Source: Rodentolepis nana (lineage: Eukaryota > Platyhelminthes > Cestoda > Cyclophyllidea > Hymenolepididae). From it: 64,000 bases of DNA. Shown piece after piece: positions 1 through 64,000 of the stretch. Numbering within the stretch: the first letter of the stretch is position 1; the number at the start of each line of letters is the position of its first letter. A program made the position numbers and the translations under genes. The DNA is taken from assembly GCA_900617975.1 (NCBI GenBank), contig UZAE01012020.1, positions 7,279-71,278 on the forward strand. Reading direction: 5' to 3'. Under the pieces are notes generated by a model. The model saw only the letters and a program-made list of their open reading frames with translations. It was not told where the DNA came from and ran no database searches.

Positions 1-198
1 GTCAACAAGCTCATTGCCTTTAATGGCACAGCGACCAGGAATCCATTGTAGAACCCCTGTTTTGTTTTTCTCTCTCAGCAGCTGATAGAGTTTTCTACAT
101 TCCTTTATCTCAGCTGTTTTGGGTGGCTCTCTGTTTCCAATTGAGCTTGTTGCTTTGGTGAATTTCGTATCCAGGCAAAATAATTGGCATATTGCTAT

Positions 199-229
199 CC
201 TAATGGTCTCTAATGGATCCTAATGGATC
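199..229 (+). repeat. three tandem 10-bp units inside LINE copy 1
   Basis: The unit CTAATGGATC is repeated about three times (the first unit is CTAATGGTCT). LINE copy 2 has a non-repetitive sequence at the equivalent place (about 26436-26470), so this is a local expansion that arose after insertion or in this copy's source. Confidence 0.6.
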
Positions 230-621
230 TATTGTGTTCCGCTGCTGCGTAGAAAGAGAAGAGTTCAGAAAAGACACCTGCACCAATGTTTGCTTGGTTT
301 TCTATGTATAACCCATCATTGAAGACTTGGAGCCATTGATCTCCAGGATAGTTGACATTGATTGTCTCAAGGGCCAGTGAGCGAATTTGTTCTGGAGGGA
401 TGTTTGATTTCCTGAAGAAGTCAAGCAGTTGGGTGCATCACACTACATCAGTGTCCGCTAATGGGTTCATGGGTAGAGAGAGGCTTTTTGGTTTGTCATC
501 GATTTATAATTCTTTCTTCAGTTCTATGGCTTTCAGTATTAGACCAGATTGCATTTTCAGATGTCTTATTCTATTCTCATAGGTGCTGAAGAACTTATCC
601 ATGGGAATGCGCAGTAGCTTC

Positions 622-969
622 TCATACAGGATTAAGGCCTTTTCTTTGATAAGGGAACATATTGTGATGCTTCCTGTAACTAGGAGCATTGCCCCAATGG
701 GTGCTGATTTTATCCCTCCAGTAGTTAGTCCTAATGCTTCGTTGTGTGCCTTCTCGAGTGGTTTGAGTCAGCTCTGTGGGTGTAATGAGTGGCTCACAGC
801 AATACAACATTATTGGCTGAATAAACATCTTGTAAGTGATGTTAAGAGTTGAGCGTGCACAGCCCCATACGCTACCAGCAAGACGCTTCAGTACATTCAG
901 TCTATTAGAGACCCGTTCTGCTATTTTAGTAATGTGACTTTTCCACATTAGCTTTGTGTCAAACGTCAT
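622..969 (-). pseudogene. LINE reverse transcriptase C-terminal fragment
   Basis: This is the longest open piece of LINE copy 1. It starts with MTFDTKLMWKSHITK, followed by ERVSNRLNVLKRLAGSVWG and then a hydrophobic IQPIMLYCCEP stretch. This order (leucine-rich helix, 'LK.LaGs.WGa', 'Y.s.I.pil.Yg.') is the thumb and connector that follow the reverse transcriptase palm in arthropod jockey-like and I-like proteins. After about 715 the frame drifts to unrelated residues, while a neighbouring frame (689-504) carries on the family-like linker. A frameshift is therefore the simplest reading. There is no YADD motif; that part of the element is missing. Confidence 0.65.
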
Positions 970-1019
970 TCCGCGATATGTGAACTCATTGGTTTTTTCT
1001 ATGGTTGTATCATTGTACC

Positions 1020-1120
1020 TTAGGAGCGGGTTTATGCTGTGACGGACCGTCCTTGTATCTTAGAAGCGGGTTTATGCTGTGACGGGCCAAAACCTTAGAA
1101 GCGGGTTTATGCTCTGATGG
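1020..1120 (+). repeat. triplicated 26-bp unit inside the LINE coding region
   Basis: Three near-identical 26-base units lie at 1020-1045, 1060-1085 and 1095-1120. Each starts TTAGRAGCGGGTTTATG. Units 1 and 2 differ at one base; unit 3 adds two more changes. Periods are 40 and 35 bases. The repeats sit in the reverse transcriptase part of LINE copy 1, just upstream (minus strand) of the TFDTKLMWKSHI block, and extra copies would alter the reading frame. Confidence 0.8.
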
Positions 1121-1190
1121 GCCAAAGAAGAAATGCAGTTTTCGCGGTGTTAATTACCATTCCATTGTTGTCAGGATTTAGATATTAAAT

Positions 1191-2456
1191 GAATTCTGTT
1201 TTTGCTGTATTTTTTTGAAAAGAATTATCGAAAAAAAGTTTTTGGCTGTATTTCTTAAAGTCTCCACTAATTTATCGACATGAGATTGCAAAGTGTTATT
1301 CGGTTCTCTAAAGTTCTTCCATAGGAAGCGAACAGTATACAAGTATTTCGCATTAAAACCTTTATTTTAATTTTTATTAATTATTTCTTGAATTGGCAGT
1401 TTCTTCCAAAATTTAAGAGGAAATTTTGAGATTATCTGTATTTAAGAAATATATACTAGCTCAGATTATCAAAATTCTGTGAAGAATTTGGTAAATTTTT
1501 GAAGAGTTTCCTCTTCCCTATCACATATATGAATGGACGCAATTGCCCACAATGATTAATTTTAATTTGTTTGAAATTTCAGTTCATATCTTGATTTTAT
1601 TTGCTTGAATATTTAACCTATAATTTATCCAACATTGTAATACTCTTAAAATTCCAATATTAGCAGAATCTATTAACTCTTAAGCAATTACCAGATCTAA
1701 TCACTAAACACACTTCGTTCTCCTTTTTTCATCAGAAAGTGAGAAAAGTTTTGCTTCTGTGAGATTTCGCAAGAGATAAAATGTGCTTTAATTAGATCTG
1801 CTTAGAGAATTAGGCAAAATTCTTTTCGCTAAATTATTCTGGTCTTTTAATTAGGTCATTTCTCAACTAACTTTAATTTTCGATTCGATAAGCTAACAAA
1901 TTACTGATTGTCTTCATTAATTCGTTTATTTTATCATAATTAATAATGTTTACTTCTAAAATTTAAACGAAGTTTGTTTCTTCTCACGTCCACAGAGTTC
2001 TTGCAGCTTTTCACGAGTGCTTATTTGCAAACAATTTTTACTTTCTATTGCCATTTTTTGCATATTCAATTTTATGTTGACCAATTGTTAAATAGTATTT
2101 TGGGAAAGTAGCGTATGTAGAATTAACCAATACTTCAATCAGAGCTTTTCGTACTAATGAAGATATGATATTTGATGAACATTTGGGAAAAATGATAAAC
2201 ATCATTTAGAATGTCATTTGATATATATAATGAAAAAAAGTATTTTGTGAAATTTGGTTTTTTTGTTAAACCGTATTTACCTTGTGACTCGCGCTTATTT
2301 GATCTGTATCGTCTTAAAGGAAAACTAATTTCCAACAGATCGGACATTTTAATATCTATTGAAGGGCTTTTATTTTTTTAAATAAGATTTTAGTTTGTTG
2401 CTTTGCACAAATTTTAATATTGAATTAAAATTAAAATCATAGAATTTTTTAGACTT
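1191..2456. other. AT-rich intergenic sequence
   Basis: No coding region, RNA gene or recognisable repeat seen. There are short homopolymer runs only. The open frame at 2135-2347 (minus) has no protein-like composition and no flanking signals. Confidence 0.6.
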
Positions 2457-2780
2457 CATTTATTTATTTCAAATAGCAAGCCTTTTGACAGTTACCATTA
2501 GCCCTTCAGGTGACTTCGGGCTTCACAAAGAGGAGGAGGAACATCAAAATGACAAAAAGTCAAGAGGGGGGACAGAAGAGTGATTCACAGTTGTGAAAGA
2601 GACAGGCAGACACAAAGGCAGAGAAATGGTAAGATGAGTGCTGTGACAGTGATCGAATATGGCATACAGTTGGGTCATGGTTGTTTGAAGTCAGAAATCA
2701 ATTGCCGATTAATGGACTTTTTTTCCGTATGAGTATGCATTGCCCAGGGTACACCTCGTGGAAGTAAGTCTATCTCGCAA
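2457..2780 (-). mobile_element. SINE-like element, copy 1
   Basis: A full-length but diverged member of the main interspersed family in this window. On the plus strand it begins with the reversed tail (catttatttatttcaaat), then the conserved 'cattagcccttcaggtgac' block, a purine-rich middle (the reversed pyrimidine tract), 'actttttttccgtatgagta', and the reversed head with GAAGTAAGTCTATC. Length is about 324 bp. A clear target-site duplication is not visible, which fits an older insertion. Confidence 0.85.
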
Positions 2781-4947
2781 CAAAAACGTTCAAAATAAAT
2801 GCCTTCATGCAAAATAATAGGACATTTAAGGTTTGATGTTCTGAATCCAAATTAAAAATTTTTAACTTTATTTCAATTCACCAAATTGGTATATAAATGA
2901 AACTAGGGATCATTATTTTCCAGAATGCAGTTCATGTATGTTGCCAATTTTACTGTCAATTCTTTCTATTCATGCAATCAGTATTTTATGCTCCGCTTAT
3001 GTTTTGATGTAAGCCCTGCCTTTAACCTAGGCTTAACTTAGCATAAAGCCTATTTGCGCTTGACTGATCAGAAATTATTCCACCAAGGATCTTAAATGTT
3101 GCTTAACACTTTTTTGCTTCATCAATGTCATCATCAATAATTGATGTGCAGAATCTGAAATTTCTAAAGCTCATTAAACATTTGTTTTATAGCCACTGAA
3201 TTTCAATGATTTTCTGTAACATATAGCTTTGGTTTTGGAAGAAAAATATGTAATAAAAATATGGCATATTCCATTTGTCCTCACACATTTGATCCCATCA
3301 TCCAATCGTCGTAAAACATAAATTTTCTAATAAAAAAATTAAATGGCTGCCATTGTAAAATATACACAATCTTAAGTAAACCGCGAATGACGTCATTTGA
3401 ATGCTCATTAATGAATAAAAAATCATTGTAAGATTAAATTATTGATTAAATTGTTTGAAATTCCTTTTTTGTTATAATCAGCCTAGTTTTAGCAATTTTG
3501 GTTTTCCTGAGCATTATCTTTTCCAAATAAAGTTGTTTGTAGAATTTCGACAGTTTAAAAATATGTAGGCTTAGCCCTAGCGAAATACAAGATATTAGTA
3601 TATATGTTTAACTTGTTTAGGCACCTTAAAATCTCAAAGCAATTAATGTGAATTTTAGTAAATTACGTATACTTGACTTTAGATTTCATTTTACTGTTCA
3701 TCACTTAGCTTATATGTTGATCTTTCACTAATGCAAATGCACTAATGATTCGCAATTTCATATAGGAAATAATAAAGCTCGTGAACTTATTATTTTATTG
3801 AAGAAATAGAAGCGGATTCGATCTGTTACTGGTTTTGAGAATTTTTAAGTAGATTCATTGAAGCTTTTTAAAAATAAATTGTACTCTTTGCTCTGTATAA
3901 TAAAGTTGACGCGCATTGAAATGTTAAGTTATCGATTCAAGAATGACATTTTTTTGTCGACCGAACTATTTTATAGAAATATTTAATGTGGACTTTATTT
4001 TTTATTAAATTCGCCTTTCTACTTTGAGAATATAAAATGTTCATAAATTAGCAAATTTATATTTAGCACTTTAAATTACTAATTGTGCTTGCTTAAATTT
4101 GTATGTTTGATTAATAGTCTGAATTTCATAGAGAAAAATTTCCAAAAATTTTGATTTACGATTTTAAAATTTACATTAAATTTAGACTTTGCGTGAATGA
4201 TGGATACTTCTTCCAACACAGATCAAATTAATAATTTATAGAGCGAAAAATTATTTCCTAAATTAGTATATATATGTACTTATATATTTGGGTTATTAAA
4301 ATTTATACATTGTTTCCTGTCTGACTCGGGCTGATTTTACTGCATTGTAGGAAAAAATCCATTTCAAAGATTGTTGATTTCTTTTATGAAGTTGTACATG
4401 CTTTATAAAACTTCTAAATGAATGGCACAGGATGCTATTCTACCTTTCAGACCTATTATTGGACTTTAATTTAACGTCAAGGAAAATGCGAAAATTACGG
4501 ATCGCCGTCTAAATTATTAACCGGTTGACTTTTGCAGTTTGTTCAAACTTAAGAGCCAAATAGTGGAACATATCTATGACTTAAATTGATATTAATATAT
4601 CCGTAACGCTATCAAAGCACATAGTTTTGAACGAAAATACTTCTTTTTGAACTGAATTCAAGTAACTTTAGTCGTCTAATAACAAATTAATGAGCTTTCT
4701 AATCATTTTAGGATTTCATTGGATTTCAATTTATAGCGATACATAATATTCATTTTATTTGCTGGAAATGCAAAACAATTTACAAACATCCTAAATCGGT
4801 TGATTGAATGTGTTGGTTAGGTAACTAGAATGAAATTTATAATTTCATTTCATTTAGAAAAATGCAGAATCCATTTTTATATGAGCTTGAAATTTATTAA
4901 AAAGATAAACTTGAAATTTTGGTAAACATATTTTATGCCTCTATTTA
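2781..4947. other. AT-rich intergenic sequence
   Basis: No gene, RNA or named repeat recognised. Composition is uniformly AT-rich. Confidence 0.55.
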
Positions 4948-5274
4948 GGGGTGCGGGATAGACTTACCTCCACGTGGTGCACCTTGGACAACGTATACTC
5001 ATACGGCTAAATAGTCTATTAACCGGCAGTTGACTTCTGACTTCAAACTACCATAACCCCACTGGATGCCATATTCTACCACTTCCACAGTAATCATCCT
5101 ACCTTTTATCTGCCTTTGTGTCTGTATCTTTTACAACTGTAAACCACTCTTCAGTTCACCCTCCCCTCTCGACTTTCTGTCTGCTTTGATGTTCCTTCCC
5201 CCTGTGAAGACCGAGATCAGCTAAAGGGCTAATGATAGCTATTAAAACGCCTGCCATTTGAAATAAATAAATGT
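4948..5274 (+). mobile_element. SINE-like element, copy 2, with target duplication
   Basis: The head (ggggtgcgggatagactta), the CCACGTGG block, the middle 'ccggcagttgacttctgac', a pyrimidine-rich stretch and the terminal 'aaacgcctgccatttga' plus (AAAT)n-like tail are all present. The direct repeat CTCTATTTA flanks the element at 4939-4947 and 5275-5283. This marks both ends and shows insertion by target-primed reverse transcription rather than DNA transposition. Confidence 0.9.
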
Positions 5275-5283
5275 CTCTATTTA

Positions 5284-8200
5284 ACATTTAAGGTCATACA
5301 TACGCACTGGAAGTCGTTATTTTAGCTAAGAGGAAAGAACACCCAGCTTTTCATTATTCCATTAAAACCTAAGTCACAATTATTAATGCAAATTCATTCG
5401 ATCACGTGGTTTTAATTCAAAATAATAAATAAAGAAAGAGAAGCAAAAATATTAATCACGTCAGTAAAGATATTCAAATATTGAATCAATTGAATGGCGA
5501 ATGAAGAATTTATGATCGAATTCATATGTCTTGAGTTAGAATCGAATTTTGTTTGATTAAATTTATGTATCTAAATCAATTTGATTCCAGTAGTCATGAA
5601 ATCGAGTATACGTTCAGAGGTTGAAGCAAATTACTAATTTTATTCTTATTTACGCAGTTTAATAAATCTTTTTATATCGGCATTCATGTAGATCAACTGT
5701 TTTTTTTAATTAGAAAAATTGGGCACTGCTTAAAACAATGTTGTCTGCTTTTCTTTCTCTAATTAAAGGCCAGAAAAATTCACCCTGGATGAGGAGTGAT
5801 CTATTGCAATTCTCATCTACGCCTCATTTAATTAAACGTATTTCTGAGCATCAATTTTATTAAAATAGTAATCGGCTTGATGAATTTAAAATTTACAGTG
5901 CCAATTTTAACTAGCTAAGGCATTATTTTCACTCAACATGCTTTTATTTTTTAAATTAATTATCCTTGATTGAATTAGCTAATAAATTGACTTAATACTC
6001 ATTTGGAAAGCTTAAATTCTTTTGTTGAATTAAATTTACTTAAACAATTTGTGAGTCTAGACTTCGAAGTTGCAATTTTCAAAGTTATATAGAGAAAAAA
6101 GATGAATACAATCATAAATTAAGCGCTTTGGTTGATTTTAAACTTCAATTGAGTGTTTTACACATTAATTATATGATTTTGTGTTTATTTTTCATTTTAA
6201 ATTAATTTTTAAAGAAATATATTGAAAAAAGTTGAACATACGACTGCATACTTTATTTGTGTGCCTTTCCATAAAACTCTAAGCTAATCCTAATTTGCTT
6301 ATATTTACTAAATATTATAATGCTTTTATGGAATTTTATAAATTATTACTCTGCTATTTAATATTTTTATTTTGTTGTTTTCTTAATTTCTCCAAATATC
6401 ATTCAAGAAGGCATCAATAATGTAATCACTCTTGATGGACACGTATGTCGCAATTTAATGCAACTTATTTTATTTGAATTCTTTATTTTAAATACTCTCT
6501 TATAATTTGCAAAAAGAATTTTCATTGTTATAATTCAACTTTATGAGTTTGGTAATAAATCAGTCAAAGATAAGTTAATATAATGGAGGATTATTTTTTT
6601 GCGAACTACATGACGCAGTGGTTACTATTGAAAAGGAACATATTTTGATAAATCATTTGTTGATATAGTATCGAATCTGTTTAATTTCTTAGCAATAGCT
6701 CAATTAACTGTTAAGCTAAGTATTTTACGCTTATTTTGGGCTAAATTGGTTTCTGTTACTGAAATTTTGTACGTTCCAGACTACGATATGATATGAAGTT
6801 TATTTGATGACCAATTGACAAATCTTTTATTCTTATGCATCGTGAATAATAATGGAGCAACTAAAATGGAAACAATTGAAATCGTAAAACTATGTTTTTC
6901 TTAATTCTTCAAGTGTAAGTTTCCTGGACAAGATGAACCTAGCAATCTTCTTACAACTAACTGCCACGAAAGAGTTTTCTCCCGATTTCACAAGGTGAAA
7001 AAGTGCATAGTTCACCCTTTTATAATGTAAAAGACCCGAACGATTGGCCTTAAATACTTCATTAAAAATGATTGTGTAATTAAAATGCTAGTGGTTTTAT
7101 TAAACTAAACCCATCCATTTATTGCCTAAACCGAATAGTCAGGTTTCATGCAGTGTAATTCGAATTTTCTGCCTAAGGTATTGATTTAACTTCGTTTCGT
7201 TTGAAACAAACGCAACGACTGCAAATGCAAAACGTTAAATTGTTGAGAAAATTAGCTTTGAGTGGCGTAACGGATGGGGAACTTCACTTTTGACCTGAAG
7301 CACAATTATTTTCGAAGAGTGACTCATCATATTCATCCTTCAATAACATTTGGGTTGCAGCTTATTTTACTGTCTCCACTATGTTGTATACGCTTTGAAT
7401 TTGAGCTAATATCACTGGTCACATCTCCGTCACCAAAATTAAGCTCGCTTTAGTCAATAGCCTGTTGTTTATTATATTTAACTAGAACTCGCGCTATGCT
7501 GCTCTATAATTGCACATTGCATTGTAGTAATAGTGGCAAACTTTCATGAAACGCGTGCTCAAGTAAAAAATGTCTGATTTCTGTTAAAATTATAAAACAG
7601 CAATAACATAACTGCCAAAAATTTGGTACATGAATTTATTGCCAATGCCTGGATAGTCTTAATTCATTATTTAAGTTTTGAATATTTGTTTTTTTCTTAA
7701 CGTTTCATATTGAACGCAATGAGATTTGATTATATTAAAGTAAATTATACAGATGCGTATTTTGTGTATGGATAGATAATTGTCGTAGACATTTCTGAAA
7801 AAATGAGAGTTGAAAAGTTGTTAAAACATTTTCAGCAGTGTTATTGAAGAAGTGGATGCAACGCTGGATAGACAAATTGATTTTGAAGGTATACGAGCTA
7901 GTCCATTAAGAACCATATATTATTGATGAGAAAAGGGGTTGATATATTATATCAAACTATAATACACACATTCAAATAATGTAAAAATAGAATATATATG
8001 TATAAGAATTCAGTGAAAAACTGTCTTAATTTTAAATGAAGCAAAATATTTTGGTTTCGTAAATCTAATTCATAAATAATACTTAATAGAATGGTTATAA
8101 AAAATGGCGGTCTTCTAAGTGTAAACATACAATTTTGTGCTTTCTTCAGCTGTCGACTTTGGAGGAAATGCATACTAATTATTTTGATGCTTTAGTTAAG

Positions 8201-10440
8201 TGGGACAACAAATATAAGTTTGTTATGAACATCATACACAAGAATCTTAATTAAAATTACGTAATATTTAATATAATTTAAAATAGAGTTTATATAATTC
8301 CATTTTAATTAGTTCCCAAATATTTGGAACAGCTGTTATCTGAAATTAATTTAGTTTATATGCTATCGAGTACCATCAGTGCTTCCATTTTTCACTTCTA
8401 TCCAGGACAATTGCGTGGCTTTCAAATATATGCATATTAAACGTTATTTGCTAAGCGTTCAAGAAAAATGAAGTTGAATTTTGTGTATCTGCGCATTACC
8501 TAATCATCGTTAATTTCAGATTTTAAAATTCCTTCCCCATTAAGTCACTTAAATTTAGGTCTTGAAACGTAGACGAAAATTCAAGCATCTCTTCAAAAAA
8601 TTACGTCAATTAGACAAAAATAAATTAAATAATTCAGTAATTGAAATCAAATTATCATATTTTCCGAAAATATTTAATTCAAATGCCTTGACGCGATAAA
8701 CAAGCTTGGAGAGCAGACATACTTCTAGAGATAAGCATCTTTCGATTTTACCTTAATTCCAAATTTAGTTGCTCTATTATTTAAATCAGGCGCAGTTCAT
8801 TTAGATTTTATTCTAAGTACAATACAATTACCACTTATTGGCTTTTGATTAGACAAAAAACTGATTATATTAAAGTTCTTGCAATGCTGATGACTTAGGC
8901 TCGGATATGAAATATTAAGTGTAATATTTTAAAGAGATATAACTTTTTTCTCTTTTGGATGAGAGACGTTTTGTTTCATAAATATGTATCAAAATATTTT
9001 ATAAGCTTTCTGCCTAACTATAAATCTATTGTTTTTGAGCTTTTCACAAGCAAAGCACAGGGCGTGAATTTCCAGTTTCAGTTTTGTTTACGCTATTGCT
9101 ACGAAAAAAGCATTTCTATTAGTTTTATTTATTTATTTCATTTAATATTGTAGCCAAATAGAAGGCTTGCACCAGGAGTGCCATATTTTAAGTTCGTTGA
9201 ACCTTGAACTAAGATTGTTATTAAATTTCTATTTATGTGATAGACCAATTTATTTGTCATGAAAAATGAGCAAAGTTTTTGAGAATTTTAAGACATTTAT
9301 AATGTACCAACAAAATAATTCTCCAGTTTAAAAAGGAATTAATAAGAAACTAATGTTGTATTAGCTTATCTGGGTAAGAATTAAAGATGTTCGCACATGC
9401 TCTTAAATATCTTTAGAGAAAGGTACTATTTAATAAAATATAACGATTCCGAAAGGGAAAAATAGATTTGTGTGAGTCTTAGTAGCCGTCAATTTGGAAA
9501 TGCGAAGCTGGTTTGATTGAATGTCTGATGAAACTCGTGAACCAGAAAGTCCAAATAAAATGGCCGATATGCAAATCACATAATTAATTGCCGACTTAAA
9601 TTTAATGCTCACATAAAACTACGAAAAAAATAAAAATTAGGAGAATAATTATTGAGCCAAAAACATATTGCTATTCATATGCCAGAAATACTGCGATTTA
9701 TAATTTCGAAACGTAACTGTTAGACACATATATAAATATAACTACCACTGGGGAAAGGGAGATTAAAGTAGAAAAGAAAACATAAAATTATTGCGTGTTC
9801 AGGAACTAATAACATTAATTTATCTGATGTTATTGAGTGAGGCGGAGTAGCAATAAGTTAAAACAAATCTAAATTCAGTATTGTTTATCAATTTAGAAAG
9901 GCAAGAGGACAACCTAATCTTGGAAGAATGTTTAAAATTAAATAAAAGTGAATACTCGGCATTACCAATTTCATGTAAACGCAAATGTGTACGAATTGCA
10001 TAGATGAACTGATTTACAAACAGGCATTCCACGCAACGAAATTTAATAAATTGGCGTTCATCTAACCTGAAAACTTATATATTTATATATGTCGAAATTC
10101 ATAACTAATCTAATTTTCTGTAATAATTGCATGAACGCATTTGCGAAATCTCCTATTCTTAAATCCAAACTTCAGAGATAAATTCGAATGGAATATTTCA
10201 ACCATTCGTACTTTACGGCCTAGAAGCTACTCAAATTTGCATTTAAGTGAGTGTTCTGGCCTTGAAACATGAATTTTAGGGCATTTTTGAAGTGCTGTAA
10301 AAAGCAAGCAATATTTTTATTATCACTTTTATATATTATTTATTCATATTAGAAGCATACAAAAAAATAAAAAATAAAAAATTTCAAATTCCGTTGGTTA
10401 TCCGCTAATGGAGTGGGGCGTCTCAAAAATTTGGTGCGTG
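5284..10440. other. long AT-rich stretch without recognisable genes
   Basis: Short open frames at 7952-8173, 8959-9153, 9430-9612 and 9820-10032 have no family resemblance, no splice-like borders and AT-driven composition; I treat them as chance. A small perfect stem (CGTTT/AAACG) at about 7197-7213 and a run of AAAAAT-type repeats at 10361-10382 are the only local structures noted. Confidence 0.55.
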
Positions 10441-10445
10441 ACCAT

Positions 10446-10743
10446 ACCCACGATTTCAACTCTCCTATCAATCTGAAATCAAAAGTAAAAAAGATTATCA
10501 ATCTACAATTATATCGCTATGTCCGGAACTACGGAAAAGTTTTAGATATATTTTTTACGAAATGGCGACTGTCTAAAGAAAAAAACCGTTTTTGTACAAC
10601 TTTTTGAACATTCTTCGATTTTTTAAAAAAAGTAAAATAAAAATCTGGGAGTGGCCGTAGTTCCGGAAATAGACAAGGTTTTAAAGAAGATTCTCTTGAA
10701 ATTTAAAGTAAATCGGTTCAGCAGAATTTGAAAAATCGTGGGT
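10446..10743. repeat. inverted pair of a two-block module (foldback-like)
   Basis: The left module has block ACCCACGATTT (10446-10456), 65 bases, then block TCCGGAACTACGG (10522-10534). The right module is the same on the other strand: CCGTAGTTCCGGA (10655-10667), 65 bases, then AAATCGTGGGT (10733-10743). The two blocks and the exact 65-base spacing agree, while the bases between have diverged. The loop between the inner blocks is about 120 bases. It could be a foldback or MITE-like element or two insertions of the same repeat. No coding potential is seen in the loop. Confidence 0.7.
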
Positions 10744-10849
10744 ATCAGATTCAAAAAACAGTTTTGAGAAAAACACGTTTTAAAGTTTCAAGTAAAATAT
10801 ATTGTAGTCTAAGTCATAAAATTATATTTTTAACCTACATTTATTTAGT

Positions 10850-11370
10850 CTGCTACTCCTGCTGCATACATCGGACCTTCCTTGACATTGAAAAACTATT
10901 TTCGGTGTCTCTGTTTTCTTTTCGGGCAGTTCTGGCCACCTTTGATGCGCTTGATCCTCGTATCTCGGAGCGGTCAATCCTGGCGTTGTCTCGTCTGATA
11001 GAAAATGCATGCTCTTCTGGACCAATTTTCACTCCCACAATCGTCATCCTCTTCAATATCGGTATAAGGTTTTTAGTTCAAAAACACGTTGCAATAAATG
11101 TTGCAATTTCTATGATCTGAGACCTGGAACGGATATGCTTTGAGCGAAAGCTCATATCAGCGAGTTTAGAGACTCATTATTATTTTGAGTTTCTGAACCC
11201 AAACGTCGAATCAATAACTCTTCTGATGAGAAACTTCGAAGGATTTGTCAACGAATGGACATGATGGAAAGTAGCGTGGACTATTGCAACTACATTGTAA
11301 TGCAATTTTGAACCCGAGTCCGCGCTGAGCCGTTCTTGAAAATCCAATCTCGGAAAACTTCTAAACACAT
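10850..11370 (-). pseudogene. GC-richer block of unknown origin; possible decayed transposon or gene fragment
   Basis: GC content rises clearly over 10850-11060 and 11200-11370. On the minus strand one frame at 11025-10822 reads LTAPRYEDQAHQRWPELPEK, then KIVFQCQ and SDVCSR. The spacing of tryptophan, proline and cysteines faintly recalls the cysteine-rich tail of piggyBac-type transposases, but the motif is incomplete. Overlapping frames at 11056-10853 (minus), 10728-11120 (plus) and 11368-11180 (minus) are also open, so composition alone could explain them. Adjacent to the inverted module at 10446-10743, which may be part of the same element. I do not recognise it with confidence. Confidence 0.25.
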
Positions 11371-11482
11371 TAGTCGCAATTATTATGTATAATTACTTCT
11401 TTATCATTTGATTTCCTTAATTTGGCTGTTGATGCACTTGTAGAACTGGTGTTTTCCTGTTCCGTGAATCTATTGCCGTGAT

Positions 11483-11522
11483 GTATATATATATAAATAA
11501 ATAAATAAAGATAGATAGATAT
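11483..11522. repeat. compound microsatellite (TA)n-(AAAT)n-(GATA)n
   Basis: Consecutive short runs of TA, AAAT and GATA units. No element body resembling the main SINE family precedes it. Confidence 0.8.
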
Positions 11523-12682
11523 AACGGAACAAAAGAGCTTACTAAGAAATATATATTCAGGTAGTCTGAGAACCCATTATGTCCTTTGTTCGATTAATTG
11601 CAGTCCAACCGATTTTTATGCCTGCTCAGCAAAATACTTATATCTCCAAAACTAATTTGAATTTTGGGAAATCCTCTCGTAGATATATTCTTAAATAGGC
11701 AAACTATGAAAATATGCAAAATAAAATTTTCGAAATTTTTTTTCTAGATCAGATTACCCCCTTAAGTCATCAGAGAATTAATTTTTTTTCAAGCGGGTGA
11801 ATTCATTTGTAAAATAAAATGGTGTCTCAGTTCCAGTTAATTCTACATGGATCTGGAAGTCTTTTATAGAAATCCATGTTGGATTGAAATTGCAATATTT
11901 GACAATTTTTCATTACTTTTCAATTAAATCATAATGAGTCAATATATATCTATTTTGGTGACTGAGTATTACACCAATGATACATGATCTTGTAAATTGA
12001 TACAGTAATCAACGTGTTAAAGAATTACCATTTTTTCGAAACTTTCTATCATTAATTTAAGAACTAATTATCTCAAAACATTTCTATTACCATTAAGTAG
12101 GCATTAAATCATCGATAATATGCATTAGCAATTATTTTAGTAAATATATATATATATAATGCGAAATAAAATTAACGACTTGACTTTGCATAAAATTAAA
12201 ACTCTACTTTACTTTCTTTAAATTAATTATTTGATTAAATAAAGCTTCGGTGGACATTATAAATCTGACAGGCCATTAATTTTATCATTAGCAACTTTTA
12301 TTGATCATCTGATTGGTTGAAAATATCAATTATGCCCTAACGTGCCATAGTAACGTGCGCATCACAATGAAACATATGAATGCATTTTTAAAACAATAAC
12401 TGATGACATTTGTAAATGATTCGTAATGTAATTATGGATAATTAGTTGATCTATGCCTGAGCTGGCGATGCTTAGAAGATTTTGAAATATTTTACGCAAT
12501 TTAAATTTTCCAGTTTTAAATAATAAATGGTTAACTTATATAAGTACATGCTATTTAAAACAAAACGTTGACTTTCGAAAATTTTTTAATAATTGAAAAT
12601 GATAGTATGCTTTTGATCCTGGAGATAGAAGAAATTTCATAATTTGTATACTTTCATATTCAGAATTTATCTTTGGAAAAAT
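11523..12682. other. AT-rich intergenic sequence
   Basis: Contains a (TA)n run at about 12143-12159 and otherwise nothing recognisable. Confidence 0.55.
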
Positions 12683-13114
12683 TGGGTGTGCGATAGTCTT
12701 ACCTCCGCGTGGTGCACCTTGGGCAATGTATACTCATGCGGCAAAAAATTTATTAACCGACAGTTGACTTGTCACTTCAAACTACCATCACCCCACTGTA
12801 TGTCATATTCGTCTACTTCCACTTCAAACTACCATCACCCCACTGTATGTCATATTCGAAACTTCAAACTACCATCACCCCACTGTATGTCATATTCGAC
12901 ATCCTTCAAACTACCATCACCCCACTGTATGTCATATTCGACTGCCTCTACAGTACTTACCTTTTTTCTACCTTTTCTACCTTTGCCTTTGAGATACTCT
13001 TCTGCTCCCCCACTCTCGATTTATTCACTTTAATGTTCCTCCTCCCCTTTGTGAAGTCTGAAGTCAACGAAAGGGCTAATGATAACCATCAAAACGCTTG
13101 CCATTTGATATAAC
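12683..13114 (+). mobile_element. SINE-like element, copy 3, internally expanded
   Basis: Head (ggtgtgcgatagtcttacct), middle and 3' block (aaaacgcttgccatttgata) are all family-like, but the element is about 432 bp instead of about 325 because a 38-bp piece of the body is present four times (12774-12940). The tail is degenerate (gatataact). A weak flanking repeat GAAAAAT is present on each side. The open frames across this copy come from the repeats and are not genes. Confidence 0.85.
12774..12940 (+). repeat. four copies of a 38-bp SINE segment with 2-9 bp spacers
   Basis: Units at 12774-12811, 12821-12858, 12861-12898 and 12903-12940 are virtually identical (start ACTTCAAACTACCATCACCC, end GTCATATTCG). 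Spacers are 9, 2 and 4 bases, so the periods are 47, 40 and 42. The first spacer (TCTACTTCC) resembles the start of the normal downstream SINE sequence, so the duplications look like repeated slippage with imprecise joins. Confidence 0.9.
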
Positions 13115-16100
13115 TAACCTTTTGAAAAATAATTGAATTGAACTGCATTTTCTGATTTTATATTTATTATTTCAATTTTCCCAAATTAATGGAATCAAGG
13201 TTATTTTGATTATTCGTCCTGTGATCTTGTGTAAGCTCATATTTTTAAAAAAGGAAAATCAAAGAGTTTTTGCAACTTATCGAACCCTTCAACTTCAGTC
13301 TGGAAATCTAATTATCTAAGTGCATTAATCTTCATGGACAACAGTTTACATTCTTTCCTTAATAAAAAAATAAAAATATTTTTGCCCTCTCAACATTTTC
13401 ATTCTTTTAGATGATAACATTTTCTCTCGTTTGAAATTATTTTAAAATTTTATTTTAATACATAAATAAGCATATATATTTGACATCTTTATCAACAATT
13501 TTTTAACCATAAACTGATATTTTTGGAAATAGCCTACCAATTTGACGGAAATTTCTGGAAAATTGTTTACATCACTTCATCCAGATCTTGAATCATTAAT
13601 GTCGGGCAAGTATTGGTTGGTTTTCTGTATTAAAATTGAAAATATCTGAAATTTCAAAAGTGGGCATGTTATCCTTCTCACTTTAACACTATGTAATTAT
13701 TATTTGAACTAACCTTTCTTTATATTTTTAAATTAATTGATTAGTAGCAGAACAAATAAATAAATCACACTTAAAATTATTTTACCAAAATTGTTGGTAT
13801 TTTGGTGGTGTTTCATCGGTGGAATTCTGATGTTATCTGTTTTAGTGAAAGGCTGACATAAATATGGGAAAGGTAGGACCGGCAGATTTTAAAATCATAA
13901 ATTAATTTATATTAATGCTGCCAATATTAGTTTTTTATTAATCCTTCAGAATTACTGAATAATTTTTATTTACACTGCTTTTTACCAAAGTAAATGAAAA
14001 TAAGTTCAAACGTTAGAAATATGTGGATACATCTTAATTAAAATTTTAAGATTTTATTTCAAGACTTAAGCAATACTTTTACATCTATTTGCTGCTTATA
14101 TGTAATAAGCACGGTTAGAGTGTTACTGACGATTTGGCGCTGCCTGAAAAACATCAGACATATTGTCTGCGTAATATAGGGAGAAGCGGTATATTTGGTT
14201 TTTTACGAATGTTATCAGTGATTACCATCTTCTGATTTTTAATAATGCACAATGCATTTGCAAATACTTTTTAAAACGCATAAAAAGCCATTATTTATTT
14301 TCAATTAAAAATATAATTAGTTATCGCTAGATGCGTAATACAAATTCATGCGTGAATAAAAGATAAGTATTAAATATAAATTAATGAGTGACCAAATCTT
14401 CATTGTTAATAATTATATGTTAATTTACAACACATTTATTTGTTTAATGTCCAATATGTTTCATACATTGAACAGGATTTTTTACCAATTTAGGAGAATG
14501 GAAATGTGAAAAAGGACACCTTCCGAAAATTTGTAAATCATCACAAATTTAGAATATTTATTTAGTATCTAGATAAGCTTTTTATTACAAAAACATAATA
14601 TTTACTTTCATGATAAATTAATATTATGATAAAAACAGAAATAAAGATGTTTTAAGCAGAATCTTGTGAATAGAACTGAATAATAGTCGACATCTTATAT
14701 TTAATTATTTTAATAAAAGAAATGCAATTATAATTCAAATAAACATTCAACATTAACATTTGAGACAATTTTACATGTGTGACAAGTAGTTATGCTTTTA
14801 GATTTGTTCAGAATAATGCCATAGGGGTTGACATTATGTCGTGATTCCTCTTCTTACTTAACTAAAGGTAAATGTAAATTTTAAAACTAATTTGTTTAAT
14901 CGTTTAAGGTTAATATGGTAGTGAATGGGAAGTGAAACATTATGAATTTTATATTTTTTAATTTAAGAAAAGCTATTCTTGATAATTTAATGCTTTTACT
15001 GAAAAGTAAGCCAAATGATTCAAAAGCGAATTTAAGATTTAGTCTACTGCAGTGCATATTTATATAAATTTCTTCAGATTTTTTGGATCTCTAACGTGAT
15101 TTTAAAATTTTCACTTTGTAATTAATGGGAAATTTTGATGTAAACTACGGTAATGCTTTTCATTTTTAACAAGGAAAGTTATTTTTGACAAACGGAGTAT
15201 CTTTCTGAATCGAAAACTTAACAAATACTTACTTCAATTCACATTAATCCGTTTGATTATTCGTATTCCCAAAACGGGTTTTTAAATGTGATTAAAAGAT
15301 TTTGTTATGACAAATATTGTAATTTTCAAAAATATTAGTAATTTTAAATGCTGTATAAAAAAAAATCAACATACTTTGAACGTTTTTTCATAAATCCTTC
15401 ATGTTATAAAATTTAAAGTTTTAATTTAATTTAAATGAGAAGACTGCTTCATTTTAATGATTGATCGTAATGCATGTTATATTATTATGTTAATTATTAA
15501 AATCATTTCTTTACGTTTTCATATTGCAATATTTTGTTCAAAATAATTGAAAGTGAGAACAAATACAAACATAAGCTAAAATAAGTTAGGTTGAAGATAT
15601 TATATTACTTATGTTTTCATTTTGTATTATTAAATTAGATTATAATCAAACGCATTTTAATATAATATTTGAAGGGCAAGTGGTAATGCCATGTAACTAT
15701 TAAATTTTTACTTTAAATTTATTATTCAGCTCTTTGGAAAAACATATTTAATAGAGTCCATATTACCATGATATTTCGAAATAGAATCCAATATGTTATT
15801 CTCGTTAGAGTTGATTTTGTATCATTGCTACCTTGATGTAAATCAAATGTCTATAATTAAATGACTCGAAATACATAATGAAAAAATAAAAAAGGCACAT
15901 TTTTCTTACATTCTCATAATACTAGATATATTTCTTTTCCCCATTATTTCAAGGATATTAATTTTGTAGTCTTGCAGGTGGTTTAATAAGCTTCATATTT
16001 CAATTGTTTTTGGTTTTATGTATTTTAAATTATTTATGTAGTTAATATGTGCTCTTAGAGATTTTCCTCATATTATTGATATGCACTGAATTTAAGCCCA

Positions 16101-19100
16101 ACTGAAATGGCTTCAAATCATTCAATGCTACTTTGCATTCATGAAAAATTTCTGTACTTTCAACATTTAAATTACTTCCACCCACATCATTTTACTGTTA
16201 TGTGGGAAAGTTAGTTTTCTTGTGTTGCATTCCTGGAATTCCGAGTATTGGAAAAATCTAAATGATCGAAATGGACAATGTAATATTTTCAGAAATGTAC
16301 GCATTTGATGTGAATAATGCTATATGCAATTTAATTGGCTCAAGTATTTAATTATACGTCATCATTGAGGTCAGAATTATTATATATTTACCATTATTAT
16401 CTATAAAACAAATTTTATTGATGGCCTAAAATGTTGTCATTATGAATACTTAGTTTTACACATCCCATGTGGTAAAAATGTTTGGTAATAAAAAGAACAA
16501 GAATCGATTACGGATAAAGTGATTGACTGATATTTATGAAAGATAAATGACCCAATGATATTTGAAAAAAATAGCCTATTTCTTTTCGTTACTTTTATAC
16601 GGCAATTATTTGATGTCTACTAATCAGAATCTTTTGCAATATGACCTATTTCAAGCGCGAAAACTTATTTATTTAAGTACGAGAGCACGCAAGAAATTTA
16701 ATTAATTTAGTATTTACTCGTTTAAATTAAAAAAAAACAGTCGTTGGTGGAATGCACTGTCAATTTAATAGATAATAAAATCTGTAAAATTATTTTTAAT
16801 TTAGATTTGTGAAATTAAAAATTTTACGAAATATATTTATAAGATATGAAAAGTGGTGAATTTAAAATATTTGCTAAACATGATACTATACTTATTAATT
16901 GACATTTTCCACTAATAAACTCAAGACTCCATTTGAATTAGTCAATTTTAGCTGTTTCATGCATTATTTAATCTATTCTATCGCCGTTTGCCATAATGCT
17001 TGTTAAATTGCGGATGAATTTACTTTCAGATTCACTTTTGTGTGTTATTTTTAATTTTTTAATCGGTAGCAGGAGCTCAACTCTTTGTGGTTGAATGCGT
17101 TGTTATTAATAAAGTGCATATACAAAGTCGAGAGATAGAGAGGAATTCTTGATTTGGAATAAAGGTTTCTTTACTTTTACTAATTCAATGGCCATATTAA
17201 ATGAATATACTGATAATTTTTTACTGAATTGTACAAAATGTAATTTAGCATTACTCCTAATGGAAATCATTTATTAGATTGGTCCAATGTATAAAGTCAA
17301 ACGCAAAATGAACGACATGATCCATATAAATAAAAATATTACTTTTATAATATGATCTAAATTTTCAAATATGAAATTTTTGAATCCTTGACAAAATTAG
17401 TATATTTGTACATAAAAAGTTTGCTAATTCAAGAGTGCCACTTAGTTCAAGTTTATAGATATCGATATTATTTCTACAAATTCTAACCCGAACGCTTTTA
17501 AAATATTTTCGATATTATGAAAAGCATTTACTTAATATTTAACTATATGCTTTTGCAAAGACTTTATTATATTTTATTTGTATATACAATTTAGTTTAGA
17601 TTTTGTTTTATTAATATCAAAAAGTTATTGCAAAATTAGTCTCCAATATTTTAATTTTTATGCATTTATTGTATTCAAGCGCTCAGATAAATTGGAATTA
17701 AATTTTAATAAAAAATATTTAATGAATATTCTCTATACGCATAAAAGTCTTGTTAAAACGACTTTACATTTGTGCGCAGCTACAGATAAGAGGCACATTT
17801 TTGATAATAATAAGTAATCGACAAAACCAAAATTTTCGTGGGAAGATAATTGCCAACAACATGGAACGAAAATGAACGTTTGCACTTTTATCATGAAAAA
17901 AATGAATGAACATTAGGATTCGTCTCTATTTTCCACGATATAATGTGAATAAAATAATGTACTTCTATTGAATATGAACCCCAAATTTCTGTTTCAGATT
18001 TGCCCACGCACTAGACACTTTTGTTTAAAGTGCATATCTTGCCGTTTGCGTTCATTCAAAAAGATTTATACACCATTGGTCATTGTGTTACAAAAACCCA
18101 CCGGCATGGATATTAAATTAAGTGATGTGTTACAAAGAACCTGGAAAATGTTTTCTTAAATCACTAATCCTTCCGTAGACTAATACTACTGGATAGTATT
18201 ACGTTATTACATTGGCAGTGCGATGATGTTCAATTAAAATTAAAGTATAGGAGTAACAAAAATTTCTTTATGATAATATTTGTATCTTTCTCACAAATTA
18301 ATATACGAAGGTATATGATTATTAAAATATTAATTTGCCTAGTTGGCTTATATCGGTTTTAATACTCAAAACGGGTTAAGTAACTAGAACTTTTTCAAAA
18401 TTAAAAACGAATTTTTTTGTGCTTTTATTGCTCTGAAGATTGTGTTGGCATGAGTATGCTAAAACCATGCTTATTAATTTACCTTTAAATGAAATGAAGT
18501 AAGAATAATATTTTACGCATAATTTTGCTTTTGAAGAATAGAAATTAAAGTAGACATATCGCGTACTTTTAGAACTTAAGTACAATACGGACCACCACCA
18601 CTGCTTACCAATTCATTGAATTAAAATTTCTTTATAAAATAATTTGGAAAACACGTTTTAATTAGCATAATAAATGGATAATTATTGACTTATAGAGTAA
18701 TGAAATTTGGCGATAAATAGACAAGATACCTGAATTTATTTTGCTATTTCATAACAAAGTGTAAAACTATTTCATTGGACAAACTAAAGTCATTTTATAA
18801 GGACTGGTTTAGTATCGATTTTTTAGTTGAATACAGGACTCTTCCCTATTTAATCTCTTTTTTTAAATTATGCCTGCCGAATGAATACTTTTAATATGTC
18901 ATAAATTGACTTAAAATGTTTTGCACATTTTGCAATCAAGTTTATGCCTTTTTCTTGTATCATATATGTTATCAGACAACTCAAAATTCAAACTTGCTTG
19001 AATTAAATTGAAATCAATAATAAAGTTAGCGATTTGACCCGTTTTGCACCCAATATGGTAATATACTAGACTTGAACGTACTTTTCGGTTTTGTCTAAAG

Positions 19101-22100
19101 GCAAGTGGCTTCTGAAGTGTTTACCCCATTTTCATTTATGACAGTTGTTTCAAAAATTAATTTGTGTCATGAATTCTATTTAATTTTTCAGCTGTTTTAA
19201 CCTTTCCTCTTATCTGTGCTCAATATCAAATTTAGAAATAAAATTTAAATTATGGAAATCAAAATACTTTTTTGTTAAATGCTCTTTTTATTTAGCTTTT
19301 AATGAATGAAATTATGAATTAAATAAACAAGCCTTTTATATGCAAAACCAGCAAAAGTCAATTTTTAAGCATGTGTCATTGTAAATAACTTAGGAGACAT
19401 TTAATATGTCTTTAAGACAAGAAAATTTCTTGTTTTTCTTCGCATTTGTATAATAGAATTCATATAATTACCCATTTCATGGATTACAGCTACAAACGAA
19501 TAAAACATGAAATCAGTGTTAATTATTAATAGAAATTGTATTAAAATTGCAGAGTATAGTTCTATTTTGAAATTGGAAATAAAATGTAGATTTATAAAGA
19601 AGAAAAATTTTCCAAATTCTTCTTTTAAGTTTCAATAATGGAAAGACTTTATTCAAATTTTAATATGAATATAATTTTTGTGCATGTTATCATCAGTCCT
19701 GCAATGAGTACGTTAAACTGTCCCACTTTTAATTCTAAATTAAAGGATAAAACATCTAAATGCGAAATTTAGATGTGCATACTTTCAATAAATGCTTAAA
19801 ATTAAAATAATTTCGAAAACTCAACTTGAAATAACAAAAAATGACTATTTAAAAGCAATTCAATATGGGAAATAAATGCAATGTTAAAGAAATAATGAAA
19901 AATAATTTTGAGGCAAAAAATAAAATAAATTTTACTTTTAAAATCTAGTTAATTGTAAGTAGTTGCTGAGCTGTTGCTCAAAATTAACGGCAGTAAATTC
20001 ATTCGGAACGCAAATTTTTTTATTTTTTGCGCTTTTTTGCCTTTGACTTTTTGATTTTCCATAATCAATAATCGACTTTATATTTCCTTTTAATAGCTCA
20101 GAAGTGACTTTAGTAACTTCTTTTACGCTTAAATTACTTATCACAGTGTTACAACACTAAGCAGCAATGCAAAGAAAGCATTTGTTTAATAATTTCTTGA
20201 AATTTTAATGATAGCCAATATGACCCACAAGATAAATATCAGAGATAGTACAATTTATCACGCGAACCCTAAAAATCAGCTGAACCTAACTAACGTTGTT
20301 CGAACCTCCATAATTGTTGAAACTAAAACCCCACTTTGATATCTATTTAGCTTTGATCGATTTTAATGGTGAAATATTTCGAACCAAATTCTCTCCTTCA
20401 CCGTGTTTAACTATAAAAGTCCCGTTTTTTCATTAGCGCAGTGGTTCTATCATGCTTTTTTTGATTTTTTGTCAACTAAATAAACTCCCTATCTTCCTTT
20501 ATTTTCTATCGTATCTTAATTGTCATGAAGCATGTCAGTAGAACACAGAAGGTATGGTATTTCAGTTACTCAAATTTTTTAAGCCGATGTCCTTAAACGA
20601 AAATTGCCTAAATGCCCACTCTCTGCAACACAATGGGAAATCATTTTGTCAATCAAGATAATTGTATTCAAGTATTTGCTTCTAGCCAAAGTGCTTTCCT
20701 TCACTTAAATCAAATTGTGGCAGCAATGGTGTAGATCTGTTTAAGTGAATTGGCATTTGCAGTTTTAAGTTACAAGTAGCATAAAATTGTATTTTTGGCT
20801 GTGCCAACGTAACAGCTTTTGCCTACTTTAGTTTTCAATCAAGATATCTATTTTCATTTCTCAATAATACCGATATATAGGAATATAGACAGTAATTTAT
20901 TTAAAAAATCTGTGATTAATATTTTAAAAGAATTTTATTCTCTAACAAAATTTCATACTTACAGACAAAAGTACTTAAAAGGCATTTCGCACACTTGAAT
21001 CTTTTATAATTGTTCGTCAACTGTCATTTGAATTTGTATTTTATTTAGATTGTGTAGCGATTTAATCTACTTTTTTTTGTGAAATTTAAATTAACATTTC
21101 ATTTATATCTTCTTGATTTAAATTGAATTTCATTAAAATTACAAACTCTTTCTTTTATTTGCTTTGATCTGAAAATTTAGATTTTAATTTTATATCAATT
21201 AGTATAACAAGTGAGCTGTTTATCAAAAGTTAATAAAACTAATTGTGATCTTACTAAGTACATAACATATTATCAGTGCATTAGAGCGGGTTGATTGTTT
21301 GAGCTTATAAAAATGTTTAAAAATGTTTTTGTGATCAGAAATTTCTATTTACCGAATTGTTGGATGTGCCCTTTAATGATTACATCAGGAATATAAGCTT
21401 AAAGTGCACAAACAGTTGTGTTAAAATTAAGTGTTTTTATATTAAAAAGAGAGATTTTGTAAAGCCAATTTGATTTTTTCTCTTAAAAGTTTTCGCCTCT
21501 GCTATAATCTCATTTAAGCCTGAGAATATTGAGGATGCTATATAAAAGTTGGAGATGTAGAGTTTTGTTTCACAAAGCTGCGTAATTTTGTCTTTTTTCT
21601 ACAGGTATGCTCAAATACAAAATTTCGAAACAGTAACTGTAAATATTTCAATTATGAATAAAGACCGCGCATGCAAATATATAATAAGACGCTAATTAGT
21701 TCTCGTTTGCTCGATCTTGCATTTATATGGTTTAATTAATTTTTCCAGAAGTATTTTGCGCTAAAAATGAGTATTATAGCCTTTAATGGATTTATCGTTA
21801 TTAATCCAAAATGATTTAATTTGCCGTTAATTTGTGAATGATTAAATTTTCACAATTTTCTATAACAATGCATTGTTCAAATCACTGCCTATAATGGAAA
21901 GAAAAGATATTTTAACATAATAAATTATCAGTTTTTAAAGCAAAAGCTATCTTTAAAAGAATAAATAATTTTCAGTTTTGAACTAATAATGAATTGTACT
22001 ACTTTTGTGCATACGTGTAGTTGCTCTCAATAGACTCGTTTTATAAAAATATGTTTCATCTTGACTTTACAATATAGACATAAAACTACTCCTAAATAAT

Positions 22101-24640
22101 CTACTTTTAACGCTGTATAATATGACATAATCAAGACAATAAAAATATTTTTGTCTCTTTAAATTTTTTAATAGTTTATTTGATAGTTTTTAAATTTTTG
22201 CCTTGCATTTTACTCCTAGTAGCATTCTTCGCAGTCTTTGAAGTGCTATATATAGTTTCCTATGGAGGAATTTCAGTGATTGCAAATGCTGCGGCACAGC
22301 ACACAAAATGAAGAGTTATGGCAGGAACAAATTGTCTTTTTTGCTCACTTGTTTCAGTCGAAAGTACTTTTGAAAGCTGCGTTCGTAGAGCAGTTGGAAT
22401 AAATTCAGCTTCTTTGAGCTTAGACAACAATAATAGGGTTCATCTACCTCGTATTTTCTCCCCGATCAATTGCCATTCGCTAAATTATTTATTTTACTTA
22501 AAGTATTCATTGTCACTTCTTTCAAATTAAAATTACAACCATATTATGTCTTTTCACAATTTGCACTTTCACCATATTTTTGAGCATCTCTTACTGTATG
22601 GACTGATAAATCAATTTTTGTTTTAATTACATCTGATTTTAAATCTGATATGAATCTGTTTTATTGAAATTTTAGTTTTAACAAGCCATTCACCTAATGT
22701 TTAGCATTTGGACATGATTCTAAAGTTTATTTGTTTTATCTCTTTCGGAAAATTGAAAATTTCATGGTTTCCCTTTTTTCTGCTTATTCATGACAAAATT
22801 CTCGAGTTCTTATTCTTTGTCAGTATTTATTATCTATAACCGATAGTGCCGGTGAAAGCAGTGATTTCCCACAGGTATTGAAAACAATTATTTCACCTTT
22901 CACTTTGCGAACCTCTTCTGAAAATTACTGATTCCGTCACCCCAATAATGTCAGTGCATACAAATGTCTGCCTGAATTAGTAAAGATAATGTAAGAAGAG
23001 ATAATTAATTTGAAATTTATTTATTAGTCATGACGAGTTTTCATTCTTGCTGCTGTTATGTTTGAGCGAAAGATTTTAAAATTAAATTAGTCCTTATGTG
23101 AACGATTTCATAAGGTCTTTATCTGCTACATCGGAAAGGTCTTTCTAACACAATTAATGATTACATTTATAGGTAGAAAAGTAAAATTTTCAAAAGTTTA
23201 AATAAAATAAATGCAAAAAGCTTTGTTCTTTAAAAATTCATATTTATTATTTTTGAAATAATGGCAACTTTTATAGGCAAAATCACATAACTCAGTCTAC
23301 GAAAATTAGTTTATAAATTTCAATTTTAAGTCTTCTGTTATTTGAATTATTTTTGCATTTTAAGTAGCGAAAACAGGCTTATGAAATGCGTTTAACAATA
23401 CGACATGAAATTTCAAATACTATTTTTCATTCATGGCAAAAGTTTAATTTAATGAAGATTGACTTCTGTTAGAACAACGAAAGCGTATGAAATAAAAATT
23501 TTAGAACTAATTCATTAAAAGTGCGGGATTTAATAAAGTACTCGATCAAACATTTGTGATGAATCTTAAATCCTTTTGTGAAAAATTAAATACAGTCCTC
23601 TCTCGCTATCCCGACTTTCATTTTGTTCGTTTAGCTTTATTTGATTTTTTCCGAAATAAAACTGTTATTTTTCTGCCACTCCGACGCGTTATGATAATAA
23701 ATAATGACCATAATTCCTAATCATGGAGTCAGCATGCTTTTATGTACCGGTATCACTCCGAAATGGACGCCATTTAATTCCACTTTGATGCAATTCTTTA
23801 TGATACATTTTAAGGGCAATTATCAGAGCTCCCTAATTGAGTATATTCTCTTTGTCAAATACAGATTTGTAAAACTAAATTGCTATATATATACAATATT
23901 CAAATCAATTCGTTTCAAAAGTTATTGACTTTTTTGAACTTGTTAACGCCTTTGGGTTGAATGTCATTCGTCGCTGCATTTCGCTTATTGGAGCTCGATA
24001 ATAATTTAATGAGAATACAGGTGCTTTAAATTCTGGCGACAAAGCATTAGCCAAACATTGCTTAAAAGACAGAATTATTGACAAGTATAAGGCGAATTTA
24101 TCGTAAAACATTATGATCAATTTTTTAAAATGATTTAGTCAATCATTTTGATAAAAGTCAGTTTTTTTCTTAAAGCGTTTTGTTTTATATCTACTGTAAG
24201 TTGGCGTGATGTTGTAAAAACATATTACAAAACCCATAAAAACATTTTTTTCCAATGTATTCAAATTAATTTATTCAACATAGTTTGCTTAATTGGAAGT
24301 ACGTTGCCATGCTTGAGTTGGCTAAACTAAACTGAAATCCTGTAGGAAATCTCTATTTGAAATTTATATTACACTTTCAATAAAATGCAATTTCAATTGC
24401 AAATCATGCAAACATTATTTTGAACATTACTTTAGCCAATATGAAAATGTCAATTCAAATTTTATGTTCTATCTCGATTGCATTTACTTCTTCTTGTAAT
24501 ATGTTTTTATTTCATGTTTCTAAGTCAATGCCTCGCAATTATGCACAACCACTATCTGAAAAAGAAGCTATGAAAAACTTACAACCTGTGAACGGCTATA
24601 ACGTTTACTTAAGCACAGTATCTTACAATAGGTTAAACAA
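13115..24640. other. long AT-rich stretch without recognisable genes
   Basis: About 11.5 kb with no transposon that I recognise, no RNA gene and no convincing exon. Weak points noted: an open segment after a splice-like 'gtttcag' at 17995-18159, and one after 'cacttgtttcag' near 22358. Both lack a matching 5' splice site or protein-like sequence. The frame at 20144-19938 (minus) is lysine- and serine-rich and is probably chance. Confidence 0.5.
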
Positions 24641-24649
24641 TATATTTTT

Positions 24650-24938
24650 CCCATGGCAACGTATACTCATGCGGTGGAAAAGTCTATAAACCTGCAGTTG
24701 ACTACTAACTTTAAACTACAATGACCCCACTGTATGCTGCATTCGATCAAAACACGGTACTCACGCTACCATTTCCCTACTTTTGCGTCTACCTCACTAT
24801 TTGCTTCTGTAAATCACTTTTTGTTCCCTCTCTCGTCCTTTTCTTGCTTTGTTTTCTCTCCGCTTCTCTGTGAAGCCTGATGTCAGCTAAAGGACTAATG
24901 ATAATTATTAAAACGCCTGTCATTTAAAATGAATAAAC
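24650..24938 (+). mobile_element. SINE-like element, copy 4, 5'-truncated
   Basis: Starts within the family at 'ggcaacgtatactcatgcgg', continues through the 'cctgcagttgactactaac' middle, the pyrimidine tract and the 'aaacgcctgtcatttaaaat' end with a short tail. The first 45-50 bases of the head are missing, as expected of incomplete reverse transcription. Confidence 0.8.
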
Positions 24939-24939
24939 C

Positions 24940-25805
24940 GCTCTCGACAATGCCACTTGATAAGTGCAAATAAAATTTCAATACTTTTAGTTTGGCAATG
25001 CCTATTGTATTACCGCCCGTTTCACTTACATTTTAAATTTCTCCTTTCTTTTTATGACTACTTGAATTGTGATTAGTTCGTCTATTGCCGGGACGTATAC
25101 AATTTACTTGAAAAATAAGAATTAAAAACTGATGTTTTGAAAATTCTGAAAAATGATCAGTAACAAAGCCTCCATTATTAATTGAATCCTCATAATTCCA
25201 CATTTTTTGAATTAAATATAATTCTGAATTTAAACAATGAACGGTTTAAACATTTGATCGAATGGCTTCATGCTAAGCTTTTGAATCACTGCAGTTATGG
25301 AAATGATTTCTTATCCAAATTTCTACCAATTGTGCCAATGAAGGCGCATGTAACCAAGTCGTAAGAGTATTTAATGCACTCCGTTGTACGAAAGTAAGAA
25401 TAGCATTAAAAAAGAATTAGTGAATGTCAATAAATCGAAATTTATTATATGTCAGACAAATCACTTTTGATTATGTCAATTTACTTTGACTGAAAAAGCC
25501 AATCAACGTTTCGTTAAGAAAATATATGTAATAACAGTGATATTGGTTTCAAATTGTTAAATTAATCAAAAAATGACTTTAAATTCCCCTATAGGGCTTG
25601 CAGAATATTTTAAACTGATTAATTCAAATTCTTTATTTAATGTTAAAGTGTTTGTCAACAGGGTATTTCAACTCTTTGTTGTAGTGTTTTTTAACTTTAA
25701 TGCTCTTTTATCAATAGTTTTTCAAATTTACTGAATTTGACAATAATCAAGCCTTTAATTACATTAGAAAATAGGTCTACCTTTATCTAAAATATGAAAA
25801 ATTCA
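24940..25805. other. AT-rich intergenic sequence
   Basis: No recognisable feature. The open frame at 25182-25364 has no supporting signals. Confidence 0.5.
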
Positions 25806-26478
25806 AAGTTTTTTTTCAAATGTCATGCTTTATGATATTTATCATTAGCCCTTAAAATTTGATTTCAGCTTTTCCCTTGGGTGGGCGTACATATATAGCC
25901 GTTGATTATTAGCAGTTCATTAACTGTCCACTTGCTTCCCAATATCTCTGGCTTTCCGTACTTGTATTCCCAATCAGTGAAGGTATTTTGCCAGGCAATC
26001 GTGTCCGGTACGTAGTCTAAACTCAGCAACGGCTTCGATTCTTCGCCAGTCGGGTATGTTGGAGAGTGCCACTGTCCACTGTTTCTTCTTTGTTCGAGCT
26101 TTAAGTTCGCTGCGCCATGAGGTCTGGAATTCTCTCCTGATTAAGTCCTTCATTGTGTGGAAAGACATCGGCCGTTCTATGCCTTGCAAAATCGTTGTCC
26201 CCTTCTCAGCAAGTGTGCCAGCAAGCTCACTGCCTTTAATGCCACAGTGACCAGGAATCCATTGTAGGACCACTGTTTTATTTTTCTCTCAGCAGTCCAA
26301 AGAGTTTTCTACATTCATTTATCTCAGCTGTTTTGGGTGGCTCTCTGTTTCCAATTGAGATTTTTGCTGACTGTGAGTCCGAAAGTATCACCGCTTTGGT
26401 GAATTTTGCATCCAGGCAACATAATTAGCTTAGTGTTATCCTAATGACCGCTATTTCGCCTTCGAAATCAGATCTATT
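25806..26478 (-). mobile_element. 5'-truncated LINE, copy 2, with RNase H and 3' end
   Basis: On the minus strand this runs from inside the RNase H domain (26478) through the C-terminus to a 3' untranslated tail ending in a run of A (T-run at 25810-25817 on the plus strand). Bases 26221-26478 match LINE copy 1 (1-240) closely, which fixes the family. The last 38 bases of the body (25816-25853) match the 3' end of the SINE-like family without gaps. The element is truncated at its 5' end, and no target duplication was identified. Confidence 0.8.
25974..26470 (-). pseudogene. LINE RNase H domain fragment
   Basis: Minus-strand reading gives, in order, FEGEIAVI (position of the catalytic Glu), AVILSDSQSAKISIGN (catalytic Asp in SDSQ), then VLQWIPGHCGIKGSELAGTL. 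This is the familiar order of RNase H in I-like and R1-like elements. In the last motif the expected Asp (…ELADxLA…) is Gly, a single base change (GAC to GGC on the coding strand). Stops break the first part and the open piece is 26273-25974. The following LRTGHDCLAKYLH is the typical linker toward the C-terminal end. Confidence 0.75.
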
Positions 26479-26572
26479 GTGTCCGAAGAAATCGAAGTTA
26501 ATTCAATTGAATTTCATTCTTGTGATATTAAGTACACTTACGCTTAATGTCATCTTATCGCATCAAATCGAG

Positions 26573-26593
26573 ATATATATATATATATATATA
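26573..26593. repeat. (AT)n microsatellite 1
   Basis: Uninterrupted AT dinucleotide run of about 21 bases, 95 bases beyond the LINE copy. Confidence 0.9.
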
Positions 26594-26719
26594 ATATGAT
26601 GCCTGTGATGCATTTAAAGTAAAATATTTATATGATTTTAATATTTGCTATCCCAATAATTAAGTAAATTGCCTTGAAACAAAGGTAATGATTTCATGTG
26701 ATTACTGTGGTCAACGCGC

Positions 26720-26742
26720 ATATATATATATATATATATATA
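26720..26742. repeat. (AT)n microsatellite 2
   Basis: Uninterrupted AT run of about 23 bases, 127 bases from the first run. Confidence 0.9.
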
Positions 26743-28678
26743 TTGCAGCTTGATCAGAAAGTTTGGTCTTGCCGATTTATTAATGGAATATTATTGGTAA
26801 TGCTTAATCTTTCATAATTGTGTTGAAACAAAATAAATATTTGCTGTATTCTTAAGTTTTGTTGAACGGTAAATTTTCATGGGAAATAAAACTTGAATTG
26901 CTTCAAAATAATAAAGGTATTTTCAAACAGATCACGGTCTTGCACTTCTGCAGTAGATTTATTGAATTTTCTATGAAATTCTTAGAAAGGTCCAACATTT
27001 TCTGAAATTTTTTGAAGTGAAATTCAATTAACTTTTGAGTACTCGGCGCTCCTAGTAGATAAAAGTTTATTTCTGATGTAATAGCAAAATCTAAATCCAT
27101 AGTTGTTGTGAAAAATAATTTATTAGATATTAATGACTATTAAATTTAGACTATCGATTATTGATTGAATTGTACCACTTAACAATGTTTTAAGTTATAA
27201 TTATTTAAGATCACAAAGCCTGCATAATCTTATACCACCGATCTTAGAAATAATTCAGAAACACTTCACCTTTCACAAACTGTAAAATGGGCCTAGGTTT
27301 CTTATGTTTTAAGCTTCTTCCATGGTAACCCTGTAATATAAGTTAATCATAATTATCCTTTATTTTGATAGAGTCTAAAAATCCCTTGAATATATGTGAT
27401 AAGGCGTAAGGGAAGCTGATGAATTTTAGAACTGAACAATTTCGGAAAAGATTTTGTTAATAAGATGCTAGAGTGTTTATTCTGCTTAAAACGAGGTGGG
27501 TTGTAACTAAAATAATTTGAATTTTTAAATTTAGCCATATTCAAAATATATTTTAAACTTGTCACAAACAGTGCAATGGCTAGATCCATGGAGATGTTGA
27601 TGTATGCGCGAAGTATTTCTATAAAATGCCGAATTTGCATAGTCATCCCTGATTAGTCCTGTCTCGCCTTTCTTTATGTTAAATCATAGTAAAACCGAAA
27701 AGGATAAACAGCTTTCAAATGGTCAAACTTTTCGAAAAAAAACATGGAAATATAAAATTGATATATTTGGAGATAAAAAGAATTGGCTTAAATGGTATAT
27801 TCCGAAGCTATTTTTAGGGAAGAATACTTTCATTGTAAATAATTTTCTAAATATTGCTTTTTAATCCTTAATTTAATTACAGATATTTTGAATTTGACAA
27901 ATATTAGTAATAATAATGATCATTATTCTTTAAATTTCACACAAATGATGAGAAATGACCAAACTTTTGCTCCTGTAAGATGGGTTTATTAGATAATATA
28001 CCATGAGTAACTATTTATAGAAATAGTAACATTTTGTCAACCCCATCACTGCTTAAGCACATTTGATTCCATAGAGATTATCTTTTGAAATAATCCGATA
28101 TTATTAATTTGGTTTAGAAAAAAATTAGGAAAATGCTTTAAATACGACATAAAGGTATTAAATCAATTTTTTTTTAATTTTAAAAATTGATTTTCGATAT
28201 TTGTTGGAGCTTACTTGGATTAAAGTTGTATTCAAACTAAAAAAGCGCAACTGTGCTATGAATAAATGTTCAGCACCAAGAATCAAAATTATATTTTAAA
28301 TTTTATTGCACTATCAGATGGGACAGATGTCAACAGTGTTTTGCCTAAATTTGTTTTCACATGGATCGCTTCCATTTTTACCCCAAGTAGTGGCTTCCAT
28401 TGACTTCCATTATTAAAGGTGTGCATAAAATAAAGTATTTCTGAATTTAGACTAAGATAGTAACAAGCGGGGGGTGGAGAGAAATCTGTTCAAACTGTTG
28501 TGATCAAGCTAGATTTTCAAAGAAAAGTCACGATATCATTTCAAACATTTATTTTAATAGTTATACATATGGTATGCCATAGTATTCGTTATATTTACAT
28601 TTTTTTTCGAAAATTTAATGAATTAAAATATCATTTAAACCTGCATTTAATATAGTAAAACAAGAGCATTTGCGTCAG
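26743..28678. other. AT-rich intergenic sequence
   Basis: Minus-strand open frames at 27100-26903 and 27646-27353 are the only long ones. Neither shows a recognised family, and the codon content is AT-driven. I leave them unassigned. Confidence 0.45.
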
Positions 28679-28802
28679 GAAAGAGGTAGAGTATGGGGCT
28701 CATATGAGACTTATATTTTCAGCTCATGTTCCTTTCGTTGAAACCGAAGATGAGCAGCCATATAAACGTAGCTCTGATATTGATGAATATGGCAAATTTT
28801 GA
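28663..28802 (+). CDS. unassigned 45-50 codon open segment, possible terminal exon
   Basis: One plus frame stays open for about 45 codons and ends at a TGA at 28800-28802. Its last residues read HVPFVETEDEQPYKRSSDID then EYGKF, an acidic, hydrophilic stretch with a Lys-Arg pair. A polypyrimidine-AG (ttatattttcag, ending 28722) lies just upstream and could be a 3' splice site, giving a 25-residue terminal exon. The Lys-Arg would be a possible prohormone cleavage site, but there is no visible signal peptide and I recognise no peptide family. Chance is a real alternative. Confidence 0.15.
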
Positions 28803-31259
28803 GCTCTAAATATTTTTAAAAGAACTTTACTTTTTTAATTGTTTTGACCCATTTCAATATAAATGACGCACGCCGTTTTATCACATGATGAATATGGACT
28901 TTAAAGCACGTGCGTTGAAGCGTGCGTGAAAGATTATCATATAGAATGGTGCTTCAAAACTAATGGACATATTATTTATAAAAACTGTCTCAGAGGCTAA
29001 TAGAACGGTAATATAATTCTACTACATTGATTATTTATTTATTCAATAAATAAAGTTGAGGAAAGCAATGAGAACGGATTTAATTTAAAAGAATCGAAAT
29101 GATAGTTATGACTCGTTAAAGAAAAAAAAATAATTTACATTTCATTAACGGAGAGAAATAACGCATCTTTAAATTTTAAATTCAAAGCTAATTAACTAAT
29201 CTGCAGGAAATATTTCAAAAGTTTTGTTTCCTTTATCTTGTTACTAGCCAAGTACATTTAATAAGTGCATAAAATCAAAATTTTCTTTCAAGTCAAAGCA
29301 ATTGATTAAAAACCGATCAATGGTAATTAACACTAGATTTAAAATTCCTCTTGATCGATTTATGATTTTTAAGACTTTTAAATGTTTATTGAAAAAAGGA
29401 AATTACAAGAATGGATAATTGTATCCCGAAAAGTGATCTTTGATTCTATATAAACTTTGTTGGTAAATTAAAGAAACTCGATAGATATCTTCCGTAAAAG
29501 CGCGTCAACTTATTCGAAAAAAATTGTAAAATAAGTATATTCTTTTTTGGAAAAATAGCGTTTAAAACATAGTTGTAACATTTTAGTGAGAATGATGTAA
29601 AAATGCAAGAGAGAATTTGAGCATGAATTCCCCACCACTTTTAAGTTCCCGAATTATAGTAAGTTTTATATCAGGCATAAAAGTGTTTAAATAATCGTGA
29701 ATTTTTAAGTATTTGAACATTGAACAAAAGGAATGTTGTAAGTAAAAGGCCTGACAATGAATTTTGAAAAAATGAAGTCTTTAATATTACTTCGTGACAT
29801 TTCATGAAATTTGGCATTTTCAAGTTAACGCATTCTTAAATTGATAACAATAAATGCCTTAAAATAGAAGAAAATGTTGTCAAGCACATTCAAGTGCAAA
29901 AAAATTATTATTTGTGTCCACAAAGAAACATTACCTCAACTAAATCTTTTAAAACCTAATTTGCTTTTCACATCTTTTTTTGAATATGCAAATGTTTCTT
30001 TTTGCATCCAATATATTTCATTCAAATGCCAGTTCGTGTTGTCAAAAAACCCTTTTGCTTAAAAATACCCTGTTAGAATCTTTATTCCTTTGTTCCTTCC
30101 AGATATCACGATTTTGATATTCTGCCGGTTGGAGCTAATTTATTTATTACCTAAATACGGCATTTTGGCAATACTCTGCATGATATTCTTATATAAAATA
30201 AGATAAAAATTGTTACTATATCGAATTAAATGTTTTTACATTTTATCGTGCATTTTTAGTGCTTAAGAGGTAGTGCTAGTTCTCAGGAACACTACTTCAA
30301 ATTCTTTCATAATTTATGTACCTCACATGTTCACCTCTTTCAACCAATGTTTATCATTTCATTCTCTTGAAGTCCTATTCACCCACTCCTTTACCTTCTT
30401 TAAGCTATTTATTAGAGGCATTTCACTATTTTCGTAAACCAAAATAAAAATTATTCTTTAATGAAAACGAAAATTCCATATTATTCTATGTATTTCGAAT
30501 AGTTGTGTTCTTTTATTCAATAAATACGCAGTAATCTATATACCCTTTTGGATGACTAGGATGACACACAAGAAAAATGCCACTCAATGTGTTTAATTTC
30601 TCAGCTTTATGGAACTAATCCTTTTTACATTAATTATCACTCCATTTTAAAGCTTTTAAAGCCCAGTTAATGTGGATTACCCACAATCATAATGACAGCC
30701 ATTAAACTTCCACCCCAAAAGAGCGATAAAATCAGAATTATATATATATATAAAGCTGTTAAAGGGACATCATATTTCCTCCCCCAGTTCCGGAAATAGT
30801 TGTTGTTATTTATAACTGTTTTAAGAGCTAACGTTTACGTTTAAGTTCAATTATGGGACTAGACATTGAATTATGAGGACGTTAATAGAATTTATTAAAA
30901 TGATTTGCTTTCATTAACCACAGTTTAATTAAAATAAAGTACGGAATCTTTCCAATTTTGCGTACCAGTGCGCAACGGCATTGATTCATTACATTTAAAT
31001 ACTTGTTTCAATGTCGACAGTAGTATTTATTTAAAGAATTCACATTTAAAGAAACAGGAACGTTATCCACTAAATTAGGTGTATTTAAGAAAGAATACTA
31101 ACTGCAATGTGCAATAATGAGTAAACAATTAAATGGTTATCTCTGTTTAAAGAACCAAAGTGATATATGCATTTTTTAAATGATCCAGAAGCATATAGAA
31201 CACAGAAATGCAATTTTCTTATTTAATAATCACAGAAAAAAATGAAGAAGATAATAATA
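28803..31259. other. AT-rich intergenic sequence
   Basis: Nothing recognised apart from a short (AT)n run at about 30740-30752. Open frame 29874-30062 is unsupported. Confidence 0.5.
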
Positions 31260-32558
31260 TTGGGTAGGCAACTAAGTCATTGCCGTTTTTGTTGACAGAT
31301 TCACTCTATACTTTCTTTTGTTTTGTTAACGTGGCCAGAGCATCTAACCTATATTTTTTTCTTACTGTATGGGCTTCTAGGTTAATTAGTAAAAAAATTT
31401 TTTTGTTTAGTTCTTTAGTTTTGTTTTTATCCCAATTTAAAAATGAAAGAACAGGACGTGCACTTCCGACACATTTTATTGTATTACTTCCGAAAAGGCA
31501 AGAACGCATCGCAAGCACAAAAGAAGTTATGTGCCGTATGTGGAGATGAAGCCTTAAAAGAAAGGCAGTGTCGAAATTGGTTTGAAAGATTTCGTTCGTT
31601 CGATTTTTCACTGAAAAATTCACAACGATCTGGCCGCCCAGTCGAAGTGGATGAAACCCATATCAAGGCCATTATCGATTCAAATCGTCACAGCACAACA
31701 CGAGATATTGCAGAGAGGCTCAATGTGTCGCATACATGCATTGAAAAAAATTAAGAACCCTTGGTTATGTCAAGAAACTTGATTTATGCATCCCTCACCA
31801 GTTAAAGGAAATTCGTTTGACGCAACGGATTAGCATCTGTGATTCGCCGCTACTGAAACGCAATGAGAATGAGAATGATCCATTTCCGAGGAAGAACCTA
31901 GTTACTGGCGACGAAAAGTGGATAGTTTATAAGAATGTTACTCGCAAGAGATCATGGGTGAAGCAAGATCAACCAGCCCAAACAGTATCAAAAGCAGAGA
32001 TTCAACAAAAAAAGATTATGCTGTCAGTCTGGTGGGATCACAAAGGAATTTTGTATTTTGGACTCATGCCGCAGAACCAAACAATAAATTTAAATGTGTA
32101 TGTTGAAGAACTCGAAAAACTGAAGGATGCAATTGAAGATAAGCGGCCGGCATTATCAAATCGGAAGGGTGTTGTTTTCCATCATGATAACGCAAGGCCC
32201 CCCCCATATCTTTGGTTACTCGGCAAAAATTATTGGAACTGGGTTGGGATGTTTTGTCACACCCACCATATAGCCCTCACCTTGCGCCTTCGGATTACCA
32301 TTTGTTTCGTTCCATGCAAAACTCTTTAAATGGTAAAATTTTTAACAACGCGGATGATGTCGGATCACACCTAATTCAGTTTTTTAATAGCAAAGACCAG
32401 ACATTTTACGAACGGGGAATTTATACTCTGCCAGAACGATGGAAAAAGGTCATCGACAAGAACGGCCAATATCTAATTGAATAAAGTTATATATTTAAAC
32501 AAAAATTTCGAAGTTGCCTTCTTATTTGAAATCGGCAATGACTTAGTTGCCAACCTAA
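31260..32558 (+). mobile_element. mariner transposon, copy A (full length, 1,299 bp)
   Basis: The terminal inverted repeats start TTGGGTAGGCAACTAAGTCA at 31260 and, on the other strand, TTAGGTTGGCAACTAAGTCA from 32558; they match over about 28 bases. The element is flanked by the TA dinucleotide expected of mariner (31258-31259 and 32559-32560). Length, ends and the transposase place it in the mariner mellifera-like group (DD34D). It carries the reading frame but with at least two frameshifts, so it is not autonomous. Confidence 0.95.
31443..32484 (+). pseudogene. mariner transposase, frameshifted (copy A)
   Basis: Starts MKEQDVHFRHILLYYFRKGK and carries the paired N-terminal helix-turn-helix DNA-binding region (through about residue 104, with RSGRPVEVDE, the GRP linker). 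It then stops at 31754. In a second frame (31817-32329) it resumes with TGDEKWIVYK, holding the first catalytic Asp, and VVFHHDNARP, holding the second. A run of eight C at 32199-32206 shifts the frame again. The third frame (32212-32484) holds SPHLAPSDYHLF, with the third Asp of the D,D34D triad, and ends QYLIE. A 6-base duplication gives NENEND near 31866-31878. Catalytic residues are present, but no single frame joins them to the DNA-binding part. Confidence 0.9.
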
Positions 32559-32560
32559 TA

Positions 32561-33497
32561 GTTATGTCAAGGCAAAACGTCATTAACTGTGCTTAAGTGT
32601 CAGATGCCATTCGGACCTAGTCAAAGTTTTTCATCATAGCGAGAATCGTAACGCCTAATGCCATGGGTGCACTTAAGACAGTAACGATCGTTTATTTGAA
32701 TTTAATTGATTTAAAACCACCCATAGACCAAATAGGTTTGCAGAAATCATCCACTAAGAAATAAGCTTCTTCGGTTAGTAAAGGGTCTGCGTTTCTGAGA
32801 TATTATCTTTGCCGATGTGATTCTACCACACATTCATTTACAAAGCTTAGATGGCAATGCGTGTCTATGCCGACTAATTTCCTCGTCAGCACATCATTTT
32901 TCTCAAACCATGTTTTAGAAAAGCAAAGTTTTTATTTCTGTTTTGAACTCTCCATCTAAATTATACCCCTTTCCCACCAAAAAAAACACAATTTCCCATA
33001 AGGGTCTAACCCAGCTGTTTGTGTGAGAAACTTTAATAATTCCTAGTTACAGATGCTGAGAACGCATTGAAAGTCATCGCCATTTTTTGCGGAAATTTCC
33101 AAAGATTAAGCCAATATTATTTTCTATAAATTTGGGGTTTGATTTAGCGGGAGTACTTTTTTCCGCGGCACTTTAACATTCACTTATCGCCAGCTGTACC
33201 GATCTGGTATCGCCAGCTGCCTCGTGGATCACCTCATTTCTCATTTTACAACATCATAAGTTGGGCTTTAATCCTTTTCAAGGGAGTTGAGATAAGTAAA
33301 TGCCTTCATTCCATATATCCGATATTTATGAACTTGTAGCTATGGGTGCTCCGAAACTGAATTCTTTGAAATTCATATTATTTATTTTATATACTCCATT
33401 TGAATGACTTGTATAATTATAATTGTAATGGTAATAGTAAAAATAAAAAAAAACAAGCCCATCCGTGTAGGGTTGAAATTTGAGGGGAGAGCCAAGT
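32561..33497. other. intergenic sequence, slightly GC-richer
   Basis: No gene recognised. A 12-bp direct repeat TATCGCCAGCTG lies at 33185-33196 and 33208-33219. The frame at 33559-33326 (minus) is partly the reversed SINE head and is not a gene. Confidence 0.5.
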
Positions 33498-33964
33498 GGG
33501 TGTGCGATAGACTTACCTCCACGTGGTGCACCCTGGAAATATGCCTTCACTATCAACATCTTATTTGGAAGCGGAGGGGTGTGTGCGATAGACTTACCTC
33601 CACGTGGTGCACCCTGGACAGCTGTGCGATAGACTTACCTCCACGTGGTGTACCCTGGGCAATGTATTCCTCTATTAACTGGCAGTTGACTTCTCCCTAT
33701 ACGGCAAAAAAGTCTATAAACCGGCAGTTGACTTCTGATTTCAAACTAAAATGGCCCAACTGTATGTCATATTCTACCACTTCCATAGTACTCATCTCAC
33801 CTTTTCTCCGCCTTTGTGTTTCTTACATCTGTGAATCATCTCTTTGGTTACCCACCTTTCGATTTTCAGTTACTTTAATGTTCCTTCTTCTCACATTGGA
33901 GTCCGAAGTCAGCAAAAAGGCTAATGATATCTATCAAAACGCCTGCCATTTGATATAAATAAAT
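33498..33964 (+). mobile_element. SINE-like element, copy 5, with triplicated head
   Basis: The 5' head of the family occurs three times: 33498-33536, 33579-33616 and 33623-33660. The first is followed by 42 bases unrelated to the family. The 'ccggcagttgacttct' middle is also duplicated (near 33675-33695 and 33721-33736). The rest runs normally to 'gcctgccatttgata' and the (AAAT)n tail. Overall length is 467 bp instead of about 325. No clear target duplication found. Confidence 0.85.
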
Positions 33965-36900
33965 ATTAATTTGCATTTCCTTAGAAACAGACCTTTTGCA
34001 CAATTGAAAACAAATATTCGGCAAACTATTAAATCGATATTTGGGAATAGCGCTAACAACTACAACCAAATACTCATCATCTACAACTCAGCATCTGACA
34101 TGGGTGATTACATGAAGAAATAAAATTTAAATTATTATTTATTTCATAGATGAATTAATTAAAAATATAGACCTCCAATATATGCTGTAGAGCTTTTTAA
34201 AATGTTTCACTTAAATGAGAAAATTGCAAGAGATACCTGTTGATTACTTGTTCCAGTCAGAAAGATGAAATTAAATGGCGTATGTGATTTTTGTTTACTG
34301 ATGGAAGGTCACTAGCATTTGGAACTTTGGTTTCAACAGTTTTTGATAAGTTATAGATAAATTGTCATCCACTGGCTCTGAAAACATGGGGTAAATTTTC
34401 ACCTTTACAAGATGTTTCCAAGCAAAATGAAATGCAAATTTAGTTTTTGCTTTTAATTTATGCAAATCATATGTAAAAAAGCTATAGTAGAATTTAGATT
34501 ACCTTTTAAGTCCAAATATAAATGTAAATTATTTTCGACAATTTTGATCAACCTAATTTTTTCCCTTATTTGCATAAATTTAAAAATTGGAATTATCAAT
34601 GAGTATTTTTTAAAGTCCTCTAAGTATCATATGAATTTGTAAACACAATATCATATAATTTAATCTTAGCTATGGTTTAATACTATTTCTAATTCAATTG
34701 CATGTTTGATCTAACGTTCGTATGTGAAGTCACGTTTTTCATTAAAGCTATAGCAAAGACATTCTTCTTTAATGAACTGACAGGAAGTAGGCTCCGTCTA
34801 AATTAATATGACTTTGAAAGACAATGAGCATTTTAATTCGATTCTTATTTCCACATGAAATTTCAACAATGACATAAATGTAGACAAAGTTGCGATTCAA
34901 AATAAACTTATTATCTAATCAACACTGATGATAATAAAAATTTCGTATTGTATAATACTTTTGTACTTTATTTCGTAATGCACAGTTGAAATACAAGAAG
35001 AATATGTGAAGTAAAATGTAAAAATAAGATCATTTATCAAAAATCAATGGGCGCATATATTCCTAATATGAGGTTAATATGATTCTTGCCATTCAGACAG
35101 AAATTACAAGTGCAAACTATTATTATTATTTCTCTAATTAGATTTTATTTGTCTAGTCAAATAGAAATCAGATGAAGATTTTTGTTGGAGTGTTTTATTG
35201 GATATCCTTGTTTAAAAATATAAAATTGGTTGCCCAATGCTATTTTAAACATACTGAAACACTGTTGAGCCTGTGAATAAAATAAACAGCGGAGGATTAG
35301 ATGGAAATTTCACATAGTTTGTTTAATTTTCAATTCCACTGTAAAATGAATATTTTTGCCATTAAAAATATTTATTATTAAACCAATCAATTTTGAAATT
35401 TATATTATATTCAGCATATTACACATAAGACCAAAATATATTTAAAAAAACAAGATTCTACCTTTCTTTATTTGGTTCAAACTAAATTGCTACGAGACTT
35501 TAATAAAAATAAAGCCTTTCGCTTAAAAGTAGACACCATGTATCTATATTTATGAAATAAAATATAATATATAGGGAAAATCTTTGTTAGAGGAAAAAAA
35601 TATTGGTTAAATGCAGAATCGATTGGCAAATTTTTTAACCTTCTTATCCGTGTGTGTACACAGCTTTACTAGACAAAATCTATTATAGAGTAATTATTTA
35701 TCACATCAATCCCCCTTCCCCACACACCTTTATCAGCGTAAATGCTCAATATTGAACATGATTGATTTCACCGAAGATAATTAAATGAAAGCATTTGGAG
35801 AAATCAAAGCTAGTTTATTTCATCTGCCAAAATGAAATAAAGAAATATATGGTTCATTAAAAGGATTGAAGCCACCTTAGACGAACCACGAAATTATATT
35901 AAGTTGAAAGGAAGGCTTATATCAATGTACTAATGTTTCGAAATAACATAATCAATGAATTTCAGTAGGTGTCGATGTTTAAGAAGTTTCATGCAAGTTT
36001 GTTTGCCTAAGGTGAAGAATTCGCTGCATGTTTGGCCATTTCTGTCACAAGGTTTTCCCGCATGAACTTATTTATTTCATACTAGAAGTTAAGCGATGAG
36101 CCCACAATTTGGTAATAATTTTTTTAGTTCAGCGTGGGAAAGAATATGGCTGCATAAAAGTAAATGACATTTTCATTTATCGAAAACAATGGTACATATT
36201 CTTGTTATTTGCTAACACTTTTGTGAGAATTCGAGTGTACTACCCAAATGAAGCGTGCATGTCTTCTTGTCAACAAAATTTGAATTTCCCAACATTATTT
36301 TTATGCAATTTTCAAAAATCCACTATCGGTCTTCTCCACTTAAAGTTGAATGATTGGGAAAACTGTTAAGTTTGTAGAAATATATAGAAATATATTTTGT
36401 TATAGAATAAATAAAAATAAGGATTGTTGGCATATTGACGATACCGAACACTTAATTTTTAAAAATATATTTGGTTTGTGTATTATCCATAAAAAATTTA
36501 TTGCTCTTATCAACAACGTGTAGTTTCTTCATTATCTTGGTATCGCTATTTTGAAATTAAAAGTAAAATATTTTCATGACGAAAAAATAGAAATGGGGTT
36601 CAAATTGGAATATATCAAATAAGGTTTTATTTATTATTTTATATTATATTTGAAAGTATTTAAGTAGATTAAAAATATGAATAAAAATTGAGTTCATTAT
36701 TAATGAATCAACAATTGGAAAAGCATTTAACATGAAAAAATAGAAGATATTTGCGTTGTGCTGAAATGTAGTTGCGATTGATAAAAAAGAGGCGAACGAC
36801 AAATGCAACCATTTTTAACAAATTCTGAAGTAAGTTGAACAATAGTTTGAAAGTAATGTTTAAAGTAAAGTTTGTAGTTTGTCTTAAAACGATACAATAT

Positions 36901-37560
36901 ATGGCAAATACTTCAAAATATTTTAAATTAGCTGGTTATGAGCAAAAATTGCGACAATAGTAGTTATTTAATCTAAATTTTCTGAGCCACATAAAGGTAT
37001 TGCAAGCAAAAGAATTCATTTTAGATATATAGCAGAAAAAAATGGATTAAACTTTTCGTCTTTATTTGACGATCGTACCAACGAACTAAGGCGGAGAATA
37101 AAGCAAATAGCTTTGAAATCTACCAACATAAAAATACAGCCCTCTATATCGTGTTCAGTCAGAGAGTGTAAAAAAATTTTTGCTACAATCTTATCGGTAC
37201 CCATTGGGGTTGAATTTCAATAAGAATTAATTTTCTACTAAAGTATTAACTTGATATCATAATGTGGAATTAGTTCACAAGCAAAATGTCGAAATCAACG
37301 AAATGCGATTGAAAATTAAAAAAACTAATGAACAACCAAGCTTTTAGAAAATTATATAGTTGGCGATTAGACTGTAATTGTTAACAAAATAGATAATGCT
37401 TTTTAAGAATAATTTGTTTCATAGTTTCAAATTCATTAGGTGAAAATATGGTTCAAATACAACATGTTAACTTGTAGTCACGATTCCGATCTCAGACCAT
37501 GAAAGCGGGCATTTACAATTAATAATAATTCATACAAGTATTATTTTTGTGATCAATATT
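33965..37560. other. AT-rich intergenic sequence
   Basis: Nothing recognised. Open frames at 34460-34642, 36109-36369 and 37204-37016 (minus) have no family similarity that I can see and no supporting splice sites. Confidence 0.45.
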
Positions 37561-37568
37561 GCCATCAA

Positions 37569-37866
37569 GGGGTATGCGATAGACTTATCTCCATCCTGGG
37601 CAAAAGGGTTTATAAACAGGCAGTTGAATTCTCACCTCAAACTACAATGGCCTCACTGTATGCCATATTCGACCACTTCCACAACACTAATCTCTCTTTT
37701 TTCTCTGCCTTTGTGTCCATCTGTCTCTTTACATCTGTGAAACACTCTTCTTTTTCCCTTTTGAATTTTTTCATTCCGATGTCTCTCCTTCCCTCATTGA
37801 AGCCCGAAGTCAGCTAAATGGCTCATGCTAATTAGCAAAACGCCTGCCATTTGATATAAATAAATG
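37569..37866 (+). mobile_element. SINE-like element, copy 6
   Basis: Head (gggtatgcgatagacttatc) is present but the CACGTGGTGCAC block and the following 'acgtatactcatgcgg' are deleted. The rest is family-like through 'aaaacgcctgccatttgata' and an (AAAT)n tail. CCATCAA before and CTATCAA after the element may be a worn target duplication. Confidence 0.85.
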
Positions 37867-37867
37867 T

Positions 37868-40743
37868 TTCTATCAAAAACATTTTTTGAATGTGATTTAA
37901 ACCTAGTGCAAGCTATCGTCAATAAGAAAGTACCTTGAATTAAGAAAATATATCCCCAAAAAGCAAAAATTAGTTGTAATTTTTTGAGGCATTTCAACAT
38001 TAGGAACAAATTTTTGTGATTTTAGAGCCAACGGTAAGAAGTTATTATTTGATCTTAATTTGCAAGAGTGATGTTTCATATTCATATTCATAATATTCAT
38101 AAAATTCAGCTTAACTTCATATGATTCCGAAATCAGTCCTATTCCAAATTGTTCACAAATATCATTAAATTTACACAGCCAAGCTATTTTTTGGAATTTC
38201 TATCAAGTACATTTTGCGAGAATGGAACCTAATAGCGTGGATTGAACATCAGCACGCAATGGCGCTTCTGTTCTGAAGGTATTTTGATAATACGCACATC
38301 TTTTCCCCCTTATCAATGACAGCTGGTGGAAAGTAAAAATACTTGTATTGGAAGTAACGGTATTGAAATGAAAAATACAATTATGCGTATATGTGCTTAA
38401 GGTTCTCTTCTGTTTATTATTGAAATTGCCGCTCAATTATGATTTTGCTTGTATGAACTAAAGAATAACATCGTAAATGACAATTTTTAAAGTTATTCTT
38501 TCGAGCAAATTTTAACTTCTTCTTCCTTCTTCCCTCTTGGCTTATTTTGTGGCTAGCTCAGTTAGCTGAAATTACATTAAATACATATGCACATGAAAAT
38601 ACCGTGATATGTTGAAAAAATATTATTTAACCCTAGTCCTTTTTTACTAAAAGCGGCAAATCCAGTGTTTCATGAGTATTCGACTCAATTATTATCTCCT
38701 TGTAATAATCCGTTTATTTGTTCCTCTGAAACCTTTATTTCTTTTCCAGTATTAATTATTCCATAGATCTACAGTCTGTTAGTTTAGAATCTCAATTTTA
38801 TAAACTATGGTTGTCCTACGCGTGGACCCTGTTTTTAATTGAAGTTCTCACTATATATTCATTACTTGTGACTATTTTATTTCTTTACTTTCTAACTAAG
38901 TGCCTTATCTAATTAATGTTGCAAGAATTCTACTACCCTTCACACTTAGTTTTGCAGATTTAGCTTATTCATGCGAAATAGTTTCACTAGTTAATGCGAT
39001 TAAACCAAAATTAAATTCCCTAATATAATGAAAAAACGCTATAAATGATGATATTCAGTGACTATATGGAATAATCTTTCAACCAATTATGACATAGTAA
39101 TTCGATATTACGCGGCATCGTATTCAAAATTACAAGGTGTTTGCGATTTTGGCAGTGTATATGAATATTTATGCGTATATTCTTCTAAAAGTTATTTGAC
39201 ATGTAACAGTCTGATGTTGCAGAAAACAATGACCTTGTTGGAAATATGTGTGAACATCTTCAGGTTGAAATAACCACGAAATAAGCCGTCAATTTGAAAC
39301 CTTGCTAATTTTAAGAAAATTTTGAAAGGTCAAAAATAATTAAAAGTTGAAGACATTTTATTTTGTCGGTTAAAGAAACTATTTGCATTTTGTTTAAGTC
39401 TAAAAGACTGAAATGTATCTGCATTGATTTGCTTTTAAAATTGCCAGCTGAGGTCGAGAAGTATTCCTTAAAACCTTTTTCTTGTGTCTTTCAGCTAGAA
39501 ATAGATCTTTTCATATTTGAGTAAAAGAAATAGAGGTGATTTTGAGCTCAACTGACTTTTCATATTGCGACGCAAGAATAATTTATGGAGATTTGAGTCA
39601 AGTGATATATGAATGTAACTACAGCCATTGCGTAGATACTATTGAGATTTGTTTTCTGCAATTAATTAATCGATGAAAAATACAGTTCCTCAAAAGATTA
39701 GAGAATATATTCAGTTAAGCTTTTCAACCACTTCTAAGTTTTATTAGATTTCATCTTTATTATCCCGGATTCATCACCGTATTAAAAAATGATTTAACTT
39801 TTTAATTATTGTTTAAACAAAGTACACTTTCATTGGAAGGATTTTTATTTAAATTACATATATTTTCCTTTTCTAGGTCTTTAATTAAATAATTTCATAA
39901 TAATTAAGAATAATTTAATAAATATATCGGCTGGAATTCTAAAGTAAAAAATGTCAAATATCGAACGGAGTGAACGGTGGCAAATATTGGCTTTTATATC
40001 TCTTAAGAGATAATCGCATTGCAAGTATGCTTGGCTTATATTTCATTGCCGAATTTCCGGTCTATTATATTTTGTCCTTTTACCACTGTCTTTGCCAATT
40101 GAGAAACCGCCTGAGGGAAAAATCTAGACAGACGAAAGAGACATTCGAACAGAGTACAAAATTATCGCCAGCACAGTGTGATTTCGTTAAAGTTAAGTTC
40201 CTCTAATACATTAGTTTTGAATTGTAGTATTGACTATTATCCAAACTAACATAGTGGCTACATGATAATTGTTCACATTAAAATCGATTCTGTTAGAAAA
40301 AATTTAGTTTTTATTTCCATCACAATGTTTATAGCACTAGAACAGGAAAAGTGGACAAATGTTTTGACAATTTGTAAATAAACCACTTTTTACAGCTAAT
40401 TTTTAAGGTTTGGAATGCAATTTGAATGGGTTTCAGATAATCAATAGTGTTTAATAAGTCATTTTAATTCCATAAAATCAAAAGGCAATGGGTATTTATG
40501 ACGCAAATATACAGTAAACATATATTCACAAAAAGTTGCAAAATATATAATTTTGTCGACATAAACTAAAATAAATTGAAAATAACTTCAAAGATAAAAG
40601 CCGAAATCGATGACATTAAACTTTGTTCTTGCTTCATTCATACTTTATGAATGTCATAATCAGCTATAGAGTTGCATTCTCAAGTCAAAATAGTAAGTTG
40701 CTTATTAGCAAAAAACTCTAAGCAGTCTTACCTGCAATATAAA
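37868..40743. other. AT-rich intergenic sequence
   Basis: Open frames at 38009-37794, 38100-37903, 38436-38203 (all minus), 39058-39273 and 39970-40206 (plus). The last is the most protein-like (78 residues, hydrophobic first half, charged second half with LREKSRQTKETFEQ), but it has no recognised family, no clear promoter and no splice borders. No repeat identified. Confidence 0.4.
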
Positions 40744-40989
40744 TTAATAAATTAACAATGAACTGGTTTCCTTACATTTTGCCAGTTGACAAGAATTAGT
40801 AAATGGAGTTGAATCAAAAAATTGTAATGCGTTTGACGACAGGCCTCTTGGTAAAGGTACAAAGTGAAAGCCAAATGAAATTAGGAGGCTGATATTTTGT
40901 ACTTCAGATGGAATTTGCATTGCAAGAACAACATACAAACAGAATGTACTTAGAGAAAGGAAAAGAAATTGAATTTTTGTGAAAATCAT
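40744..40989 (-). CDS. unassigned 81-codon open frame with signal-peptide-like start
   Basis: The ATG lies in a reasonable initiation context (GAGCCATGA). The first 23 residues (MIFTKIQFLFLSLSTFCLYV, then VLA) look like a signal peptide, with a plausible cut after VLA. The rest (QIPSEVQNISLLISFGFHFV…) is uncharged and unfamiliar, with a late NSCQLAKC. A possible 5' splice site AAAAT|GTAAGG lies at about 40770. A stronger CAG|GTAAGA at about 40731 lies beyond the stop. It could be the first exon of a secreted protein or a chance frame. No family recognised. Confidence 0.2.
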   Translation of the reverse strand: MIFTKIQFLFLSLSTFCLYVVLAMQIPSEVQNISLLISFGFHFVPLPRGLSSNALQFFDSTPFTNSCQLAKCKETSSLLIY

Positions 40990-41489
40990 GGCTCTATGAC
41001 AGCAGTTTATGGCATTAATATAAATAAGTAGAAAACTCAGTCATTGATTTTTGATTTATAAAATGTATTCTTATTTCTAATGTTTTGGAGAATTAATATA
41101 CGTATATATACCGGTTTTGAAACTCTTTCCCCATTAATACAAAGAAATTAAATGAATCATTAAGGCAACGAAATTCTCTGTAAACAAAAGTATCATGAAA
41201 CCCCAAAGCCCGCCGTGATTAATAAAACTTTTGTTCACTTTTTCAATTATCAAAGACGGCAATAAAATAGCATTAAGTAAAATTGGACGATCATACAAAT
41301 GATAAATCAAATTTAAGTAAAGGGCGTATTGGGCTTTAATCATTGTAAAGGAAACTTGTCCTTCATGGATTGTACCTGATAAGTGTGACTACAATTATTT
41401 AATTGCAACGATTTAAATTGTCTTTTGTCTAGCTTTGGGATTCATTAGTGCATTTCAAGATCATAAGTAGCACATGCTTTGTGCCCAAC

Positions 41490-41585
41490 TAATTTGTACT
41501 CTCTCTTTCACACATGTATGTGAGAAAATTGGGGCTTATGATAAATATTATAAGGCCTGCCGTTTAAAATATTAATAATAATTAT
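41490..41585 (+). mobile_element. degenerate SINE-like 3' tail relic
   Basis: The sequence around 41530-41585 (ggggcttatgataaatatta, then aaggcctgccgtttaaaat and AAT-rich tail) aligns with the last 50 bases of the SINE family (gggctaatgataactatcaa, gcctgccatttgatataaat). The upstream pyrimidine-rich bases (ctctctttcacacatg) may be the remains of the tract. It is the oldest-looking copy in the window. Confidence 0.6.
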
Positions 41586-43455
41586 ATGAGAAAATTGATA
41601 TGTCAATTTTGTAGATTTTAGAAATGATAACGTTTGCGTTCATCATAAATCTGCTGTGAAATGCGAAACAATGATTAGAAGTAGCAAAATAATAAAAAAA
41701 TATTAAAAATTTCGAGATTTGCAATTCATCTTAGTATTGTCAGAATAAGAATTGGATAGTGAGTTGGTACAGCAAAGGCTTGACTGTGCTTTAACTAAAT
41801 AGAATGGCTTTTTGTTTATTTAAATTATTGAAATAACTCTTTTGTATAAAAATGCATTTTTCTGTTGATAGTTCTTTTTTTAATCGAAATATCCTGAAAT
41901 CGATAATAATTAAGAAAATTTTCAACAAAAAATTCACTAATTGACCGTTTAGAGCTTTAACAATCGTTAATCTGTGTTCCACTAGAAAAAATGGGAATAA
42001 ATTTTCTCCGAGAAAAAAATTCCTAAAGGCACGATGGCATTAAGACGTATATTTTCTTCAGTTAGTCAGTATGGAAAACTTGATTAACATATTAAAACCC
42101 AATTTTGAGCAAGACCGATTTCGCTTTCATTTCAGCTGGAAATCTGTCACAATTAATCGCCCGTATTTTTGCTCTGGTCTTCAGCTGTGAACGGGTGAAT
42201 TTTTCCTAGTAGTAGTTGAGACCTAAGCCATAAATTTTATTTTCAATTAACCAATTTTTCCACATTGAAGAGTTGTTTCCTGTTTCTTCACTTTATTTTT
42301 CATTTTGCTCTGATGGATTAAATGATTTTCCCAAAATTGGTATTCCTTGCCTTCTTACTAAAAATCCTACTCCTATTTCTTATTAATTATGCAAAAAATT
42401 AGCCGATTTAGCTAAATAAAATTTCTTGACTTTTATTGAATGCATCAGGTTATTTTTTTATGTCAATTTTGTATATTTCAGTTCTTGTTAACTTATATGC
42501 CAATCAATCAATGGTGCCTTTGGAAAATATGATCGGATTTTCCCAATATAAGCAGTCAGTGGTTTAACTACGGGTTCTAAGATGATAAATCCAGTTTCAC
42601 AATTAAAAAAATTCTTAATCGAGATCATGGCGCTCATTAATGGCACCCAAGGGAAAACTCATGAGGAATGAATACTACTTGAATATCTTTCCAATCAGTT
42701 CTATTTTCGGCAAATCCCACCATTTGAAGGACAGGAAGGTTGAGTGAAATTGAAGGAATGTTCAAAAGTCATTATATTTTTGCTGTTATGACATTATCTT
42801 CAACGTTACAGAAAATGTACCGTCGTTCCTGAAACACAAAAAGTGATATAAGCATCTATCACTGCAAAATTAAATTTGAAAATCCATTTCAGTTTATGAA
42901 TTAGTAGGGTTAGGATAGAATGACAAAGAGAAAGAGTACCTCTTTCTAATTTAGAGGGCGATAGAATTCAAGCATTTTTCCGGCGAGACTCCACGCGTCT
43001 TTCCTTAAATTAAAATGTTTATTGAAAAGTGCCTTTGTAAACGAGCCTGGAAGATATTATTATTAACTAAGGTGGATAGTCTACTATCTATGCCATATTA
43101 TTAAAGATCTTTTTGAATAATTTAGAGGCTAATTATTGATAGACTATTTGAACTTTATAAATGGTGGATATTCGGCAACAGGACCAAAACTGTACAATGT
43201 AAACGTGGCATTGGATGTATAAAGTGCTCACATAAACAACTGAAACATATAGGAAAATAAGTGGTTTTTTGACGAAATTCATGGGTCCTTTACGTAAAGT
43301 AAAAAATACCAAATCTGGCTTAAATAGATAGTGTTGAACCAAATATATTAGCATTTACGTGCAAACATGTATTTGTACAATTAAAGATTTCATAGAATCA
43401 AAGCTTTCTTGAACACTAGTTCGCTGGGTTTGAAAAAATGTATATATATGACTGT
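41586..43455. other. AT-rich intergenic sequence
   Basis: No feature recognised. Minus open frames at 41982-41791 and 43354-43133 are unsupported. Confidence 0.45.
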
Positions 43456-43457
43456 TT

Positions 43458-43674
43458 AAGATTTTACATAGTTAATTTTTTGTAACGGATCGGAATTAAA
43501 GTAACTCCCACCCAAACTATTTGAAATATTCTTCCAAATCGTCCACTTTTCACTGTCGGGAGGTGTATAATGAGAGGGAGTTGTTGCTAGGCTCTTGCAT
43601 AAGACATAAATTAAATTGGGAAGTAAAGGCTGAGAATATTCTTTTGGGAAATCTCGTTTCATAACTGCAAAAAA
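43458..43674 (-). CDS. candidate host exon, minus strand, gene unknown
   Basis: A textbook 3' splice site (attgctttttttgcag) ends at 43675, and the frame after it is open for 71 codons to a stop at 43456-43458. The product reads MKRDFPKEYSQPLLPNLIYV then LCKSLATTPSHYTPPDSEKW and TIWKNISNSLGGSYF. The mix of residues and higher GC than the surroundings look protein-coding, but I recognise no family. The exon would begin with two bases completing a split codon. The 3' border is uncertain: GTGGGA or GTAAAA are the available donors, both weak. A SINE copy ends about 20 bases upstream of the splice site. Confidence 0.3.
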
Positions 43675-43695
43675 AGCAATACAGCTGACCATCGA

Positions 43696-43940
43696 TTATT
43701 TATTTCAATTAATAGATGTTTGGACAGTTATCACAGGACTTCACAGAGGGGAGGAACGTCAAAGTGAGAAAAGTCGAGAGGGGGAACTGAAGGATGATTC
43801 ACGGATGCAAGAGACAGACAGAGTGGAGACATGGCAGTTCGAAGTCAGAAGTCAACTCTCGGTTTATTGACTTTTTTGTCGTATGAGTATACGTTGCCCA
43901 GGATGCATCACGTCAAAATAAGTCTATTGCACACCCCGAC
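43696..43940 (-). mobile_element. SINE-like element, copy 7, internally deleted
   Basis: Tail (reversed AAAT run) at 43694-43710, then the purine-rich reversed tract, 'gttcgaagtcagaagtcaac', 'gtatgagtatacgttgccca' and a worn head. It is about 245 bp: roughly 65-70 bases between the pyrimidine tract and the middle are missing. No target duplication seen. Confidence 0.8.
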
Positions 43941-44400
43941 TACCGATTATTGGATTTTAGTAAAAAATCACAGCTTTAGATGTAATAATGAATTTTTAAT
44001 GAAACATTGTAAGAAAATTGTCCATTATAATAATCCCATTTTCCGTTGAATGACAATCGACATTTCAACTTGCGTAGACAAAGAAAATACCATTTGCGGC
44101 TATTTAATGAAATTATATCATATTTAATAATGGTGTCATTGTTATCAGTCTGCTTTATGCAAAAAAATTTTTTATGAATTTGCTTCAATTTGAGCACAAG
44201 AACAAATAATGAGCTATATCATGAAACAAAAGCAGTCTGATGATTTCAGAGTTCGATTTTATTTCGTTTTCATTTTTCGTACATTTTGTTCCTTTATCTT
44301 TATGCAAATTATTCTCAATGTAGAATTAAAAAGTTATATTACACTATAGACAATATTAGAAAATCAAACTTTATAAAAGTAATTGCTTTCACTTCAATTT
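43941..44400. other. AT-rich sequence between SINE copies 7 and 8
   Basis: No gene or named repeat. Confidence 0.5.
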
Positions 44401-44403
44401 TGA

Positions 44404-44443
44404 AATTGGGCAGTTAAAATTGGGCAGTTGAAAATGGGCAGTT
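44404..44443 (+). repeat. short minisatellite, three units of about 14 bp
   Basis: Three units with the shared core TGGGCAGTT(A/G)A, with periods of 14 and 15 bases. Confidence 0.75.
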
Positions 44444-44508
44444 AACGAGAAAGGTTTACTTTCCTTTAATCTGCCAAATAATCTTAAAGCTGACTTATGA
44501 TCATTCAG

Positions 44509-44824
44509 GTGTGTGAGATAGACTTACCTTAACGTGGTGCACTCAGGGTAACGTATATAAATGCGATAAAAATCCATAACTCGGTAGTTGACTTCAAACT
44601 AACATGACCCTACTCCATGTCATATTCGATTGTTTCCACGGAACTAACCTTGCTCTTTTCTCTACGTTGATGTCTATCGTCTTTACATCTATGAATCTTT
44701 CTTTTGTTCCTCATCTCTTCAATTTTTGTGACTTTGATGTTTCTACCATTGTGTTTCCAGAGGTCAACAAAAGGGCTAATGATGGCTATCGTAAAGCCTG
44801 CCATTAGATATAAATAAATAAATG
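44509..44824 (+). mobile_element. SINE-like element, copy 8
   Basis: Full-length but worn. Head gtgtgtgagatagacttacc, E-box replaced by AACGTGG, middle 'actcggtagttgacttcaaa', pyrimidine tract, and end 'aaagcctgccattagatata' with a (AAAT)3 tail. No good target duplication is visible, so this is an older copy. Head-to-head with copy 7 at a distance of 568 bases. Confidence 0.85.
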
Positions 44825-47800
44825 TTTATTCAAACTAAGCTAATAAGTTAACAGCAGATAAGTTTAGATTAATTAAGTGGAGAGTTGAGATGCGTTTTAT
44901 GCATGCTTGAACAGATATATCATAAAAGAAGCTACTTTTTTTTAAACTTCCAACCACATCTGATTAGCCGCATTGGTATACAGGTGAGTTTTGGGGCATA
45001 TATTGAGGAATGGTAGTTTCAGACAGTTTAAAGTAAATTTATACGCCTCTATGGCTTTTACCGAAGCCAACTCACGGCCAGAATAGTGATGCATCTTTAC
45101 ATTTTTCTTGCATAATTAAGCTGAAGAAAATCGTGTTTTAATTTGACATCAATCGTTCGAAAGGTGGATACCAAATACCAGTCAAAGGCAAGAAACAAAC
45201 TTAGCCAAAAGTGAGTTATGCATTCGTAATGGAAAAGTGCCTCAAACCAATGTGAGAAAGCATCTTTGCGAGAAAATATATTAGCACTATTATTTTAATA
45301 CTCGCTTGAAATTAGAGTGTAAATGTTTTTCTCCGATGAAAACAAATCCACGTTAGTTCACACTCTATTTTATTTTGTGTAGTGTATAATCCAATACAAG
45401 CGTACCTGTAAGTTTTAAAAATTCAAATTTTACTTGTCTTTTGCTTTCAGCGCTTTATTATTTCTACCAATTTAGAACATTAAGTTATTTATCGATGGGG
45501 TGGGAGGTTGGAAGGGTAGGGACTGTTCCACCCGCTACGTCTCAGTGTTTTAGTCTTTGATATTTTTTTTCCAGTTTCATTGGCGATTTTGTGCCTGCAA
45601 ACAATTCTCGATGAATAGTTGACTTAATTTCGCTGATAGTCAAACCACATTGCCTTATTTGTCACACTGAAATCGGGATGCAATTAACAGTGAACTATTA
45701 AATTTTGCTTTCCTATACAAATTAAAATTTAGCAATTAAAACGTTCATGGCTGTCAGCAAATACATTTGAAGACACCTTTCTCGATAAGGGGAATTCAGA
45801 GGATCGGGAATATGACATTGTAAATACCTGCCAAGCCACTTTCGGGCAATGCTTATTTTTAAACTAATATTAAATTGCAACTTGGTTCCTTTTAAAACTT
45901 CGCCGTTCATCGTCTTAGGAAATAACAGAAATCTGAAGTTTATTAAATTTTAGAACTTTGATTCATTATCAGAAGAAAGTTTTCTGCGACGATTTACAAT
46001 TATCGAATTCCTAAATGATATTTTTAAAGGGCAAATGAATACATTTCATATGCTAAATTTCGTTTAAAACTTTATTTACAGTTACGAATCCTATAAGAAT
46101 ATATTATTAAAAATTTTATTCAGGTCTTAATTTATAAACACCGATGCAATTTATAATTTAACCAATCAGTCTTTTAAAATTAATATATTTAAAAGAGTTA
46201 ACTAATTGGTGAAAAATGTTCTTATTTAGGGAGCCAATTATAGCGAACCTGTGATGTAGTATCCGAAATCTTTGAATCTTCAAGACCTCATGGAAGAAAC
46301 CTCATAAATCCAATTATGTTCTATTTAAATTAGCATGCTATAATTATAATGACGGACCTAGAGGGATCATAATGATGAAATGGCATTGCTTAAAAGTGGT
46401 GATGTAAACTTTCATCCGAACAGTTCTGACTCCATTAGGAAGCATTTCACCAACTCTTGGTCACACAGACAACCACAGTCTAATTGGTCAATACCGAATA
46501 GATACAAATAAGAAACGGAGCATTGCAAAAACAATAAAAGAATTTTCTTTGTTGTAAAACCAAGAAATATCCTTCCCCCTGCATTTGCAACTGCTTTTAA
46601 TTTCAATCACTTGTTGATAAGGCAGTCTTTTTTTAATTAAAAACTCGTTCGGGTGGTTTTTATCCACGGTTTAATTTCAAATTCATTTTGATCCATCGAC
46701 TCAAGACGCTGAGTAGAGAATAAAACAAAGTCCTGGAAATTGGGAGATGCCAAAACACCCTGAAATTTAATTCTTGGTTTGTATGGGGCCATTCTGGCTT
46801 TCTGAGCTGATGCTAGTCGTTGTTATATAGAAAAATGGTAATTTTTCAATGAAAAAATGAAAATTATTATTTGGTTTTTTGTCTATTTTACTTCTTGACT
46901 ACTTTTCTTAGCAGTTATTCATGACTAATTCCATGTGCGCTCCCACAAAATGCCTTCTAAAAGTTTTTGAAGTATCAGCCCATGCTTAGAGGAACAAAAT
47001 TCGTCTTGGTTTGAAGACAACCAATGATTTTCCAAAACTGTTTTGCAATCTATGCGCATCCCGTAAACAGTTGTAATTAGGTGTAAAAACCGAATTCTTT
47101 CCCACGTTAACGTGAAAATGTACTTTCTACTCTGGCTATCTATGTATCTCTAGACTGGGCGTGAAGATGTTGACTTGGCGACACTCAAATTCCAAACCTA
47201 GTCAATTAACCCATGGCTTTAAGTGTACTTGCAAAATTTTCCAGTTATCAAGGACGTTTCAGGGTTAAATTCCCTCGAATTAACTAAGTATCTGAGTCAA
47301 TCAGACATTTTAGCTTGTAGACATAATATGCGTGTCATTCTCATTAAACAAATTGATGGTTATTGCTCGTTACAAGCTTTTCTTTCATATCTTTTCATTA
47401 TGAATAAACCTTGTCAACACCTTTTTTCATGCTTTCAATACACAAACCTAATCAAAACAATTACCTCAAAATCTGCGTTTAAATAAATCCATAGTTAATA
47501 TTATTGGCCAAATTATGATATTTAATTTTAATATCATTTAGTTAACAAAACTAACAACAAATAAATCCGCATATGGATTTGTCCTACACCAGAATTTATT
47601 TAGCAAACTAGACACTTCTAGTGTTAATAAGGTGCTTGAAGTATCCTTAAAGTTAATTAAGCTGAAGTATGTTGCTATAACAAAGTAAGTTGAATTTATT
47701 TATTTGTTAAATAATTTCAAAATGCACAGATTTACTTACGAAGCCACAACAAAGTTGATTTTGATCACAGGAACAAAGGACCACGTGATGATTTGCCTTT

Positions 47801-49192
47801 GCAGCACTCAGAGTTATAGTTGAGTTTTCCTTATTTCCCATTTGTGAATAAATGTATAAAAGTAAAAAAATTATAGAACACACATAACCAGTGATTAATT
47901 TGTTTTTTTACCAAACGAATTATCTTGACCCATGAGTCACTAATTGAAACTTTAATAAATTATCTGTATTATGTTAAGCGGAGTTAAGGGATTGAATGTA
48001 CGCTACTTTAAACCAACTGGTTTGTTTATTGTAAATGACCAGTGAAAGGTAAACGCAGAGTGTCTTTAATATTTTGGAAGAAATAAGACATCAGTCCTTT
48101 GAGGAAGTTCCTGGCGAGAAAAACCAATGGAAAGATGCAAAAAATCAAACATAATGGAACCAGCAGTCAAAAAGCGCATCAAAAACTGATATTCGTTTCC
48201 ATATGGCCTAATCTCATTTAATTTTTATAAAACTTCAGGAACAATAATACTCAGTCAAACTGCCTTCATCCCTCCTTTCCATGCCTATTGCTACATAAAC
48301 CTATATATCTCGTTGACTGGGTTTTGTAAGTCTAACTAAATTTGAAGTTACTGACCTCATATTTTTTTCTTTAAATTACCTGTTCTACCACCTCTATGGT
48401 TTCTGCTTGCTACTGTGGCAATCAAAGCTATTAAAAATAGAAGCAAAGGTCTTGTCTTGAAAGAGCAGGCATTTAAAGTCATGCAAGCAAACTATATCAT
48501 TCTGAAAGAAATTAAAAGTCTCGTTTATATCCAGGTGCAAAGGGCTAGATCCAATTACATTCCTCTGGTGAGCGACCAGAATGCATTTGATCTCAGAGTA
48601 CCTCTCTTTGATCATATCTATCAACACTAATTAAGTAAGCATGTAACTATTTACATTTTACACAGACAAGCGTTTGAAAGGTTAACGGATTATTGTGCTA
48701 TTATTTTTTGTAAACTTTAAAATTCAAATAAAGGAGAATAGCAAAAGATTGAATATATTAGTCAGTCGTAAAATTTTAAAAGACATGATATTTGTGAAAA
48801 ATTTGAAAAAATTTCAGCTAATGTTCTATAGCGTATTCCTTCTTTCTTATTATCAAAAAATAAATAATGAATAGGGTGTTCAACAAAAATACATGAAATC
48901 TGTGACTACATCAGGCATACCCTGTTTAAAATTAAAATTTACTCTATTTTGTATTATTCGACTTTAGCACACAATGCAAACAGATCTTCATTTGCTACCT
49001 AAAACGACCGAAGTTACAAAAGTGCCTACTAGTTACAATAATTTTTGGATTCGATAACCGAAAAGATTCCAATGACAACATTTTTCTAAATTTTACTGGC
49101 CTCCATGCTAAAAATCATGTGGGGCGTAAAGGCTTGGCATTGTTATTTATCACGTATTAATTAAATTTAAATTTAGATTAAATTTATTATGC
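44825..49192. other. AT-rich intergenic sequence
   Basis: Minus frame at 45910-45722 is preceded by a splice-like 'gttatttcctaag' and contains GGCAG|GTATTT, which would give an 86-base exon, but the residues are not persuasive. Minus frame 46606-46412 and plus frames 47223-47486 and 48415-48630 are unsupported; the last is open on both strands. No mobile element identified. Confidence 0.4.
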
Positions 49193-49194
49193 TA

Positions 49195-50489
49195 TTAGGT
49201 TGGCAACTAGGTCATTGCCGATTTCAAATAAGAAAGCAAATTCGGAATTTTTGTTTAAAAATATAACTTTATTCAATTAGATAGGGGCCGTTCTTGTCGA
49301 TGACCTTTTTCCATTGTTCTGGCAGAGTATAAATTCCCCGTTCGTAAAATGTCTGGTCTTTGCTATTAAAAAACTGAATTAGGTGTGATCCGACATCATC
49401 CGCGTTGTTAAAAATTTTACCATTTAAAGAGTTTTGCATGGAACGAAACAAATGGTAATCCGAAGGCGCAAGGTGAGGGCTATATGGTGGGTGTGACAAA
49501 ACATCCCAACCCAGTTCCAATAATTTTTGCCCAGTAACCAAAGATTTGTGGGGCCTTGCGCTATCATGATGGAAAACAACACCCTTCCGACTTGATAATG
49601 CCGGCTGCTATTATCTTCAATTGCATCCTTCAGTTTTTCGAGTTCTTCAACATACACATTTGAATTTATCGTTTGGTTCTGCGGCATGAGTTCAAAATAC
49701 AAAATTCCTTTGTGATCCCACCAGACTCACAGCATAATCTTTTTTGGTGAATCTCTGCTGCTTTTGATACTGTTTGGGCTGGTTGATCTTGCTTCACCCA
49801 TGATCTCTTGCGAGTAACATTCTTATAAACTATCCACTTTTCGTCGCCAGTAACTAGGTTCTTCCTCGGAAATGGATCATTCTCATTGCGTTTCAGTAGC
49901 GGCGAATCACAGATGCTAATCCGTTGCGTCAAATGAATTTCTTTTAACTGGTGAGGGATCCATAAATCAAGTTTCTTGACATAACCAAGGGTTTTTCATT
50001 TTTTTCAATGCATGTATGCGACACATTGAGCTTCTCTGCAATATCTCGTGTTGTGCTGTGACGATTTGAATCGATAATGGCCTTGATATGGGTTTCATCC
50101 ACTTCGACTGGGCGGCCAGATCGTTGTGAATTTTTCAGTGAAAAATCGAACGAACGAAATCTTTCAAACCAATTTCGACACTGCCTTTCTTTTAAGGCTT
50201 CATCTCCACATACGGCACATAACTTCTTTTGTGCTTGCGATGCGTTCTTGCCTTTTCGGAAGTAATACAATAAAATGTGTCGGAAGTGCACGTCCTGTTC
50301 TTTCATTTTTAAATTGAGATAAAAACAAAACTAAAGAACTAAACAAAAAAAATTTTTTACTAATTAACCTAGAAGCCCATACAGTAAGAAAAAAATATAG
50401 GTTAGATGCTCTGGCCACGTTAACGAAACAAAAGAAAGTATCGAGTGAATCTGTCAACAAAAACGGCAATGACTTAGTTGTCAACCCAA
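49195..50489 (-). mobile_element. mariner transposon, copy B (full length, 1,295 bp)
   Basis: The inverted repeats are TTAGGTTGGCAACTAGGTCA at 49195 and its partner ending at 50489 (reverse TTGGGTTGACAACTAAGTCA). They are flanked by TA at 49193-49194 and 50490-50491. Transposase runs on the minus strand. Sequence is very close to copies A and C. Confidence 0.95.
49269..50306 (-). pseudogene. mariner transposase, frameshifted (copy B)
   Basis: Minus-strand pieces: 50306-49944 (start MKEQDVHFRHILLYYFRKGK, helix-turn-helix and GRP linker), 49932-49666 (TGDEKWIVYK, first catalytic Asp, ending in the out-of-frame ESGGITKEF), 49702-49424 (MPQNQTINSNVYVEELEKLK, then another shift) and 49541-49269 (SPHLAPSDYHLF, third Asp, end PYLIE). 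The run of T at 49740-49745 is one base shorter than in copy A, which destroys the frame. An extra GCA codon gives KAAEIHQK. The second catalytic region (normally HHDNARPH) is out of frame and altered near 49570-49600. Confidence 0.9.
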
Positions 50490-50491
50490 TA

Positions 50492-52106
50492 GTTACCAAA
50501 GACTGCTAAATTTTGTCGAAACAAATAATATCATCCATATTCTTCCTCAAACGTAATTCTATTTTCAAAATACCGCATGGTTGCTGATTTTGCAATTCCA
50601 ATTGACCTCTGAATCAATTTGGGTTATGTGGAATATCATGTTGGTGCTAGAAGTGACCAACAACTTCTTCGTTTTGTTGCTAATTCGTACCCATTCTTGG
50701 GATAATTTAATTAGTTTTAAGAACAATCGTTCAAATTATGAGAAAATCAAATAATACCTTTAGCAAATAAATTAAGCAAAAAATGTGTGCATTTCAGCGA
50801 AAGGAGCCCTAAATTAGCGATATCTGGTTGCCAGTAACCCCCATTGTATGGGAAAATGGCTTTTATCTAGTTCTTTTAAATTACTAAATAAATATACATA
50901 TATTTCTTCATTCACTCGGTCCAAAAGCTCTAGATCACAGAAAGGATCATTAAAGGTTGACGAACACAACGGATTATGAAGACGAATAATAAAAATATTT
51001 CTAAAAGTAAAGTAAGTTGGTAACGATAATATGAACGCAGCAACGGAAATGTTTTATCAACTAATTTTTTTAAAAAAACGCAAATGTAGTGGGAAATGCT
51101 CTTTTGTCTACTATAATTGCTTTCTCAGACTGTTTTTCAAACTCTAATTTATTCCTCAACGCTTTGCTCTTTGGAAGCAAATGAACTACAATTTTTTTAC
51201 TAAAAGTTACCAAGCAATTTTTGACTGCAAACTGTGCATCGAATTCTTGCCAAATAAATGGCTACGGATTTTTTGCCCAGAATAACTACAATAAGGAGAC
51301 AAAAAATATTAGTCTCAATCTATTTTATTCTTAATTTTATACATAATCATTATTTATCCAAATTACGTACTTTTGGCTTCTATCAGAAGAAAAACATCAA
51401 AAAAATCGATCAAAGAAATACTTGGGATTGTGCTAAAATATATAAAATAAGAGAAAATAATCTAATTTCTTTATAATCGGGAATCAGTAAATAAAATTTG
51501 ATACATAAATGAATAATTTATTGAATAAACCAGGCTATTAAATTTCTGGAATTTTTAGACAATTTCATTTAAATTAAAGTAGAAGCATATTAATGCATAG
51601 TGCAAATTTCATAAAAAAGTTTTCATTTGTTGGAAAACCTTTGAATGACAAATATTTAAGTTCATTCCAAAATAAACACAGTTATTTAAAATAATATATA
51701 CTCGAATAAATGCTGCTTAATTATCTTTGCAAATCACTGCGGATTTTGTTCATTACATTGGAATTATTGTACAGTATTTATGCCTTAGAAAAGACTTAGA
51801 TTTTTTTCTATGCATTCGCAAACCTTGAAACGGGATTATATAAATAATTTTTAAATGCATATGCAATTTTGTTATGGAATAAGTAACCTCATTTGTACAC
51901 ACCTTCTATGTTAACCCTCATGTCTTCATTACCTGCAAATATTATCTTCTGCTTTGAAATCAGTGTTGCAATTGCTCGAATATTTACTCTCGAAACATTT
52001 TCACCCAGTGTTAATAAGCAATGTCTTTGAATGTATATCTCTTAGTACGCTATTTCTAGTAAAAGCTGAAACATACGGTATAGAAGATATTTCTTAATTT
52101 TGAACT
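50492..52106. other. AT-rich intergenic sequence
   Basis: No feature recognised. Frame 51258-51476 is unsupported. Confidence 0.5.
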
Positions 52107-52116
52107 CGCAATATTG

Positions 52117-52447
52117 ATTATTTTTTTATTTATTTCAAATAACAGGCATTTTGAAAGTTATCATTAGCTCTTTAGCTGACTTCGGGCTTTATAGGGAGGA
52201 TGAGGAACATCAAAGTGAATAAAAGACGAGACGGAGTCAGAATAATGATTCACAGATTTAAAGGAGACAGATAGAAACAAATGCACAGAATAGGTAAGAT
52301 AAGTACTGTGGAAGGGGTCGAATATGCTATACAATGGGGTCATGGTACTTTGAAGTCAGAAGGCAACTGCCGGTTAATGGACTTTATTGCTATGTGGGTA
52401 TGCTTTGCTCAGGGTGCTCTACGTGGAGGTAAGTCTATCACACATTC
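52117..52447 (-). mobile_element. SINE-like element, copy 9, with 10-bp target duplication
   Basis: CGCAATATTG occurs perfectly on both sides (52107-52116 and 52448-52457), so the ends are certain. Plus-strand order: reversed tail (tttttttatttatttcaaat), 'cattagctctttagctgact', purine-rich tract, 'tttgaagtcagaaggcaact', 'gtgggtatgctttgctcagg', and GTGGAGGTAAGTCTATCACA, the reversed head. Confidence 0.93.
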
Positions 52448-52834
52448 CGCAATATTGTTGATAAAAAGCATCAATCAGGAATTTATTAATCCGTGATATT
52501 TTTGGTAATTTAATCAAGCATTATTTACAAAATTCATTTTCCATAGAATACTGATCCAATTATTTCAATGTCCTCGTTAATAGACTTTTTTGAATAGTGG
52601 CTTTAGAGAAAAACCTCAAATGAAAATAAGCATAAAGTCATAATTGAAAAAGTGTAGGAAAACACTAAAAATTGCCTTCTCGATCAATCACGCATGAAGC
52701 AAGCTCCAAAATACCTTTATCAAAAATATTTGATACCAAGAAACGGAACTTGAAAGGTTTTTGAATTAACTATTACTAGTCACAGAACAAACATGAATGC
52801 TTTTTTCAACTTTTGAGTTAATATATTTGTAAAA
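52448..52834. other. spacer between SINE copies 9 and 10
   Basis: AT-rich, no recognisable feature apart from the target duplications at its edges. Confidence 0.5.
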
Positions 52835-53157
52835 TGTGGGGTGTGCGATAGACTTACCTCCACGTGGTGCACCCTGGGCAACGTATACTCATGCGGCAAA
52901 AAGTCTATTAACCGGCAGTTGACTTCTGACTACAAACTACCATCACCCCACTGTATGTCATTTACGACCACTTCCATAGTATTCAATTTACCTTTTTCTC
53001 TATCTCTGTGTCTGTCTCTTTTACATATTTAAACCACTCTTCCGTTCCTCCCTATCGACTTTTTTCACTTTGATGTTTCTCCTCACCTCTATGAAGTCCG
53101 TAGTCTACTAAAGGGCTAATGATACCTATCAAAACGCCTGCCATTTGATATAAATAA
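52835..53157 (+). mobile_element. SINE-like element, copy 10, with 12-bp target duplication
   Basis: One of the best-preserved copies: GGGTGTGCGATAGACTTACC, CACGTGGTGCACCCTGGGCA, then 'attaaccggcagttgacttc', pyrimidine tract and 'aaaacgcctgccatttgata' with an AAAT tail. ATATTTGTAAAA flanks both sides (52823-52834 and 53158-53169). Length is about 323 bp. TGGTGCACCCTGG, about 30 bases in, loosely fits a pol III A box. A B-box candidate (GTTGACTTC) further on is weak, so a tRNA origin is not shown. Confidence 0.93.
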
Positions 53158-53169
53158 ATATTTGTAAAA

Positions 53170-56100
53170 GGTTTCTATTTGCCTATTCTTATGAAAATAG
53201 GGAACTTGACGGCGTCATGATTAAATTAATTCAAGATAATTACTCTTTCTCTCTAATACAAATATCTAAATCTAAAACCTGCTAATTGTTTTCCAAAATC
53301 CTATTTCGCTTTAGGGAGTTTATTGATATCACTAGTAAACGGAACAGAAAAATATAGTAACTAAATGCTATATTATCTAAGGTTAATCCCAACAAATATT
53401 AATTGGAAATACCTTAAAATAGTGTTAAAATTTAAGTCGTATGATTTTTTTACAGTTGCACTATATTTGATTAATTCATTAAGCAACGTTTTCTACGTAT
53501 TAGCTATATTCAAATTATGCGATAAACTATTGTTTTTTTTGCAATGGAAATTATTCAATAATACAACCTTTTCTAAAAAAGTAACTTGTAAGTTTTTTAA
53601 ATAATATGACTAAAATAATAAAAAAATGAATGTAAATGAAGCGTTCCACTTTAACTATTTTGCGTTTTCAAAATGGACATACCTAGAATGTTTTCCTTAA
53701 TTTCCCCCCCAATGTTATAAAAATAAAAAAATTAAATTCAATATCTTTTGATCATTGAAAATAAACACATTTTTGTCCATTTCTACAGATGATAGTACGC
53801 TTCTTGAATATGAAACATAACGGTTTCTAAAATCATGCTTTAAAATTATACATTCGCTTGTATTTAAAATTATAAGCTTTATGATAAGATGTTTATAGGT
53901 GGCATTAGTGCAACAAGAAATTTTACTAAATACATTAAGTGATTAATGACACCGGCGCTCTCCACTTTTAGAATTTTTAGTTTGAATTAGTTAAACTTGT
54001 TTATATTTCTAAACTCGTAAAATTAGAATTTTCTTTCGTAGAATCTGTCTAAAATCTCTTACACTCTGGAAGCTTTTATAGGAATTAATTTGTTCTTAAT
54101 AATAATATGATTAAGAGGTGAGAAAGGTCTCGTTTATTTAAGGTATGTTATACATTTACTAAGGTGGCAAGAGAAACGTCCTTTTTAATTTTCAATAAAA
54201 CCGAACGCTGATAATTCGTTTTATATGATCCATATATTGGTAATTAATATAAAAATGATATCAGTTTCTGTTTATGGTAAAGCACTTAAATTGGAAGGGT
54301 ATCAGGTAATAATGAAGGATTGATAATAGGTTATAATTGGGTGATTTTTGATTTAAGTAAATAGACGGGTAAATATTTCCATAATTGGAGCTTTCAATTT
54401 GTAGCGTCTTAGTGTTCAATCTTTACTAATTCACACTGATTTTACAAGTTTATTTAATTTTTTTGCTTCTATGCCTACCCGTGACAATTATCGACATCTC
54501 TACACAGCGAAGAACAAAATAGATAGGACCTGATGACTGTGTTTATCAATAAATATGTCGTCTATTTATAGGCTAATTACTACATACTAACCAAATTTTA
54601 GTCCACAATTCCTTTTTTAAAAATCTGAACCAATCACGAATGTTTTAATTAATGGCAAAAAATTTGACAAAGAGACTAATGTGTTCCAAATATCATGCAT
54701 TAATTTGCGAGACTATTTACAAAGCTAGCACAAGAACTGGGTCTATCAAAATAAAAATAATTTTTTGCTCAGAAAATTATTATGTTCAAAGTGAAACTCA
54801 TGCTTCACTCCTTTAGTTGCGTACGACGTATAGTTCCATTGACAGCATTAATTTAATTTGAAGATGGTGATCACATATTAAACCTTAATTTGTTGAGATC
54901 TTGCCACGGTTAAGGGATTTCGTCATGTGCAATTTTTCCGCCTCAGCGCGTCAATGCTTTTGAACTTTCAAAACCTCTTTAGCATTGATTTTTCAATTAA
55001 TTATCGTTACTTTTTTGCTTTTTTTGAAACACTTTTACCTCATTTTTACCCTGTGAGGAAGAAATCTTCTGTGATGTATACATTTTAGACAATGCTTGGC
55101 ACACCGCTTCCTATGCTTGTGAAACAAAATTTTGCATTCTAAACAATTCAGGAAAACTTATAATATTATATATTCGAAATTTTTACAAAAAAACTAACGA
55201 TAATAATTTAAGCAAACTGTTTTTAACATTCTGACTTTCTAATGTATGTCCAATTTCAACATATTGCAACAGCAGCATATTTAGATAAAAAATGTGATTA
55301 ACCTTTTGAAAAGTAAAATACGATTGTCAGAATGAGATTACCAATGTTGTTTAATCATATCCTTCCAAATCGTCATAAGTTTCGGAAATATTTTTACTTT
55401 TCTAACGATCCTTTTGTTTTGCTAAAAATTATTTCAAATATTTTGCTATAAGCGCATGAAAACTTTTATCTACCCGAAAGAAGATTTTTGCAAAGCGTTG
55501 GTATAAGCGTTAAATACATGATGCTAATCTATCTTTTCAGTGCATATTTTTTCGCGTTTATATAAGACTTTTTAGTGTTCTATTGAGATTAGCATACTAG
55601 ATTTTGTCATTTCATCATGTAAAAAGTAAAAATTTTGGAAATGGTACTTAACGCACATCGTTTTATAAAAGATATGGAAAATCTTGAGCTCTTAAGACCG
55701 TTTTCAAGGAATGAACTAAAACTTTAACAATACAAAAGTGAACTTATGCCGTTTGTAAGTTAAATTTGAAAAGTGTTTTGAAGTTACATTCTTATAGTTA
55801 CGATTAATAAATATAGAGAACTACTATTTATGGGACAAAATAATCAAATTAATCGATATGCAGTCGCCAGAGCTGATATTTATTTTAATAAAAGTGTGTG
55901 TTCAATAGTACACATGGATACTTTAAAACTTAAAGTGCTTCGCCTCGTTTATTTCAGTCAATGTGCTTTATTTATCGATTTCGCTTTAGAAATACGTTTA
56001 ATATTGACTTAAATCTTCAAAGGCACATGCAATCACGCCTTGGGATAAATTAGTTATCTAAGAAAATCAAATTCCTGTCAAATCGAATAGTCTTTAGATA

Positions 56101-56620
56101 TGATTAGTCTTTTACGTGGGGGTTTATTTTCATTAGTGGAATTTTGCAGACGACATTCATCAAACGATTCTGATCAAATGAGGTCTGACACACGCAATAC
56201 CTGTTGTTATAACAAAAACGAATTGAATCATATGATTTAAATATAACATATTTCTATATCGGAATACAAAATATGCATTTTCATATTTATTTATAAGAGA
56301 CTTGTCAAAAATGTCGATTGAAATCATGTCAAATAAAAGAATTCAAAGAATTAAACCTCAGAATATGGAAAAAATTGACTTTGTTTCTTTTACAAATATG
56401 ATTTTATGAGTTCTGTCAACTTTGCCTTTATGCTTTCGTTATTGGGGTATTTTATTTTTAAAATCTCAGCGATGGAAATGCCAATAAAATTATTTAACAT
56501 ATTAAATTTAAAATCAAACATTTTTATGAGTTTTATTTGCCTCATTAAGTTTTTTACAACTGATTTCCTAAATCACACTGAACATAAGTTTAGCATACTT
56601 TGACAGCTTGCCGTCGAACT
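53170..56620. other. AT-rich intergenic sequence
   Basis: Nothing recognised. Open frames at 53365-53604, 55830-56012 and 56406-56603 are AT-driven and unsupported. Confidence 0.45.
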
Positions 56621-56623
56621 TAC

Positions 56624-56759
56624 CAGAGTAAACAATAGCTTTCGGCCTTACACGACCTTTACTTCCAAACGCCAGAAGTGACTTGGCATCTGTACATATC
56701 CAGTCATGTGTAAATGGTTGATTTCGCAATAAAACGTTGAGAGCAGGCAATGAATAAAC
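56624..56759 (-). CDS. candidate host exon, minus strand (45 codons + 1 base)
   Basis: Open for exactly 45 codons plus one base between an AG (caag, ending 56760) and a strong 5' splice site CTCTG|GTAAGTT (GT at 56623-56622). It reads VYSLPALNVLLRNQPFTHDW, then ICTDAKSLLAFGSKGRVRPK and AIVYS. In-frame stops lie just upstream of the AG, and the other strand has stops in all frames. GC content is higher than the flanks. 'VYSLP' and 'LLAFGSKGRV' are the sort of phrases seen in beta-propeller (WD40-like) blades, but the match is loose and the gene is not identified. The upstream pyrimidine tract is poor, which lowers confidence. Confidence 0.38.
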
Positions 56760-57600
56760 CTTGCTTCATATAATAATGACAATGAATATCTTTGGCATTA
56801 TGATTTCTTCAAGAAAAGTCTCAAGTTGCTAATTTCTACAATTAAGTGTTTGTTTACGACTCACAGCCAAATCATACGTAAATACTATTTCACCTTATGG
56901 GAAAATCTAATCAAAAAAAATTATTCCTTCAAGTTAAATATAGTTTGAGCACATTTGATTTACGATATTTTATATTACTTTTTTAAATAAATGCAAAAAA
57001 TCTAATATTTTTTTTCAGCTAGTGTGCAATAGTATTTTATTATTTAACAAAGCGCAATATCATGTCAAATAATTTATTTTGCTTTGTATTGTATGATTGT
57101 AATCGTCAGTAATAGAGGTGTCTTTCATTTAAAAATGCTATAATTTTATTATTTTTAAATACTTTCAACTGTACAGTCATTTATAAATTTATCAATATCG
57201 AGAGGAGAAAGCGATTATGATTTTAAGTCATTGACTGAGTTATAGTTTTTTGCCATCTAATTATCTGAATAGAACTATTTCTTTTACTTATTTGTAAGCC
57301 ATGGTATTAGATTTTAAAATTATCTGTTTATATTGCATCACAATCTATGTTGCTTGTTGACACGTTTTAAATAAATCTATGCAATAAGGTATTTCAATTG
57401 ATTTCTTATAAATAATGGCAATCTCATATCGCTTTCATAATCTAAATATGTCATTATTTTCTTATTTTGTACTACATATTTGGCTCCCTGATGTAAATCA
57501 CTGCAATAACAACATTTATTAAACATTCCTTCTTATTGTTTTTAACTTGTCTTTCACCAATGAAATTTTGCTCTGAATGGCATTTCAACTAATTTTTTAG
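56760..57600. other. AT-rich sequence between the two candidate exons
   Basis: No feature except the 3' splice-like sequence at its right end (caactaattttttag, ending 57600). Confidence 0.45.
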
Positions 57601-57748
57601 GCAATGGCCTAATTGCAGAACTTGCCAAAACAGAGCAAACTCGTCCACACGGGACAGATTTTCCTAAAGCCACTGATCTACTAAACAATTTGCTCGACAC
57701 CAGCAAAACCTTACTGTCATATATCTCAACAAACTGTCTAATTATTGG
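57601..57748 (+). CDS. candidate host exon, plus strand; weak adhesion-GPCR GAIN resemblance
   Basis: A good branch point and pyrimidine run (tttcaactaattttttag) is followed by 148 open bases and then GG|GTAGTT, a moderate 5' splice site. It has no internal ATG in frame. The product reads NGLIAELAKTEQTRPHGTDF then PKATDLLNNLLDTSKTLLSY, ISTNCLII. The pattern 'aeLa.T……hG.Df.kAtdlLnnLLD' resembles the first helices of the GAIN domain of adhesion G-protein-coupled receptors such as latrophilin. This is recall of a pattern, not an alignment. Two bases complete a split first codon and two begin the last. GC is about 42-44% against roughly 28-30% nearby. The minus strand is also open here, so strand is not settled. 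Confidence 0.38.
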
Positions 57749-60700
57749 GTAGTTACTTTCATCCTTTTATCATTAAATATTTGTTATAACCTTTTACATA
57801 GTTAACGCAAAAAACGTATTTAAATTAAAAAGTTCTTAAACAATTCGCTGTATTTTGTCAAAACAATTTTTGACATATAAATTTAATTTTAACTTTTGAA
57901 CTAATTTTCATTTAGTAGGCACGCACTCTCCCATATTCCTAGAAGTTAAAAGTCTCGAATCTTAGAAATGCCATAAGAGAGTAGTATATAATTCATTTAT
58001 AATAACTTTAATGAACAAAGAGATCAAAATCATGTTCATTTCGCTCTTCAAATTATGTTATCCTTTCCAATTATCACAAAGCCACTTAATACCAAGCTTT
58101 TATTTGTAAGGTTTAAACATAACTTATTAGCAAATAAAAAGGTTATTTACAAAGCAATCATGCATTATATTACCATCAATAAAAATTCTTTAAACGTCAA
58201 CTAGGCTTGAACTGTTCCAAGCGCTAATTGACCATTGCTTGATTAATTCTATTAGATTATTTGACCGTATATAATTAAAAATTATATTTCTACACGGGCC
58301 AATATTATCAGGAATTATTATATAAGTTCAAAATAGGAAAAAAACACGTTTTAAAAATTACTCTTGTGCATTTAAATGCTACAAGTCCAATAATAAAATT
58401 GACCGTTAGCAGAATTATGTAAAACGGTCGTCATTTTATGGGAAAATTAACACTGAGACTCTCTAATAATCTCCTGATCCACATATTAAAATGTCTTAAA
58501 ATCTAAGAACACGATTTGATTTACTTGGCTTGCAAGAGACACCAGATAAGAGGTAAAATCTTGCCAAATCGTCAAAATGTGAAAGGATAAAGAAAAACTT
58601 CAAATTTGATAGGAAACACAAAAGTCTACATTATTGGTGATAATTTCAGATTGGTCTTTGTAGAGATTTTCACAGTTTAATGTACTAAAATATGTATAAA
58701 TGAACTTTAATACTTTCGCTTTAAGGAGTTAAAATCTCATCTAAATCCCAACAAAAATTCCTTAAAATGTGCTGTTGAGAGCCAGTCACTTAGTCAGTCT
58801 CTTGTCTGGTCAGCTAAGAAATATACTCCTTGAAGTGAAAGGCTTGTTGAACGGGAAAACCGGAGAGATTTTTGGCATCATTATAGAAAATACGAGCGTT
58901 TTTTCCTTTAAAAACGCAAGGGAACTAGGCTTTAAAAGAAACGTTGAAAACTACTAAAGAACCAATGGTTGAGGAAATTAATTATCTTATTTACATTAAA
59001 TTTAGACAATTATTGGCTTTAACAATATTAGTCTGCCTGTTTCAACTTGTAATGCATTAAAAAGCTATTTAAATTTACTTTGTATCATTTATAAGCCGCC
59101 ACTGAATATATACAAAAATTAACATTTCCAATATTCCTCGACATGATTCCCTTACGTTGTAATCTTTTGATTTCAGGAGAGGAAAACTTGAAATCTTTTA
59201 TTTATAATACTCAATCGTTGATGTTGTTCATGACATCATTCATTTAAAATGCGAAACGCTTTTTGATTCCTCCGTAGTTGGAGGTTATCTACTTATTTTA
59301 AAATTTAGTAAATATGCTTGTTAGAGTTTGATAAATAAGATTATTCATTTAAATTAAATGAGTAAAGTCAGTTTTAGTTAGATTATTAAAAAATAATAAA
59401 TAAGTGGATTACGATCTAGACTAAAGAATTACTCTTTAATTAAAAGATATATATTGAAATATTATTCAAAATTTGCAAACGGTATCCAGGTAATGAGAGA
59501 ATTTCATCTAATTCCCTGAAATATTTATTGAAATAATAAAATGAGAACAATGAAAATCTAAATTTTACGCACATTTACGTTTGTCATGTCAAGCCAAAAA
59601 AGATTGAATCACCTAAATATTTCCTAGACTATATTATTTTTATGGATTTAAGTCAAATGGCGTAGAATTTCAAAAGCTACTATATTAGTTTGGAGCTCAG
59701 TTGAATGCCTATTCTTATTGACTGTTTAAGCTCTCTTATTATTTGCAATGGCAAATCTGCATTAAATTGGTATTTAAAAATAAGCCTCATCTAATGATTG
59801 CCCACATAATGAAATAATAGTTCAAAGACGGGAAAGTAACTTATGTCCAAAGGCACCAAGTGTTGTGACAGCACTTGCATGCAGCATCATTATTAGCTCA
59901 AAATGTTCTGTGGAATATATTTTCAAAGCGCAAATCTAAACTGTAGACTGCAATCAGCTATTGAATTATTCACTCTCGGCGCATTGGGCTTTCATTATTT
60001 TGAGGACTCTGCGCTAATTCAAATACAAAGTCCCCAGTGAACACTGCAATCGGTGAATTTCTGCGAACTTGTGAAAAGGAAAAAAAACTGATGACAAATC
60101 CCTCTGCCAAACTGTGTTTACTGGCCCCAATTTCCTATATTAGGACCTTAATACACATTCATCGTGAGTTATTAAATACACGAATAAGGGTAAATTTATG
60201 TTTTTTTTTCACGAAAGACACTGATCTTAAAGGCATCTAATGGCGGAACGGTTCGAAGATATGACTTTTACGCTTTGTGTGAGTGCAACTTCATTAATTT
60301 GCATTGTCACTGTGTAGGAAGTTTGATTATTATAGCCGCCAAAATATTTTAATTCAACATGATTTATGATCTTCGTAAACGTTTTAGACCACAATGAAAT
60401 GAAATTTCACTTATCTGTATTTCAATCAATTCACGGATTTTTTTCTCGGGACTATTAATTTCAATTTAGAAAAATTGCAATTTATTAATCAGCACGAAGG
60501 AAATTAACCGAAATTTCCCGGTAACTGTATAAAATTTCATGACAATGTCTGAGAAGAATGCAATCCCATTGAGAAAAAGGCTTGTGATTCCAGAGAGAGA
60601 GAGCAGCTTTTAAAAATATTAGCCATTCCTAAAAGGCATTTCTATACAAATTTCACCACGTGACATTTCAAATGAAATGCATTTGTAATATTTAAGTGAT

Positions 60701-61968
60701 TCTGGCATTAAGAAAGGCGATTGCGCAAAGTATATTGAAAAAAGTGATGGCATACAGTCGTTCATATGTTCGGTCAACTAATTCATAAAAAACCTCGAAA
60801 TTAATCCAACAATCCCTTTGACAGGCACGTCAATTAAAAAAAAAAAATAGAGATAACATAGGAGTGAAAATATGATAATGAAAGTCGAATTGGTTCTAGT
60901 TCATCTTGCCTGTGAAGTAAAGAACTAGGGTAAAAAATTTATTGCTCGAATGTTTTAACGGCATTTCCAAAGGCGGGTCAATTTTGTTGCAGTATAACAG
61001 TCAAGTCTGGTTTAGTAAACTGGAATTTTATTATTAAAGTCTTCAAAAATTAATGACTGTCAAATAGTCATCATCATCCTATAAATAATTAATCACGCGG
61101 AAGCATTTGACATTTTCGAAAAGAGGCAGAAAGCGATTATAAAGGGAGGCAAGAGGGCTGCAATTTCAATTAGTTGTCAAATTTTGAGATACATGAAGAC
61201 TTTGATTTGGCCCTTGGATGGTTTCATAACTGTTTGAGAGCTATAAATAAATTGATTGCATGGCAATTAAATTAACAACCGTAATGATACTAATTTACAA
61301 CGTACGATTTTTCTTTTTTCAATAGAGTTAGTAATTCGATTTTTTAGAAGACTGTTCAGTTATTTGAGCAAATCTTTAATTAATAATCAATTAGTAATTT
61401 AATTATATAAAAATGAACCGAAATCCGACCTCTAAATACTAACCATAATGCTAATATTAACAATGGAAAATTTTCATTCCTCATTCATTATTTCTTCACG
61501 AAGTAGATTTTAAATCTTGACGTTATTATCGAAAGAAACAACTTGCGGAATTTGGGAAAAGCAACAATCAAATAAAATTAATTTTTGCATGTTTTACTGT
61601 TCCTGTAAAATAAACAGATGTCCATATTTGATATAAGTATTAAAATATCAATTAACTGTTTCCATTACTGAGACAACTAAAATTTTTCGATAATATGATT
61701 TTGAATCATTTTACTAAAGATCTTGTTACTTTAAGATTCGTAGATGAAGAATCAGATATTTGAAAAAGAATGAATTTGGTAATTAGGAATATAATTTTGC
61801 TTTATCAAATCGTATAACTACTATGTGCATGATCTATTTCTATTGAGAGATTTTAAAGTCAAAGTTTATATTTTCATATTAATTATTAATTGAAAAAGAA
61901 GAAATTTGGTAAAAAATCATACTCCTGGCCATTTCTGTGTGGGGCAGCGTTTTACCAAAATTATGATA
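57749..61968. other. AT-rich intergenic or intronic sequence
   Basis: No transposon recognised. An (AG)6 run lies at 60592-60603. Open frames at 58769-58957 and 60037-60240 have no supporting signals. No second exon to accompany 57601-57748 was found by eye. Confidence 0.45.
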
Positions 61969-62984
61969 TTGGGTTGGCAACTAAGTCATTGTCGTTTTTG
62001 TTGACAGATTCACTCTATACTTTCTTTTGTTTTGTTAACGTGGCCGGAGCATCTAACCTATATTTTTTCTTACTGTATGGGCTTCTAGGTTAATTAGTAA
62101 AAAATTTTTTTTGTTTAGTTCTTTATCTTTGTTTTTATCCCAATTTAAAAATGAAAGAACAGGACGTGCACTTCCGACCCATTTTATTGTATTACTTCCG
62201 AAAAGGCAAGAACGCATCGCAAGCACAAAAGAAGTTATGTGCCGTATATGAAGATGAAGCGGTGAGGAAGAAAGGCAGTGTCGAAATTGGTTTGAAAGAT
62301 TTTGTTCGTTCGATTTTTCACTGAAAAATTCACAACGATCTGGCCGTCCAGTCGAAGTAGATGAAACCCATATCAAGGCCATTATCGATTCAAATCGTCA
62401 CAGCACAACACGAGATATTGCAGAGAAGCTCAATGTGTCGCATACATGCATTGAAAAAAATGAAAAACCCTTGGTTATGTCAAGAAACTTGATTTATGGA
62501 TCCCTCACCAGTTAAAAGAAATTCATTTGACGCAACGGATTAGCATCTGTGATTCGCCGCTACTGAAACGCAATGAGAATGATCCATTTCCGAGGAAGAA
62601 CCTAGTTACTGGCGACGAAAAGTGGATAGTTTATAAGAATGTTACTCGCAAGAGATCATGGGTGAAGCAAGATCAACCAGCCCAAACAGTATCAAAAGCA
62701 GCAGAGATTCACCAAAAAAGATTATGCTGTGAGTCTGGTGGGATCACAAAGGAATTTTGTATTTTGAACTCATGCCGCAGAACCAAACGATAAATTCAAA
62801 TGTGTATGTTGAAGAACTCGATAAACTGAAGGATGAAATTGAAGATAAGCGGCCGGCATTATCAAATCGGCGGAAGGGTGTTGTTTTTCATCATGATAAC
62901 GCAAGGCCTCACACACCTTTGGTTACTTGGCAAAAATTATTGGAACTGGGTTGGGATGTTTTGTCACACCCACCATATAGCCCT
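61969..62984 (+). mobile_element. mariner transposon, copy C, 3' end missing at an assembly N
   Basis: The left inverted repeat TTGGGTTGGCAACTAAGTCA starts at 61969 after the TA at 61967-61968. The element is collinear with copies A and B up to 'caccatatagccct', where a single N (62985) interrupts. The following bases (tggcaaaactgtgatatgg) are not mariner. About 300 bp, including the third catalytic Asp and the right inverted repeat, are absent. Confidence 0.93.
62151..62984 (+). pseudogene. mariner transposase, frameshifted and truncated (copy C)
   Basis: Begins MKEQDVHFRPILLYYFRKGK. A rearranged stretch near 62255-62272 (gaagcggtgaggaagaaagg, where copy A has gaagccttaaaagaaagg) breaks the helix-turn-helix frame. 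The frame at 62527-62793 carries TGDEKWIVYK (first catalytic Asp) and then the same out-of-frame ESGGITKEF as copy B, caused by the A6 run at 62714-62719. The frame at 62757-62984 holds VVFHHDNARPHTPLVTWQKL (second Asp, with a well-preserved HHDNARPH) and ends at PPYSP next to the N. Confidence 0.9.
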
Positions 62985-62985
62985 N

Positions 62986-63448
62986 TGGCAAAACTGTGAT
63001 ATGGTTGTATACATATACTAGAAATATTTTATTTCTAATCAAGAGAGGAATTTCTTTTATGATAACTAAAATCCAAAAAATTACCTAATTAGATTCCGTA
63101 GTAATAAAGCAATAAATAACAATGCACACCCGCAATAAGCTATATCATAATCCTAGAAACGGGACTAATTCATCATTAAAATGGCAAAATAAGGGAATTT
63201 CAGATCCCATGAGAGTTCATCTACATAAATTTCAAACAAAATAAACAACCGTGAGTCAAGACAATAATAGTTTCCTTCACTTAGACATGACACTACTAAT
63301 TGAATTTTTATCTTAAAAACTTCATCTACCACATTTCTACTAGGTTCTTATTAGACAAGAATTTGCTCCAAAATAATGAAAGAACCTTGTCTATTAGCTT
63401 TTACTAATATTTTAAATAAGGAAATTGAGTTGAATTCTTTAATTTTCT
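62986..63448. other. AT-rich sequence after the N
   Basis: No feature recognised. The first bases after the N show no mariner similarity. Confidence 0.5.
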
Positions 63449-63461
63449 AATTGTTGTTCTC

Positions 63462-63785
63462 ATGGGGTGTGCGATAGACTTACCTCCACGTGGTGCACTC
63501 TGGACAACGTATATTCATACGGCAAAAAAGTCTATTAACCGGCAGTTGACTTCTCACTTCAAATTACCATCACCCCACTGTTTGTCATAGTTGACTACTT
63601 TCACAGTACTCACCCCGCCTTTATTCTACCTTTTCTACCTTCGTCTCTGAAACACTCTTCTGTTTCCTCCCCCCCCTTCTCGACGTTTTATTCACTTTGA
63701 TGTCCCTTCCCCTCTGCGAAGCCTGAAGTCAACTAAAGGGCTAATGATAACCATCAAAACGCCTGCCATTTGATATAAATAAATA
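63462..63785 (+). mobile_element. SINE-like element, copy 11, with 13-bp target duplication
   Basis: AATTGTTGTTCTC flanks it perfectly (63449-63461 and 63786-63798), the longest duplication in the window. Head ggggtgtgcgatagacttac, CCACGTGG, 'attaaccggcagttgacttc', pyrimidine tract with a C8 run near 63669-63676, 'aaaacgcctgccatttgata' and (AAAT)3 tail. This is probably the youngest copy. Confidence 0.95.
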
Positions 63786-63798
63786 AATTGTTGTTCTC

Positions 63799-64000
63799 TT
63801 TATTTTTTTACAACTTAATTTTACTTTGTTGCGGTGTATATTTGCGGAACTTAATCAGCTTTCTCAATTTTGAATAATAATGATAATTGTCAGAAAAAAT
63901 ATTTTAATCTTAAAATGCATAATTTTCAAGACATTACATGGAAATTTAATATAAATATAGACGGACCATCGTTATTGAAGTAAGGAAACAATTAGCTATT
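63799..64000. other. AT-rich sequence at right edge
   Basis: Nothing recognised. Confidence 0.5.

What the first reader, a model, noticed from the sequence alone, without database searches (positions are those of the whole stretch)
25806..25862. SINE-like family shares its 3' end with the LINE: likely mobilising partner
The 38 bases at 25816-25853 lie at the 3' end of LINE copy 2. They align without any gap to the terminal block of the SINE-like family (33 of 38 identical by my count, including a shared run AAGGGCTAATGATA on the element strand). SINEs commonly borrow the 3' tail of the LINE whose reverse transcriptase copies them, so this would identify the partner of an abundant repeat family directly from one locus.
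Basis: partly seen in the sequence, partly recalled or inferred. Interest (0 to 1): 0.8.

Follow-up and report, generated by a model that had tools for sequence, protein, structure and literature searches.

The report
Ribozyme-headed short parasite of a LINE
An abundant short repeat in what looks like a tapeworm genome carries both the front end (a predicted self-cutting RNA) and the back end of a larger jumping gene, so it is most likely a stripped-down hitchhiker of that gene rather than an ordinary SINE that borrowed only its tail.

Summary
Observation confirmed. 25816-25853 matches the SINE-like tail ungapped at 33 of 38; shuffles reach 22. The proposed refutation fails: a LINE query without the block fetched 30 copies; 28 carry it whole, 20 of these followed by AAAT or TAA repeats. 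Of the other two, one is interrupted and one meets an assembly gap.

The "SINE" also begins with the LINE's first ~97-109 bases. These look like an HDV-like self-cleaving ribozyme: Rfam RF02682, 44.0 bits in one window copy, 44.2-45.8 in 3 of 20 other loci, cut-off 44. Target-site duplications of LINE and short element abut base 1, at or two bases from the predicted cut. No tRNA, 5S or 7SL head was found. Gap-free, internally deleted LINE copies of 363, 1245 and 1947 bp exist.

So the family is most likely a LINE-derived, ribozyme-headed non-autonomous element, like R2 SIDEs in Drosophila and NARTc/RIME in trypanosomes. The genome is probably Rodentolepis nana. The ribozyme core occurs 11,465 times in 107 Mb. 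Self-cleavage and mobilisation are inferred. New member of a known kind.

The parts
25806..26484 (-). LINE copy 2: 5'-truncated copy (RNase H, C-terminal region, 3' UTR, tail); lacks about 80 bases of C-terminal coding sequence near 25965 that other copies have
25816..25853 (-). shared 3' block (the finding); 33 of 38 identical to the short family's tail; a predicted stem-loop lies in it
25809..25816 (-). A-run tail of LINE copy 2 (eight A on the element strand)
1..956 (-). LINE copy 1; its 3' end lies beyond the left edge of the window
63464..63788 (+). full-length copy of the short family, the one scanned with Rfam
63464..63539 (+). HDV-like ribozyme at the 5' end of that copy (Rfam RF02682 at 63466-63535, 44.0 bits, cut-off 44)
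63720..63788 (+). LINE-like 3' tail of that copy (start approximate)
63449..63463 (+). upstream target-site duplication of that copy; directly abuts base 1
63786..63798 (+). downstream target-site duplication of that copy
2455..2783 (-). copy of the short family (5' end extrapolated from nt 5 or 10)
4948..5272 (+). copy of the short family, with target-site duplication
12683..13117 (+). copy of the short family with an internal tandem expansion
24655..24937 (+). copy of the short family; similarity begins at about nt 40
33497..33965 (+). copy of the short family preceded by two extra partial ribozyme heads
37569..37865 (+). copy of the short family with a deletion inside the ribozyme (start read by eye)
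43734..43937 (-). copy of the short family, damaged
44508..44823 (+). copy of the short family
52120..52448 (-). copy of the short family
52838..53160 (+). copy of the short family, with target-site duplication

Best explanation
The repeat family is a short non-autonomous derivative of this LINE (or of a close subfamily), built like a SIDE (short internally deleted element). It has about 100 bases of the LINE's 5' end, which are predicted to fold as an HDV-like ribozyme; an unrelated, faster-changing middle of about 130-150 bases; and the LINE's last ~60-65 bases with a predicted stem-loop and an AAAT or TAA tail. Inferred working: a longer transcript that contains a copy cuts itself at the copy's 5' end and so frees an RNA with an exact 5' end. 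The LINE's endonuclease and reverse transcriptase recognise the 3' stem-loop and tail and copy the RNA into a nicked target. Because the ribozyme is copied too, each new copy can free itself again without its own upstream promoter. Shown here by sequence: the shared ends, the ribozyme match, target-site duplications abutting base 1, internally deleted LINE copies, copy numbers. Inferred: self-cleavage, recognition of the tail, mobilisation in trans.
For: 3' end: 28 of 30 LINE copies fetched without using the block carry it; at family level the tail scores 82-83 against LINE pieces, shuffles at most 28. 5' end: nine of ten fetched LINE 5' regions, with different flanks, start at the same base (the tenth, L086, is N there); the head scores 117 against the LINE 5' piece, shuffles at most 25; similarity runs to nt 97 against L082 and nt 109 against L083. 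Ribozyme: RF02682 at 44.0 bits in the window copy and 45.8, 45.3, 44.2 in 3 of 20 loci scanned at the cut-off of 44; LINE 5' ends of five loci give 30.4-38.0 bits for RF00094 and 32.2-37.1 for RF02682. 25 named pairs form in 91.7% of cells over 62 heads (58 distinct) against 34-51% when slid. The aligned catalytic C is kept in 51 of 62 heads, among them all 12 last rows (11 LINE or LINE-derived heads plus L078, undetermined). Insertion: target-site duplications score >=9 in 22 of 39 full-length short copies against 2 of 312 mispaired controls; in 21 of the 22 they abut base 1, one of these being an uninformative TA repeat. LINE copies L081, L087, L088 have duplications of 14-16 bases (L088 with one mismatch) abutting base 1; 30 mispaired controls reach 5. 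Derivation: N-free internally deleted LINE copies L056 (363 bp), L051 (1245 bp), L082 (1947 bp). Constraint: mean pairwise mismatch 0.155 in the ribozyme and 0.158 in the tail, against 0.231-0.255 in the middle, 40 copies. No tRNA, 5S or 7SL match in the copy scanned, and three internal T runs of 4-6, which would tend to stop pol III (recalled).
Against: Two-sided changes in the named stems are no more frequent than after shuffling (covariation reached by 94 of 500 shuffles). The start of stem P1 is ambiguous by two bases: RF00094 begins it at base 1 in L080, L081 and L088, but RF02682 begins it at base 3 in the window copy, L018, L026 and the LINE heads, and at base 1 only in L029. The base-1 register pairs better (91.4% against 78.6% of P1 cells), yet the base-3 register is the one with a slight excess of two-sided changes over shuffles (3-18 of 500). 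LINE heads stay below the Rfam cut-offs, L056 gave no match at E 0.05, only 3 of 20 loci reach the cut-off, and the whole-window scan at the cut-off listed nothing although the same copy scores 44.0 alone. The middle of the short element matches none of the LINE pieces held, so a plain internal deletion does not explain all of it; a full LINE is not in hand because of assembly gaps. The short tail differs from the young LINE tail at two stem positions and in part resembles more diverged LINE tails.
Confidence: 0.83

Rival explanations
1. A classic SINE: a pol III-transcribed head (tRNA, 5S or 7SL type) fused to a LINE 3' tail.
For: Length about 330 bp, very high copy number, LINE-like tail, target-site duplications, unrelated middle.
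Against: The first ~100 bases are the LINE's own 5' end. In the copy scanned with permissive settings Rfam lists only two HDV-type ribozymes and one weak miRNA match. T runs of 4-6 lie inside the body.
Confidence: 0.07
2. The same design, but the real mobiliser is an older or separate LINE subfamily, and the young LINE fetched here is only its cousin. (Compatible with the best explanation, so the odds overlap.)
For: Tails of some more diverged LINE copies (L056, L074, L076) share GTCAACTAA-like upstream letters with the short family, and L022 shares still more. Most short heads carry A in the L3 loop like L083, L051 and L056, where the young LINE has T. Short copies are more diverged (mean pairwise mismatch 0.155 in the head) than the LINE 5' regions fetched (95.6-99.0% identical).
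Against: The LINE tails and heads seen are all recognisably the same, so one enzyme could serve them. Some short copies are close to the window copy (97%, 95%, 94%), which fits recent activity.
Confidence: 0.35
3. The 5' similarity is real but the ribozyme fold is a relic or coincidence, and the shared segment acts only as a promoter or untranslated leader.
For: No two-sided changes above shuffles in the best-paired register; P1 register ambiguous; LINE heads below the Rfam cut-offs.
Against: The Rfam alignments cover the whole model. All stems, the L3 loop and the catalytic C are present, and the predicted cut lies at, or within two bases of, the element boundary that target-site duplications define independently.
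Confidence: 0.1
4. A SINE tail relic merely lies next to this one LINE copy.
For: None found.
Against: 28 of 30 copies fetched without using the block have it; in the 27 other than the window's own it starts 108-200 bases after the end of the best aligned stretch.
Confidence: 0.01

Closest known systems
R2Dwi_SIDE and other R2 or R2/R1 SIDEs of Drosophila (PMC3414825, passages seen)
   Same: 5' HDV-like ribozyme shared with the autonomous element, LINE-derived 3' end, and in R2Dwi_SIDE a central 197 bp without identity to R2; propagation ascribed to the LINE's target-primed reverse transcription
   Different: Those SIDEs sit in the rRNA genes; this family is found on many contigs, with target-site duplications and thousands of copies, and belongs to a LINE with endonuclease (PF14529), RT and RNase H
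L1Tc/NARTc and ingi/RIME of trypanosomes (PMC4035085, Background section and passages seen)
   Same: LINE with apurinic/apyrimidinic endonuclease, RT and RNase H; 77-nt 5' segment that acts as an HDV-like ribozyme; short partner that keeps the LINE's 5' and 3' ends; abundant
   Different: Animal host here; AAAT/TAA tail; promoter function of the 5' segment not tested here; unrelated middle in the short element
Gecko SINE with MosquI-type I LINEs of Aedes (PMC3747384, Table 1 seen)
   Same: The only protostome SINE/LINE tail pair in that 2013 table; tail shared with an I-type LINE
   Different: Gecko is listed with a tRNA promoter; here the head is LINE-derived
RTESINE1, MAR4, Bov-A2 (PMC3747384, Table 1 seen)
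   Same: Short elements listed with the 5' end and the tail of their LINE
   Different: RTE or Bov-B partners in mammals; that table mentions no ribozyme

Membership tests
SIDE (short internally deleted element of a LINE) | 5' end homologous to the autonomous LINE's 5' end | tested here: met
SIDE (short internally deleted element of a LINE) | 3' end homologous to the LINE's 3' end | tested here: met
SIDE (short internally deleted element of a LINE) | 5' self-cleaving ribozyme | tested here: inconclusive
   Rfam match and pairing present; activity not testable here
SIDE (short internally deleted element of a LINE) | spread by target-primed reverse transcription | tested here: met
   Target-site duplications in 22 of 39 copies against 2 of 312 controls; consistent with, not proof of, the mechanism
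SIDE (short internally deleted element of a LINE) | arose by deletion inside a LINE | tested here: inconclusive
   Deleted LINE copies exist, but the middle of the short family matches no LINE piece held
HDV-like ribozyme | score at or above the curated Rfam cut-off | tested here: met
   RF02682 (cut-off 44): window copy 44.0; L026, L029, L018 of 20 loci. LINE heads below it; whole-window scan listed none
HDV-like ribozyme | stems P1, P1.1, P2, P3, P4, L3 loop and catalytic C | tested here: met
   start of P1 ambiguous by two bases
HDV-like ribozyme | compensatory changes in the stems | tested here: inconclusive
   Not above shuffles with P1 from base 1, slightly above with P1 from base 3; copies decay after insertion, so power is low
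HDV-like ribozyme | self-cleavage | not testable with these tools
   needs an RNA assay
Classic SINE | pol III-type head (tRNA, 5S or 7SL) | tested here: not met
   No such Rfam match in the copy scanned; none at the cut-offs in the window or 20 loci
SINE/LINE tail pair | common 3' sequence with terminal repeats | tested here: met
I/Ingi-type LINE | endonuclease, RT and RNase H in one element | tested here: met
   PF14529, PF00078, PF00075 on separate pieces; colinear order, across single-N gaps
I/Ingi-type LINE | place in a reference RT tree | not tested
   no named clade references at hand

The most novel reading that the evidence does not exclude
A tapeworm genome carries one of the largest sets of predicted self-cleaving ribozymes in an animal (the ranking itself was not tested): more than 11,000 ribozyme cores, most of them presumably at the heads of dispersed SINE-sized elements that make their own 5' ends by HDV-type cleavage instead of pol III transcription, and that may also cut host transcripts into which they have inserted in sense.
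Probability: 0.35. Interest if true: 0.78.

Novelty: new member of a known kind. Interest (0 to 1): 0.62.

Why it matters
It explains an abundant repeat family of a probable tapeworm genome by naming its likely enzyme supplier and how it may make its exact 5' end. It extends the ribozyme-plus-tail design of R2 SIDEs and of L1Tc/NARTc to a flatworm, in dispersed copies numbering thousands. It also gives two short, separable parts (ribozyme, stem-loop tail) whose roles can be tested in a tube, and many decayed copies from which to learn which bases the enzyme and the ribozyme need.

Tried and rejected
tRNA, 5S or 7SL head: no match (ARAGORN found no tRNA in the window). Origin of the middle from the LINE: no score above shuffles against the three LINE pieces used, either strand. 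Covariation as proof of the ribozyme: not above shuffles in the best-paired register, slightly above in the shifted one. A scan of the viral collection for the ribozyme core found nothing. I first read L068 as a mariner insertion in the block; the N at the junction shows an assembly gap. LINE copies with single-N joins inside (L081, L085-L088, L040, L043, L047, L066) or long N runs are not used as evidence of deletion; only the N-free L051, L056 and L082 are. The LINE clade was not assigned. Paper searches (listings and starts of abstracts seen; one search returned no paper) showed no title or abstract on such an element in tapeworms; the library is open-access PMC only.

Full report
Setting. 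The window is G000:C2218:7279-71278 of a 107-Mb assembly in 4701 contigs, GC 30.6%. With the LINE's C-terminal protein as query the best hit is Rodentolepis nana (P0004, 88% over 83% of the query). With the RT piece the two best hits by E-value are an unnamed protein (75% over 79%) and Hymenolepis microstoma (80% over 77%), while three R. nana proteins have the highest identity (93-95% over 54-62%). The genome is therefore most likely R. nana or a near relative, a hymenolepidid tapeworm (taxonomy). This is inferred from a multicopy element, not proven.

The observation. The 38 bases at 25816-25853, read on the minus strand, match the terminal block of the SINE-like consensus at 33 positions without gap; 500 shuffles of the consensus gave 22 at most. 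The block ends a minus-strand LINE copy (25810-26484) with RNase H and C-terminal coding similarity.

I searched the genome with the LINE stretch 25856-26460, which lacks the block, and examined the 30 loci cut out of 40 scored candidates. 28 of 30 carry the whole block, the window's own copy included; L052 carries 22 bases (20 identical) before an interruption and L068 ends in an N. In 20 of the 28 at least two AAAT or TAA units follow at once; 8 have shorter or decayed tails. In 30 further loci taken in contig order by the block alone, 24 have the short family upstream and 6 the LINE, judged by eye. Genome-wide the 24-base block with at most one mismatch occurs 8136 times (reversed control 0); a 35-base version with short-family letters 2614 times and with LINE letters 671 times, at most one mismatch, controls 0.

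The LINE. Separate pieces match an endonuclease family (PF14529), RT (PF00078) and RNase H (PF00075). Ribozyme, endonuclease, C-terminal part and tail lie in order in L081, L087 and L088, each across a single-N gap. An ATG at about nt 105 is in frame with the endonuclease in the copies translated. Copies are ragged at the 5' side.

The unexpected part: the 5' end. Nine of ten fetched LINE 5' regions, with different flanks, begin at the same base; the tenth (L086) is masked there. The short family's consensus matches from that very base: score 117 against shuffles of at most 25, running to nt 97 against L082 and to nt 109 against L083. So the short family has both ends of the LINE. Its middle (nt 101-236) scores no better than shuffles against the three LINE pieces tried.

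What the 5' end is. Rfam's HDV-type models cover it end to end: RF02682 at 44.0 bits in the window copy at 63464 (cut-off 44; E 5e-7 for that stretch), and 45.8, 45.3 and 44.2 in 3 of 20 loci scanned at the cut-off. LINE 5' ends give 32.2-37.1 (RF02682) and 30.4-38.0 (RF00094, cut-off 50) in five loci, which repeats L081 and L088, L051 gives 35.6, L087 30.0 and L056 nothing at E 0.05. All LINE scores are below the cut-offs. The whole-window scan at the cut-off reported none. The first paired base is element base 1 in the RF00094 alignments of L080, L081 and L088 and by coordinates in L029, but base 3 in the RF02682 matches of the window copy, L018, L026 and the LINE heads. Counting pairs on 62 heads, P1 from base 1 pairs in 91.4% of cells and from base 3 in 78.6%. 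With the base-1 register 91.7% of all cells pair, against 34-51% slid, but two-sided changes do not exceed shuffles; with the base-3 register they slightly do (3 to 18 of 500 shuffles reach them). The aligned catalytic C is kept in 51 of 62 heads. The core 35-mer with at most two mismatches occurs 11,465 times, reversed control 0; this includes LINE heads, whose consensus differs at two of these positions. At roughly 330 bases each that would be 3-4% of the assembly (inference; not every head is a full copy).

Insertion marks. Among 39 full-length short copies, 22 have target-site duplications that score 9 or more, against 2 of 312 mispaired controls; in 21 of the 22 the duplication directly abuts base 1. 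One of these, L026, is a TA repeat and uninformative. 17 of 39 copies show no such duplication. LINE copies L081, L087 and L088 have duplications of 14-16 bases (L088 with one mismatch) abutting base 1; 30 mispaired controls reach 5. So the element boundary lies at, or two bases from, the predicted cut in both.

The 3' end. The tail folds into a stem-loop with modest support (young LINE -12.1 kcal/mol, z -2.0; window copy -8.3, z -1.4; short family -10.1, z -1.6; L056 -13.2, z -1.8; L022 -17.4, z -4.1; L072 -9.5, z -0.1 and another fold). Over 126 tails eight of the ten stem pairs form in 85-98% and two in 54-59%, because the short family differs there; over 79 distinct tails 80% of cells pair, against 31-53% slid. 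That the enzyme reads this stem-loop is inferred from LINEs of the stringent type (PMC3747384: section 7, first part of section 21 and passages seen).

Where it came from. N-free internally deleted LINE copies exist: L056 (363 bp: LINE nt 1-253 fused to the last ~125 bases), L051 (1245 bp) and L082 (1947 bp). L051 has a 14-base duplication with one mismatch, L056 a weak one (score 7.5), L082 lies in a TA repeat. In 40 copies of the short family, ribozyme and tail differ less (0.155, 0.158) than the middle (0.231-0.255), as expected if both ends are needed and the middle is not.

Comparison. R2 SIDEs of Drosophila have the same plan, R2Dwi_SIDE even with a 197-bp middle of no identity, and three ribozymes tested there cut in vitro (PMC3414825, passages seen). 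L1Tc/NARTc and ingi/RIME of trypanosomes pair a LINE with the same enzyme set with short elements that share a 77-nt HDV-like ribozyme (PMC4035085, Background and passages seen). A 2013 table of SINE/LINE pairs lists one protostome case, Gecko with I-type LINEs (PMC3747384). The H. [quoted passage not shown] whether such elements are among those is open.

Verdict. Cleavage and mobilisation remain to be shown.

Noticed in passing
31248-32561 (+), 49192-50491 (-), 61957-62984 (+): Three DNA-transposon copies, 90-100% alike over the aligned stretches; the open frame at 31817-32329 matches Transposase_1, PF01359, mariner type by recall. Suggests recent activity.
   Followed up: partly
33497-33700: Two extra partial ribozyme heads (about nt 1-43) stand in tandem before a short-family copy; closely spaced heads also occur on C88 and C115. 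Template jumping or local duplication could explain it.
   Followed up: no
L086:3153-3354; also C36, C53, C59: LINE or short-family tails repeated in tandem at about 40-90 base spacing, as if the 3' end had been copied more than once.
   Followed up: no
12772-12970: A stretch of about 40-47 bases of the short family's middle is repeated four times in tandem in one copy.
   Followed up: no
41527-41574: A lone tail on the plus strand, 29 of 38 identical to the block, of the LINE type by eye.
   Followed up: no
A lead for horizontal transfer, untested.
   Followed up: no
L040, L043, L047, L066, L068, L081, L085-L088: Single N letters mark joins inside LINE copies; they look like assembly gaps and can mimic internal deletions.
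   Followed up: partly
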